Assembly: GCA_932521035.1 (NCBI GenBank)
Contig: OW051495.1
Coordinates: 2,232,001 to 2,296,000 of the forward strand
Source of the DNA: Oscheius dolichura
Taxonomy: Eukaryota; Nematoda; Chromadorea; Rhabditida; Rhabditidae
Direction: 5' to 3'
DNA length: 64,000 nucleotides
The position numbers and the translations under genes were made by a program. Positions 1 through 64,000 of this stretch are shown piece by piece. Positions within the stretch are counted from its first letter, which is position 1. The number at the start of each line of letters is the position of its first letter. The notes beneath the pieces are model-generated. The model did not search any database. It was not told where the DNA came from and saw nothing but the letters and a program-made list of their open reading frames with translations.

Positions 1-237
1 GCAAATGATCCATGAAGCAGGCGAATCAGCCTTGACAACCTCCTCGGGGTTCTAAAAGTCGTCATCTGAATTGGGAAATAGAAAACTTACGGCTAGTTTG
101 AATCCATTGGCGACATTTGATTGAGCACCGACCTGAAAATGTCTTCTGGTTATAACTTGAAGGGGAATTACCTGATCAGGAACAGGAGAACAAATAGCAC
201 TGGCAACGAGAGCGATGAGAAGGAACTGGAAGAACAT
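1..237 (-). CDS. Small secreted cysteine-rich peptide, copy 1 (partial, cut by window edge)
   Basis: My model has exons 237-172, 132-91 and 51-1, with two 39-bp introns (GTAATT...TTTCAG and GTAAGT...TTTTAG), all in phase 0. Exon 1 encodes a signal peptide (MFFQFLLIALVASAICS). Exon 3 aligns residue for residue with exon 3 of the neighbouring gene at 944-1237 up to its first cysteine, where the window ends, so the cysteine-rich C-terminus should lie just to the left. The two genes are tandem paralogues in the same orientation, about 700 bp apart, and their upstream regions also match in patches (both carry TTCCAGCTACAGTCA about 0.25-0.4 kb upstream). I do not recognise the family. A secreted role is inferred from the signal peptide only. 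An unspliced reading of exons 1-2 hits a stop inside the second intron, which supports splicing. Confidence 0.65.
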
Positions 238-943
238 TGTTCGGCTTAGATTGACTCCGCCTCTCCTTGCTTTTATATTCTCTTCTGGAGCTATTTTTGT
301 TCAGTTAGGTGCATTGTGCTACTATTGCAATAGTTATTATACAGTCATCTTGAAACAAATATGTTTTCTTCAAACTGTTTCTAAAAATGGTCAAATACAG
401 TCAGCTCTTATTGATCCATTGATACGTCATCTGGTAATTCCCTGTAATTAATTTTCCGCTCTTTCTATGGTGCAAAAGGTGGACTCCTCTAGAATCTCGC
501 TCAAATGGTCTGAAGAGGTTGTGAAAAAAGCAAATGGTTCCCTTGAAAACGACAGTTTTTCCTTCAAAGATGTCCTTCTGGAAGATCGCTATCAGTTGCT
601 CTTCAGGTCCTATCTGTTTGTTCACGACATGTTTTCCTTTTTTTCCAGCTACAGTCATTCTTTAAAATATCTCTTGATCTTGATGATCTTATTGTGGGCC
701 TTACCTTCTTTGTAGATCCGCTAAAAGAGTAAAATAATCAGCTGACGAGATTCCGCATCTAGAGAAGTTAGAAGAAGGGTTTGATGCTTTCAAAGTAACA
801 AGAAGTAGCTCATTTCATTCAATGTAAAAATTTAGACGTCCGTTCAGTAGTTTATTTCTTTTTTCTTCTTATTCATAAGATTTATAAAACATTGGCGATA
901 TAAAGAAGTAACAATACAGGGCGAACTTTGAGTAGTCCAAAAT
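238..943. other. Intergenic between the tandem cysteine-rich peptide genes
   Basis: This is the upstream region of copy 1 and the downstream region of copy 2. The part nearest copy 1 (about 240-660) resembles 1238-1510 in patches: TACAGTCATCTTG near 340 and 1317, and a T-rich run ending in CCAGCTACAGTCA near 640 and 1488. The duplication unit was therefore about 1 kb and included the promoter. I see no other gene. Confidence 0.5.
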
Positions 944-1237
944 TTAGCAACAATGGCACTTCTTCCTCCTGTATGTGTAATCACAACAGTTATACTCGCA
1001 TGCCGGTAATGACATTGCTTCACCAGTTTTCACGGCGTTTTCATGCCCCTAAAGAGTTTTCTGAAAAAGGATAGGAATAAAACTGACGATCATTTGGAGT
1101 TTTGCCTCCAGCACGTTATCTTGGATGATCTGGAAACCTCTTTTATTGGTGATTTGACGAGTTGGAAATACCTCTTTCGGTACAAGACCGCAAATGGCGC
1201 TGGCTACGAGAGCGAAGAGAAAGAACTTGAAGAACAT
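944..1237 (-). CDS. Small secreted cysteine-rich peptide, copy 2 (complete, 70 aa)
   Basis: Exons are 1237-1172 (22 codons), 1129-1088 (14 codons) and 1048-944 (34 codons plus TAA). The introns are 42 and 39 bp. The second donor is GTCAGT rather than GTAAGT. Exon 1 encodes a signal peptide (MFFKFFLFALVASAICG). The mature part is short and charged, and ends in a six-cysteine block with spacing C-x3-CC-x8-C-x-CC (residues 53, 57, 58, 67, 69, 70), so three disulfides are possible. The exon sizes match copy 1 at 1-237 exactly. Such compact secreted peptides in nematodes include antimicrobial and signalling peptides, but I do not recognise this family and assign no function. The model rests on splice signals, conserved phase and paralogue alignment; there is no transcript evidence here. 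Confidence 0.7.
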
Positions 1238-2156
1238 TGCTCAGATGGCTCTCGACTTCCTTCGTTGCTTTTTATAGTTAGGTTTTTGGTTATTTCTAGG
1301 TCTTTTCTAGAAAAGATACAGTCATCTTGTGACAGATACGCTTCTTCCTCTTAATTGTTTACAATTCTTTACTCTGACCGTAAAAATGGGCGAAAACATC
1401 GTAAGAAGATCTACAAATGTGTCATTTTATGCTGTTGTGACCCTGTTTGCTTGCTCATGGCCTGTTTTCCTCTTTTTCCCATTTTTTTCCAGCTACAGTC
1501 AAACTAGTAAACTTCTCTCTATATTGGCTTTATGTTTATGTTGACTAGAAGTGCCCAGTTTTATTGTGAGGGGCGCCTTGGCCGGCTGCGGGACCCGTTC
1601 GTGGTGAGACCTCAAGCCACAGGGCGACAGTTTGGTTCCTCCTTCGACCAATATCTTTTGTTTTGTCTATGAACACGTGAGAATGGAGAGAGAGAGACGA
1701 ACCACAGCTCCCCTTCCAGGTGGTACCATATGAGAGGAGACGCGGGTAGATGGAGCGGTAGAGGGGCGAAGGTCACAGGGAATAATGTAAAGGGACTGGA
1801 TGCCAATAGTAGAGCAGCAGTGGGATTTGGGGGAAATGATCGGAGAAAGGAAGCGAAAGGGGGGCAGAGGGAAACGCGTAGGATAGTTCTAGGGGAGAGA
1901 GGGGCGTGGAAGAAGGGAGTAGAAGGGGACTGGGAAACTGGGCAAGAAACTGTGAGAGAGAAGGAACCGAACGGGGAGCAGGAGAAGAGCGAAAGGGACT
2001 GCTCGGGTGAAGCTGGGAAGATGACGCGCGCAAGGGACGGCGAGAGTCAGACGCCGGGAAGAGACTGCCCAGGGAGTTTGGGGAAAGAACGGATGGGATT
2101 GGACGAGGAGAGGGGGGACGGGCGGAAAGGCGGAAGGGCCTCTAGCCCCCAAAAAT
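1238..2156. other. Intergenic: upstream of peptide copy 2, then a GC- and purine-rich block
   Basis: The first 270 bp are the region shared with the upstream of copy 1. From about 1565 to 2155 the sequence is GC-rich and strongly purine-biased on the plus strand. It is open in one frame for 142 codons, but the composition (Gly, Arg, Glu, Lys only) is what purine-rich noncoding DNA gives. I see no gene. Confidence 0.4.
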
Positions 2157-2188
2157 AGGGTGGATATATCATTTTTGACCGGACTGTA
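2157..2188 (-). repeat. Isolated Tc1/mariner-type terminal repeat
   Basis: Read on the minus strand from 2188, the sequence starts TACAGTCCGGTCAAAAATGA. It closely resembles the terminus of the Tc3-like remnant ending at 8562 (TACAGTCCGGTCAAGAAGTA) and abuts a TA, as expected for this superfamily. I found no partner end, so it is either a solo end or the edge of a decayed element within the purine-rich block to its left. Confidence 0.45.
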
Positions 2189-3038
2189 GTTCTGGAATGC
2201 TCTGAAGACCCAGAAAAACGAGGCCACACAGCCATGTTGGCAAGGAGACATCCTCTGGTGAATAAACAACGACCTCGAAATGGAGAATAACAAAGAAGAC
2301 AAATTGATCGAACTCATCTAGAATGAAAGAAAAGCGATTTGAAAATGTACAAAATTAGGGATCCTTACAATTACAGTTAGATAAAAGTATATGTGGCCAT
2401 AGAAGTGTTTTTTTTTCATAAAGATAAAGAAGCTCGGGAAAAGAGTAGCTTGTACATATCAGGGTATTGGGGAAGAAGAAGCTCACAGCCTCTATCGCCG
2501 TCATCTATACCGTCCCCAGGAATGAATCGGAATACCGATATGAATATGCACTTCAATGAACACAACAGAACACAACTTTCTCTAATACGGCTCGTAAAAT
2601 ATTAAAAATTCTGAAGATTCTGCCTTTCTAGGTAACACCTTTCGCCAAAGTGTATTCAGTTTTGAATATAGGATAGCACTTTCACGTCGAACGTGTTTCC
2701 AATATACGTACTTTTTAATAAGAATAGTAAAACATTGTGATTCTGATTCACTAACTAAAGATAGTAGAAGTCAATGGTGCTTGATCCTGCTCAGGAAGGA
2801 GAGTGAATAGACGCAGAAAGCAGAACTAATGAAGGCATCGTCGAACTGCTTTCAAAGAGATGGAGCAACTTTTGAAGGTGACTTGAAACGGGCTTGTATT
2901 GTAAATTACTTTGGATTTATAAAAGTGTCGCCGATTTTGACCGGAAATCATCCCGGAAAGGGGAAATACGGTAAAAGGGACGGCTAGATTATGGAAGAAG
3001 TTGTAAGATATAACCAGCAATTCTATTCACAGAGGGCG
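2189..3038. other. Intergenic, nothing recognised
   Basis: AT-rich sequence with no convincing exon, RNA gene or repeat. Short open frames here have no recognisable protein signature. Confidence 0.4.
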
Positions 3039-3184
3039 TATAGTCCGTTTCCAACGGATATGTCACGAGTTTAAATTTCGCGGCGCATCTCCGTTGCGAG
3101 ACCAAGTCGGAAGAAGGCTGGTCTCACAGTGGAGGCGCGACAGACCTTTAAATCCCGTGACATATCCGTTGGAAATAGACTATA
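3039..3184. mobile_element. Hairpin MITE, family A copy 1
   Basis: A near-complete palindrome of about 146 bp. The left end starts TATAGTCCGTTTCCAACGGA and the right end read in reverse starts TATAGTCTATTTCCAACGGA. The arms are about 65 bp and each contains a GCGAGACCA or GTGAGACCA block near the loop. Ends start with TA, as in Tc1/mariner-type MITEs that use TA target sites. A second copy lies at 14164-14298. No coding capacity; it would depend on a transposase elsewhere. Confidence 0.75.
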
Positions 3185-3247
3185 GACATTATTGTTACAA
3201 ATGGTGACGTTTCCCTGATATTTTAGACAAGTGAACACCATGAGAAG

Positions 3248-3657
3248 TAGGGCAGGGAACGCCGCAATTGCGTAATCGCATTTTTTTGCTCACGTTTTCG
3301 AACTTCACAATTCATGCTTCCACTGATATTTTTTTCTCTTCTTTTGCGAATTTAGAGCCTCCCACTAGCTACATTTATAAACATAGAAAAATGAAAAAAG
3401 TCGGAAAACTCACGAGTGAACACAAATTGCGTGTCCACGAACATACGGGTCCTAGGACCCGTATTCAGATGGAACGCCATTACAATTTACTACTGATTGC
3501 AATGCTTTTTCTTTTATTTTTTTTGTTGCTGAATGTAGCTAGTGGGATGCTCTAAATTTGCAAAGGAGAGAAAAAAATATCAATGGAAGCATGAATTGTG
3601 AAGTTCGAAAACGTGAGCAAAAAAATGCGATTACGCAATTGCGACTTCCCTGCCCTA
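3248..3657. mobile_element. Foldback (long terminal inverted repeat) element of about 410 bp
   Basis: Terminal inverted repeats of about 128 bp (3248-3375 and 3530-3657) begin TAGGGCAGGGAA and share the block GCGATTACGCAATTG read inward from the right end. The TA at each outer end could be a target-site duplication. The centre holds a perfect 22-bp palindrome (3443-3464, core ACGGGTCCTAGGACCCGT), so the whole element can fold into a long stem. The plus-strand open frame across it (3268-3555) is a by-product of the arms. Non-autonomous DNA transposon; superfamily not certain. Confidence 0.75.
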
Positions 3658-4700
3658 ATGAGAAACGCTAACTAACTGCTCAAGTAAAATCAGATAAAGT
3701 ACAGCAAGATCCCCGAGAAACCAGTGCCGAAAGTTGTCGACGGGGCTATTTATGAAAAATGTGAAACATTTTACTTTTCGAGGTACAAGGATTGTTCTGA
3801 TGTTAGTCTTGGGTTCAATCTCCCCTGTTCCTCTTCCAAAACCGTTGTCTTTTTGCTAGGGAATCGTGTGGTTGTTTTTGCTGAAAAAGGGAACGGGGCC
3901 AGCTGACTCAGAGAGAGAGAGAGAAAGTATAAGATTTCACTGTTGACAAAGCGTCGTCTTCTCATTAGGAGGAGGGAGGACGGGCCATGAACCACTGGTC
4001 CTTCTCGCTTCCGGCGATGGTTCCCTTCCGGTCCTTTCCCGTTTTCTTCGTTTTTACCTGTATATCAAGACCATTGTTTCTTATTTTTGAAGTCAAAATA
4101 AATGCCTGGAATAGAACATTCAAAAAACAAAAGCGCGCCTGTAATTCTAATAAGAAACGGGCTCTTTTGGCCTCTTTGTGATCTTCTTTTCTCCCCATTT
4201 CAAATTTCAAAAATTTCATAAAGTGTCGAATTTTATGACTGCACCAAGACAGAACTATCACTGCAAAACGATGAGATGGGAATATAACGGCTACCTGAAA
4301 CATTAGTCAACCAGTCAAAAGAATCCCATTCCCAGCCACCTCCGGCCATCTACCGCCCTACAAAAACCTAAACGTACGTTTTTAATTGCCGCAGTTTTGG
4401 CTCCGGCAAAAGAATGGACGAGGAGGAGGAGGAGGAACCAGCTTCTGACTAGTCGCTTTATACTCTCCCTCCTTCTCTCTCCCTCTCGTTTTTAGCCGTA
4501 GTTTCGATCTTTTGATGTCTCGATTCTGCAATTGAATCAGTGAATATTGTCCTACAGTGGACGACCTAGACCTATTGAGGAGAAATCCGGCTTCTTCTTT
4601 TAATTACGACACCAAAACATAGAACATTCGTTCTCGTCGACGTTCCTAGGTTCCCTTTTTCCTAATTTCGCCACGGTTTTACTTGGTATTTATAATTGAG
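3658..4700. other. Intergenic, nothing recognised
   Basis: Mixed-composition DNA with a GA microsatellite near 3911-3926 and a short GGA run near 4420-4435. Open frames at 3965-4303 (minus) and 3987-4181 (plus) overlap each other and carry no family signature. I see no gene. Confidence 0.4.
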
Positions 4701-7700
4701 TAAACTGTAAATGCGATCAATGCGATCAATTTCGATACCATTTTTGTGGACCAGTTTGCTTATCAAAAGAAGAGATCCCTGATCTTTTATTGTTGATTTC
4801 TACCCGATTGAAGAGAGTGAAATTGACAATAGAAAAGAAGAATTTATGAAGACCTCGGAAAGCGCAAAAAAGCTCAAGAAACTATCCATCCAATCATTCT
4901 TTTTTCTCTTTTCTATGCTTTGCATCCTCTCCATAATACCGCTTTTTTTTATTTGTTGCATTCCATTTTGGTGATCCTGCCTACTTTTCATCAATACAAT
5001 TTTTGTTTACTCGAGAGTTTTTCTTTTTCCTTTTTTTTGACTCTTCTCTAGAGTTTCCCCTCACTGTGCCTAGGGTTCAAATGTTCTCGGGGACTGTACC
5101 ACTTCCGCTGCTTTACAGATATTTTGAGTCTTTTACCACAATCAGCACATCGACATTACTGAAAATAGTGAAGTCTCATGTTATAAGTAGATCTTATAAA
5201 ACGCAAAGAAATGCTCATGGGCTATTTCAGCGGCTAACAATTCCATGTTTTGCCCATCCTTCTTTAGAAGACATTTTCATACAACCTTTCTTGATACTTG
5301 TAAACTTTCTATCTAAAATTTGAAGGTGTTTCTTCTGTTCAGAGACTAACCCCATCTGCCCTTCCTTCTCCCTGAAATTGCAACCTTTCCAATGTCTTCA
5401 GTTAACTCTCTTCCTACTTTTACGTACTTCTCTACCTCTTTTTATCGAGCTCGCTCTTTCTTGTTCATCAGATCCAATTTCGGTCAATAATTAAAACCCA
5501 GTAATTGTTACGTTTTATGTAAACTTTATATAACCCAAATAACTTTTTGTATGCTTTTGCAGCGCCTAGCATCCATGCTTTGCTCAATCTTCATTAGAAG
5601 GTGTTTTCAGAAGTCTACACTCTTCTCTAATTGGTTAGCATAAAATTGGAATATTTCTCCAATATGTTTCTCTCTGTACTAATCTTCGGATATGCCGCTT
5701 CTTTTTGCTTCGTTCTTATCTGGCCCCCTTATCCCTTATAAAATTAGAACTGGTTACAAATTCTACATTATGTGTGATTTTTTTGTGGAAGCAGAATAGC
5801 AAAAAAATGGGCAAAAATCACATATTCCTCAAGCTCTTTTATGTGAAAATCAGTACAAACTCTTTTTGGGAGTATTGTCAAAAGAAATTCATGTTTTAAA
5901 AAGGTCTTATAAAGCACAAAAAATTATTGTGTTTATTGACACTTGCGTACGTTTATGTTTCGTCTAACCTTCATTAGAACGCCTTTGTAGATCCTTGTAC
6001 TTCCAGGCTTCGAGTCTTAATATTCCCCAATCTGTTCCCCTCTCTACCTGGAATATATGACTCTCCCTTACCCGCCCCTTCTGTTTGATCCTCCCCCATC
6101 CCGCTCGTTCTCCCTATCGGGTTGCAATTGTCGTTTCTGTCTCCCCCTTTCTCGCCTCATCGGCTCACCCGTCTCGCTGTCTCTTTGTTTGTTTCCGTGG
6201 AACACCTTTACCTCTCCATTTCATGGGCTATCGGAAAGGGAATACCCCGATAGCCGCATCACAGATCCCAGTCGTTGTTAGGGGTATTTCCATGCCAGAC
6301 GAAATGGAATGACGAGAGATCGGCAAAGTCACGCACTTTACATAATGCCGCTGATGTTTCGGTCGCTGCTCTTTAGGCAAAGGTGTTCCCTCTTTTTTGC
6401 TGATCGCTGCACAAAGATTTGTCTGAATTAGGGGAATGAGTATTTTGCTTATTGTTGCTGATGTTTTGGCAGATACTTTTTAGGGGATCCTTCCCCTAAT
6501 TATATTCCGTTTGCAGCACTCTCTCCGATTCCCGTTCTGACAACCGATAGTCCGATCCCCTGCATCCGTAAAGTCTCAGCAGGAAGATCGTCTTTATTCA
6601 AAACATTTACGAAGCTGTGACGCCTTACCGTTGTGATGCCGAGGGTTTACGGGTGCAGGGGATCGGAGGAGATTCTAGTGAAAGCTCTGCTAAAGAAACG
6701 ATTAGCATTATTCAGCTATTCCAATACATCAAAACTAAAAGCCTAAATTTTAATTCTCCGTTGGTAGAATCCAATCAGATCAGCGGTATTTTAGGAGTAA
6801 CCTCAGAACGATAGCAGTGATACAAAATTATATGAACCTTACAAGCTACTCCAAGTATTGAACTCCCTTGTTCCTAGATTATATGCGGGTGCTAAAACAT
6901 GCGTTGACAAAGAGAAATTTTCCAAAAGTTTCAATCATAATTGATAAAGAATACTATTTCTAGCCTTTGCTTCTTCGTGGTATCCAGACGATTCTTCTGC
7001 CTCCTGTTATTGCTATTGCTCTTTTCCTTTCCCGACCACACCCCAAAGAGAGAATCATCCATTTGTATGCACAAATGTTGAGCCAGTACTCCTCCTCATG
7101 ATAAAGAATCTACGCAGGGGGGCGATAAGAAGCAGCCAGGAATGTATTCGTGTCCTGGCCGTTACATTCTGATTGAGATCTTTTGACCTTTTCCCCTTCT
7201 TATAAATTTATTCAATGTTTTGAGAAGGATATTAGAGAGGCCGTATGAAGTTGGCAATGCTAACTTCCGTTTGTTCGCTGGTCTACAGTTTGATTTTGGT
7301 ACCAAAAGCAGATTGCATTGCCATTTCCAATCTCCTCGGTAAATCCAGATTTTTCAACTTCAGTACTTATTATTCCGCCTCTTCTTCTTGGGGTTCTTCC
7401 ATTGATGTGTTCACGAAAAAGAAAAGTCTAATCTCTGAGCCCATTACACCAGGTCACCAGAGTCTACTCCACCCATTGATAACCCGCCATCCTGGTCATT
7501 CTCACCTTTTCTCCACTTTTTCGTCTTCTTGTTTCACAATAGCTTCAAAAATCCTTCTAATCCTTATTGGACACTGAACAGCTTTAGAACGTGGTGGTTT
7601 TCCAATTTTGTGTTTGGAGCAAACTATAGAAAAAGCATAGATTCAGTTCAGCAGTAGTTCTTCTCTACCCATTTATCATCCTGCGGGTTTTATTTATATT

Positions 7701-7750
7701 GCTTTTCTGCTCTCTATTTCTGATGGAAAGCTATGTTTCATCGAGATTAC
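4700..7750. repeat. Field of degenerate repeats, left part
   Basis: Pyrimidine-rich, gene-free DNA. Three loosely similar units can be traced near 5190-5300, 5530-5620 and 5905-6000. Each has a TTATA/ACCC/CAAA-type start followed about 60-80 bp later by a CTTCATTAGAAGG-like block (CTTCTTTAGAAGACATTT, CTTCATTAGAAGGTGTTT, CTTCATTAGAACGCCTTT). A strong short inverted repeat lies at 6551-6572 and 6646-6667. The segment near 6216-6314 also has short inverted matches (GGCTATCGG / CCGATAGCC). No exon is convincing. I read the region as an old decayed tandem repeat, with low certainty. Confidence 0.35.
6551..6667. repeat. Inverted repeat, 22-bp arms
   Basis: The left arm TCCGATCCCCTGCATCCGTA (plus AA) and the right arm, read in reverse, match with one difference and enclose about 73 bp. 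Stem and loop sizes could fit a decayed MITE or a hairpin RNA. Nothing else supports either reading. Confidence 0.4.
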
Positions 7751-8562
7751 TTATTTATTGTCTTTCTTCCTGTTTATTCTATTTGAAATTTCCGAAAGTA
7801 GTCTCCACCAATTGTTACACCTCAAATTCTGGTAATTTCTCATTCCTTGAGTTTTCTTTGTTTTGTTTCGCAATTGAGCAAAGGCGAGCCGGTTCTGTTT
7901 GTGGACCTTGGTGAGACGTGGCGTAGGGATCATCTTGGCCCTCACTATGTTCCCGCTCCTTTTCAATGAATCTCTGCTGGTGTTTTTACACACAGGCAGC
8001 TGGAGATCGTTTTTGATCGTACCCAGAGAAACTGCTTTGTTCGACGCAGCACGTTGAATGAGTCGGTCATCTCTTGGACTGAGGATCCTAGACCTGCCAC
8101 ATCGTTCCTTGGAGCCATATCCTGCAGGATCATTGACATAATGGTTGACGACGTTGCAACTGCGCCCCAGCTTGATTGCAATCTGTCGATTTGACAGATT
8201 CACGGCTTTCCACGCGTCTATCTTCGCCTTTTCCTCCACAGTAAGATGAGTACCACGTGGCATGGGAGCAGAAGAATAAGTGAAAGCTCATGGCACGTCC
8301 AAAAACTGTTTTTTTGCAGGTAGACAACTTGCTAACCGCGAAGTTCTGAGGTGAACCTATACTTCTTGACCATCGGATTTTGACCATTTTTCATAAAAAT
8401 AGCATAAAAGTAGCATATGAGGTTGAAAATGGGCGAACTCTTGGGGTTAAGGGTATTTTAGGACGGGCTATCGAATGGTGTATGACTCATTTCAGGAACT
8501 CTAGTTTTTGGGGTGGTTTTGGAGAAAAATGGGGTGAACCTATACTTCTTGACCGGACTGTA
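7751..8562 (-). mobile_element. Broken Tc3-like (Tc1/mariner) transposon with transposase N-terminus
   Basis: The minus-strand frame from ATG 8263 encodes about 140 residues like the N-terminal DNA-binding half of Tc3-type transposases. It starts MPRGTHLTVEEKAKIDAWK, then has a helix-turn-helix segment (NLSNRQIAIKLGRS), a YVNDPAGYGSKERCGR linker and a second helical region (LSPRDDRLIQRAAS). The catalytic DDE domain is not visible in this frame, and no left terminal repeat was found, so the element is truncated. The right terminus at 8562 starts TACAGTCCGGTCAAGAAGTA and abuts a TA. The terminal motif GGTGAACCTATACTTCTTGA (8533-8552) recurs 183 bp inside (8350-8369). In Tc3 the long inverted repeats are known to carry two transposase-binding sites about this far apart. 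Confidence 0.85.
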
Positions 8563-11500
8563 TTTCTATAAAATGCTTTGCAACAGATCGTTTGCATAGT
8601 AGTCAGCTATTCTTCTTCGGATAAACTATCCAGTACACCTCTTCTTTTTAGTTTTTGTGTTTGGAGCATTCTAGAAAATGGCTTTGTTCTAGGATAATCG
8701 TCCGCTTCTGCAACTCTGCCGCAATTATTTTTCATCCATTTGGTTTCGTTTTCCATTCAAAATCTCTACAAAAACAGTTTCTTTAGTAGATGGAAAACTT
8801 GCTCAACTGATTCATTGAATTTCGTCTCTCTCCCCCCTCTTCTTGTAGAAGAATTCGATCTTTTCTAGGCAAACTAGAAAGTGAACAATTTGCTCCTCAA
8901 TCAGTCTATCGCATATGCTTCGATACGATCCTTCTAAAGGTATCCCGGTAGTCTTATTTCGGTCTCTGGGCTCTGACTTATTTGTGTTCCTCCGAATTTG
9001 TCCTCTTCCTCCGGAATGACGTTCGCCCACACTTTTTGTGCCCAATTTGACAGCTATCGCCGGCCACTTGACCTTGCCTCCCCCGGTGACACACAGACTG
9101 TCGTGGTAATTATCTACACCTTCTAAGCTTTACCCTTATTATTTAGTCAGAAGGGGAACTAGTCTCGTTACCAAAATAGTGGCAAGCGGATTTTTCAGCT
9201 GAACTTTTTTAGAATTTTGTAAAAAAAAGTATCGAGAAGGGCATATCAAGAAATCCTATGGTCATTTTTCATTTTCCTTCAGTCCCCGAAAGAAGTCAAA
9301 TTTGTTATATTTCAACGTAACCTTATATTTCCTGCTTTCGCATAGATTGCATTGAAACATATATAATAGACACAAAATCAGCCAAATAGACGTGGTCGAG
9401 TTCGTGCACTTCCCTTGTGAGCTCATTCCATGGCATACTGTAGGCATTATGTTCGTTCTCCTTATTTTTCATTTTTATTCTTGGTTTATTACTTTAGTCT
9501 CTGGGAGGGAGCAGGTCTTAATTCATCTAATCAAATCTGTCAATTAGTCAATTAGTCAATTTTCGGGAAAAACAACGGATTTTGTGAATTCTCGTCTTTT
9601 CAATAGTGATATTCTGCTATATTTCAGTACTACTTGATAATCTACCCTCTCAGATCCAACTCATTACACAGTTCTGGGGCCTTCTCCCTGTTTCCTTATC
9701 CCTTACAAAGAAGATCTATTCTGTGGTAGTTATCTTTTCCCGTAAGCTTCGTTCTTTGTATTCTTAGCCTTACTTCAGTGAGTCTTGTTATTACAACAGT
9801 GCCAATGTTCGTCTCGAATTTATTAGACTCATGGAAAATGTTTCATATGTAGCATATCAGCTCATCCAGCACTATAAGAGTCATTCTTCATCTATGAACA
9901 GTTTATTTCAAACGATGTCTTTATCAAACAAGTTTTTAAATGTTCCATAACCGCTTGATAACTTGCTTTCATTCCAAAAGACGGTTACAGTCAGGTTGCT
10001 AGCCAAGTCGACGAATTATGTTTTCCACGAGGTTTCGTTTTGTTTATTTAGTAGTTGTGAGACTTCATTCTATTACTACAACGTAGCCTTTGTTAGCATT
10101 TCAAAAAAATGTGCTTGGAGAATTAAAATGGTGGCTAAATGCTGTACCAGTAGTGGTCTCGTCACAACTTTCTTCTATCTGCACTAGCATCTGCCTTCTA
10201 TCCAACCAAAAAGTGATTCACCCAGTACACACACCCTTCTCCTCTTTTACAGCCGCCTATCTCTTGCTCTTCCCTTCCTCTCCTCCTTTCTGCTAACAAT
10301 TTTCTGCTCAGATCAGCAATACTGATGGAGATGTCTGTTGTCCGCCGCCCCCGTTTTGTCATTAACTCCCCCGGCCGAATATGCATAAGACAGGCATCAA
10401 TCAAAACATTTTGAACCCTTCGCGCGCTGCCAGGGGGGATTATTCATTGAATTTTGGTTTCACTTTGGGGATAAAATAAAAGGCAACTTATCGGAGCAGT
10501 TTTTTAGTCGTTTTATTCTGAAAACCAGCGTGATTTTTTTCTTGTTCAGATTGCGATTTTTCATTTTCAACTGCTTCAAGGTTTCTATTTATGGTCTCCC
10601 TTCCTTGAAATTTATTTCATGCACTTCCAAAAGCAGTCAAGAGCCCGGCGCTGGACCCTAGAATCAAAACAAAGACTCGGTAATCCCACCATTTTAATCT
10701 GGTATTCCTTTTTTTTCTTATTTATCCCAACTGTTATTTTCCTCTTTCTTCTCCTTCCTCTTTTTCCAGTTCTTTTCAAGACCCTCGCACGATGCTTATA
10801 ACCCGTATTTTCAAATGAGGAGAAGAATTTCGTAGTGAAACATTACTTTTGAAAAAGAATAAGAAGGCTAAATGAAACATGGAACCGTATTACGATATTC
10901 CTCAATTTTCACAGTTCCCTCACTTTCAATATGACCGTCATCTCACTGAGTACATCGAAAACAGTGCCATTTGCATAAACCCAACGAACTCTTGGTTCCA
11001 CTACTCCTTTAAAATAGAAGACGGCCATCTTCCTCATTTGTTCTATCAAAGAAATGGCGAATTTCTTACTCTAATATTTGAGAGGTCCAAATTTACTTCA
11101 TGATTTCTATTTATAGCATACCATTTATCCTCACTAATGATCTTTTCAACTCACGTTCCACTCTGTCTTGTTCTTACTCATTCTAGTTTCATACGAAGTG
11201 TTGGGAACTCCTGCAAGAAGAGAATGGCGTCTTGTTTTCGATAAAATTATAAAGGGACGGTAAACCTCTAAAAACATTCGAGAAAAAACTAGAACTACTG
11301 CTCCCAGAGAATTTCTTCGCTCGAATAGAATAACCACAGTCTTATACCTTCTCCCAGGTCTAGCGAATCAGCTGAGTTAGCCTTATGGACTACTAACAAG
11401 GCGAACGGAGAAAAAAAAGACGATTTTGTTGTTATTTGTGAGGTGGAATCGATTTTTGTTCTTATCAGTTTCATAGCTTCTATCTATCCGTGTCCTTCTT

Positions 11501-14163
11501 TTCTAACTTTATTCATTCGTGGCAGGTATACACTACCATCCGAATTCCACGATTTCCCTCTCAATTCTTCGTTTCCTTACTTGTTTTATTCCTGTCCCTC
11601 TCATTGTTGTTGCATAAAAAGTACACACAGAGAGAAAAGCGAGCCCCCAGCTTTTTGAGTTATAGATGCCATTTTTGGAACAATAAAAAACAGCTAGATT
11701 ACGGTAATATCCTCAGCTGTTTTTTACAGGCGTTAGTTTCAAAGTGAAAAAGAGAAGACATCAGATTTGCCGTTGTTTTCAGATTTATAACACAAACTTG
11801 GAACAATAAAAAGTGCAAAAGGAAGAACGTCGCCCTAAATGCACTCCGAGATGTCCTTCTTTTATCCAGATTATTCAAATTAAAAACAAAGCCAGCCGAT
11901 CATTGAGCACCGTCAGTAAGAGGCAACTGCTCCTCTTTCTCTAGCGAAAAATGTCTGTCTCCCCGGGAAAAAAGGACTGGCTCGTATTTCCTGTCCCCGC
12001 TGCCTTCCTGGAGCATTCTCTGTTCGTTGTATTACCGGGAGCAGGCTCCACTTCGGACAGACAGGCTGCCGTGTTCATTGCCAGTCGGTTCCCTGCAGCG
12101 TGTAGTCGGAATCGCCTCACAGATCAGAACCCTTTTGCCAGTCAGTCGTTTGTCGTGTTTGTTCGTTTTCGTCGTCGACACCTCTCGCGCGGCTGGTCCG
12201 AGTGTTTCTCTCGAGGAAAAGTCTTTTCTCCCGCCAAAAGATCGTGATCTTTAGAGAACGGCCACCGGGATCAACCCGGTCAAAACTCCCTTTCTCGCTC
12301 TGAATACCGTAATCTAAAAAACATGTCAATCAATCTGAAGAGCTCCGAGAATCATGCTTCTAAAAATACCACCCTTTTATTCAAAAACTGAAACAATCCT
12401 GCCGCGGTATTCAAATGACCGTGTTTTTCGGTGCCTGTGCGGGTATTCCCCCGATGAGACACTTCCGTGTACTATCGTTAACTTTTTCCGGGACAATTTG
12501 CCTTTGCCCCCACAAAAAAGAACACAGGATCCGTTTTTATTCACTCAACAAAGGAAAGATGGCATAATATCTTATGTTTTGGCCAAGGAATATTTACAGA
12601 ACCAATATAGAAATAGTACTACATGACGAATGAATTCGATATTCTTGGAATTTTTATCTGTTTTCTAGAATGAATATCAACAGGAAATATGGAAGAGTAG
12701 TTGATTCCTTTTCCACAAGCCGTAACGGGCGCCTTCGGCGCCCTCGGCTTGACCGTGCTTGGCTCCCCTCCTCCAGCTCCGTATTCCTCCTCCCGAGCTG
12801 CCCTCCTGCCCAGCGACGCTAGGGTGGTCCTTTTGTAGGATTTGACGCATCCTTTTAGCCAAAAAAAAAGTTTGTCCCGGTAGCTCTCAAGATGGTCGAG
12901 TATCGCGCTGGGCGCATAGCCGGAAACTCCTATCGAAAACCATATACGGTTCTGGAGCACTCGTAGAGAATCATTTTGACACCAAAACCAGCTCGAAAAG
13001 TGCATAGGGTAAAAAGCTAATTAAGAAAAACGCGAAGTTTTGTAACACCCTAGTATTCAACTTGTACTAAGGAATACCAATCTAGTGAATCTCTTTCACC
13101 TTTTTATGGTTTATAATTATTTCTTATAACCAAACAAATCTATAAAAATGTTTGTCTGCCCCTTCCTTTTGAAATTCCACTCAAGCACACTTTCTCCATA
13201 GTTTCTTTACGATGTTTACCACGACAAGTTCCAAAAATTGCTGAGTTGCCTTTGCTCCCTATGAAGCTTGAATCAGTTTACAACTTTTGTGTTCCCGACG
13301 ACACATATTTAGAGAACCAACAGGAGTCAGTAGTCAATATAGAGTCTTTCTAGCTGTTCTCAACTTTATCTGCTTTCGAATTGGAAACCGATTTTTATAA
13401 AGCACGTTTTTTTTGGTTTTCCTACCAGAAACGAGGGAATCTACCGCTGCCATGGCAGTAGAACGGATCAGCACGGCGTTTCCCTGATTTCTATTTTATC
13501 TTTTCCTTTAGCAGCCAAACAACAAGTAAAAGGCGACTCTCTTATGTTATATAATCCGTCGTTATAGTCGAAAAATACTAAAAAACGAAACTACCGTAAG
13601 CTCTAGAGATGTTCTGGTATCGCCGTTCCTTTTCTTTCTTTTGAAACTTCAAATTGGTATACGGCGTTGGTTTTTTGAGATATTAGTAGTTTCACAATCT
13701 AGTTTTCTTGATATTTTCTCATTGAAACATCACATTTCGAGATGGATCTAGTTATTTACTTACGACCCAACGACTTACTAAACTAACCTTCTATTTCTCT
13801 ATGCTATATGAACCCTTCTTATAACCCGGAAAACTTGTGAATAATGTTGTATTGACCTCCCCCATTGAGTCTTTCATGGCAAGCAAATGTTAAAGTTCTA
13901 AAAGCTTTCTCTGTAATGGTTCTAATCTTGGACAGGTAGTTTCCATTTCACGCTCGTAATTCTTGGAACAACGTACAATGTTTCCGCCAAATCATAAAAA
14001 CAGGGTAAGCAAGAAGTGGTGGTTCAACATCGGTATAGCAGAGCTACTTATTTTGCTAACTTTTCTGCTTTAATAGTAATCGACAAGTAAATTATATCAT
14101 ACCATGTAAAGCTACAGTAATCGAGAGACTTTTCTGTGAATCTTCTAATCCTACGCGATCTGC
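8563..14163. repeat. Field of degenerate repeats, middle part
   Basis: About 5.6 kb without a supported gene. Recurrent loosely conserved blocks include TTTTGTGTTTGGAGCA (8655; also 7606), CCAGTACACxx (about 8630 and 10219) and CTTATAACCC/AAACTTG-type boxes (10796, 13121, 13815). This suggests an old expanded repeat. A short tandem TCAATTAG lies at 9540-9560. Plus-strand frame 10879-11103 (74 aa, starts MEPYYDIPQFSQFPHFQYD) has ordinary-looking codons but no recognisable family. I list it only as a weak candidate. The 11951-12254 frames are GC-rich and overlapping, without signature. Confidence 0.3.
12700..12990. repeat. GC-rich repeat-like segment with GGCGCC hairpin
   Basis: A GC-rich block in AT-rich surroundings. 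It contains a perfect 7-bp stem with a 3-nt loop (GGGCGCCTTCGGCGCCC, 12727-12743) and a TAGCCAAAAAAAAAGTTTG run (12857-12875). The minus strand is open across it for about 100 codons, but the predicted peptide has no family signature. The abrupt composition change suggests an inserted element of unknown type. Confidence 0.3.
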
Positions 14164-14298
14164 TATAGTCCATTTCCAATGGATATTCCATGGATTCAAA
14201 TTTGGCGGAACGTCTCCGCTATGGGACCAGCTTTGAAAGCTTCCTGGTCCCGTAGCGGAGAGGTTTTTCCGAGAAATATCCGTTGGAAATGGACTATA
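14164..14298. mobile_element. Hairpin MITE, family A copy 2
   Basis: A palindrome of about 135 bp. The left end starts TATAGTCCATTTCCAATGGA and the right end in reverse starts TATAGTCCATTTCCAACGGA. The inner arms include CGGAACGTCTCCGCTATGGGACCAG-type sequence paired with its complement around a loop at AAGCTTTGAAAGCTT-like bases. The ends match the copy at 3039-3184, so both belong to one family, and TA dinucleotides border both. No coding capacity. Confidence 0.8.
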
Positions 14299-15810
14299 AT
14301 GGCTCAAAGACCCCAAAAGCAGTTTCAGCTCCGAGATTTCCTTATATTTTTCTAGGAAAATATAAAGGAAGTCGCAATAATACTAGACTATTCGTAAACT
14401 AGGATTCTCCGCCTCTTTCTGTTATAAGATCCTTTCTTATAGCCTAAAAAATCTGAGTGAATACCTGTTTCGAAGACTTCGTTTGTCGTTATTTTCTAGT
14501 TTCACCCGTTGCCGTCTATTTGTGTTCCTCTCTCTTTTTCTCTTTTTCCGTTCGTTGTTCACTTGTCTCCTGATCATCTGCCGTGGTAATTTGAGGAACC
14601 ACTCTGCAGAAACTTTTTCTTACAGCCGAAAAGACTGTTTGCCCAGTACAAACTACGCGTGAAAGATGACCCAACTTCACTGCTCATTTCCTGTCTCTCC
14701 CTGGCTGCGCGGCTCCTTCAAAAATCCATATTTTTTGTTTTACAAAACGTACTTATCCCTGTTAGCTGCTCTGGAAATGTTCAGCTAAATCGATGCTTCC
14801 GAAAATTCCCAATTGCTCTTTATTGAATCGCATTACACAAATTTTGGCAAACCAATCACCTTTTTTTCCCGAAAATCTTGATATAGAAGCCATGAAATAA
14901 ACTTTACGACCAGAAAAAAGCTTTGTGTGAAAGCAATAAAGCAGCAAATTGCATTCTATCGAACAACTAGAGGGGAAATTTCGCCTAAATTGTATTGCTG
15001 TAAATAGGAGAAGCTGAAATATTTTGGTATAAATCTAAAACCTTCAAATAGCCCTAATCCTCGGCCTTCTGAAATGTTCCAATTTCCCCATAAAACATAA
15101 GTCTTCCAAGTGCTGTCAATTGTAGTTGAACCATTGTTATATGAAGGTGTATCCCATTTTCCCCTAGTTCGTCTTCCCGGTTTCTGCTTTTCTCTGTTTT
15201 CTGGTTTCTACTTATCCTCTCTCTTGTTCTGCTTTACCAATGTTCACCTTCATCCTATCCGTTGTCCCTTTCGTCCCCAAACAACCAATCAACCCCCTCG
15301 AACAGTGATTACTTCCGTTTCAAAAAGTCTTCAAATAGATGGCTTGAAATAAAGTTTAGTCACTTTCAAATACAACAAACTTTATTTCAGCTGCTCTTGA
15401 TCATGCTTCGAGAACGAAAGAATTCACTAAATGATTGCTTATCAAACGCGTCACCTCCTTATATGCAGAAATATAAATGTTCCAGTGCCTCAATAAGACT
15501 AGATCTTTCATTTGATTTCACTTCATTTCATTTGACTTGTCAGTCTGCCTATGCCGCCCCCTTTCAGTTATCCAGTTATTTTTATGGAGCAGGCGCCTTT
15601 TTCCTTTTCCTCAAAATGTTCCACATTCCCAATAAAACTGACCTCTTCCTATTTTTAGTACTGCTTCGTATCCCTTCTTCTAAAAATCTTTCACTCTTCC
15701 CATAAAACTCAACTTCTCTATCCTTCCCTGGTTCATTCAATATCGGTTCAGCTGTCCTGCCGCCTTCTCCCCGCCGTCGCCTTGTGGATGTCTTCTTCGA
15801 AAACTCCCCG
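14299..15810. other. Upstream of DUF229 gene; repeat field, right part
   Basis: Pyrimidine-rich DNA with loosely repeated blocks of the type TTCCCCATAAAACATAAGTC (15087), ATTCCCAATAAAACTGACC (15625) and TTCCCATAAAACTCAACTTC (15696). A GGTTCAG acceptor-like site at 15745-15751, 60 nt before the DUF229 start codon, could be a trans-splice site. The plus-strand frame 15262-15705 is not recognisable as a protein. Confidence 0.35.
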
Positions 15811-18800
15811 ATGATCCGTTTCTCACGGTTGCGTACTTGTAAAGGCGTATTGTTAGGCGTAAGTCTTCCCTTTTTTACCTAATTTCTTTCTCAAAAATCT
15901 CCAAAATTGATCCAATTTCAGCTAACAATCGGCTGTGTCTTACTCTTTTGTATTTCGACAAATTACCGTACCTCCTCTCAAATTACGAGGTTTGCTCCAA
16001 TAATAGCCGAAGAGAATGTCATCCCGTCGTCTTCTCCGTCCCTCTCGCCGTCTCTTCGCCATCATCCCTTCGATAACGAGTGTAAATTCCCGTTGATGAA
16101 TATCTACGGAGCTGACATTGCTGTGCGTTTTACTTGGTCTAAATAAGAGAGAAACGGGGAAAGTTATAGATCTGGCAATATGCGGAACGGTTACGGACTC
16201 TGAAATGCCCAGTCGACCATCCGTTGGCTACAATGGTTGGTTGTGTTTCTCAATTTTTTGTCGGGAAGTTCTTCATATTTCGGCTATTTTATATAATCCA
16301 GTCTTCTTTTCTGTGAATGATCTCTTTTCCTTGAATAGGGTTACCGTGCCGGGTCCAAAACATTCCGCCCGGGACCTTGTGAGCAAAAGTGATCTTCCAT
16401 TTCGTTCGAGTTTTGTTGGCCGTTTCACCAAAAGGGCCCCAAGAGACAAATGTACGGTAACCCTATTTTTAGAAAAAAGACTAGACACCGTGACAAGGTC
16501 TGACGGGTTACTGTGTTCTTTATTTCGCCATCTTTTGCGTCAAAATCTTACAATAACCCGTGTTTCAATGTCTCTTGAAGAAGTTTTCACCTAACGGCGC
16601 AGAAGCTCACGTTATAGTGTCATTGTCTCAAGGTTTGCAATATCAAGGCCACCTGAAACGGTAACAAATTTTTCTTGTGTTTTGAGAGTGAGTCAAAAGG
16701 AAGCCGATATTCCAATATTGGCGTGCCAGAACTCAAGTACTCTAAGTAAATTTTCCAGGATTCGGAGGGAGCAATCTACGTCCATCCTCACTTTGCCTAC
16801 TATCCGAACAAGACGGAGGCCAATATTTGTAAGATATTGATATTGGAAGGAGCTCTGAGGAATAAGACCACGAACAAGGGGAAAGACGAGGTCCGGACGG
16901 TGGCAATTCTCGATGTGAGTCAGGGGGATCCGTTTGAAAATACTTCAAAGACGAAGGAAACCCGTGAATCACCCTCCTTTGTCCTTTTTACAAAGTAACC
17001 AAAACATATAGACATTCAAAATCACCGTAATTGAATGTGCGGATATACAACAAACAGAACAAACAAAAGTGAGAGAAATTTATCGCTATTTCAACCGCTG
17101 GCGGGACAAAAAAAATGCCATTTCCCATCCAATCTAGGGCAATTCTTGATATGAGGCAGAGAACTCTGCTTGAAGGTGCATAGCGATAATCAGCAAACTC
17201 GTTTCTTCGCGCTTTTTACAAAGTCACCAAAACACATCGAACTTCAAAATTACTTTTGTTTCAAGCGGGCATGAGGAAGAAACAAGGATCAGATCAATTC
17301 AGTGGTATTTCAACCTTCCCCCAAACCAAAAAAAATTACAATTTCCTATCCAATCTCTCACTCGATGGGAGCCTTATGATATCCTCTCCAAAATCTTTTC
17401 ACCAGTTATGAAGAGGAAGATTGATAGGCAATACCTCTTTCAAAGCTTTGAAAGCTGCTCAAAACAGAAAAAGCATTCAGAACATTCATCAGATCAAGAG
17501 TCAAGAGATTAAGCGACAACTAACCATTTTATGACTATTTCAAACCACCGAAAAACATAAAAACAACAATTTTAGGCTCTCTACAACACTCGTTTCATTG
17601 TAAACGCCGATATTTTTACAATCCACTGCGTGGACAAGAAGAGTAATATAACTGCCTGGCAGAAGCATTTCGCCGGAATGTATGACTCTACCAAGCCCAA
17701 AAATACCGTAATTTCCTTCTTTTCTCGAGCCAAAACAGTCGATTTCAGCTGCTAATTGTCCCGGATACTCCAAATTTCGACCAGTATGGAAAGAGAAGAA
17801 AAGTCAAGAAAAAAACAGCTCCGGAGAGGTTGTCCATCGATATTTTGGGATTCGACTCGACCTCGAGGACAATGTTTCAACGGCACATGCCCCAGACGTG
17901 GGAGACAATGCATCGACTGGGATTCGAGGTGCTCTACGGGTATAATAAGGTCCGTTTTCTTTATTGATTCCCAAAAAAAGAATTCAAGTAAATCCTCAGT
18001 TTCATGGTTCTTATATGAATTGACAATTTCTTATTTTTCCATTGCTCTCTGTCTCTCCGTGATTTTCTTCTGCACTTTTATTGTCCAGTTTCACGGCTCT
18101 CATGTAAACTGCCCAATTTCTCTTTTCCACTTTTCTTCTCAGCTGGATCGCATATTCCAATTATTTTTTTAATATATAACTTACCGCGAAAACTGGGTTC
18201 TCCGTGTGGATTATGTTCTTTCGACGCTCCTACGTTCTTGTTTCATCAGGCTTACATAATTTTCTCCTCATACTGCTGCCAATATGTGTTCATTCACCGA
18301 GTGTTTTCTTCCAATTTTTGATCATATTTTGCCTGAAATTCCCTCCCTTCTCCCGGGAAATCCAAAGCGCGCCCTATAGCGTGTAATCTGACAGCACCCG
18401 ATAACACCATAGTAAAAATTTGGGCTAAAATCGAAAGCATCAGTATTATTGAACAGCATATCCAATACTTTCATATGAGCCATAAAACTTCCAAAAATCA
18501 AGAATCTCCGTTTCAGGTCGGTGATAATTCCATGGTAAATCTAGCTCCTATCCTTGTCGGCGACGTCAAAGAAGCCCTGAAACAGCCGAAACTCGACTCG
18601 AGCGGCGACATCAACGCCCAGTGGATCCTACCGACCACGCTGAAAATGGACCCCACGATTTTACCATTCCTCTGGAAGATGATGAAAGAAAGTAGACATT
18701 TTATGGTTCAAAAAGAAACTCTTCGATTTCCAGAATATGGATGTAAATCGATGTTGAACGAGGATATCTCACAGAAGAGCTTGGGACTGTTCCACTACCC

Positions 18801-20995
18801 GCCGAATGAATTCCTCCCGGGCTTCACGGAATCGCCGGCGGATCACTTCTACAGGGCTTATTATCTTCAGGTCTACAAGGTTAGAATTTGTAAAATCTTT
18901 TCAAGCGGTGGGAAAACTTCTAGCGGTTAGAGTAGATGCTGTCTCCCAAAATCATTTTAAAATCAACTTGGAACCTCATAAAATAGAATACAGAAATCCT
19001 TTAGAACTGGACCTACAGTCCCTGCAAAGACGGCTCCCAGATCCAGAAGGAATTCGTCGATTTGTGGTATCGTTTCGCCAATAACTACCGAGATATCTGC
19101 CATTTTGGATTCACTTTTGTGACTACGTCAGTATTTTCTGGGAGTATAACAATGGAGAATGTTCAGATTGACTCATGAGAACGCGTTCCTGATCGAAACA
19201 TTGGATGAACACGTCAGTCAACGGCTGGAGAGCTTGGATGCTAATGGTGAGACTTTCTAATCAGTTGAATAATCGAAAGCAGCGATGCTTTTCTTGTATT
19301 CACGGCAAAACAGGAAAATAATTATAAAAATCTTCGAATGTTATGGCGATTCAATAAGAACTTCCCCTTGCCATAATAAGATATTCAATAATAAGATATT
19401 CACGCTCCAATCGTGTAACGAATTTGTAACGAATTTCGGGGCGCGATTACTTCTATTTTCATTCGGAAACGGTTTCATGCATTTTTACAATTTTTAGAGT
19501 GTTTATTCATTTTTGTCGACCCCAAATTACTATAAAACAGTTTAGAAAACATGTAGATGTAGTAAAATATGGAAGAAAAAAGCAAAATCGAAAATAATGC
19601 CTTTGGAATCCATAAATTTGTTTTTCGCTGAATTATGCTTTGGTTCATATACCAAATTGTTCCTTATAATTTGCTTAATTTATTGCAATAAAAATTATGA
19701 AAGAAAACACCAGAAAAGACTTGCTATAATAGAAACTCGCATAATTAGCTCTTTTTTCCGTTGAGTTATGATTTCGTTCATATATCAAATTGTTCATTTT
19801 TCTCTGCTCTATTTATTGGAATAAAAATAAACAGAAAAAAAATAAGGAAAGCTGTATAAAATGCAAATTACGGATGCAGTGAGGATTACTGTATCAATTC
19901 GCAATGGCGCGTGTGTTACGGTCCCTTTAAAAACCACAATTTCAGGAGTGTTGGATAATTCTCTTTCTATCATCATGGGAGACCATGGGAATCGAATCGG
20001 CGTCATTCAATACAGTTATTCTGGACGGGTAGAGGAGAGGATGCCGCTGATGGCAATCAGAATCCCGCCAAAAATACGAGACAGCCATCCGGAACAGTAT
20101 CGGCGATTCCAGGAGAATCTCTACAAATTGACCAGGTTCGAAGAGTTTTCAATGTTTTGGAATTCGTTGAAATAATGGGAACGGATGATTGAACTGATTC
20201 GTACAGAATTTATGCGACGTTTAGCAATTTTGATGTCCATCAACTGCTTGTCGATGTCGCGGAGATGAAATTTGGAGAAGATCGTCAGCAACCCAAGGGA
20301 AGGGGAATTTCGCTTTTTAGAGAGATTCCACAGAATAGGTGAGTTAGCAGAGAAATACATAGATTTTAGAAAATAAAAATAAATCTAATTTTTCCATTCC
20401 AGAACTTGCTTCGATGCCTACATTCCCGAAAATTTCTGTGCCTGCCTGGTTGATCGTTCAGCTGTCAAGGAGCCTCTCCCCAAAAAAGCCCTCCCTCTCC
20501 CTCCTGCCATTTCTAACGTGAGTTTTCTATTTTAAAAAAAGAAGAAGGTAATAATATTTGCAGTCTTCTATGATAGCAATTAGAAGATGGCTTTCCGAGG
20601 AGAAATTGGATCGCTGCATCGATATAACACTTCCAAAAGCGGTCGAATTCTCTATTTTGGGTACAAATCCACTAAATCGACATGGATTGAGATCTAAACT
20701 AAATGCGACGGTGGTCGAAGCGGCTAGATATAAAAATCCACCAAAAATGGATGTAAGTTGCCTAAAAAGGAAAGAAAAAATAAATAAAAACTTGCAGTTT
20801 CTCTTCCACGAAGCCAACTTGACAGCGACATTGAAATCGGATCCTCCGGAGAATGTTTCCCTCCTGTTTCGTGTTGAAAACGATGTGGCTAGGGATTTGT
20901 TTACAGTTAATTTTGAGCCATCACTCTTTCATCAGCCTCCTTCTTGTGAATATAAGAGTATTTTTGACGTCTGTGAATGTCTAGGGTTATTCTAA
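15811..20995 (+). CDS. DUF229 family protein (sulfatase/phosphatase-like, type II membrane), 694 aa
   Basis: Fourteen exons in consistent phase: 15811-15858, 15922-16122, 16759-16914, 17576-17707, 17749-17949, 18517-18691, 18734-18879, 19005-19126, 19167-19246, 19946-20135, 20207-20338, 20403-20517, 20564-20752, 20798-20995. Residues about 11-28 form a single N-terminal hydrophobic anchor ([17 protein letters not shown]), typical of a type II Golgi or surface protein. DUF229 landmarks are present in order: the LGFDSTSR motif at 212-219, a GYNKVGDNS segment near 243, [10 protein letters not shown] near 305, a Cys-rich PCKDGSQ segment near 358, LTHEN near 396, and the MGDHGNR motif at 431-437 followed by [14 protein letters not shown]. 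The family resembles the alkaline phosphatase/sulfatase fold, but substrates are not established. Introns 16123-16758, 16915-17575, 17950-18516 and 19247-19945 are long, and three of them contain old internal tandem duplications. It is tail-to-tail with SWD-2. Confidence 0.9.
16901..17575 (+). repeat. Diverged tandem duplication spanning an exon end and intron (DUF229 gene)
   Basis: A unit of roughly 245 bp begins at GGCAATTCTCGATGTGAGTCAG (about 16903), which includes the last codons of exon 3 and its donor. It recurs from about 17149 as GGCAATTCTTGATATGAGGC. Shared landmarks are CTTTTTACAAAGTAACCAAAACA / CTTTTTACAAAGTCACCAAAACA and TATTTCAACC followed by an A-rich run and CCTATCCAATCT-like sequence. 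In the second unit the donor GT is no longer present, so it is not used. A partial third unit may precede the acceptor at 17575. Introns 17950-18516 (about 90-bp units near 17998 and 18088) and 19247-19945 (about 130-bp units near 19620 and 19752) also hold old tandem copies. Confidence 0.6.
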
Positions 20996-21458
20996 ACAAT
21001 ATATTTGTCTGTATATTGTTATGGTTCAGCAAACGGGTTTACATTGTGATTCTAGAAGAACAAGTAAATTTTTATCACTTATATACTGTACAAGTATGCC
21101 TCCGGCCGTCTTCGACAGCGCTGGGGTGAACAACTCGATCGAAAAACAGTCGACAGCGCCGGCTTCCCCTTCCCAAAACGCTGTTCTAGGAATTTTCTTG
21201 TCGAATAAGCTTTGACAGTCGGATAAGGTCAGCCGGTCGAAACTTTCTGCTTCTCTCATTTGACCGGTCAATCCGTACAGACGACAGGTCATACATACAG
21301 ACAGACAGGCAGACAGACAGACATCTGCCCATTATTAGGGTAGGATTGTTGAGCTGAAGGGATAAAAAATAATTTATTTGTTAAAATAACAAAATAACCT
21401 TAAACTTATTAGAGTATCTGTTTAATATAAGATGAGATCGATGAAGAACAATTCACAA
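20996..21458. other. Tail-to-tail intergenic region with CAGA microsatellite and poly(A) signal
   Basis: Holds the 3' ends of the DUF229 gene (+) and SWD-2 (-). A CAGA/CAGG tetranucleotide microsatellite runs about 21296-21323. On the minus strand AATAAA at 21378-21373 is a suitable poly(A) signal 81 bp past the SWD-2 stop. The block GTCGACAGCGCC at about 21150 also occurs near 32400, suggesting a piece of dispersed repeat around 21100-21340. Confidence 0.5.
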
Positions 21459-22814
21459 TCATTGTTGTACGTCTTCAGGTGGCAACCAGAAACACTGAAA
21501 ATATTTGATGAGCACCGACAGGTGTGATTTACAGCATTAAATAAAATAAAAAAGGAGCTTACGATGTTAGTGTCTGCTGTAACCATCATGCAGAACTTGG
21601 GATTAAAACGAGCGAATCTGACAAGGCCAGCCTGGTCACTTGGAAGTTTTGCTGATATTCTTCCTAGAAAAATTATCAAATAAAGAATTACATATTATTA
21701 AATTACCGGTTTCCGCACTGTAAATATAAACATGTCCATCCGCAGATCCACACAACACGTATTGAGAATCGGGAGTAAAACTGGCTTCAATTTCAATCTT
21801 CTGAAATGAAAACGTGATGCATAGCATGTTAAAAATGAAAAATCACGATGAAATGTTCAAATGCAATGCTGTACCTGATCATTCTTATGGCCTCGGAGTA
21901 CTTGTTTAGTAGTTCCATGGAAGGCATCGAGGACTTTCACGTAATCGCTATTTGTATTTAAAAGAATCAATTTTCCATCGGGAGAAAATTCCATTCCCGT
22001 CCATTCTCCAACTGTTGCAGCGTCTTTATCTACTTTAAAATTGGTAAATGGTCCCTAAATTACAAAATTATTATCAAATAAGGAGCAGGAAGCGTACCTT
22101 GTCGAATGACCGCAAATCGTATAATTTTACTACTTCGCTGTTTATACCAGCGGCAAAAATGAGACCCTCCGGATCGAATGAGGTTACAGGACGTCCTTGT
22201 ACTTGCATGAGCCCCTAGAAAGAAAAAAGGTAAGCGAATTGAAAATAAAAAAAATACCTGACAAGAGTTTGACCGTAAATCCCAAAGACGTATAGTTTTA
22301 TCAACTGATGCTGATAGGAAATTGTCGTCAATGGGAGACATAGAAAGAGCTGTAACTCTAAAAAGAACATATGTAATTCCGCAATACAATATAGCCTTAC
22401 TGTGCTGTGTGGCCAATAAAATACCGAAGATACTTGTTGTCGTAGAGGGAGAGGTATCGAATAGTATCTGAACATTGAAGATTGTTTATAAAATACATAA
22501 ATAAGCATACTGTCGACTTTTGTTGAAGAATGTACTGCTGAATTGGCACTGTGTGTATATCTTATTAAACCAACTCCATATTTTTTGCTATTTACCTGAA
22601 AAATTCACTATACACAAATACAATATATAAATACCTGAGCTCTGTCTCGCTGTCCAGTTTTAAGATCGAAAATTCCAACAGAATCATCGCTAAATGCTGC
22701 AATGAAGGTGGTTCCATCATTTACAAAGTCTATGCTGTTCACTTTGATTGCTCCTTCACCATGCTTCTTGGCAATTTGTAACTGGCTAACAACTGTATCG
22801 TCCAGACGGACCAT
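21459..22814 (-). CDS. swd-2: WDR82/SWD-2 homologue, WD40 subunit of SET1/COMPASS, 319 aa
   Basis: Nine exons, all phases consistent: 22814-22635, 22595-22511, 22467-22401, 22357-22258, 22214-22098, 22054-21875, 21800-21707, 21663-21563, 21494-21459 (TGA). The length matches WDR82 (about 313 aa). Hallmark segments are [14 protein letters not shown] near 40, [19 protein letters not shown] near 90, [20 protein letters not shown] near 125, [19 protein letters not shown] near 155, [20 protein letters not shown] near 185, and a C-terminal [12 protein letters not shown]82/Swd2 recruits SET1-type H3K4 methyltransferase to RNA polymerase II and also acts in transcription termination with PP1/PNUTS. 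A TTTCAG acceptor lies 3 nt upstream of the ATG, so the mRNA is probably trans-spliced. It is head-to-head with HCF-1 across 291 bp. Confidence 0.97.
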
Positions 22815-23105
22815 TGTCTGAAATATTCTGCTTATTCAATTATCTAAAAATGAGCGACAGCAACTGACAAGAGCAAGAACAAAAGAAAAAGAGCTGATTT
22901 TGATTGCTCGTCGGATCTCGTCGGTTTGAAAATTGTGCCCAAGATGCGCAGGGTGGCCCGCCAAAAGCACACAAATATCGCCAGCGACGGCGTCTCTCTC
23001 TTCTCTTCGCTTTGAACCAGTTGTTTTTTAATACAATTTCACATTTTTGTCTTGTTTTCGCGGCGGATTACTTCCTTCCCTGATAAACAACGTGTACTTC
23101 AGATA
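22815..23105. promoter_or_regulatory. Bidirectional promoter region between swd-2 and hcf-1
   Basis: Only 291 bp separate the two start codons. A trans-splice-type acceptor lies at each edge: ATTTCAG ending at 22818 on the minus strand and ACTTCAG ending at 23102 on the plus strand. The interior contains CTCGTCGGATCTCGTCGG and GCGCAGGGTGGCCCGCC but no clear TATA box. Shared control of the two genes is inferred from the geometry. Confidence 0.7.
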
Positions 23106-26100
23106 ATGGATAACGAAAAATGGATGTCAAACGAATTATGCGGTGCTAGCAATGTCCGTCAACAACCACGCATGATGGTAAGTTATTTTTTTATAGTTAT
23201 TTCTATGTGTCTTCATGAAAGAAAGCATTGTGCTAACTATGAATTATTTTTTAGGAAGCGCCAGAGAACGCGATCAGTGAAGCAGAAGATGAAAGCGGTA
23301 TGGCAACGCTTGATGAAGAAAGGGCTGATATAGATAGAAGCTTCAGAGAATTCAAACCAATGGATTGTGTACCAGTTGATCAGAATACTGTTTTTTGCCA
23401 GCCGTTAAAATGGCGAAGGATTGTTAATTCAGAGGGAGCTGTTCCTAGGTATTTTTTATAGTACTCATTTTAAATCACATGTATTGTTACAGACCACGTC
23501 ATGGCCATCGGGCCACAGCAGTTCACGACAACATCGTTGTATGGGGCGGAGGAAACGAGGGAATTATTGAAGATATCAGTCTATACAATATCTGTATATT
23601 TTTTTCTCCGCTTTGTAATACAATATTTTTTGTAGCCATCAATCGCTGGTCAGCACCTCTGTGCCGTGGAGATGTTCCTCCCGGAGCTGCTGCTGGTGGA
23701 TTAGTCAAAGGCTATGGAGCTCATCTCTACATATTTGGAGGAATGCTCGAGTATGGACTGTATGTTTGAATCTAATTATCTCGATATAGAGGTCAAAGGT
23801 ATTCAAACGACGTCTACGAATTAGATTTGGTCCGATGGGAATGGAAGAAATTGCGGGTGCGCGGAAGAACAAGTGCCTCTGTTCCTTGCCCGCGAATCGG
23901 CCACAGCCTTGTGTGTGATAACAATGGAGTATGTTCTTCATTTACACATCTTTTTATCTTATGATTTCAGATATTATACGTATTTGGAGGGTTGACGAAC
24001 TCTAGCGACGATCTACGTTACAATAAGCCCAAGTATCTCAACGATCTTTACACCCTCAATACACAAAAGAACCTTAATGATTTGTTTTGGGATACACCTC
24101 TGGTGTGTTTGGTAATTTACAATGTGAAATACGTCGTTTAGGTTTCTGGTGAGCCGCCAGCAGCTCGAGAATCACATAGTGCAATTATGTATGAGCAAAA
24201 CGGGCGGCGTGAAATGATTGTATATGGTGGAATGAATGGAAATCGTCTTGGGGATGTTCATGTCTTGGATTTGGACCAAATGGAATGGCGACACCAATAT
24301 GTTCGTTTGTTTCCATTATTCACTAATCTGTGTACTTGTAGTGTTTCGGAACTCCACCACTTCCTCGCTCACTGCATACAGCAAACCTTGTTCAACACAA
24401 GATGTTTATCTATGGTGGATGGGTACCTATGGAACCATCCGATGAAGAATCACACCATGATCTTAAATGGAAGTGCACTAGCTCTCTTGGTGTTCTCAAC
24501 TTAGAAAATTTCACTTGGGAACAGCCCGGAACCGATTTTTCCGAACCAGATGGTAACGTGGTTTTTATCTTCTTCTCTATTTACAACTTCTAGTTAGTGT
24601 TGAAACTTTTCCCCGAGCTCGTTCTGGGCATTCGGCTGTTTATAGTGGAGGTCGAATCTACGTATGGTCAGGGCGTGACGGCTATCGTAAAGCATGGAAT
24701 AATCAAGTTGGTTTTTTTGTCAATTTTTTTGAAAGCAATTTACCTGGTCTTCATGATCGGGTAAAATATTCGAGGAGAAAACTGAATGTATAACCGCTTT
24801 CCGTAGGATGATTTTGAGGTATGCTGTCGCGATTTTTGGTATCTTGAGACCGAAAAGCCTTACAAGCCGCCCCGTGTATTTTTGGGAAAAGCTACACTGA
24901 ACTCGTTGGAAATCAGCTGGGGCGCTACAAGAAATTCCGAAGCTTACCTGATACAAATTGGAAAATATTTAGGACCATCGGGTTAGTTCACTTATTTTTT
25001 TTCGATAATTTATAAATTCAGCACCTTACACAAAGGTAGGAGAAAGTAAACCAATTCTACATGTTGTGAAAACTCCCAACCAAGGAAATGTAGTTCATGT
25101 AGTCAAGGGGCCGGCAGCTACTCCAGGAACGAAGACCATTATTGTTTCAAAAGGTCCAAATGGAGAGCCACAACAAAAGTAAATAATAATTCATTGACTA
25201 GACTTATTTTTAATTTACAGAATGATCGTCTTGAGTCCGACAACTGCCACCACAAGTTCCACAGCAGAAACCAATGTACCTGCATCTACTTTACCACAAC
25301 CTGACGAAGTATTGCTTCAATGTACGCACATTAACCGACCATTTTAGCAACTGCCAGAAAATTTCATGGAAGATGCGCCAGAAGATAAAGTCATTATCAA
25401 AGACGAACTAGAGTCACAGCCGCAAACAACCGAGAAGAATGCACTTGAACAGCCACCTCAACCTGCTGGAGAATCACAGCAAGAAGAAGCTGAACAAGTT
25501 TGTTTATTATCATTTATGCTTAATATTGAAGTATTTCAGAATGACGACACGGAGTGGTACGACGTCGCAGTTGTTAAAGGAAACACCCATCATATCACAC
25601 AATTCTTCCTTCCGGGTGAAGGACCGAGGATGGCGGCTAATTATGACGTATGTAGTTTTTTTGATTTTCTAATATATCTTTTTAGAGATCATATGAAATT
25701 AATGATTGGATGAATGATCCCAGAAAAACTCAAGAGCTCAGCCATGGAACCAACTACAAAATTCGTGTCGCTGGGTTAAACCTATTGGGAAAAGGAGAAT
25801 GGTCGCAAACAGTTGTCTTCAAGGTAGAGTCACTAGTAAATGTATAATTGTCGATTTATATTCAGACTGCAATGCCTGGATTTCCCGGAGCACCTTCTCA
25901 AATTAAAATACAAAAAGTGCAAGAGGGCGCTAATGTCACTTGGGAGCCTCCACAGCAAACAAATGGAATAATTTCAGAATATAGTGTATATCTGGCTATA
26001 AAATCAGCGTAAGTTGCTTTCATAGTTTGATTAAAATGAGTGATTTTCAGAGATTCTGAAAGAGGCAAAGTCATAAATAAGCCAATGACAGGTGTGGAAT

Positions 26101-26762
26101 TTTTGAGGTAATCATTTATTTCATAGTTTTAAAATGTTGCGTTTTAGGGTTTACGCTGGACCCCACAACGAGTGCTACATTCCTCAACAGGTAGTCGCAG
26201 ATGCGCACATTGAAATTGGACCGAAGAATAAGCCGGCAATTATATTCCGTATTGCTGCTAAAAATGAGAAGGTAAATCTTATTTTCCATTTGAATAACTG
26301 TAATACAACTTCTCTAAAACTATGTTTTAGGGCTACGGTCCAGCCACCCAAGTGAGATGGCTTCAAGACATCCAAAGAGAGGCGCAGCATATCCATCCAG
26401 AAGGTCATCAGCTGCCTCCAGTTCAGCAGCAATATATTCGCCCTCAAGCTTCCAACATTCGGCCTCTGCAAGCTCGTCCTACTCCAAACAATATAGTCCG
26501 TGGCCAAGTAGTACGTCAGGTACCTGGAAGACCACTCGGAGTCTATCAAGCTGCCCAACCACAACAGCTGGCAGGACAGCCCCAATATCGCTACGCTCCT
26601 TATCAGAAGAATCAAGGCATGGCTGCTCCTACAACTCGTATTGTGCACCCGCATGCAGCACCTCCACAACCGACTCCTGTAGTTGTACGTCCTATGCCTC
26701 CTCATCGACAGATGCCACCAAATAATAATAATAACAATAACAATAATAATAATGCCAGTTAA
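23106..26762 (+). CDS. hcf-1: HCF-1 homologue: Kelch beta-propeller plus Fn3 chromatin cofactor, 938 aa
   Basis: Nineteen exons in consistent phase: 23106-23177, 23255-23448, 23493-23593, 23636-23759, 23790-23928, 23971-24102, 24142-24300, 24342-24552, 24594-24706, 24807-24981, 25022-25178, 25221-25308, 25348-25497, 25540-25647, 25686-25823, 25866-26008, 26051-26107, 26148-26271, 26331-26762. Residues about 85-430 are Kelch repeats with the host-cell-factor pattern ([71 protein letters not shown]). Fn3-type sequence follows ([20 protein letters not shown] near 450; [19 protein letters not shown] near 720). The tail is Pro/Gln-rich with an 11-residue Asn run before the stop. As in other nematode HCF-1, no HCF proteolysis repeats are visible. 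The known role is a scaffold for histone-modifying complexes and a DAF-16/FOXO regulator in C. elegans. ACTTCAG ends 3 nt before the ATG. AATAAA is at 26892. Confidence 0.97.
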
Positions 26763-28258
26763 GTTTTTTTCCCGAGTTATTGTTTCCGATAGTACCCACA
26801 TTTTTAGATCTCAACGTTGATATTTTGTTACTTTTCATGTCGTAAGCATATGTTGTTTTTGTATAAGATTTTGTTCACTTATTTTTTCCACAATAAAATT
26901 GTATGCGCAGGTTTATATTTCCGTTCAACACATTATATTTTTAAGAATACGTGAAGTGCCGTGTATCGTGCCTATTGGTGGCTAATAGCCACTGGTTATC
27001 CGGGGCCAGTTTGAGGGATCACTGAGGCATTGACAGATAACTGTTGCAGTGCAGATTATGTGCGTTTTTGGGATTTCTTGGATTCCTTTGCTACGTCTGT
27101 TTGACACTTCGGAAAGCCGCGAATATTCATGAAACGCGGACGTTCTCGAGTGCCAAAAAGCTGTTAGCCGGTCCCCCGTTGGTGTGCGGTTCACGATACG
27201 GGGTGCGTCTCGGAGAGGAAAGGGCATACATGTCAGCTTATCGTGGTCGTCATCTTCTCCCTTGCCTCGTTCTGTTCTGGTTTTCTTTTGATCAGAAAAA
27301 GAAGTTTCCCCGTTAGAGATTCCTCCCGGCCGACACAGTATCCCCCCAAGTTGAATGGTCCTCGTCAGCGGTGGTGGTGGCCCCCCTCTCTCCACACTCA
27401 TAATTGCCTCGCATTTCAAGGTCGCTCCAACAATGCCCGGGCCGCACTCGGCCGCATTCAATAATCGTCCGGCCGGCGAGGGGAGAGGCAGAGAATACCT
27501 GTCCTCGATGATCCTCTTTTGGGCAGGCTCAAATGAGGCCAAGCCGGGATGACAAAAGGGACGAGGGGGGAGGGAGAAGAGAGGCCAGAGGAGAGCCTCG
27601 AGTGGAGAGTGGATAGGTCAGAATCATCTCCTCCTCCTAATAAACAACCAGGGGCAATTTCTTATAATTCTAAAAAAATACGTTCGCAGCAATGTTTTCC
27701 CAAATATGGAGGAATTCTTATACTGTAACTGAAACACTGCCTTTTCCCCTGGCTGGCTCCCTTTCCCTCTGATTTTCCAGTTCTATTTCCCCTTCTCCCG
27801 GCCCATAATAATAGTCTCTCTCTCTCCCCCTCCCCGTTTCCCCTTCCCCCCAGCCTCGATTTCTCATTTCAACCGAGTCTCCCATAGAGATCTCCTCTCC
27901 CCTCTCTCTCCTTGGCGCCATGCTGTGTTCGTCCTTCGGTCGGTCGGTCGACCGCCCGCCTCGCGTGTTTCCCAGACGCGGAAAACACGCGAATTTGGCG
28001 CCAAAAGGCGTAGATTTGACATGAGAAAGAGCGCCGCTGACGACAAGATGGAGAAAAGACAAAGGGAAGCCAGACAGAGATACGACTCGGGAAAGGAAAA
28101 ATATCGAAATGTTACGCAATGGGGATAGGAAGAGAAGGATGGAGGGTCTTGGATTCGGTAAGTATCTTGTAGTTTAGAAAAAGTATTTTACTGTAAATTG
28201 GAGTGGTTTCCGCTCATTTGGGTCCACAGAAGTCTATAAGAATGGAAGTGCCCTTTAT
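26763..28258. other. hcf-1 3' region, then GC-rich noncoding DNA
   Basis: The first 180 bp are the hcf-1 3' UTR with AATAAA at 26892-26897. From 27000 on the DNA is GC-rich. A TTTGGCGCCAAA palindrome (27994-28005), an E2F-like site, follows a CGCGTGTTT/AAACACGCG inverted repeat (27962-27990). Just downstream, ATG 28020 opens 35 codons (MRKSAADDKMEKRQREARQ...), and a GTAAGTATC donor lies at 28157. This could be the 5' end of a gene with a long first intron, but I cannot find a matching second exon. The long minus-strand open frame 26982-27542 looks like a GC artefact. Confidence 0.35.
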
Positions 28259-28436
28259 TATAGTCTGTCAAGAAAAAAGACTACATTCAAGGTCTAACGA
28301 TTTAGCCGAGAGCCGAACTTACTGGCCTTTTTTTCTTCTTGACCGCTCAAAAATAATCTGTCAGTTCGCTCCATCACTAAAATTTGTTCTCGGCCAGTTA
28401 GACCTTGAATGTCGTCTTTTTTCTTGACAGACGATA
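28259..28436. mobile_element. MITE, family B, about 178 bp
   Basis: Terminal inverted repeats of about 40 bp. The left end starts TATAGTCTGTCAAGAAAAAA and the right end in reverse starts TATCGTCTGTCAAGAAAAAA. Both continue with GACxACATTCAAGGTCTAAC. The interior is AT-rich and noncoding. TA-flanked ends fit a Tc1/mariner-type non-autonomous element. It is unrelated to family A beyond the TATAGTC start. Confidence 0.8.
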
Positions 28437-31400
28437 GCAAAAAAGAACGAATTCCGAATACCTACTGTAATCTGAACTTAATCAGTTATTTTATTGTTTC
28501 GATGAAACTTCTTATGATCGACAGTTGGCTGTTCTTCGCTAACGCCGATCTAATGGCTGTCTAAAAATTCCGGCATTTTGTCAAGCTTTCTTGATCAGCC
28601 ATGCTTCATTCTCAACGGGACTCCATACTTCGGACCAAGAACTATCTTTTATGGCCAAAAAGCCGGGACTTCAACTTTAACATGAACATTAAGAGCAAAA
28701 AAGACCAACCCCTGCGGGATCGGGTAACTAAAATGCGTGAAACGATACAAAGTAGCCTGCGAATTTTTGGATCGGATACCAATGAAGATCTATCAATGTT
28801 TACAGCTGAAACCATACTCTTACTGCCAAAGGAATTCATTTCCCATATTCCATACCGTTTTATTGTTTCGATGAAACTTATTATAATCAGCTGCGGCCAG
28901 TACTGTTAGTGCTTTCAGATCTACATCTCATATTGAATACAGTACGCCCCCCATGTTCAGCCAGTTTATATCCGAGCACTCCCTGCTTACCGAGGATCCC
29001 ATCCTAGAGGCTATTGGCCCAAAGTAGAGCTATGAGCTGCTCGGGCCAATTCAAAACAGAGAACTGCGTCTACAAACTTATTCACTACGAGTAAGAGCAA
29101 TTGCTTCTTTTGAAGCCTGTTAGAAACGTTACAAGGTTGAAAAACGCGTCTACTTGATTGAGAAGTGCTGTCACCAATTCTTACGTAATAAAGTTGAAAC
29201 AACAAGTGAAGCTGAGGTTAGAGAGTTACAACTTTCTATGTTTTGACTCCAAATTATAAGAAAGAGATTCTCCTCAACCGCAGTTCTTCTATATTCGCAA
29301 CGTTGTTCCCCACAATACAGTAGTCTGTGTGTCCTCAACTTTTGCCGGTTGCCTCTGTGTTTGAGGAGGTGTCGGTGGTGGTTTTGATATTGGCAATCGA
29401 TGTTTGGCGGAGGGCGCCCTCAACCAGACCGAGTATTTGCATGAATTACGACCAGATTCGGACTGTTGTCCACGCGGCGGCTGGCGGCCGTGGAGGGGAA
29501 CGTTGCCTCTCTTTCCCAGTGCCGCGCCATCAGAGTCAATCCGTCTTCGAGTAAGAGGAGGAGGAGACTACGGTCGATTTGGAAGGGAAAGGGGATAAAA
29601 ACCCGGCTATTACCGATCGGCGTACACTTCGGATTATAGTAGACTTGAAAAAGAGAAGAAAATGCAGAAGAGGGAGGCCTTTTCAAATGAAATCTTGTCA
29701 ACATTCATTCAACCAATTGATCCAATTTTCTGTTTGGATCAAATATTCCAGTAAAACACAAGAAAACTTTGTCGGTTTGGCTAACTCTCAAGATGGAGTA
29801 TGCCCTTCTGTTTCACATCTACTCTATAACATCATTCGTGAACGGAGAAGTAGTGTGTCTTTGGATAGTTTCAATTCATGAATCTTCGACATCTGTCTAG
29901 GAGACAATAGAAGACAGCAGAAGGAAGTCCTATGTCTTTTATGGCCCGTTTCAGTAGAAATGTAAGGCGCTTCGTGACTTTTTCAACGAGGGAAGTAGTT
30001 TTCTACTGGAAAATAACCTAAAGATTCTGAAACGCTTAGTTTTTTCTGTTGGAAACGGCCATATTCCCGATGAATCTATGAATTTCTCTACCGATTCTCT
30101 TAATTTTTTTAAAGATCTACCTGAAGCCTATAAGAGGATCTTTATTGGGACTGTACCCGGAACATTTTCCAATTCTAAAAAGACCATGGCGCTTTGGCGT
30201 TTCTCTAACGAAAGAAAGGCACACGTTGATATCATAAAATCTACAAATTATGCTTTACCCTGAGCATATAAACAAGCCTCCATAAGTATTGTTAGTCATT
30301 CTAAACGTTCCGAACATTGTTGAAATTGGCGACAAATTTCCGCCATTTCTCTTATTTTGTAAGTATCACCTATGAGCTATAAGTCGTCTTTCTCACTGTC
30401 CGGAGTAAAAACTCCAAAAAAACAACTCACAAATTCTCCCTTCCGTTCGAAATGAAGGGACTAGCGTCTGATTCTGTTGAAATTTTGTGTTTTACTCCCA
30501 AAATGTAAAGGAAGCAGCATAAATTCGAAGACTGTCGGTCAAAAGTGATGTCGCCTTTTTTGTATATATCGCCCCCCGTTTTCGCAGTCATAAAAGGTGT
30601 GATGACTCATTTGGTTCGCTTTTGTCACCGCCGTTGACTCACCTTGTCGTCTATTTTATTCTTCTTTTTGGCGGGAGGCGGTCCCAAGAGGAAATTATCA
30701 GATAAGGGAAAGAGGAAAGAAGAGAAATAAAAAAGAAAATGAGAGGGCGACCCGGCATGCCACCACAGATACCACGGATTCGTTTATTTCCCGTGAATTC
30801 ATGCAGTGCCATTGCGGAGAGCCGCTGACAGACGGACGGAAAAGTGGAGGGGAAGGGGGGCTGGCTGACGAGACAGAGAGAGGACCGCCGTGGAGGACTG
30901 TCGACTGGCCGGGCCAGGCCGCCCCGCCTCCCCCCGACCGCGTTTCTCTCCTCTCCCACCCCGGTGACTATCCCCCGCCACAAAAAGGACGGCCAGAGAA
31001 AAAGAGGACAGAGCACCGACGAAAAAAAGGCAGAGAGGCTACAGAGACGGTGGTGGGAAAATGACCCCGGGGTGGGAGAAACAGTCTGTCGACGCAGGGG
31101 AACACCCCCGGGGCGGACAATTTATCCTCAATTCCATTCAACGGTGAGCGAGACAGGAACCTCTTCTCTAATTTCAAGGCAAAATAAAACACAGAAATGG
31201 GGAAAACAGCCGGATATTCGAATAGCTGAGCCCAGGACAAAAAGGGGACAAGGAGGAAGATATTAGGCAACGGTAGTTGGCAGGAGCTAAATAAAGTCTC
31301 TTTTCCAAATAGTAGGCAAAATAAAACGCAAAAACGAGGAAAAGAAAGGAATATGCGAGCAAACGGAAAGAAGCTCGACCGAGAGCACAGAAGAAAGAAA

Positions 31401-32079
31401 TCGAAGTGAAATGTATCAAGAAGAATAATAAAAAAACTAATAGCAAATAAAGAGGCTCTTTACCAATAAAAAAGGTGAAAGAAAACACACAAAATAAGAA
31501 CACTAGTTGGGGAAAAAAGGAATTATTATTCCTTCATTTGAATGAAAAACCGATGGCTTTGAATTTACATAGAAATGTTGAAACAGAATATAAGGCGAAC
31601 GACCTAGAAGAGATCTGGATTTCAAAAGACCAAACAAACGATATGAAAAGTAATAATATCAAATTCAGATTGAGAAAACCTCGTTTTCTACCGTAAAATA
31701 GGTTGGTTGATACAGAAAAGTTCCGAAATATCGAGTAGCTTACTTTGATGGCAAATTTTCAGCTAATTCCAGGGTAAAAGGACTAGGAAAATACCTGTAG
31801 GAAGAAGACAGACGACTTTCTCGCCATTTGATGAGTGGAGCAGCGATCCCGGCCATTTTTCCTTATTATAAGACGAGAGAAAACAGAAAAATAAGGAAAA
31901 CAACGAGATGTTCAACTGAATCGGAAGAAATTTGACCGACAAGACGGAAAGGAGCGATTGGCAGGAAGAATGTAGAGAAAAGCTAAAGGAAATCAGCACC
32001 CGTTCGGCCACAATAACACCAAAAAAAGACTCCTTTGTAATTAAAGTATCTAAACTAACTAAAGCTCCGTGGTCTGTCT
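28437..32079. other. Intergenic with GC-rich islands and short repeats; no supported gene
   Basis: A 28-bp block (TTTTATTGTTTCGATGAAAC plus following bases) occurs at about 28490 and again at 28858. A GC-rich stretch with TPA-like and purine runs lies at 30540-31100. Between 31150 and 31500 there are two or three degraded tandem units of about 140 bp marked by CTCTTxTCxAA...GGCAAAATAAAACxC. Many open frames of 60-120 codons overlap on both strands here with no family signature. I see no gene. Confidence 0.35.
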
Positions 32080-32337
32080 GTCACCGCCCACGCCAAGCGC
32101 GCGCGCATTCAAACTAACGTTGTGAGTTCGACCCCGGCGGTGACCAAAACTTTTGCTTTTCTCTTCATCTGTCACTACTTTTGCATGTGTGAAACACTAA
32201 CGACGGCTTGATTCGCATTGGTAACTATAGCTCGGAAATTTGTCGGAAAACTTTTCGGAAATTTAAAATTCAAAATGGAGAAACGGAAAAGCTGATAGGC
32301 TGGGGACCGCGTTTTTGACGCGGCGAAGCCCTCTTGT
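32080..32337 (+). repeat. SINE-like element with tRNA-related head, copy 1
   Basis: The head GTCACCG ... CGGTGAC (32080 to about 32144) looks like a degenerate tRNA acceptor pairing and carries a B-box-like GAGTTCGACCC (32124-32134). The body continues AAACTTTTGCTTTTCTC, CACTACTTTTGCAT, AACACTAACGACGGCT and ACTATAGCTCGG, and ends with a hairpin tail ACCGCGTTTTTGACGCGG CGAAGCCCTCTTG. The body and tail recur in reverse at 50725-50918, so this is a dispersed repeat. RNA polymerase III origin is inferred from the head. Confidence 0.6.
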
Positions 32338-35300
32338 CAAAAGTAAAACATAAAAGCAAGGCCGTTGGAATTTCGCCTTTTCATCGACGGATTGAACAGT
32401 CGACAGCGCCAAAAATACATAGTGCTACTGGAACAGAAAATCTATGGTAAGATTTGATCATTGAGAACTATCCTAACGAAAAGAAGAAAGTTAGACGACC
32501 CAATAGGATGATTCCAATAAAAACGAATCATTTTTCTTTTGAAATACTCCAGTCGATACAGAAAAGAAGCAAACGTGTAAAAACGTTGCTTGCCTGGTAA
32601 TTTCTGTTGAATAAATGGTCAATTTTATGACTAAACGCTGAACTGAACAGTTTCATGGCGCCGTTATTAGTCGCTTCTTTGGAACTGGACCAAGTATTTT
32701 ACTATAGTCAGTGGTATAGAATTTACGGGAAAACTGAAGACCATGGTGACATTAGTCAACTGTCTACGATACCGTACGCCGTTCCCCAACCTCTCTACTA
32801 ATATAATCTGCCCCCTATAATCATATCCCCTTTCCATATAAAACAAAAAGTTGAGCTGTAGAAGAAGTGCTCAATGACGTCTGCTCCCGATTATTTCCAT
32901 TACACTTCTTTTTCTTTCAAAGAACCTTTAATAACTGACTCATTGGGCTAGGAATAGTCGGGTAGTCAGCCGTAACTAATCTCGAATAATCTTCTTCTCA
33001 TCAATCTCTTGGTTTTTCTATTTGAACTCAACTGATAATTGGGTGGACGAGTTCCAGACTGCGCAATGTTTCTCCGCGCCGTTATTATCTCCGGCTTTTC
33101 TATGCAGGTCAAAACCATAATGCCCAATAAACCACTCACGACCAATGGCGTTCAATATTTCGTAGAGCGGTTATTTGTGGGTAAAAAGAACGATTTGACA
33201 TTAGTTTGACGATCTCCAAAATGACGTAAATGAGAAATGCCCTCCTTCCGTTTGAGTTATTCTGATTTCAATTACCAGCTAATCCGAAAGCCAATGCTAG
33301 AAATATACTGGTCGGCTTTCGACTAAAATTATGAATTCACTCCCACCAAAGTGTGCACAATTCAGTATATTTCAGTGAGTGCTTTTTATCTTTGAAAAGT
33401 ACCCATGGCTAATAGGCTTTCTTTTACTGGAGTGCAATGTTTCATGCTCATGCAGCTCACCCTCAGTTTCTCTTCTTCTTCCACTTCTAAAAATATAGAG
33501 AAGGCGGCTGCGAAGATGAAGAAGGCGGCGAGAAAAGATAGAAGGAGGATCTTCGGTGTTAAGAATATCCGGTGGAGCGAGGATGATGAGAGTGGCGGCG
33601 CCCGGAAGCCCTGCCGTCTCCCTCGGCTAATCTGAGACGACCTCAGGCTTCTCCTCCTCCCCTTATCAGGCCGCAATCGATAGGAAGTCCCATTTTGAGC
33701 CGGGGGATACGGGGACATGGATTATTATTAGTCATTTTACAGGGGAGGACACAAACAACGACGAACTGATCCCGGACAGTTTGTTCAGCTGTGTTCACGG
33801 GAGGGGGAGACGCGGTCTGGGTGACCAACAGGCAGCTGGCAGTTGTAAAGACGGGAAGGGAACTGGGAGGGTAATCTAGATCAACCGGACCTCTTTTTTG
33901 TTTGATTCGGTTACTGGATAAGAATAACCAGGGTCAAATTGAGATAATACATAGTGTACTTATACATAATGCCCTGGCTAACGAGAAAACGCATTTCCAA
34001 AGGTCAAAATGATGAAAACCGACCCACATCTGATTTGTAACTACAAAAAACCCGACCTGTGACGTTATAATGGCCTCGAATCTTATAAATAGATCGTATT
34101 ATAAACATATGTCATTGATCTATGGACCAACTTTACACGGGAACTAGAAGTTTTACACAGCCGCTAAAACAGAAAAGTTCAGAGAAAAAGGTAGAGAAGG
34201 GCCTGACGTCTTGTGTTTCTTCATCATCACACGCCCAAGTCTTCTTATCCTTCTGCCATCTTTCCCTCCGTCACAATTCCTCTCTTCCCCCGTCATGATT
34301 ACGTCCACACAACTACAGTATCCTCCCCTTTCCCGCTTTTACATGGTCTCAAAATTGACGCAATCATGTAATGGATGAGATATAGACGAGAGGACGGACA
34401 CGGGGGATTATCAGGGTACGCCACGTCGCGGATAATCCGTTGATGGTTGCTCTTCATCCGAAAAGGGGAGAGACGACGGCCAGGGGAGGATATACCTGAT
34501 ATGTACGAATGGGGGAGAGGGGAAGTGGAGAGGCGGCCAGGGGGAAATATCACAAAAAAGATTACTAAAGGTAGGATTTTCTTATGTTCCGTTTAGAGGT
34601 GGTTAATTTTAATAACCTAGCAATCGGGGGAATTATTTTACTGTCAACCGTTCTGATTCTGCGACAATATGATGGAAAAATGTTTAACTTTACTAGAAAA
34701 GCAGGGTAATAGGTCTTCGGTTGAAGTTACATAGCCTTCTTTAAAATTCAAAGAGAAGTTTCTATTTCCTACAGAAAAATGGGGATCCTTTCGAGGAGAA
34801 CGGGGAAGATTTTATACAGGACCGACTGGGGTAGTACAATGTTGAAAATGTTGTGTTTCACCCAGCCTATTATTTACTCCACTACCCCCTGTACTAGTTT
34901 TATCTTCTTATTCCTTCCGGATCATATAATCTTCTCGTTCTCCTCGATTTGCAGCGGGAAAACCACAACTCCTCGATCTCTTTTGTCCATCCAGCATTCA
35001 TTTTCCCGTGTATTGTTCCATGCTTACGATATTCAATTTGGTCCGCGTCCTGCCGTAGAAGCGAGCACACCTTCCTAAAATATCAGTTGTGATACGGGCT
35101 ATTCATTCTCTACAACGCAATCTGGAAAACTATCGAAGGAATGGAAAATGTTTTGCTTTTTGTTAGACAGGCGAAGCAGTAGAAATGTAGAATTACTGGT
35201 ATCCGATTCGACAGTTGTCCGATGAATTCTATAAAGACGATCCTGGAGGAGAAATTGCCAAACTTTATTAAACACCTCTATTACCGTGGTAAACAAAATT

Positions 35301-38300
35301 GAAATCAGAAAGAAGAAAAGCCCCTCTAAATAATGGCGCTCTAGAACATTTCGCGTTTCATAGCTGCAATATCAATCGCGTCGATTCAATAAATTATTGG
35401 GCAATCTCTGGTTTTTATCAATTGTGTAACCTAGGTACCACCCAGTAGTACAACTTGAAAGTACTCGGTGTCTGTCTGTTGATATCTGTTCTGTCCTCCA
35501 CCGGCTCGCTGTCGTTCGCGTGTCTGTCGATGTTATCTCCCCACAAATGAGGCAATCCCTCCTCCGTGGACAAAGAGAGCGCGCCCGTCCGTCCGAGGTT
35601 GTCCCCCCGAGACAAAGAGTCGTTCAACCGGGGGCCAGGACCCGACGGGGTGGTAAAACGGCCACCTGTGAACATCGGCTGCCTGGGTTTTTTGGCAGCG
35701 AAGGGGGAGAACTGAAATAATGATAAATAAAGGAAATTTTTTGATAGATATCAGATAAACTTGATATAGTCTTGTATTCCGTACCGGATGATGTGCCAGA
35801 GCGCTTCGATAAAATAAGAAAAACTGAAATAACGCCGCAGGATTATTATTTATAAAGTTCTAAGAGCAAATTCTAAAATTTTGGGATTCACCGCTCCCCT
35901 AAATGATCTTCTCTGTGTTTCCGTCAATCTGTCGTTATTCTGAATGCTTAGCTCGAGCCATTGTCGTCTTTCTCAATTCATAGTAATTGTTCAATTTTCC
36001 TAATCAGATTGCCAAACAAACAAACGGGACATGAAATCTTACTGAGTTTTATGCCTACTGCACCTTTATACTGATTAGTGATATGGTTCCGGCTAGCTTA
36101 TAAGATCGCCTTGAAACATTTTCAGAGCGTCTTACTTTTCAGATGATTAGTATTGGGGTATTCTTCTGGGATGAGATGATTTCCAAGTCAAAACTGCTCC
36201 TATCTTTCCGTTACCATAGCTTCATTTATTTTCAGCTCCTGCTATCGAATACCAATAAATTATAGGTAACAGTTATATTTATCATCTCCTCCAAACTCGG
36301 CAGCTTCGCTCTCCATGCTCTTGCCCTTCAAACTCTTTACAAAACCCTTACGTTCTAGAATCTCTACTGAACAGTTTCTTTCTAGGTGAAAAGAAGTCCC
36401 TTCCTTGAATTTTTGGAACAGCCATAGCCGAATTATAGGAGATGTTCATCAATTCTTGATATTCATCCAATGTCGACTCTTCCAAAGTTTCACCTAGTCA
36501 ATAAAGGAAGACGAGAACAAAAAGTGCTTCGGTGAGCGCAGCTTCATTTCCCTTCACCCTGATCTGTGTGGCCTTTCCATTCCCTCTCAATTATTTTATC
36601 AGTCCCTTTCCTTTCCTTTCCTTTCCCCTGTAGTCCGTACCGGTTTAAAAGTGTTTCACTTGCCCTTCCACCCGAGGAATTTACAACCTGACCCCGTCCC
36701 CGTCAGACGATTACGGTAGAGATGTGACGGAAATGGTCTTATCGAATTCCTGACGAGTCGTTTCCCTGCAAAACGCATGAATGTCATATGACGAGGACAG
36801 GGAGATCACTGGGGGCCAGACTGTAGCTGACAGACAGGAGATGACCAACCAGGAGTTGTGAGAAGAGAAGACAGACAATTGTAAGCAACAGAGCATGTTT
36901 TCTAAATATTGTAGTTGAAATATTGGACAGAGAATTACGATTATCCATTCCTAACGGTTACGGCTTATTTTCCTAGCCCCTTGCCTAGTTTTCCACAAAA
37001 TCATATACACCAATTAGTCAACTAATTCAAGGCTGGAACTCTCATAATATCCCTTGATAGAAGCATAGAAATTAGAGAATTTAGTGGTCGAATTCTCTGT
37101 TGGTCTGTTCCGTTGTGCTACACCACTCCTTCTTATCCACAAAAAATATAGAAGCATATTGAGTCGCTCAATGTTACCGCTTGGAAATGTACAGTAACCA
37201 TTTTGGATGGAATATAGCGGCATGGATTAGTAGAAAATAAATTCGGATGTTACAATTTGAGCTTATAAACACCCAAAATGAATATTCGCCGGTTTCATCC
37301 AGTTGGACGTAATCATTAGTTTCAATAAATCTTTCGTGATCGTTCGAAATTCCCGTTTTCAGGGGTTACAACTGTCTTCTTCAGCTCATTTCCCTTTTGG
37401 ACTGTCTGGCCCGTGTTGCCTACTGTAACTAGCCAGAAATGGAGAGAAATTGTTATGGCGTGATATTACAGTAGACTCTTCTCTTCTCGTTAGAAGGAAA
37501 CGTTGAAGTTAGGAATGGAGACCGATATTTTATAGGAAAAGAGGAAGTTTCAAGGGCTGATAATAAGCAAAGATTTTTAGGCACAGGTGAAATAGTTCAG
37601 GAGCCAAACAGATTGATCTACAATTCTACCAAAAGAGGGCTAAAAACTGAATAGGAGAGAGAGAAGCAGGGCTATCAGCAGCCAGCCAGCCAGTCCCAGC
37701 TGTCACAAAAATATAGGCGAATCGGCGAGACAACGGGAACCAAAGCCCGGTTGGGGACGGTCTTTTGATTCTTTTCCCGGCTGCTAATTTGTCGATCGTC
37801 GCCAATCTTATCCGAGAGGATTGCTCTTTTGACTCTTTCCGTCTTTCCCTCCAATTTATTCTGTTTTACTGACTCCTTTTATTTTTTCTTGTCCATTTCC
37901 AGCTGATTGTATGAGGCTGTATGAGTTCCACATTCTCTGCTAGAATATCGTAGTTTGGATTGCATTCCTCGGCCCAACTGAAGTGACTCGTCCTTCCACC
38001 CCATTGCCCTCCCTACCGTAATAACCAGAGGCTCCTTCTCCATCCTCTCCCTCTTCCCGTATCACCCCCTAGTTCAGCACCAGCTGTTCTCCTCTCCTCT
38101 CCTCTTTGGCACGGCGCTCAATTCAATCAACCGAATTGGTGACTGGTCAAATACAAGAGTCGCCGGCTACAAATCACACAGACCAATTTATTGTACTCCC
38201 TTTATGAGTTCGGAGGGGAATTGGAATGAACTACTGGCAACGCTAATAAGGCGGCAACAAAACATGGAAAGAATCTGGTTTTGTGGACGTTGGACTTTTT

Positions 38301-41300
38301 CTCTCATTCTTATCCGGAGGGCGAACCAGTTTCTCTTGTGGAACAATTCCAGGGGGACGCCAAGTATGACAATCAATGAGAGCAGACTGAAGATATTCTG
38401 CTTGGAATCAATTTTACGCGTTGACTGAAACATAAAGAAGCACAATTTTACCATTCCTCAGCTACAACTGCTCCCTTTCCACAGCTTGTCCCCCTTCTAT
38501 CCGTCTCCCGTCTGGTCACTGACCTCCCCCGTCCCCCACCCGATTCTCTCTCCAATTTCTCAGTTTTTCCCCTCGAGACGCGCCCAAATATTTCGGAAGT
38601 GGCCGTCCGTTTCGAGTTTTGTAGCTTCCCCCTTCTATTTTTGGACCGTCAAGTGTTCGGCCCCGCTAAATTTTTGAGTGATCTTCGCTGTCGCCGCCGC
38701 CAATTTCTAGCGGACAAAACAATTCTCGGTCGCTTCGCGGGTACAGCACAGACTCACTTTTCGAGGAGGACGATTGATAAGGCGGATTGTAAAATTCATA
38801 AGAGAACTAAATGGAGTAGGATGGAAAGAGATAATACGAGGAGAACGAAACACAACGATAATCTGTCTATGTTGTCTAAAGAAACAGGGATTGAAACGGC
38901 GACAATGTTTTTATCCTATCCTTGAAACATTACAGAGTGCTGTTTCTACTGAACAATTACGAAAACTGTAGACGAGGAAGAACTGAAATAACTTGTAAAG
39001 GGATAAGGAGATGCACGTATGACCAACGGATAATACACTGCTATCCATAAAAAGGACAGTATATCAAAATAGAAATATCTCGGAGTTCTCTGTACTTGAC
39101 TGACTTTTCAATATGGAGACACACCATCATCATCCTTATTCCATCCCCGAAACAAAACAAGCCACACTACAAAGGACCGTCTTCCTAAAGGATTACGCAC
39201 GTCAAAAAGAGATCTTCCGGGGAAAGGATGTACCTTATCTGTTCTATAACGCATTCTCCTGAACGTGGATTTGAAACTTCTGGATTACGGTACTGGATCG
39301 AGGTTTGGTGGAGTACTCTTTACCCGCAGTCCACAATGTTGGAATACCTTCGTTCCACTTTTGAGTAATGTTTTGACTCCTGGATATATTCCGGTGCTTA
39401 CCTCACCAATCCATTTGTCTTCTATCTATTTCCAACAATTCTCCCCCGTGTAAGGGTTTGATCCGTATCAAATTGTGTCCCCCTTCTCCTTCTCAATGCC
39501 AGCTGCTGTCCACCCCTTCCGGTTCCCTCCAAATTGCAAAATCATCTGACTCTGCACCCGGCCAAGCCGTCATTTCTGATCTCTACCGTAACCCGGCGGC
39601 AATAGAAACCCCGAAAGCGGAACCGGCGGCTATTTTTAGAAACTGGCGACACTTGAACTCGGCGGGGGCGATTTTCTGTGATTCGGGACAAGGACGGGAA
39701 GAACTTGAAAAGTACGGGAGAATATAAGGACGGGGGAGGAATGCCGGGGGAAGGAGCACGTGACTCTACGGGTTACTGTAGCTTTTTTTATTCAAATCGC
39801 GTCCTAGAAGGAAACATTTCCAGCTGACTATAGGCCGTACGCAACATAAATATCGTTTTCTATTTTCCTCTACTCTTGGATGAATTAGATTCGTTTTCTC
39901 TTGAATGATTTCATCTTCCCTAATTTGTTTCCCACTACCTGCTCCTGTTCTCCGTTGTATCGGATGAAACTCCAGAGCTTTTACGTTTTGCTTACCCTAT
40001 GTAATTTCCTACTGGTCCTATTTGTGAGGGGAAGTGATAGGTAGGCTTCTAGAAAGAATAAAAAAAAGGCGTTGGCTCCAGCTGCATTGAATTTCTCTGG
40101 TACTCAAACAAATGTTGAAATTTCATTGTAAAACCTCCAAATTCATTTTTGATCCAAAGCGGCACTCCCTCAAATGTTTTTTTATTTTGAAAATTGTTTT
40201 TGATGGTCTCACTTTGCTCCACGATCTCTCCAAATTTTCATACTGATATCCCCGGAATACGTTTGACCAACTCTTGTTTCCCTGTTTTGAGACGAGTTTA
40301 AAATCGTCGCTCTCATCAACCCGCCATGAACTAGCTCCTAGTCTTGAATAAAAACAGATCCATTATAAAAATCTCGAAAAAGAGAGATAGAATTGTCATT
40401 CTGCAGCCGCCCGGATTAGTCAACTAAAGGTTACCCGAACCGGGAACGTGGGTGATCGGCATCAACCCGGCCGGGGACAACATGACCGATCGCCGAATCC
40501 TAATTCCACTGATCTGCTCCAAATCACAACCGACCACCGTATAAATACATCCCGGAGGACACTCCAAGAACTACACATCCCGTCCTTTTTCTATATTCAT
40601 TCCATTTTTTAATCAATAACGGAGAGTTATAGTGTAGCAAAAACTTCAGATAGGTTTTAAAGTGTCGATCGGAAAAGTTTGAATGATTTGCCGAGCAACA
40701 GCAGGGAGCTTTCGCTTCTTTATATAGACTACCTAGAACCTTCTTCCTCCAAAATTAGCTCCATCTCCGAAAGATCAGAACTTTCGCCCATCCCCCCTGG
40801 CCGCAGATCTCAACTCCAATGGGAATTTCTTGGCGCGGAAAAACGGCAAATTACTGTAGTCGTACTATAGACTACCCTGCGTTACTCTGATTATAATAGC
40901 AAAGTGAAACAGAATTCCCTTGTCACTTCCAGTTGATTCATCCAAGACCGTTACCCTTCCCATTTTCTACCGTAACCCATAAGTCGTTATGAAATAGTCA
41001 GGGTAAACTTGTTGGGAGAAATACGTTGATTATTTGTAAGGTTTTGCAACTTTATCAAAATAACTGGATAGGCTAAAGTTTCAATTATTCGAATAAACCT
41101 TTTCGTTTCATCAGATCTGCCTTGATTCTTTGTGTTTTAGCCGCCGGATAAGTTCTTTAGGGAGTTTTTGGATTGCTTGACGTAGCCCCTCTAAAAACAA
41201 AAATAGTAAAGTTCAGACTACCTTTCTGGGGAATCGGAGTGTCCAGAAGCCAGTTTCCCTTGACCCGAAGAGTGTAAAAATCAAATATCACGACCAATTC

Positions 41301-43787
41301 CTGCCCCGACTGTCCTTCTCCCACTTCCTCCCACTCCCCATTCCAAAAATGTCTCCCCTCCGGCTACAGACTACATTCTCTCTCCCTCCCATCCCCCTAA
41401 TTCCCCCAATAATCGAATCTACACGAATAGATAGAACCGGGGCTTGAAACTGGTAATACACAGGAAAATATTATTGACTTCTCGGGAATAACCTTGAAAA
41501 AGACGACGTTTTCGGGAATCGGATGACAACAAACAAAACATCTTATTAGACTTATTATTCTCTGTTTTAGGGGGGTCAACAGGGGGAGGAGGAAGGGGGC
41601 AGGGAGGGGGAGATCGGGAACGAATGGGGGTGTTTATTGGTAGAAATGGGGAAAGGGGGGAGTAGACAACAAAAACAGAAGTGGCTTGGTTATTTTTGAA
41701 CTTTTTATGCTTTGAAAGGCCTAGAAAGGAGGACTAAAAAGTTCCTGCTCTGAAAAATAGAAAATAGTCCATAATGCATTTGGGAAGGAATCGTCCTGGA
41801 AAGATCTCATCATAATTTCTATAAGCACCCTCAAAAGGAGACGAACCTTATTGACTCCACAGGTGAGAGAGAAACCAATTAGGCCAAAGCTTCTTCTTCT
41901 TTTCTGGACGTTGTTTCCTAAGGTTAGCCCCGGGTCTGTGTAGTGTGTCGGGGAAGGGGAACGGAGCGGGTTCTTTCTCTCTCCAGTCTACTCTTTTATA
42001 GTTCTCCGCCGTTCTGACCTATTCCCAGTGGCCGAACTTTTTATATTTGGAACAATTTCGAGAGGAATTATTTGAGAAAAGATAATCATTGATTTCGCAA
42101 CTTTCCCTTTTAGCTCTTCCCTGGAACCCAGTACACTGTATGCCTATCACCCGGTCAAGTACCCGTCTCTCAGCCAGCAAACAGTCCTTCCATTCCTCTA
42201 AAACCCAAACAACATCCATCATGAAAATCACCCAATTGGACCGGATAAACAGCTTTTGGTCTGGGGGAAACAAACAATACCCGGTGTAAGGACAGAAGAA
42301 AGTGTGGGTTTTCGCTTCTTGGTTTTTGGATTGGATTGAACTGTGGTTGGGGAATATTGTTGTGGGTAAACTGGTAACCTGAAATCACAGCAATTCCACA
42401 TATCCCCCCTTTTAGTCCATAGCCGAAACAGTGAATACTACCGCTCATGTCCATCGCAAGTAACACCGTCCTGCCCCCCGTTCTCTGATAAATAACTGCC
42501 AAAACTGGAAATATTTGATAATTCTCTGGATAAGTACAGTTCCCCTTGTCGAGGCAACAGGTATCACAGTTCTCTCCCCGGCCACCCAGTCCACCGCGTG
42601 TCTGTACTATCCCCCCACCGGGTACTATCAGTTTGGAGTGAAACAAACACAAATATTCCCCTAATTCTCGAAATCAGTTCACATAGATCACATAAACAGG
42701 GAGAAGACTCCTTTATCGGGGGAGGAAGCTCCGGATGCACACGAATGTTTTCATTTTCGGGGACAAATGACGTACAATGATAGTAGAGCTACTAAGGGCG
42801 TTGTATTATGGACAACGGATGATACACAACATCTTTTACCGTAACCATAGAAGCTCTACAAAAGTGTAGCTCTTTTGAAAGTATGCGTGAATTTACGAAC
42901 GCATAAAGACGTGACAATTCGATACATACTGGATCCGAAACAAAAAAGAAAAGAAGACACCACTTCTCCCTTCCATTTTGGTCTGTTTTCCCCCTGCTGT
43001 CCCCTTTTCCAGGAATACAATGTGTCTCTGATCTACTCTGCTTTTGTGACCGAGAAACTCGAAAGAAAACAAACAGATTCTTGGACAAAAACAATAAATG
43101 GTCAGACTATGCGACAGAGATCAGACAATGACTCAAGGTAAAGAAGTACTGTGTAATACCATTCCGAGTATATTTCATAGATTGTGGGAAACATTTTGGG
43201 GAAGAAGGAAAGTAAGGCTAGAGGATAAACTCTTTTTTTGTGATTAGTGGGGCCACATTACGGTACCCTGTAGGAAGGAAACTGTCGATTGGAGAACCCT
43301 GGAAACAATAGCTCGTCGATCCACCTTCTTTTGAATTCTTCCTGAATCAGAACGAATTTATATTTTGGAATATTCACAGGGCCGTAGTTCATTGAACCCC
43401 AAACTAGCTAAAATGTTTGGAATTTTGCCAATTTCCCCCCTGCGGGAGACTGAAACCGACCTATCCTTTCCCCAGCAGCGCCACCCCGCCACCCATCCAG
43501 TCACCCATCATTTGGCATGTCTCCCGATCATTGTACACTTAGTTGTTTCGTCCGTCTTCTGTTATTTTCCCCCCATTTTCAACGAATTTTCGCCCGCCGA
43601 AAGCCGACGATAAAGAGTAAAATTAGAGTGTTCCCAAACGGGGAAAAGGGGGCTGGCCGATCTCTGAACCTGACAGGCTACGTGCGCCTCTGATAAAATT
43701 TGGACGGCTCCTCCTCCGAAGAAAAGGGGGAAGGGCCGGGCAGAGACCGCCTGGAACTATATAAGACGGGGTTGTACTCGAATGGTT
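32338..43787. other. About 11.4 kb intergenic with scattered GC-rich islands; no supported gene
   Basis: AT-rich DNA interrupted about every kilobase by GC-rich, often purine/pyrimidine-skewed islands: near 33560-33840, 34260-34560, 35500-35700, 36600-36850, 38000-38120, 38480-38760, 39460-39770, 40420-40560, 41280-41680, 42470-42620 and 43420-43770. TATA-like boxes occur at 40539-40548 (GTATAAATAC) and 43757-43765 (CTATATAAG), each at the edge of an island. Simple repeats include CTTTC (36605-36630) and CCAG/GCCA (37679-37695). Plus-strand frame 33405-33635 (76 aa, hydrophobic N-terminus) and minus-strand frame 42170-42652 (160 aa) have no recognisable family. The region may be regulatory DNA or hold long introns. 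Confidence 0.35.
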
Positions 43788-46117
43788 ACAGCCTTTTTCG
43801 GGGGCGGGCGGCAGATTGACAGACAGACTGGGGCTTCTATGGTCGCATCAGCTGGTCGCTATAAACTGTCCAGAACATTCGAGATCTCTTCTTTTCTAGT
43901 TGCATCGTCTCTTTTAAAAGTCCATCCATTTCTTATCGTGGTTCACCCCGTTTCCGATAAAATATCCTTATACTTCCAGCCCCACACTGAAAAAGTTTCA
44001 CTGACTGCTCATATATCGCTTGGAAGAGCAGCAACCATTCAAACTCTCTCAATACGTGATCATCTCTTTTTGGCGCTTCCTTCTTGAGAAGATGCGTTGT
44101 TATACCTCACTTCCAACTTTTTGCTTCACTGCCACTACTAATTTTCATATTTCCTTCTTCACCACTACCCATAATTTGCTGCCTGTATCCCTCTCTCCTC
44201 CCCCATCTTTCTCTACCTACTTCGTTTCATTTTCTGTTATTCCTGACCTTTTCTGACCTTTCCTGACAATTTCTGTCTGTTTACAGTCTCCCCCTTCTTC
44301 CCCACGTTTTCTTCTTCTGACGTTGTTTTCTTTTGTCGAGAGAGAAAACAAAGCCTCAAAATAATTGTTGTTTTCTCCCCGAAAAACTTGTTGAATTGTT
44401 TCGCTTTCTCTTCAGAAATACTACTGATACAATTACTGATATTGGTACTTGGACTTATCTTATATCATCCAAACTCTCTCTCTAGTTTCCTTTTGAAAGT
44501 GTCTCCCCATACCCGCGAGACCTCGCCCGTCTGACGTCTCCCTGTCCTTTTTCTGTCCGTAAACAGTCGCATTACTCCATTTGCAAGAGTCCGTTTTTCC
44601 CCGTTTCCCCATCGACCGCTCGGTCGTCGTGATCTTCGAAAGTCGGTCGGGGGAAGGGAAGGGAAAGAAGCGAGACAGAGAAGAGAGAACGGGTATTGAA
44701 GACCGGGCACCGCCAAAAATATCATTTCTTTTCGAATGGATTGGCGGGAATCGGGCGGGACAGGGAAAGGACAATGACTGCCATGAGACAGACAGCCTTC
44801 GTACCAACTATGGTCTGGATGAAACTATTACAAATGCCACTAGAAAATGTTAGAAGCCAAGCATAAAAGAAAGCAAAAACATTTAGCGGGGGCGGGGATC
44901 GAACCCGTGACCTCTCCGACTACGCGCCCGCTCACTTCGCGCTGCGCTAGGAAAGCTCGACAAGTCACAAACACACAAACAGACACGCTAGCGCCTTAAA
45001 TAATAGGGATCATTTTTCAACGATAATCGAATTTCTAGCTCTCCAAAAACATTAGATGTTTTGTCTCCCCCGCCTATTCGAAGCCTATCTCTTTGTTTTG
45101 CTTCAACCGAATCCAGCAACTGTCGAATTTAACGAATTGAGAACATCGCGTTGCCCGAATAATATGAGTCAACCCGCCAGGTCCCGGGTCGTCTCCCCCT
45201 TCCCCCTCCCCGTCCTACTTCAACCCACTATCCCTGTTTGTCCTTTTCCCAACCGCCAGTACCTGTTAGAGGAAAGACATTTGGCAAATGATCCGAAGAG
45301 GTTATAAGAGATGGGGCAATTAGTGGCACAATACTTTAGTAGCCGTTTTATCTCTAGAGAATTATAGGAAAAGTCGGTATACGTTATACTGATGGCTTCC
45401 CTTCGAATTGCTATATCATATCAACGTGAAGCGTGTCTATTTTAGTATCTGCCCCGTTTCCGGTTCTCGTTGAACTTTTCGCGTATCGTTCTTGAATAGG
45501 TCATTGACAGCGTCATCATCCACTGCAATCGGGTACATTTGCAGACAATTTGATAGAATGAACTGTTTTATAGAACTACCAAATGAAACACAGCGTAATA
45601 GCTAGTTAGGACAAAGTCCGCTTCAGATATACGCCACGAATCATTAACCATGCCAATGGTTACGGGGCTTCTTTTCTTTCTTCTTTATCCGGTCACATTG
45701 ATCCATTGCACCGGTTGACACTAACCCTTCAAATAGCAAAACGGGAAACTCACCCTTCCTAGTTAGAAAATACTGGGACTACAGTTAGGATCACTCCCAC
45801 CCTCAAGTATCCGCCCCGAAACATTCCCCCTTTCCCTTAAAATTTCGCCCGCCAATCGTCCTTTCCCCGTCATCGTGGCTGTCGCGTGTACCCCCCGTTT
45901 TATTTATCAAAATAAAGAGAAAAACTCGATCTTCTCCATCTAAACAGCCCGGTCAAAAAGACGACAACATTCTCTAATTTGGGGCCGAGTACGGTCTTTG
46001 TTCCCGCTCTTTTAATATGTTTTGTCGCCTATTCAAAGTCCTTCTAGCCTACTCCTTCTCAATATTTTGTGTCACTTGGATAATCAAAAGAAAGGAAAAT
46101 GTTTCAGTGTACCCCTA
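43788..46117. other. FMO upstream region within the left arm
   Basis: About 2.3 kb before the FMO start codon, repeated identically at 61671-64000. It holds pyrimidine-rich stretches, GC-rich islands near 44480-44780, 45170-45250 and 45790-45930, and the tRNA-like segment listed separately. A GTTTCAG acceptor at 46101-46107 lies 10 nt before the ATG and is a likely trans-splice site. AACAGCCCGGTCAAAAAG at 45943 resembles a Tc1-type end but stands alone. I see no other gene. Confidence 0.5.
44884..44958 (-). repeat. tRNA-like sequence with A and B boxes, left-arm copy
   Basis: On the minus strand an A-box-like TAGCGCAGCGCG (44949-44938) is followed 33 bp later by a perfect B box GGTTCGATCC (44905-44896), the internal promoter layout of RNA polymerase III. 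The T arm is well formed (CGGGTTCGATCCCCG). The 5' end does not pair with the CCCCCGC 3' end, so it is not a functional tRNA. It is a tRNA pseudogene or SINE head. The sequence after it (AATGTTTTTGCTTTC) resembles that after the head at 32080-32144. The same sequence is mirrored at 62830-62904. Confidence 0.6.
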
Positions 46118-49100
46118 ATGGTTCGTCAGAGACGAGTGGCCGTGATCGGCGCGGGAGCCAGCGGTCTTCCCTGTATCAGGTATACTATATTAATATATAG
46201 AAATATAAAATATAATTGTAGACACGCCAGATTGTACGGGCTGGACGTGGTGTGCTTCGAGGCGTCGGAATACGTCGGCGGGCTGTGGCGGTACCGGTCG
46301 AGCGAGGAAGAAAGTCAGAATTTAGCCAGTCGCCCCTTGAAATGGCCCGTTTCAGCCTCGTCCGTGATGAAGAGTACGGTAATCAACACCTCCAAGGAAA
46401 TGACCGCCTACTCGGACTTTCCCCCGGCCCCCGACACCCCCAACTTCATGCACAACACCCAGATGTACCGGTCAGTTTTCAATTTTCATTATTTTCAAAG
46501 GAATTCGGGGAGAGATAAGGGAAAGGGTGAAACGGGGATTTGGCTCTTTATCTCGAATATTTTGCACCCGGGGAAGCCGATTATGACGTCGGGGAGGGTG
46601 AAGGGGCGCTGCTACTGATTAGCCCTAATTCTTGAGTTTTGTTTTTTATATTACCCGGGGAGAGTGGTCATTGGGTGGCAAAATTAGAAAGAGACCGACG
46701 AGCATCCAGTAAAACATTCTTGAGGTGTGGCTCGAATATTACCGTATCCTTGGAAAGGCAGGGAAGAAGCATTCAGCGGCATAGTTTCAGTAATGGAGAC
46801 GGCGAGCGTCCAATTGTCATCCCACTAAAGCGACTCCCTTTTGAGGCAATCCAAAATCACAAAATGTTCAAATTTATCAGAGATCGACCAGGACCCTCAT
46901 ACCGTGTCGTAATCACAAATCTTTCCCATTTGAGCAGCACAAGAACACGCTTTGCAATAAAAATCATGAAGATATGAGCTCTTCAATTTGTCCCAAAGCA
47001 ATAGCAACTTCTCTGACTAAAGCATATTTCAATCGCCGCATCTGATTGTCTACGGCCACTGAAACAAGCGGAGGACTCGCCCCTTGCTGCGTAACAGCGT
47101 CTCAGACTTCTGATTTCAAAAACGGCCGGTGTTGAAGTCATACATCAGGAAAACATAGATCACCGATTCTACTGGCGCGGTGAACTCTTGTGAGCGTAGT
47201 ATGAAACATCAGAAGAACGAAAAAGGATCAATGTACCAAGGACTACTCTTGCTCTTCCTCGAGGCATTTTCAATACACACTGAAACAAAGAAACGAATTC
47301 CAATCGCTCCCTAGTGCCCTACTGTCTGATTCATTCGACCAGAGCAATCTTCTCTCCCTGACAAATTTGGCCGATAAGAGATCAGGAGCCGGTGTTGTGG
47401 CTGTCGTTTTCCTTTCGGTCTACGTCAATCCGAGCGGAGAACTGATTGGTCGATAAAATGACAAACAGGACAGGCTAGAGAGACGGGCCCTTATCTCTGA
47501 TCTGTGGTCGGGCCGCAATTCCCGGAATTTCTTTCGTTTCGGGACACTTTCTAGAGGGACTCTCCAATTGTATTACAGTAATAAAGGGATTACAGATATC
47601 TGAGCAGCTATGCCGAGCACTACAACCTGAAGCAATACATCCGGTTCAACCACAAAGTGAAAAACGTCTTCCGAAGCGAGGACTACCCGGTGACGGGACA
47701 GTGGAAGGTGACCTATTTGACACCGTGAGGGATACTGTAGACAGATGTTAAAGGACCGTTTCAGGCAGGAGGAGGAGAAGACGGAGACCTTCGACGGGGT
47801 GCTGATGTGCTCCGGACACCACTCGGTCCCCTACCTGCCGGAGCCCTGGGAGGGACAGGAAAAGTTCCGGGGGAAGGTCGCCCACTCGCTCTACTACAAG
47901 GATCACAGGGGTGGGTACTGTTTGGATTTGAAGGGGAGGGGATGTTGACTGTTTCGGGGAGGTTATTTGTGGAGTGGGGGAAGCTAGAGGGGTTGTTGAT
48001 ATCTGCCCGGGAAGAGTCAATCTGTCCCTTTCATTATCCCCCACTCAAAGAGGTTAGAGCTTCTTCTTACTAATCAACGGCAATTTCCACTGTTTTGATT
48101 TGTCACCCTCAAAAATGAGGAAACGCCGATAAGGGGAAGGCTCGTGTTCTTTTGACTCCTCCCTCTGTTCTTCTCTCTTTTATAGAATATTTGCCAAGAA
48201 GCCTTGTAATACGAGAAACGGGTGATTATAAATTGTAAGAGCTAACGCGACTGTCTTCTTAGAAGTTCGGCTTTTGAAGCAATATGTACTGATAGAAATA
48301 TCCTAGAAATGCATGCGGAAATATAAAATTGGAGTGAAGCGAGAATATCAGCAAATAGAATGAGTAACTATCGACGGACGATAAGGGTCAACCCTCCCGG
48401 TATCAGGAGACCTCGTCCGGCTCTTTTGATTCCTCTTTTTTTATAGCCAAAATTTTTCTAATCATTGGATAATCTCGGCGGGATTAGGCAGTTCCCCCTT
48501 CTAAAAACGACATTTTCCAGGTTACGAGGACAAGACAGTGATCGTGGTGGGAGTCGGCAACTCAGGAGGGGATGTCGCCGTCGAGCTGAGCCGCGTCGCC
48601 AAACAGGTTCGTTTCTCTTTTCTTTTTCTTCTTTCAAGGTAGATTTATACTCTAGAGAAGGCTAACCATTTGCTGGTTGCGAGTATTGCCAAATAATCTG
48701 TAGATTTGTAGGTCTACCTGGTAACCCGACGCGGCACGTGGGTCTTCAACCGGGTCTTCGACTACGGCAAGCCCCTGGACATGGCCCTGAACCGGAAATT
48801 CCTCTACAACATTCGAAAAGTCGTGCCGGAACCGATGTTGAACGTGGCCATCGAGACGATGCTCAACAAGAGATTCGACCACGCCCAGTACGGACTCAAG
48901 CCCAGCCACCACGTGCTGAAGTGGGTTTTGATCCTTGACCTTGCTACGCTTCTAATAACAAACACTGGAAAGGGGGTCCTCTTATGGGAGCAGTAAAACA
49001 TCTTTATTCTGAAATAAGTAGTACTCCCTTTTGGAATTTCTTAGGCTGTGGTTGACAGTTGAAATAGAAGCAAAAGAACCGAAACTAGTTCAATGATAAT

Positions 49101-50562
49101 CTTGTTACTAGCATTCAACAGAACTGTCCTATTCATTCTGTTTTGTTGTCTCCTCATTTACACGAAAATCTCTTCCCTATCGCTCCGTGTTCGTTTCTGA
49201 AATGTAACTCAATCCGTTTCAGTGCCCACCAGACGATAAACGACGACCTGCCGATGCGGATCGCCTGCGGCAGTATCAAGATGAAGCCGAGCATCCAGCG
49301 TTCCAACGAGACCGACATCCAATTCGTCGACGGCACCATCGTCAACAACGTCGACGCCGTGAGTCATTCAACCGACTCGGGTTACTGTAGCTATAGGTCA
49401 TCCTGGCCACCGGCTACAATTTCGAGTTCAAGCTCTGCGAAATGGGCAAACTGTTCCCGGTGGTGGAGAACGAGGTCGACCTCTACTTGAATATGTTTCC
49501 CCTCGAGACCGCCGACCACAATACTCTCGCCATTATCGGATTGATACAGGTGGGACCGTTTAAAAGATTCTTATATATGTTTTGGGGGAGGTGTTATATC
49601 TGGGTGGAGGGGAGGCGATGATCGTATTGCCATGTCTGTTATTCGAAAAGAAACAAGACTTTTGGAATTTCTAGGGTTTCGGGCGACTTGTTATAGTCTC
49701 CCTCGTGTGGCCGACACTGCTTCGATAAAGTATCCAATTGCAGCCCTTCGGTTCGATCGCCCCCGTCTCCGAGATGCAGGCCCGTGTCTTCTTCGAGAAC
49801 TTGGCCGGCTCGAGGCGGATTCCCTCCCGGAAACACATGCAGAATGACGTGGCGATGAAGAGGAAAGATCTCAGGACACGATACGTCCACAGTAGAAGGC
49901 ACACCATCCAGGTACCCTTTTTATTCTTATTTCTATGTTCCGGACCTCGCTTACTAGATGGAGAGGGACTCCTTCTCAATAAACTTTGAAAATGAACACA
50001 ATTTCAGATAGAATTCATCGACTACATGGACGAGTTGGCCGAGATCATCGGAGCCAAGCCGGACTTCTTCCAGATGTTCTGGAAGGATCCCTATCTCGCT
50101 ATGAAGGTGTGTTACACAGGGAGGATACAGAAAAGGGGCAATACAATGTTTTGTTGATCCCTTATCAAAGTATTCCTAGTTGTCATTCTAATAGTCTGCC
50201 AACAATCATCCATCAATAATCTCCCCTCCATTTCAGGTGGAATTCGGTCCCCGCGTCTCGTCCATCTACCGGTTACAAGGCCCAAATATCTGGGAAGGAG
50301 CCCGAAAGTCCATATTATCCATTGATCAGAGGACGTATAAAGTGAGTTGCCTTGCTTTTTGATAGAATTTTAGTGTTTCGTGGGTTTATGGGAGATAGAA
50401 CATCTCTTTCTCTATAAGATAACGAAATTAGGGATTCCTTCAGTTTTGCATCCGTCTAGGTTTCCTTTTCAGCCAAACTCCTACTCTTTCCACGGCAAAG
50501 ACTCATTCCCGATGTGGATGGCTGCTATCTTTGTATTTTTACTGATTGTTTCATTAGTGTAA
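46118..50562 (+). CDS. fmo: Flavin-containing monooxygenase, left copy, 543 aa
   Basis: Twelve exons in consistent phase: 46118-46179, 46222-46470, 47596-47724, 47765-47910, 48521-48606, 48712-48920, 49223-49358, 49397-49549, 49744-49911, 50008-50106, 50237-50341, 50473-50562. FMOs use FAD, NADPH and O2 to oxidise nucleophilic N and S atoms at the endoplasmic reticulum. Visible motifs are the FAD-binding VIGAGASGL (9-17), the FMO signature FRGKVAHSLYY (181-191), the NADPH-binding GVGNSG (206-211) and LATGYN (342-347). The last exon encodes a hydrophobic C-terminal anchor (FPMWMAAIFVFLLIVSLV). The length is close to the usual 530-560 aa. The start is the ATG just before VRQRRVAVIGAG, 10 nt after a TTTCAG acceptor. 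Exons 1-11 lie inside the left arm and are identical to the right copy; exon 12 lies in the spacer and differs. Intron 46471-47595 (1.1 kb) shows no other gene. Confidence 0.95.
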
Positions 50563-50724
50563 ATATTTGTTTGTCCCAGATCCTCGACGTTTCCCCCCAA
50601 AGTGTGCATTATATTATTTGTTGCTATTATTTTGAATCCCGGTGATATTTGTATGTATGTTTGACGAATACGGTGAGATATGAACAATGATACTCATTTT
50701 CTGTTCTTTTCACTTTGTTCCATA
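50563..50724. other. FMO left copy 3' flank
   Basis: Short AT-rich 3' region between the FMO stop and the SINE-like element; probably the 3' UTR. Confidence 0.4.
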
Positions 50725-50918
50725 CAAGAGGGCTTCGCCGCGTCACAAACGCGGCCCCCAAAAATGTTCAACAAATGGCCGAGCTATAGTTACAAATGCG
50801 AATCGAGCCGTCGTTAGTGTTTCCCATATGCAAAAGTAGTGACAGATGAAGAAAACACAAAAATAGAGAAAAGCAAAAGTTTCACGGGTTTAGCGTATGG
50901 TTGGTACCAGGCGGTGAG
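50725..50918 (-). repeat. SINE-like element, copy 2
   Basis: Read on the minus strand, it shares with 32080-32337 the blocks CTTTTGCTTTTCTC, CATCTGTCACTACTTTTGCA, AACACTAACGACGGCT, AACTATAGCTCGG and the tail hairpin CCGCGTTTGTGACGCGG with CGAAGCCCTCTTG. The head (TCACCGCCTGG...) is shorter and lacks a recognisable B box. It sits immediately downstream of the left FMO gene, inside the palindrome spacer, and has no counterpart next to the right FMO gene. Confidence 0.6.
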
Positions 50919-50961
50919 AAAGATATCTGCGTAAAATGTGGAGTCTTCCATAGAACTTTTT

Positions 50962-51663
50962 TTATTCATCATAAAACTTTATTTCACATTTTCGTGTATT
51001 TTCTGCACAAATGGTGTCAAATGTTTCTTTGATTTCTTCGAGAGTCTCTGTCTCTTGGAAAACGGACATGTCCAGGGGTTTGTACCCGCAGATAGACTGC
51101 AAAAGAACCCGTAACTTCGAGATAACTGCTGCAAATACAAAGAGAACGACATTTTTCTGCTTCCTTTGACTCAGAATTTCTTGCTGATTCCGGTTAACCA
51201 ATTGAAAAAATGTCAAAAAAATTGGAGGGAAATGAAGGAAAAGTTTCAACTTTGTTTAGCTATTTTGTCCGCCGTGCGGCACCGAGGAACAGGGCGCCCA
51301 TTGTTTACAAGAAAAATCGCTAAAGTTGTCTAACTGTGGTCTTTCTATACGACTCACATTGTGTCTGCTGTCTGACTTGGTAGTAGAAGACGCGTATACG
51401 CCGAAAAGCGCTCAAATTTTTATCTACACTTACTGTAAAATGTTGCCATTGTATAAACAGTTTCTTTCCACAGTATATGCCGAGTTTTCTCTTATTGATT
51501 TCGCAAGATTTGTCTGCTCCGCTACAAGTTTGACGGAAGCGAGCATATACCATTGGGCATAACTGTAATCAATTATCCATTTCGTTTATGAAAATTGACA
51601 TACCTTTCTAATTATCTGAATTCTCAGCTCTATGGGTAATTCTGTAAATCTTTGGAAGTCCAT
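50962..51663 (-). CDS. Small F-box family protein, 143 aa
   Basis: Three exons on the minus strand: 51663-51604 (20 codons), 51562-51358 and 51128-50962 (TAA at 50964-50962). Phases agree across both introns (41 bp, GTATGT...TTACAG; 229 bp, GTGAGT...TTTGCAG). The N-terminus MDFQRFTELPIELRIQIIRK followed by LCPMVYARFRQTCSGADKSCE has the F-box pattern (LP-x-E-L, I-x-x-x-L, R-x-T-C/CS-x-A-D) seen in the large nematode F-box families whose members link substrates to SCF ubiquitin ligases. The second part (KKLFIQWQHFTVSVDKNLSAF) and the C-terminus (SICGYKPLDMSVFQETETL) look coding but carry no domain I can name. At 143 aa it is short for the family, so it may be a reduced or partial member. If the second donor is not used, exon 2 runs on to a stop at 51320. 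Confidence 0.55.
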
Positions 51664-52649
51664 TTAGCGCTAGAAAAAACTACGGAAATTGAATGGAAAG
51701 GAAGGAAAAATACTGCTACCAAAAACAACATGAATTTTAAAGCGAAGTCTTTTTTGCTTTTCATTACACTGCGTCGCAGTTAGTAATTATAGATTTTTGA
51801 AGAAGAAGAGGAGGTCCACTAGAATTCAATATACTTTCTGGACAAGAGTCCCCCAGCCCTCTGAGGGGCCAAGATAGAAAAAAGAGACTGACCTGTTACC
51901 TACCTGCCTGCTGCAGAAAAGGGCGGCCACAAGGAACAAGTGACCGGCGGAGACGAGAAAGGAGCAAACTGAACGTATCATTTTGTATAGAAACAGACTT
52001 TCGCGGCCTCTAGTTCCTCTTCGCTCTTTCAAACTACTGGTCAAAAAATTAGCCGAAAACGAAAATACAACGCACTATATCGCAGCAAGATTATCTTGGC
52101 AGCTTTGTGCTAGGCAAAGCGGTGAATCACGGGCAATTTCTGATCACAGTTGATGACAACGGATGTTGAGCCTGCTGCGACGGAAAAACGGATTGAAAAC
52201 TCGTACCGAGCCGAACCAAACCGCACGACGTGAAGAACCGAAAGTGGCACAAGGGAATGTTCTAATCCGTTTCGACAAGAGTTTGGTTAGGCTCAATCGG
52301 GCTTATCCATTTTCCCCCGTTGCTCGGCTGCGCCGCTTTACTGTTGTGTATGTATGAGCTGCTCTATTTGGCCTTTTGTTCGCTCTAGTTGCCTTTCTAA
52401 TCCAGCTGTCTGGCGCTTCTATGCGCTGGGAATTCGAGGTGAACCTTTCTAGGTTCTCTCTTCCCTTCCTCGTCCCGGATGCTTCCTCTTCTGTTCTCCC
52501 TTCTCATCCACGTCGGAGTCTTCTCGTCTTCGCGTCACACTGCCCATAGATCTTCCTTCCATTTCTAAAAGTATCCAATCCTCCAGGAGCATTACAAGAA
52601 CTCACCTTGTTTCAATCCAAGGGCTAGCCGAGGAGTACTGCCAACAGAC
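51664..52649. other. Spacer DNA, nothing firm
   Basis: A minus-strand ATG near 51980 opens a hydrophobic, signal-peptide-like stretch (MIRSVCSFLVSAGHLFLVAA) ending at a possible GTAGGT donor near 51902. I found no second exon for it. The rest is AT-rich or pyrimidine-rich with no recognisable feature. Confidence 0.3.
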
Positions 52650-53204
52650 AGAGGCCAGTCTGAAAAAGAGAGAGCAAAGCAGAGAAAAAAGAAAAGCGAA
52701 AAATCTCCAAAATTTCAAGTCAAAATCATTTTTAGCCTGTCAAAAGGCGCTCGAGACTGTCGAGAACTTCCAGCTTTCCCTATGTGATGTCTGGGCCCAA
52801 CCGCAGTATACCAAACACCGCTGTGGCTACGGAGGAGCCGAGAACATCGGGAAAGCCGGGCCGGGATCACCTTCTTCGACTAGAAGTCAAAGTTTAGGAT
52901 GTGGGAGCGGCGGATTCGCTGCCCACTGATCCCATTGGCCATCTCTTTTTGCCTCATTTTACGCGAAAATAACCTAACTGAAGGTGCGCTGGTTTTACTC
53001 CGAGCGAACAAAAGTTGTCATGGTTTTTGAGTAACAATATGAAAAAAAGTAACAAAAGCAACCTGGTGACGAAGAAATGAAGAGACTGCCGTCTGCCGCC
53101 ACCGAAGAAAGAAGAATGACTGGCGACATTGACAAGAAACGGTCAAACCTGGTCAGCTTGTTTTGACACGCTTTTGACAAGACCACCTCGTCGAGACGGC
53201 GGGA
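52650..53204 (+). repeat. Direct repeat R, copy 1
   Basis: Matches 56206-56726 in the same orientation. The first 310 bp differ at only about three positions by my reading; beyond about 52960 the copies have drifted, with indels. The near-identical part is open in one plus-strand frame that ends at TGA 52927-52929 (C-terminal tail ...SQSLGCGSGGFAAH). It may be the 3' part of a gene or a gene fragment. I do not recognise the peptide. Confidence 0.75.
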
Positions 53205-53575
53205 AAATGGCAAAGCAGTCTTTCAGAAATTGATGCTGACAGCTTTCGGCAGACCAAGAATTGGCTCATTTCTAAAAGAGGCTCTCAAATAGCACCTCTG
53301 AAACGTTAGTCTAACAGAGTAAGGGGAGAACTGAACGCGAAGGTCTCCACAACTGTGTCCCCCTCTGTGCATCATCCTTATAAAAGGTGAATGCAATATT
53401 TATTCGGTTGGTCAGGCCAATAAATATCGAGAAGTATGTACAATCTACTCGTCGTGTTGTGGAAGAAAAACTAGCTAAATGGGGTGTGTGTAAATAAGGG
53501 GTGTCACCGCCGCCAAATTATTTGGTTGGTCAGGCCAATTTTGGCAAAATGAATGAAAGGGGAGGGGAGGGGGGT
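53205..53575. other. 3' flank of ShKT gene with repeated GGTTGGTCAGGCCAAT motif
   Basis: Contains the 16-bp motif GGTTGGTCAGGCCAAT twice (53406-53421 and 53524-53539), 118 bp apart, downstream of the minus-strand ShKT gene. The motif includes an imperfect palindrome (TTGGtcaggCCAA). The same pair recurs in the flank of the partial ShKT copy (55329-55344 and 55436-55451). Confidence 0.6.
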
Positions 53576-54396
53576 CTAGCAGAGTCCACAGGTCTTCCCA
53601 CAGGTTGTGCTCTTCTGTGTTTGGCTGTAGAATGTCGAGGTACAGAAGCCATTTCTGGCCCAGTTGGCACAGGACGTGTTGACATCTCCACAGGTTCCAG
53701 TTCCGGCCGTGGTTACCGAACCGGAGCTAGAGGTAGTGGAGGAACCGGTACACAATCCACAGGTACGCTGACAATTGGCAGTAATGAAGGATGTTAGAGC
53801 CGTATTCGAGCAAATGGTAGCCTGGGTGGCACAGTCGGGGGCGGCGTCAATACAACCTCCCAAGAGACAGAAACCACAGACATTGGGGCAGTCCTGGGCG
53901 ATGATGTTTCTCCATTGGGTACTCTGGCACATGTCCGGGGTTACGGTAGCACAATTGATGCGGGGAGCTGAAGGAGAAGGTTAAAGCATGGTAACTGCCA
54001 AACTCACTTGCAGAATTGGTGCAACTGTATTCGGGTGTCACACAGCAGAAGCCACAGTACTTGGGGCAGATATCGATGGCGGCGTTCTTGACATCCTGAC
54101 TGGGGGCGGCCGGGGTCTTCGTCTGGTAACATGTCGGAACTCTGTTTGGTGTCTCTGGCTGGCCGGGCGCCGGAAGGGCCGTATTGGCAGTTCCGCCGTT
54201 GAACAGCTGGTCGCAGATCGTCTGGGCGACGGTATCCTGGCAGGCGGTAGCGGCCGGCGTGAAGACGAGGGCGCCAGTACTGTCCTGAAGTATATCTCTT
54301 CTCGAGAAATGGATACTCTCCTACCACTGTGGTACAATTCGGATCAACTGCTGCTACCAGAGCGAGAGAAGCCAGGAAGAAGACGAGGCTGATCAT
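53576..54396 (-). CDS. Secreted ShKT-domain protein, 246 aa
   Basis: Three exons: 54396-54325, 54284-54008 and 53967-53576 (TAG). Introns are 40 bp each, with consistent phase. Residues 1-16 form a signal peptide (MISLVFFLASLALVAA). Four six-cysteine ShKT-like modules follow: a divergent one (about 39-108, ending CPKYCGFCC), 122-150 (ending CPNVCGFC), 155-189 (CATQATIC ... CQRTCGLC), and a canonical one at 209-246 ending the protein (WARNGFC ... CGKTCGLC). A Ser/Thr-rich linker (190-208) precedes the last module and may be O-glycosylated. ShKT modules are three-disulfide domains common in nematode secreted proteins; some block potassium channels or occur with proteases. No enzyme domain is present here, and function is not assigned. 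It lies in the palindrome spacer with a partial paralogue 1.1 kb away. Confidence 0.85.
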
Positions 54397-55317
54397 GCTG
54401 CGGGACCCGATGAGTATGCCCTCCTTCAAAAGAAGCCAGCTTATATATCCGCCGAGATTTATTCAGAAGGGCTTTTGTTCCTTTTTCCTCAAAGGGGAAC
54501 AAAATGTGTCACCATGTGTTTACAGCAAAATAAACAGAACGCCAAATTGACAAATAAAAACGTACAAGCGGTTTATTGTGACTCTTACGCGGCGCTGTGG
54601 TGATCTTTGCCGTCCATTAAATCCGGACCGCTGCTCATAAACTTGGCGGGCCTTCTAGTTTTCTATCGAACCCGGTATCTGGTTCCAAAACATCCTACGT
54701 TCTATCCAACGTTTTACCGGAAAGAAGCCGGCCTTTCTAAGCATCAGCCTAGGCTAGCCTCCCGTTGCTCCTAACCCCAGAGACAAGTGGCCGACAACGA
54801 TACTTGAGAGGATTCTCAGCCTTTCCTTTGGAGAAAAGCCCCGTTTCTCCCAGGTTACTCACAAATTTCCTCTTTCCGTGAATCTGTAGAAATGACACCC
54901 ACTCAACTTTTTTTTTCTGAAATGTTGGGATGAAAAGATAAACGGCTGCTCCAGAAAGTATAGTCGGCAAAGCATCCAGTCAAAGTTTGCGGGGTTACAG
55001 ATGTTTCGCCGGGGTGGCTGAGATATGATTGGGTTCTTTATAATCGTCTTGGCGTGCTATCCAACTAGATCTTTGAATTTTTGAAATCGACCAAGAAATG
55101 ACCGAGAGATGGACACAAACGCACGACACTCCCGTCTACACCCAAAAACGGCCGCCATTTCCAGGGTAGCAGCCAATTGTTCTTTTTCTTACGACACTTG
55201 CCTTCCTGTTGTGACACAGTGAGTGTAAAAGTGCTGCCTCTCCATAAAACTTTTTATAGCACCCCACAGCTCTATTTCTCCTTTCTAATGACTTTATAAC
55301 GAGAATAATAAATAAAT
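54397..55317. other. Upstream of ShKT gene, nothing recognised
   Basis: About 0.9 kb of mixed-composition DNA. It should include the ShKT gene promoter near 54400-54500 (CTTATATATCC at about 54440 is a possible TATA element 40 bp from the ATG). No repeat or exon is convincing. Confidence 0.4.
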
Positions 55318-55822
55318 AATATTTATTCGGTTGGTCAGGCCAATAAATCCGGGGGTATATACAATCTGCTCGTCGTTGGATTGTGAGGTAAGGGCTAAAA
55401 CTAATTAAATATATGACACCGCCGCTAAATTATTTGGTTGGTCAGGCCAATTTGGCGAAATGAATGAGGATAAGAAGAGGGGGTCTAGCAGAGTCCACAG
55501 GTCTTTCCACAGGTTGTGCTCTTCTGCGCCTGGCTGTAGAATGTCGAGGTACAGAACCCATTTCTGGCCCAGCTGGCACAGGACGCATTCACATCTCCAC
55601 AGGTCCCGCTGGCTGTGGTTACGGAGCCGGAGCTGGAGGTTGTGGAAGAGCTAGTGCATAGCCCGCAGGTGCGCTGGCAGTTTGCAGCGGTGAAAGCGGA
55701 GAGGACCGTGTTGCCGCAGATGGTAGCCTGGGTGGCACAGTCGGGGGCGGCGCCGATACATCCACCAAGGAGACAGAATCCGCACGTATTGGGACAATCC
55801 TGGGCAATGGTGGCATCCACCC
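55318..55822 (-). pseudogene. Partial ShKT-domain paralogue (last exon only, with 3' flank)
   Basis: The minus strand from an acceptor at 55823 to the TAG at 55485 encodes 111 residues that align with the last exon of the gene at 53576-54396: part of module 2, module 3 (CQRTCGLC), the Ser/Thr linker and a canonical final module (WARNGFC ... CGKTCGLC). The 3' flank (55318-55484) is also shared, including two GGTTGGTCAGGCCAAT motifs. I found no signal-peptide exon in the 380 bp before direct repeat R copy 2. It is probably a partial duplicate, unless the missing exons are too diverged to see. Confidence 0.6.
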
Positions 55823-56205
55823 CTAAAAAGCGAGCAATAATATCCAACGGTTTGCCGCCGGGATGAGAACAATCTGATCTGTGTTGCAGTGTGCCCAAAT
55901 GTGGCCAAAATAAACAGGCGCGTGTCTGAGGATACAACCCAGCAGCCGTAACACTTTCACTGCAAAACTTTCATCTCGGCTGCTGTTTTGAAAATGGCTG
56001 GCTTATGAATATATCCAATTTTGTAGCCCACTTGGTAGACGAAAGAGGCGCTGTCCTTATCCTATGCCGATGTGAAGAAGGAATTCAATACTAACCTCCA
56101 GATGTTCAAAGAGTGGCTATTCCTTTCTTCTTCTCTCGCTTCCCGGGGTCTTCTCCATCTACTTCTACAATATCCATCCAAGAAGTTTTGTTGCCAGCAG
56201 GAAGA
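55823..56205. other. Between partial ShKT copy and repeat R copy 2
   Basis: Plus-strand sequence near 56042-56120 reads as a plausible exon (TKEALSLSYADVKKEFNTN..., after a TTGGTAG acceptor-like site) in frame with the open part of repeat R copy 2. I do not recognise the peptide and cannot confirm an exon. Confidence 0.3.
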
Positions 56206-56726
56206 GGCCAGTCTGAAAAAGAGACAGCAAAGCAGAGAAAAAAGAAAAGCGAAAAATTTCCAAAATTTCAAGTCAAAATCATTTTTAGCCTGTCAAAAGG
56301 CGCTCGAGACTGTCGAGAACTTCCAGCTTTCCCTATGTGATGTCTGGGCCCAACCGCAGTATACCAAACACCGCTGTGGCTACGGAGGAGCCGAGAACAT
56401 CGGGAAAGCCGGGCCGGGATCACCTTCTTCGACTAGAAGTCAAAGTTTAGGATGTGGGAGCGGCGGATTCGCTGCCCACTGATCCCATTGGCCGTCTCTT
56501 TTTGCCTCATTTTACGCGAAAATAACCTAACTGAAGGTGCGCTGGTTTTACTGCGGGCGATCAAAAGTTTTTGAGTAGCAACTTTAGAAAGTAGCAAAAA
56601 CAACCTGGGAAGAAATGAAGAGACTGCCGCCTGTTGTCACCGAAGAAAGAAGAATGGACTGACGAGCTCGACAGAAAACGGTCAAATCTGGTCAGCCGGT
56701 TTCGACACGCTTTTGACAAGACAAAA
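56206..56726 (+). repeat. Direct repeat R, copy 2
   Basis: Second copy of 52650-53204, same orientation, 3.5 kb away. The near-identical first 310 bp end in the same open frame (TGA at 56480-56482). Here the frame extends upstream to 56072 for 136 codons in all. The flanks and the last 200 bp are less similar, so the near-identity is confined to a short core. Confidence 0.75.
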
Positions 56727-57230
56727 ACCATCGGAGCAATGGTAAAAATGTTCAGAAAAACCAATTGCTCGATACATCAATTAGGTGAAAGAAATAGTCT
56801 AGCAAAGAATTGGTACAAAAGTGAATAGGCAAAAGCAGTTTTGCAGGCGAATACAGACTCTCACCACCCCCCAATTAAAACCCCTTGGTGAGAGCCTGTA
56901 ATGGCCGTATTTGCAGGGACTGCTTACATTTCTCTAGTGTGCCAGTTTTTGAGTGAACGCGGCAAACAATTGACTACCAAATCCTTTCTTTTAGCACAAC
57001 TGTAACTCCTGACATAGGAAACAAAATACTTTATTTATTTCATTATACAATATGTATTATTTTGTATCGCATCCATATTTACAGTATTCTACAGCTCATT
57101 TCACAATTCTACAACGTTTTCTCGTTTCTCATGGGATCAGTTTCCATCCTGCCCGTTTCCCTGCTAATTTGTTGAGATCATAGGCTCCCGTTTCTTTTTC
57201 AGCCGATTTCGACGATTCGTCTTCGCTTCT
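56727..57230. other. Spacer DNA with a hairpin, 3' of right FMO
   Basis: An imperfect inverted repeat lies at about 56844-56920 (TGCAGGCGAATACAG / CTGTAATGGCCGTATTTGCA and ACTCTCACCA / TGGTGAGAGC). The right part (57000-57230) is the probable 3' UTR of the right FMO gene. I see no gene. Confidence 0.45.
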
Positions 57231-60200
57231 TCAATAGAAAGTGTTTCTAACCAAGGAGACCAGGAGTAAAAATGCAAAGAGCGCAGTCATCCACATCGGG
57301 AACGAGTCCTTGCCGTGGAAGGAATAGGTGGTGGGCTGAAAATGAGGTATAGAAAAGAATTCGACTGAACAACTGAAATGATGCGGCCAACTTTTATCAA
57401 ACCTCCGTGAAATTGCAAAATTCTATCAAAAAGCAAGGCAACTCACTTTATACGTCCTCTGATCAATGGATAATATGGACTTTCGGGCTCCTTCCCAGAT
57501 ATTTGGGCCTTGTAACCGGTAGATGGACGAGACGCGGGGACCGAATTCCACCTGAAATGGAGGGGAGATTATTGATGGATGATTGTTGGCAGACTATTAG
57601 AATGACAACTAGGAATACTTTGATAAGGGATCAACAAAACATTGTATTGCCCCTTTTCTGTATCCTCCCTGTGTAACACACCTTCATAGCGAGATAGGGA
57701 TCCTTCCAGAACATCTGGAAGAAGTCCGGCTTGGCTCCGATGATCTCGGCCAACTCGTCCATGTAGTCGATGAATTCTATCTGAAATTGTGTTCATTTTC
57801 AAAGTTTATTGAGAAGGAGTCCCTCTCCATCTAGTAAGCGAGGTCCGGAACATAGAAATAAGAATAAAAAGGGTACCTGGATGGTGTGCCTTCTACTGTG
57901 GACGTATCGTGTCCTGAGATCTTTCCTCTTCATCGCCACGTCATTCTGCATGTGTTTCCGGGAGGGAATCCGCCTCGAGCCGGCCAAGTTCTCGAAGAAG
58001 ACACGGGCCTGCATCTCGGAGACGGGGGCGATCGAACCGAAGGGCTGCAATTGGATACTTTATCGAAGCAGTGTCGGCCACACGAGGGAGACTATAACAA
58101 GTCGCCCGAAACCCTAGAAATTCCAAAAGTCTTGTTTCTTTTCGAATAACAGACATGGCAATACGATCATCGCCTCCCCTCCACCCAGATATAACACCTC
58201 CCCCAAAACATATATAAGAATCTTTTAAACGGTCCCACCTGTATCAATCCGATAATGGCGAGAGTATTGTGGTCGGCGGTCTCGAGGGGAAACATATTCA
58301 AGTAGAGGTCGACCTCGTTCTCCACCACCGGGAACAGTTTGCCCATTTCGCAGAGCTTGAACTCGAAATTGTAGCCGGTGGCCAGGATGACCTATAGCTA
58401 CAGTAACCCGAGTCGGTTGAATGACTCACGGCGTCGACGTTGTTGACGATGGTGCCGTCGACGAATTGGATGTCGGTCTCGTTGGAACGCTGGATGCTCG
58501 GCTTCATCTTGATACTGCCGCAGGCGATCCGCATCGGCAGGTCGTCGTTTATCGTCTGGTGGGCACTGAAACGGATTGAGTTACATTTCAGAAACGAACA
58601 CGGAGCGATAGGGAAGAGATTTTCGTGTAAATGAGGAGACAACAAAACAGAATGAATAGGACAGTTCTGTTGAATGCTAGTAACAAGATTATCATTGAAC
58701 TAGTTTCGGTTCTTTTGCTTCTATTTCAACTGTCAACCACAGCCTAAGAAATTCCAAAAGGGAGTACTACTTATTTCAGAATAAAGATGTTTTACTGCTC
58801 CCATAAGAGGACCCCCTTTCCAGTGTTTGTTATTAGAAGCGTAGCAAGGTCAAGGATCAAAACCCACTTCAGCACGTGGTGGCTGGGCTTGAGTCCGTAC
58901 TGGGCGTGGTCGAATCTCTTGTTGAGCATCGTCTCGATGGCCACGTTCAACATCGGTTCCGGCACGACTTTTCGAATGTTGTAGAGGAATTTCCGGTTCA
59001 GGGCCATGTCCAGGGGCTTGCCGTAGTCGAAGACCCGGTTGAAGACCCACGTGCCGCGTCGGGTTACCAGGTAGACCTACAAATCTACAGATTATTTGGC
59101 AATACTCGCAACCAGCAAATGGTTAGCCTTCTCTAGAGTATAAATCTACCTTGAAAGAAGAAAAAGAAAAGAGAAACGAACCTGTTTGGCGACGCGGCTC
59201 AGCTCGACGGCGACATCCCCTCCTGAGTTGCCGACTCCCACCACGATCACTGTCTTGTCCTCGTAACCTGGAAAATGTCGTTTTTAGAAGGGGGAACTGC
59301 CTAATCCCGCCGAGATTATCCAATGATTAGAAAAATTTTGGCTATAAAAAAAGAGGAATCAAAAGAGCCGGACGAGGTCTCCTGATACCGGGAGGGTTGA
59401 CCCTTATCGTCCGTCGATAGTTACTCATTCTATTTGCTGATATTCTCGCTTCACTCCAATTTTATATTTCCGCATGCATTTCTAGGATATTTCTATCAGT
59501 ACATATTGCTTCAAAAGCCGAACTTCTAAGAAGACAGTCGCGTTAGCTCTTACAATTTATAATCACCCGTTTCTCGTATTACAAGGCTTCTTGGCAAATA
59601 TTCTATAAAAGAGAGAAGAACAGAGGGAGGAGTCAAAAGAACACGAGCCTTCCCCTTATCGGCGTTTCCTCATTTTTGAGGGTGACAAATCAAAACAGTG
59701 GAAATTGCCGTTGATTAGTAAGAAGAAGCTCTAACCTCTTTGAGTGGGGGATAATGAAAGGGACAGATTGACTCTTCCCGGGCAGATATCAACAACCCCT
59801 CTAGCTTCCCCCACTCCACAAATAACCTCCCCGAAACAGTCAACATCCCCTCCCCTTCAAATCCAAACAGTACCCACCCCTGTGATCCTTGTAGTAGAGC
59901 GAGTGGGCGACCTTCCCCCGGAACTTTTCCTGTCCCTCCCAGGGCTCCGGCAGGTAGGGGACCGAGTGGTGTCCGGAGCACATCAGCACCCCGTCGAAGG
60001 TCTCCGTCTTCTCCTCCTCCTGCCTGAAACGGTCCTTTAACATCTGTCTACAGTATCCCTCACGGTGTCAAATAGGTCACCTTCCACTGTCCCGTCACCG
60101 GGTAGTCCTCGCTTCGGAAGACGTTTTTCACTTTGTGGTTGAACCGGATGTATTGCTTCAGGTTGTAGTGCTCGGCATAGCTGCTCAGATATCTGTAATC

Positions 60201-61670
60201 CCTTTATTACTGTAATACAATTGGAGAGTCCCTCTAGAAAGTGTCCCGAAACGAAAGAAATTCCGGGAATTGCGGCCCGACCACAGATCAGAGATAAGGG
60301 CCCGTCTCTCTAGCCTGTCCTGTTTGTCATTTTATCGACCAATCAGTTCTCCGCTCGGATTGACGTAGACCGAAAGGAAAACGACAGCCACAACACCGGC
60401 TCCTGATCTCTTATCGGCCAAATTTGTCAGGGAGAGAAGATTGCTCTGGTCGAATGAATCAGACAGTAGGGCACTAGGGAGCGATTGGAATTCGTTTCTT
60501 TGTTTCAGTGTGTATTGAAAATGCCTCGAGGAAGAGCAAGAGTAGTCCTTGGTACATTGATCCTTTTTCGTTCTTCTGATGTTTCATACTACGCTCACAA
60601 GAGTTCACCGCGCCAGTAGAATCGGTGATCTATGTTTTCCTGATGTATGACTTCAACACCGGCCGTTTTTGAAATCAGAAGTCTGAGACGCTGTTACGCA
60701 GCAAGGGGCGAGTCCTCCGCTTGTTTCAGTGGCCGTAGACAATCAGATGCGGCGATTGAAATATGCTTTAGTCAGAGAAGTTGCTATTGCTTTGGGACAA
60801 ATTGAAGAGCTCATATCTTCATGATTTTTATTGCAAAGCGTGTTCTTGTGCTGCTCAAATGGGAAAGATTTGTGATTACGACACGGTATGAGGGTCCTGG
60901 TCGATCTCTGATAAATTTGAACATTTTGTGATTTTGGATTGCCTCAAAAGGGAGTCGCTTTAGTGGGATGACAATTGGACGCTCGCCGTCTCCATTACTG
61001 AAACTATGCCGCTGAATGCTTCTTCCCTGCCTTTCCAAGGATACGGTAATATTCGAGCCACACCTCAAGAATGTTTTACTGGATGCTCGTCGGTCTCTTT
61101 CTAATTTTGCCACCCAATGACCACTCTCCCCGGGTAATATAAAAAACAAAACTCAAGAATTAGGGCTAATCAGTAGCAGCGCCCCTTCACCCTCCCCGAC
61201 GTCATAATCGGCTTCCCCGGGTGCAAAATATTCGAGATAAAGAGCCAAATCCCCGTTTCACCCTTTCCCTTATCTCTCCCCGAATTCCTTTGAAAATAAT
61301 GAAAATTGAAAACTGACCGGTACATCTGGGTGTTGTGCATGAAGTTGGGGGTGTCGGGGGCCGGGGGAAAGTCCGAGTAGGCGGTCATTTCCTTGGAGGT
61401 GTTGATTACCGTACTCTTCATCACGGACGAGGCTGAAACGGGCCATTTCAAGGGGCGACTGGCTAAATTCTGACTTTCTTCCTCGCTCGACCGGTACCGC
61501 CACAGCCCGCCGACGTATTCCGACGCCTCGAAGCACACCACGTCCAGCCCGTACAATCTGGCGTGTCTACAATTATATTTTATATTTCTATATATTAATA
61601 TAGTATACCTGATACAGGGAAGACCGCTGGCTCCCGCGCCGATCACGGCCACTCGTCTCTGACGAACCAT
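57231..61670 (-). CDS. fmo: Flavin-containing monooxygenase, right copy, 548 aa
   Basis: Twelve exons: 61670-61609, 61566-61318, 60192-60064, 60023-59878, 59267-59182, 59076-58868, 58565-58430, 58391-58239, 58044-57877, 57780-57682, 57551-57447, 57335-57231 (TGA). Exons 1-11 are the exact mirror image of the left copy and encode the same residues, including the FAD motif (9-17), the FMO signature (181-191), the NADPH motif (206-211) and LATGYN (342-347). The last exon differs: it starts PTTYSFHGKDSFPMWM, has the hydrophobic anchor TALFAFLLLVSLV, and ends with five extra residues (RNTFY). Over 87 aligned bases I count 18 differences from the left exon 12. The last intron is 111 bp, against 131 bp in the left copy. 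The two genes point toward each other and would make convergent transcripts with complementary mRNAs if the strands met. Confidence 0.95.
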
Positions 61671-64000
61671 TAGGGGTACACTGAAACATTTTCCTTTCTT
61701 TTGATTATCCAAGTGACACAAAATATTGAGAAGGAGTAGGCTAGAAGGACTTTGAATAGGCGACAAAACATATTAAAAGAGCGGGAACAAAGACCGTACT
61801 CGGCCCCAAATTAGAGAATGTTGTCGTCTTTTTGACCGGGCTGTTTAGATGGAGAAGATCGAGTTTTTCTCTTTATTTTGATAAATAAAACGGGGGGTAC
61901 ACGCGACAGCCACGATGACGGGGAAAGGACGATTGGCGGGCGAAATTTTAAGGGAAAGGGGGAATGTTTCGGGGCGGATACTTGAGGGTGGGAGTGATCC
62001 TAACTGTAGTCCCAGTATTTTCTAACTAGGAAGGGTGAGTTTCCCGTTTTGCTATTTGAAGGGTTAGTGTCAACCGGTGCAATGGATCAATGTGACCGGA
62101 TAAAGAAGAAAGAAAAGAAGCCCCGTAACCATTGGCATGGTTAATGATTCGTGGCGTATATCTGAAGCGGACTTTGTCCTAACTAGCTATTACGCTGTGT
62201 TTCATTTGGTAGTTCTATAAAACAGTTCATTCTATCAAATTGTCTGCAAATGTACCCGATTGCAGTGGATGATGACGCTGTCAATGACCTATTCAAGAAC
62301 GATACGCGAAAAGTTCAACGAGAACCGGAAACGGGGCAGATACTAAAATAGACACGCTTCACGTTGATATGATATAGCAATTCGAAGGGAAGCCATCAGT
62401 ATAACGTATACCGACTTTTCCTATAATTCTCTAGAGATAAAACGGCTACTAAAGTATTGTGCCACTAATTGCCCCATCTCTTATAACCTCTTCGGATCAT
62501 TTGCCAAATGTCTTTCCTCTAACAGGTACTGGCGGTTGGGAAAAGGACAAACAGGGATAGTGGGTTGAAGTAGGACGGGGAGGGGGAAGGGGGAGACGAC
62601 CCGGGACCTGGCGGGTTGACTCATATTATTCGGGCAACGCGATGTTCTCAATTCGTTAAATTCGACAGTTGCTGGATTCGGTTGAAGCAAAACAAAGAGA
62701 TAGGCTTCGAATAGGCGGGGGAGACAAAACATCTAATGTTTTTGGAGAGCTAGAAATTCGATTATCGTTGAAAAATGATCCCTATTATTTAAGGCGCTAG
62801 CGTGTCTGTTTGTGTGTTTGTGACTTGTCGAGCTTTCCTAGCGCAGCGCGAAGTGAGCGGGCGCGTAGTCGGAGAGGTCACGGGTTCGATCCCCGCCCCC
62901 GCTAAATGTTTTTGCTTTCTTTTATGCTTGGCTTCTAACATTTTCTAGTGGCATTTGTAATAGTTTCATCCAGACCATAGTTGGTACGAAGGCTGTCTGT
63001 CTCATGGCAGTCATTGTCCTTTCCCTGTCCCGCCCGATTCCCGCCAATCCATTCGAAAAGAAATGATATTTTTGGCGGTGCCCGGTCTTCAATACCCGTT
63101 CTCTCTTCTCTGTCTCGCTTCTTTCCCTTCCCTTCCCCCGACCGACTTTCGAAGATCACGACGACCGAGCGGTCGATGGGGAAACGGGGAAAAACGGACT
63201 CTTGCAAATGGAGTAATGCGACTGTTTACGGACAGAAAAAGGACAGGGAGACGTCAGACGGGCGAGGTCTCGCGGGTATGGGGAGACACTTTCAAAAGGA
63301 AACTAGAGAGAGAGTTTGGATGATATAAGATAAGTCCAAGTACCAATATCAGTAATTGTATCAGTAGTATTTCTGAAGAGAAAGCGAAACAATTCAACAA
63401 GTTTTTCGGGGAGAAAACAACAATTATTTTGAGGCTTTGTTTTCTCTCTCGACAAAAGAAAACAACGTCAGAAGAAGAAAACGTGGGGAAGAAGGGGGAG
63501 ACTGTAAACAGACAGAAATTGTCAGGAAAGGTCAGAAAAGGTCAGGAATAACAGAAAATGAAACGAAGTAGGTAGAGAAAGATGGGGGAGGAGAGAGGGA
63601 TACAGGCAGCAAATTATGGGTAGTGGTGAAGAAGGAAATATGAAAATTAGTAGTGGCAGTGAAGCAAAAAGTTGGAAGTGAGGTATAACAACGCATCTTC
63701 TCAAGAAGGAAGCGCCAAAAAGAGATGATCACGTATTGAGAGAGTTTGAATGGTTGCTGCTCTTCCAAGCGATATATGAGCAGTCAGTGAAACTTTTTCA
63801 GTGTGGGGCTGGAAGTATAAGGATATTTTATCGGAAACGGGGTGAACCACGATAAGAAATGGATGGACTTTTAAAAGAGACGATGCAACTAGAAAAGAAG
63901 AGATCTCGAATGTTCTGGACAGTTTATAGCGACCAGCTGATGCGACCATAGAAGCCCCAGTCTGTCTGTCAATCTGCCGCCCGCCCCCGAAAAAGGCTGT
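61671..64000. other. FMO upstream region within the right arm
   Basis: Mirror of 43788-46117. Same trans-splice-type acceptor (61687-61681 on the minus strand), same GC-rich islands and same tRNA-like sequence. No other gene seen. Confidence 0.5.
62830..62904 (+). repeat. tRNA-like sequence with A and B boxes, right-arm copy
   Basis: Exact mirror of 44884-44958. A box TAGCGCAGCGCG at 62839-62850 and B box GGTTCGATCC at 62883-62892. As in the left copy, the acceptor stem does not close, so it is not a functional tRNA. Confidence 0.6.

What the first reader, a model, noticed from the sequence alone, without database searches (positions are those of the whole stretch)
43788..64000. Giant palindrome with two identical facing arms, each carrying a flavin monooxygenase gene
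Two inverted arms of at least 6,584 bp flank a 7.05-kb spacer. All mirrored features fit one constant (positions sum to 107,788), so there are no indels. Introns and 2.3 kb of upstream DNA are as identical as exons, so protein constraint cannot explain it. Large palindromes with near-identical arms are known from mammalian and other sex chromosomes, where arm-to-arm gene conversion keeps copies alike. An autosomal-type nematode FMO pair in this form would be a striking case. The main alternative is an assembly artefact.
Basis: partly seen in the sequence, partly recalled or inferred. Interest (0 to 1): 0.85.

Follow-up and report, generated by a model that had tools for sequence, protein, structure and literature searches.

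The report
Mirror-image FMO gene pair, mostly overwritten
Two detoxification-enzyme (FMO) genes face each other tail to tail in what is probably a nematode genome; their first 11 exons and upstream DNA are letter-for-letter identical, but their last exons are very different, so one copy seems to have been recently overwritten by the other, as already described for other worm gene pairs, unless the assembly is wrong.

Summary
The palindrome is real in the given sequence. 43788-50371 equals the reverse complement of 57417-64000 over 6,584 bp with no difference, and the right arm is cut by the window end. The identity stops 30 bp into the last intron of the FMO gene. Exon 12 of each copy lies in the 'spacer' and is strongly diverged: dS about 1.1, dN about 0.10, both reading frames intact. 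Exons 1-11 have 0 changes at 338 synonymous sites. So these are two old, functional, tail-to-tail paralogues whose upstream parts (at least 6.6 kb, including introns and 2.3 kb 5' of the gene) were made identical much later. Arm-to-arm gene conversion, or a related long copying event, explains this best. A simple fold-back read or duplicated contig does not, because the junction sits in exact homologous register and keeps both genes in frame. A paralogue-switch misassembly, or arms forced identical by consensus, remains possible and cannot be tested without reads. C. elegans has direct precedents (hsp-16; F44E5.4/F44E5.5; PMC1803023), so this is a new, unusually long member of a known kind. 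The sex-chromosome analogy is unnecessary; chromosome identity is untested.

The parts
43788..50371 (+). Left palindrome arm: 2.3 kb upstream DNA, FMO-A exons 1-11, first 30 bp of intron 11
   Evidence: exact reverse complement of 57417-64000
57417..64000 (-). Right palindrome arm, cut by window end: first 30 bp of intron 11, FMO-B exons 11-1, 2.3 kb upstream DNA
46118..50562 (+). FMO-A gene, 12 exons, 543 aa: 46118-46179, 46222-46470, 47596-47724, 47765-47910, 48521-48606, 48712-48920, 49223-49358, 49397-49549, 49744-49911, 50008-50106, 50237-50341, 50473-50562
   Evidence: all GT..AG introns, one open frame; Pfam PF00743 E 7e-161; best PDB match ancestral FMO5 6sek, E 4e-143
57231..61670 (-). 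FMO-B gene, mirror of FMO-A for exons 1-11, own exon 12, C-terminus ...VSLVRNTFY (five residues longer than FMO-A)
50473..50562 (+). FMO-A exon 12 (C-terminal hydrophobic tail), outside the identical arm
57231..57335 (-). FMO-B exon 12, diverged homologue of 50473-50562: dS 1.13, dN 0.10, five extra C-terminal residues
50372..50472 (+). Rest of intron 11 of FMO-A (101 bp); its counterpart 57336-57416 (81 bp) is no longer clearly alignable
   Evidence: alignment score -7.5, within the range of 300 shuffles (mean -15.8, max -5)
53576..54396 (-). Spacer gene: secreted ShK-domain protein, start of frame near a signal-peptide-like MISLVFFLASLALVAAV
   Evidence: PF01549 E 5.6e-26, three stretches; the 5' gene model is by eye
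55485..55970 (-). Second ShK gene copy in the same orientation, apparently 5'-truncated, about 78-79% identical DNA to 53380-53906
52639..53183 (.). Direct repeat A, copy 1; contains a 350-bp core 52650-52999
56192..56722 (.). Direct repeat A, copy 2; core 56203-56552 differs from copy 1 at 3 of 350 positions while the repeat as a whole is 91.6% identical

Best explanation
An FMO gene was duplicated in inverted, tail-to-tail orientation long ago. Both copies stayed functional. Much later, one copy's sequence from intron 11 outward (11 of 12 exons, all their introns, and at least 2.3 kb of 5' DNA) was copied onto the other by arm-to-arm gene conversion, in one long event or in repeated events. 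The transfer stopped 30 bp into intron 11, so exon 12 and the 3' DNA keep the old divergence. The product is a pair of FMO genes with identical promoters and nearly identical enzymes that differ only in the last about 30 residues, the C-terminal hydrophobic tail. Shown: identity, boundary, exon-12 divergence with purifying selection, intact frames. Inferred: conversion as the process, its direction, timing and number of events. The likely effect, extra dosage of one detoxification enzyme, is also inferred.
For: 6,584 bp are identical with 0 differences. Exon 12 has 11.5 synonymous changes on 19.7 sites and 6.5 nonsynonymous on 67.3 (dS 1.13, dN 0.10; Fisher test for the syn/nonsyn contrast p 7e-6), against 0 of 338 synonymous sites in exons 1-11 (p 1.6e-17). 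The boundary is abrupt: 30/30 identical columns up to 50370, then 11/30 and 8/30, rising again to 25-26/30 in exon 12. Both copies keep a full frame and splice sites across the boundary. The encoded protein is a complete FMO. The spacer holds a second candidate conversion patch, a 350-bp core with 3 differences inside a 91.6% direct repeat. Precedent: C. elegans hsp-16 and F44E5.4/F44E5.5 inverted pairs are kept up to 100% identical, and C. briggsae CBG13231/CBG13232 are 100% identical over the first 297 nt with diverged 3' ends.
Against: No reads, no relatives and no flank beyond 64,000 are available. Reported conversion tracts in Caenorhabditis mostly cluster at 50-200 bp, with a listed maximum of 2,958 bp (PMC3966223), so at least 6.6 kb is long. 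With dS near 1, the paralogous introns and upstream DNA would have been too diverged to support ordinary conversion, unless the arms were kept alike all along or the event was a copying (BIR-like) process. Exon 12 is short (29 codons compared), so dS has a wide error. GC content gives no clear support for GC-biased conversion: introns 42.5%, upstream 44.6%, left flank mean 41.6% with SD 3.3% per kb.
Confidence: 0.66

Rival explanations
1. Assembly or library artefact: the genome holds a tail-to-tail FMO pair that is genuinely diverged, and the assembler (or an in-vitro template switch) jumped from FMO-B onto FMO-A in the shared exon 11/intron 11 region, so that FMO-A's upstream DNA is printed twice. 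A milder form: the arms are really about 98-99% alike and consensus or polishing made them 100%.
For: Identity is exactly 100.000% with no indel in 6.6 kb, which a copied sequence gives for free. Artificial palindromes are frequent after whole-genome amplification (44-48% of Arabidopsis WGA reads, 0.5% in the unamplified control, PMC6218980) and are a known caveat for assembly-based palindrome counts (PMC7953838). The outer end of the arm cannot be seen.
Against: A plain fold-back or missed-adapter read turns at a point set by no gene homology. Here the turn is in exact homologous register between two diverged genes, keeping splice sites and frame. A switch at paralogous sequence with dS near 1 would have had only short homology to use. 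Arms of this length with a 7-kb spacer are within reach of ordinary long reads.
Confidence: 0.2
2. One-off break-induced or template-switch copying: a break in FMO-B was repaired by invading FMO-A near exon 11/intron 11 and copying outward for at least 6.6 kb, possibly far beyond FMO, replacing FMO-B's 5' part in a single recent step, with no history of concerted evolution. I count this as a mechanistic variant inside the best explanation; the confidence given is the probability of this variant.
For: The tract is longer than any listed for Caenorhabditis. It covers noncoding DNA that would not be homologous after dS of about 1. The transition is abrupt.
Against: No outer junction is visible. 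Published worm cases suggest recurrent homogenisation instead.
Confidence: 0.3
3. Recent inverted duplication with no conversion: the whole palindrome arose very recently and exon 12 of one copy was replaced or evolved fast afterwards.
For: It would explain the complete identity of the arms without conversion.
Against: Exon 12 differs mainly at synonymous sites (dN/dS about 0.09), the mark of long purifying selection rather than fast or relaxed change. Intron 11 beyond the boundary is also diverged beyond clear alignment.
Confidence: 0.06

Closest known systems
C. elegans hsp-16 locus (T27E4.8/T27E4.3 and T27E4.9/T27E4.2), convergent inverted repeat
   Same: Inverted arms with genes and intergenic DNA 100% identical; duplication older than the identity (similar structure in C. 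remanei); gene conversion proposed (PMC1803023)
   Different: Spacer there is 414 bp against 7 kb here; here the inner gene ends fall outside the identical arm and keep the old divergence
F44E5.4/F44E5.5 and C. briggsae CBG13231/CBG13232 inverted pairs
   Same: Near-identical arms (2,207 bp, 99.7% at F44E5.4); in CBG13231/CBG13232 the 5' parts are 100% identical while the 3' ends are diverged
   Different: Divergent (head-to-head) genes with a 126-bp spacer, so identity is next to the spacer; here it is the outer part that is identical
Mammalian X and Y palindromes with arm-to-arm gene conversion
   Same: Large inverted arms, over 99% identity (PMC8981503 abstract)
   Different: Sex-linked; usually much larger (general knowledge); chromosome of this locus unknown; no evidence of testis genes
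C. elegans fmo genes (fmo-1 to fmo-5)
   Same: Same enzyme family; the five C. elegans FMOs share an evolutionary root with mammalian FMO5 (PMC11621177 abstract), and the best PDB match here is ancestral FMO5
   Different: Orthology to a particular fmo gene not tested

Membership tests
Flavin-containing monooxygenase (Pfam PF00743) | Full-length match to the family profile with the N-terminal FAD-binding GxGxxG motif | tested here: met
   E 7e-161, profile positions 2-522 of 532; VAVIGAGASGL near the N-terminus; aligns to ancestral FMO5 structure
Palindrome with near-identical inverted arms | Two inverted arms, over 99% identity including noncoding DNA, around a unique spacer | tested here: met
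Inverted gene pair kept alike by gene conversion | Duplication older than the arm identity | tested here: met
   exon 12 dS 1.13 beside 0/338 in exons 1-11; rests on the assembly being right
Inverted gene pair kept alike by gene conversion | Same inverted structure in related species with arms more alike within than between species | not testable with these tools
   No relatives held; genome contigs and viral contigs gave nothing
Sex-chromosome palindrome | Location on a sex chromosome | not testable with these tools
   No whole genome is held for the window
WGA or missed-adapter fold-back artefact | Strand turn at a point unrelated to gene homology, with the two sides of the turn copies of one sequence | tested here: not met
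   the turn is at the homologous position of two diverged genes and keeps both in frame
Paralogue-switch misassembly | Reads do not support the inner junction at 57417, or arm depth is single-copy | not testable with these tools
   No reads available

The most novel reading that the evidence does not exclude
A long-lived palindrome at a detoxification-gene locus in which conversion keeps promoter, introns and 11 exons of two FMO genes identical over at least 6.6 kb while a fixed inner boundary leaves exon 12 free, so that the species maintains two enzymes that differ only in their C-terminal membrane-anchor tail.
Probability: 0.22. Interest if true: 0.65.

Novelty: new member of a known kind. 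Interest (0 to 1): 0.42.

Why it matters
If the assembly is right, the diverged last exon is an internal clock. It shows that the pair is old and that the rest was overwritten recently: zero differences in 6,584 sites bounds arm divergence at 4.5e-4, roughly under 0.1 million generations at assumed nematode mutation rates. The tract is more than twice the longest listed for Caenorhabditis paralogues (2,958 bp, PMC3966223). It is a clean case for asking whether such palindromes are maintained or arise in single long copying events, and a warning that gene trees of these FMOs would date the duplication wrongly.

Tried and rejected
Whole-genome search: none held. Relatives: FMO protein against bacterial/archaeal genomes and a junction 35-mer against viral contigs gave nothing. 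Transposon with giant terminal repeats: rejected, since the arms carry an FMO gene and 5' DNA, the spacer carries ShK genes, and the boundary is inside an intron. Structured RNA in repeat A: nothing above Rfam gathering scores. A mirrored continuation of the palindrome deeper into the spacer: only intron 11/exon 12 is mirrored; the other spacer repeats are in direct, not inverted, orientation. GC-biased conversion: no clear signal. WD40 gene identity from a 31-residue piece: not specific. Pfam scans of 39-43.8 kb and of the + strand of the spacer found no family. Literature searches for a nematode FMO palindrome or inverted FMO pair found none.

Full report
Observation. Bases 43788-50371 are exactly the reverse complement of 57417-64000: 6,584 bp, no mismatch, no gap, coordinate sum 107,788. 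The right arm is cut by the end of the window, so this is a minimum length. In the rest of the window the longest exact inverted match is 60 bp, within a short fold-back element at 3.2-3.7 kb, and 15 bp in a shuffled copy.

Gene content. Each arm holds 2,330 bp of upstream DNA and exons 1-11 of a flavin-containing monooxygenase gene. The spliced protein of copy A is 543 aa, matches Pfam PF00743 from end to end (E 7e-161), and is closest among solved structures to ancestral FMO5 (6sek). The two genes point towards each other (tail to tail). Short introns with TTTCAG acceptors, ShK-domain genes, a Tc3-like transposase and an HCF-1-type kelch gene are consistent with a nematode.

The identity ends 30 bp into intron 11 (50371/57417). 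The last exon of each gene lies in the 'spacer' and the two are clearly homologous but diverged. Over 29 aligned codons there are 11.5 synonymous differences on 19.7 sites and 6.5 nonsynonymous on 67.3, i.e. dS 1.13, dN 0.10; exons 1-11 have none on 338 synonymous sites (Fisher p 1.6e-17). The excess of synonymous change (p 7e-6) shows that both last exons, hence both genes, were under purifying selection for a long time. The rest of intron 11 (101 against 81 bp) can hardly be aligned any more (score within the range of shuffled sequences). Identity along the alignment goes from 30/30 columns to 11/30 and 8/30 at the boundary, then returns to 25-26/30 in exon 12. Copy B keeps a full reading frame across the boundary and ends in five extra residues (RNTFY).

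Interpretation. The pair is much older than the arm identity. The simplest account is an old inverted duplication followed by recent arm-to-arm gene conversion (or a BIR-like copying event) that covered everything from intron 11 outward. The number of events, the direction and the date are inferred. With zero differences the arms have diverged by less than about 4.5e-4 per site (95% bound), under roughly 0.1 million generations if mutation rates are 2-2.7e-9, values assumed from general knowledge of nematodes. A difficulty for ordinary conversion is that DNA with dS of about 1 in coding parts would have had largely unalignable introns and upstream regions. So either the arms were homogenised all along, with a fixed inner boundary, or a single event copied at least 6.6 kb. 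Caenorhabditis tracts are mostly 50-200 bp with a listed maximum of 2,958 bp, and longer ones may be sums of several events (PMC3966223). I cannot separate these two variants here.

Artefact. WGA fold-backs and scaffolding errors make artificial palindromes. A simple fold-back is not a good fit, because it would turn at a point unrelated to gene homology, whereas here the turn is at the homologous position of two diverged genes and preserves splice sites and frame. What remains is a switch between paralogues during assembly, or arms that are truly a little different but were made identical by consensus. Without reads I put this at about 0.2.

Spacer. On the minus strand are two ShK-domain genes in the same orientation, the one at 55.5-56.0 kb apparently lacking its 5' part. 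A further direct repeat (52639-53183 / 56192-56722, 91.6%) has a 350-bp core with 3 differences, possibly a second, small conversion patch. These repeats are direct, so they are not remnants of the palindrome.

Precedent and novelty. Zhao et al. 2007 (PMC1803023) described convergent and divergent inverted gene pairs in Caenorhabditis with arms up to 100% identical within a species although the duplications predate speciation, including a pair identical at the 5' end and diverged at the 3' end. The present locus works like those and is probably one of them, with longer arms, a larger spacer and an internal clock in exon 12. I found no paper on an FMO pair of this form in the library searched. 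Sex linkage is neither needed nor tested.

Noticed in passing
52650-52999 and 56203-56552: 350-bp core with only 3 differences inside a longer direct repeat of 91.6% identity, with abrupt loss of similarity at both sides; a small conversion patch or a conserved exon (plus-strand frame ...ACQKALETVENFQLSLCDVWAQPQYTKHRCGYGGAENIGK...), no Rfam or Pfam match.
   Followed up: partly
53395-53903 and 55318-55809: Two ShK-domain genes in direct orientation; the second seems 5'-truncated (possible pseudogene).
   Followed up: partly
44880-44970 (mirror 62818-62908): tRNA-like stretch (GGGTTCGATCCCCGCC on the - strand) that ARAGORN does not call as a tRNA; possible tRNA-derived short interspersed element or tRNA remnant, identical in both arms.
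   Followed up: no
3248-3657: 410-bp self-complementary element (82.8% to its own reverse complement), probably a fold-back or MITE-type element.
   Followed up: no
7751-8287: Tc3-like transposase fragment on the minus strand.
   Followed up: no
32151-32243 and 50771-50862: 93-bp dispersed inverted repeat, 90% identical; one copy lies just downstream of FMO-A.
   Followed up: no
23400-26700: HCF-1-type kelch gene on the plus strand, with a WD40-repeat gene on the minus strand at about 21.7-22.7 kb; from memory these resemble hcf-1 and a WDR82/swd-2 gene of C. elegans chromosome IV, which could help place the window; not verified.
   Followed up: partly
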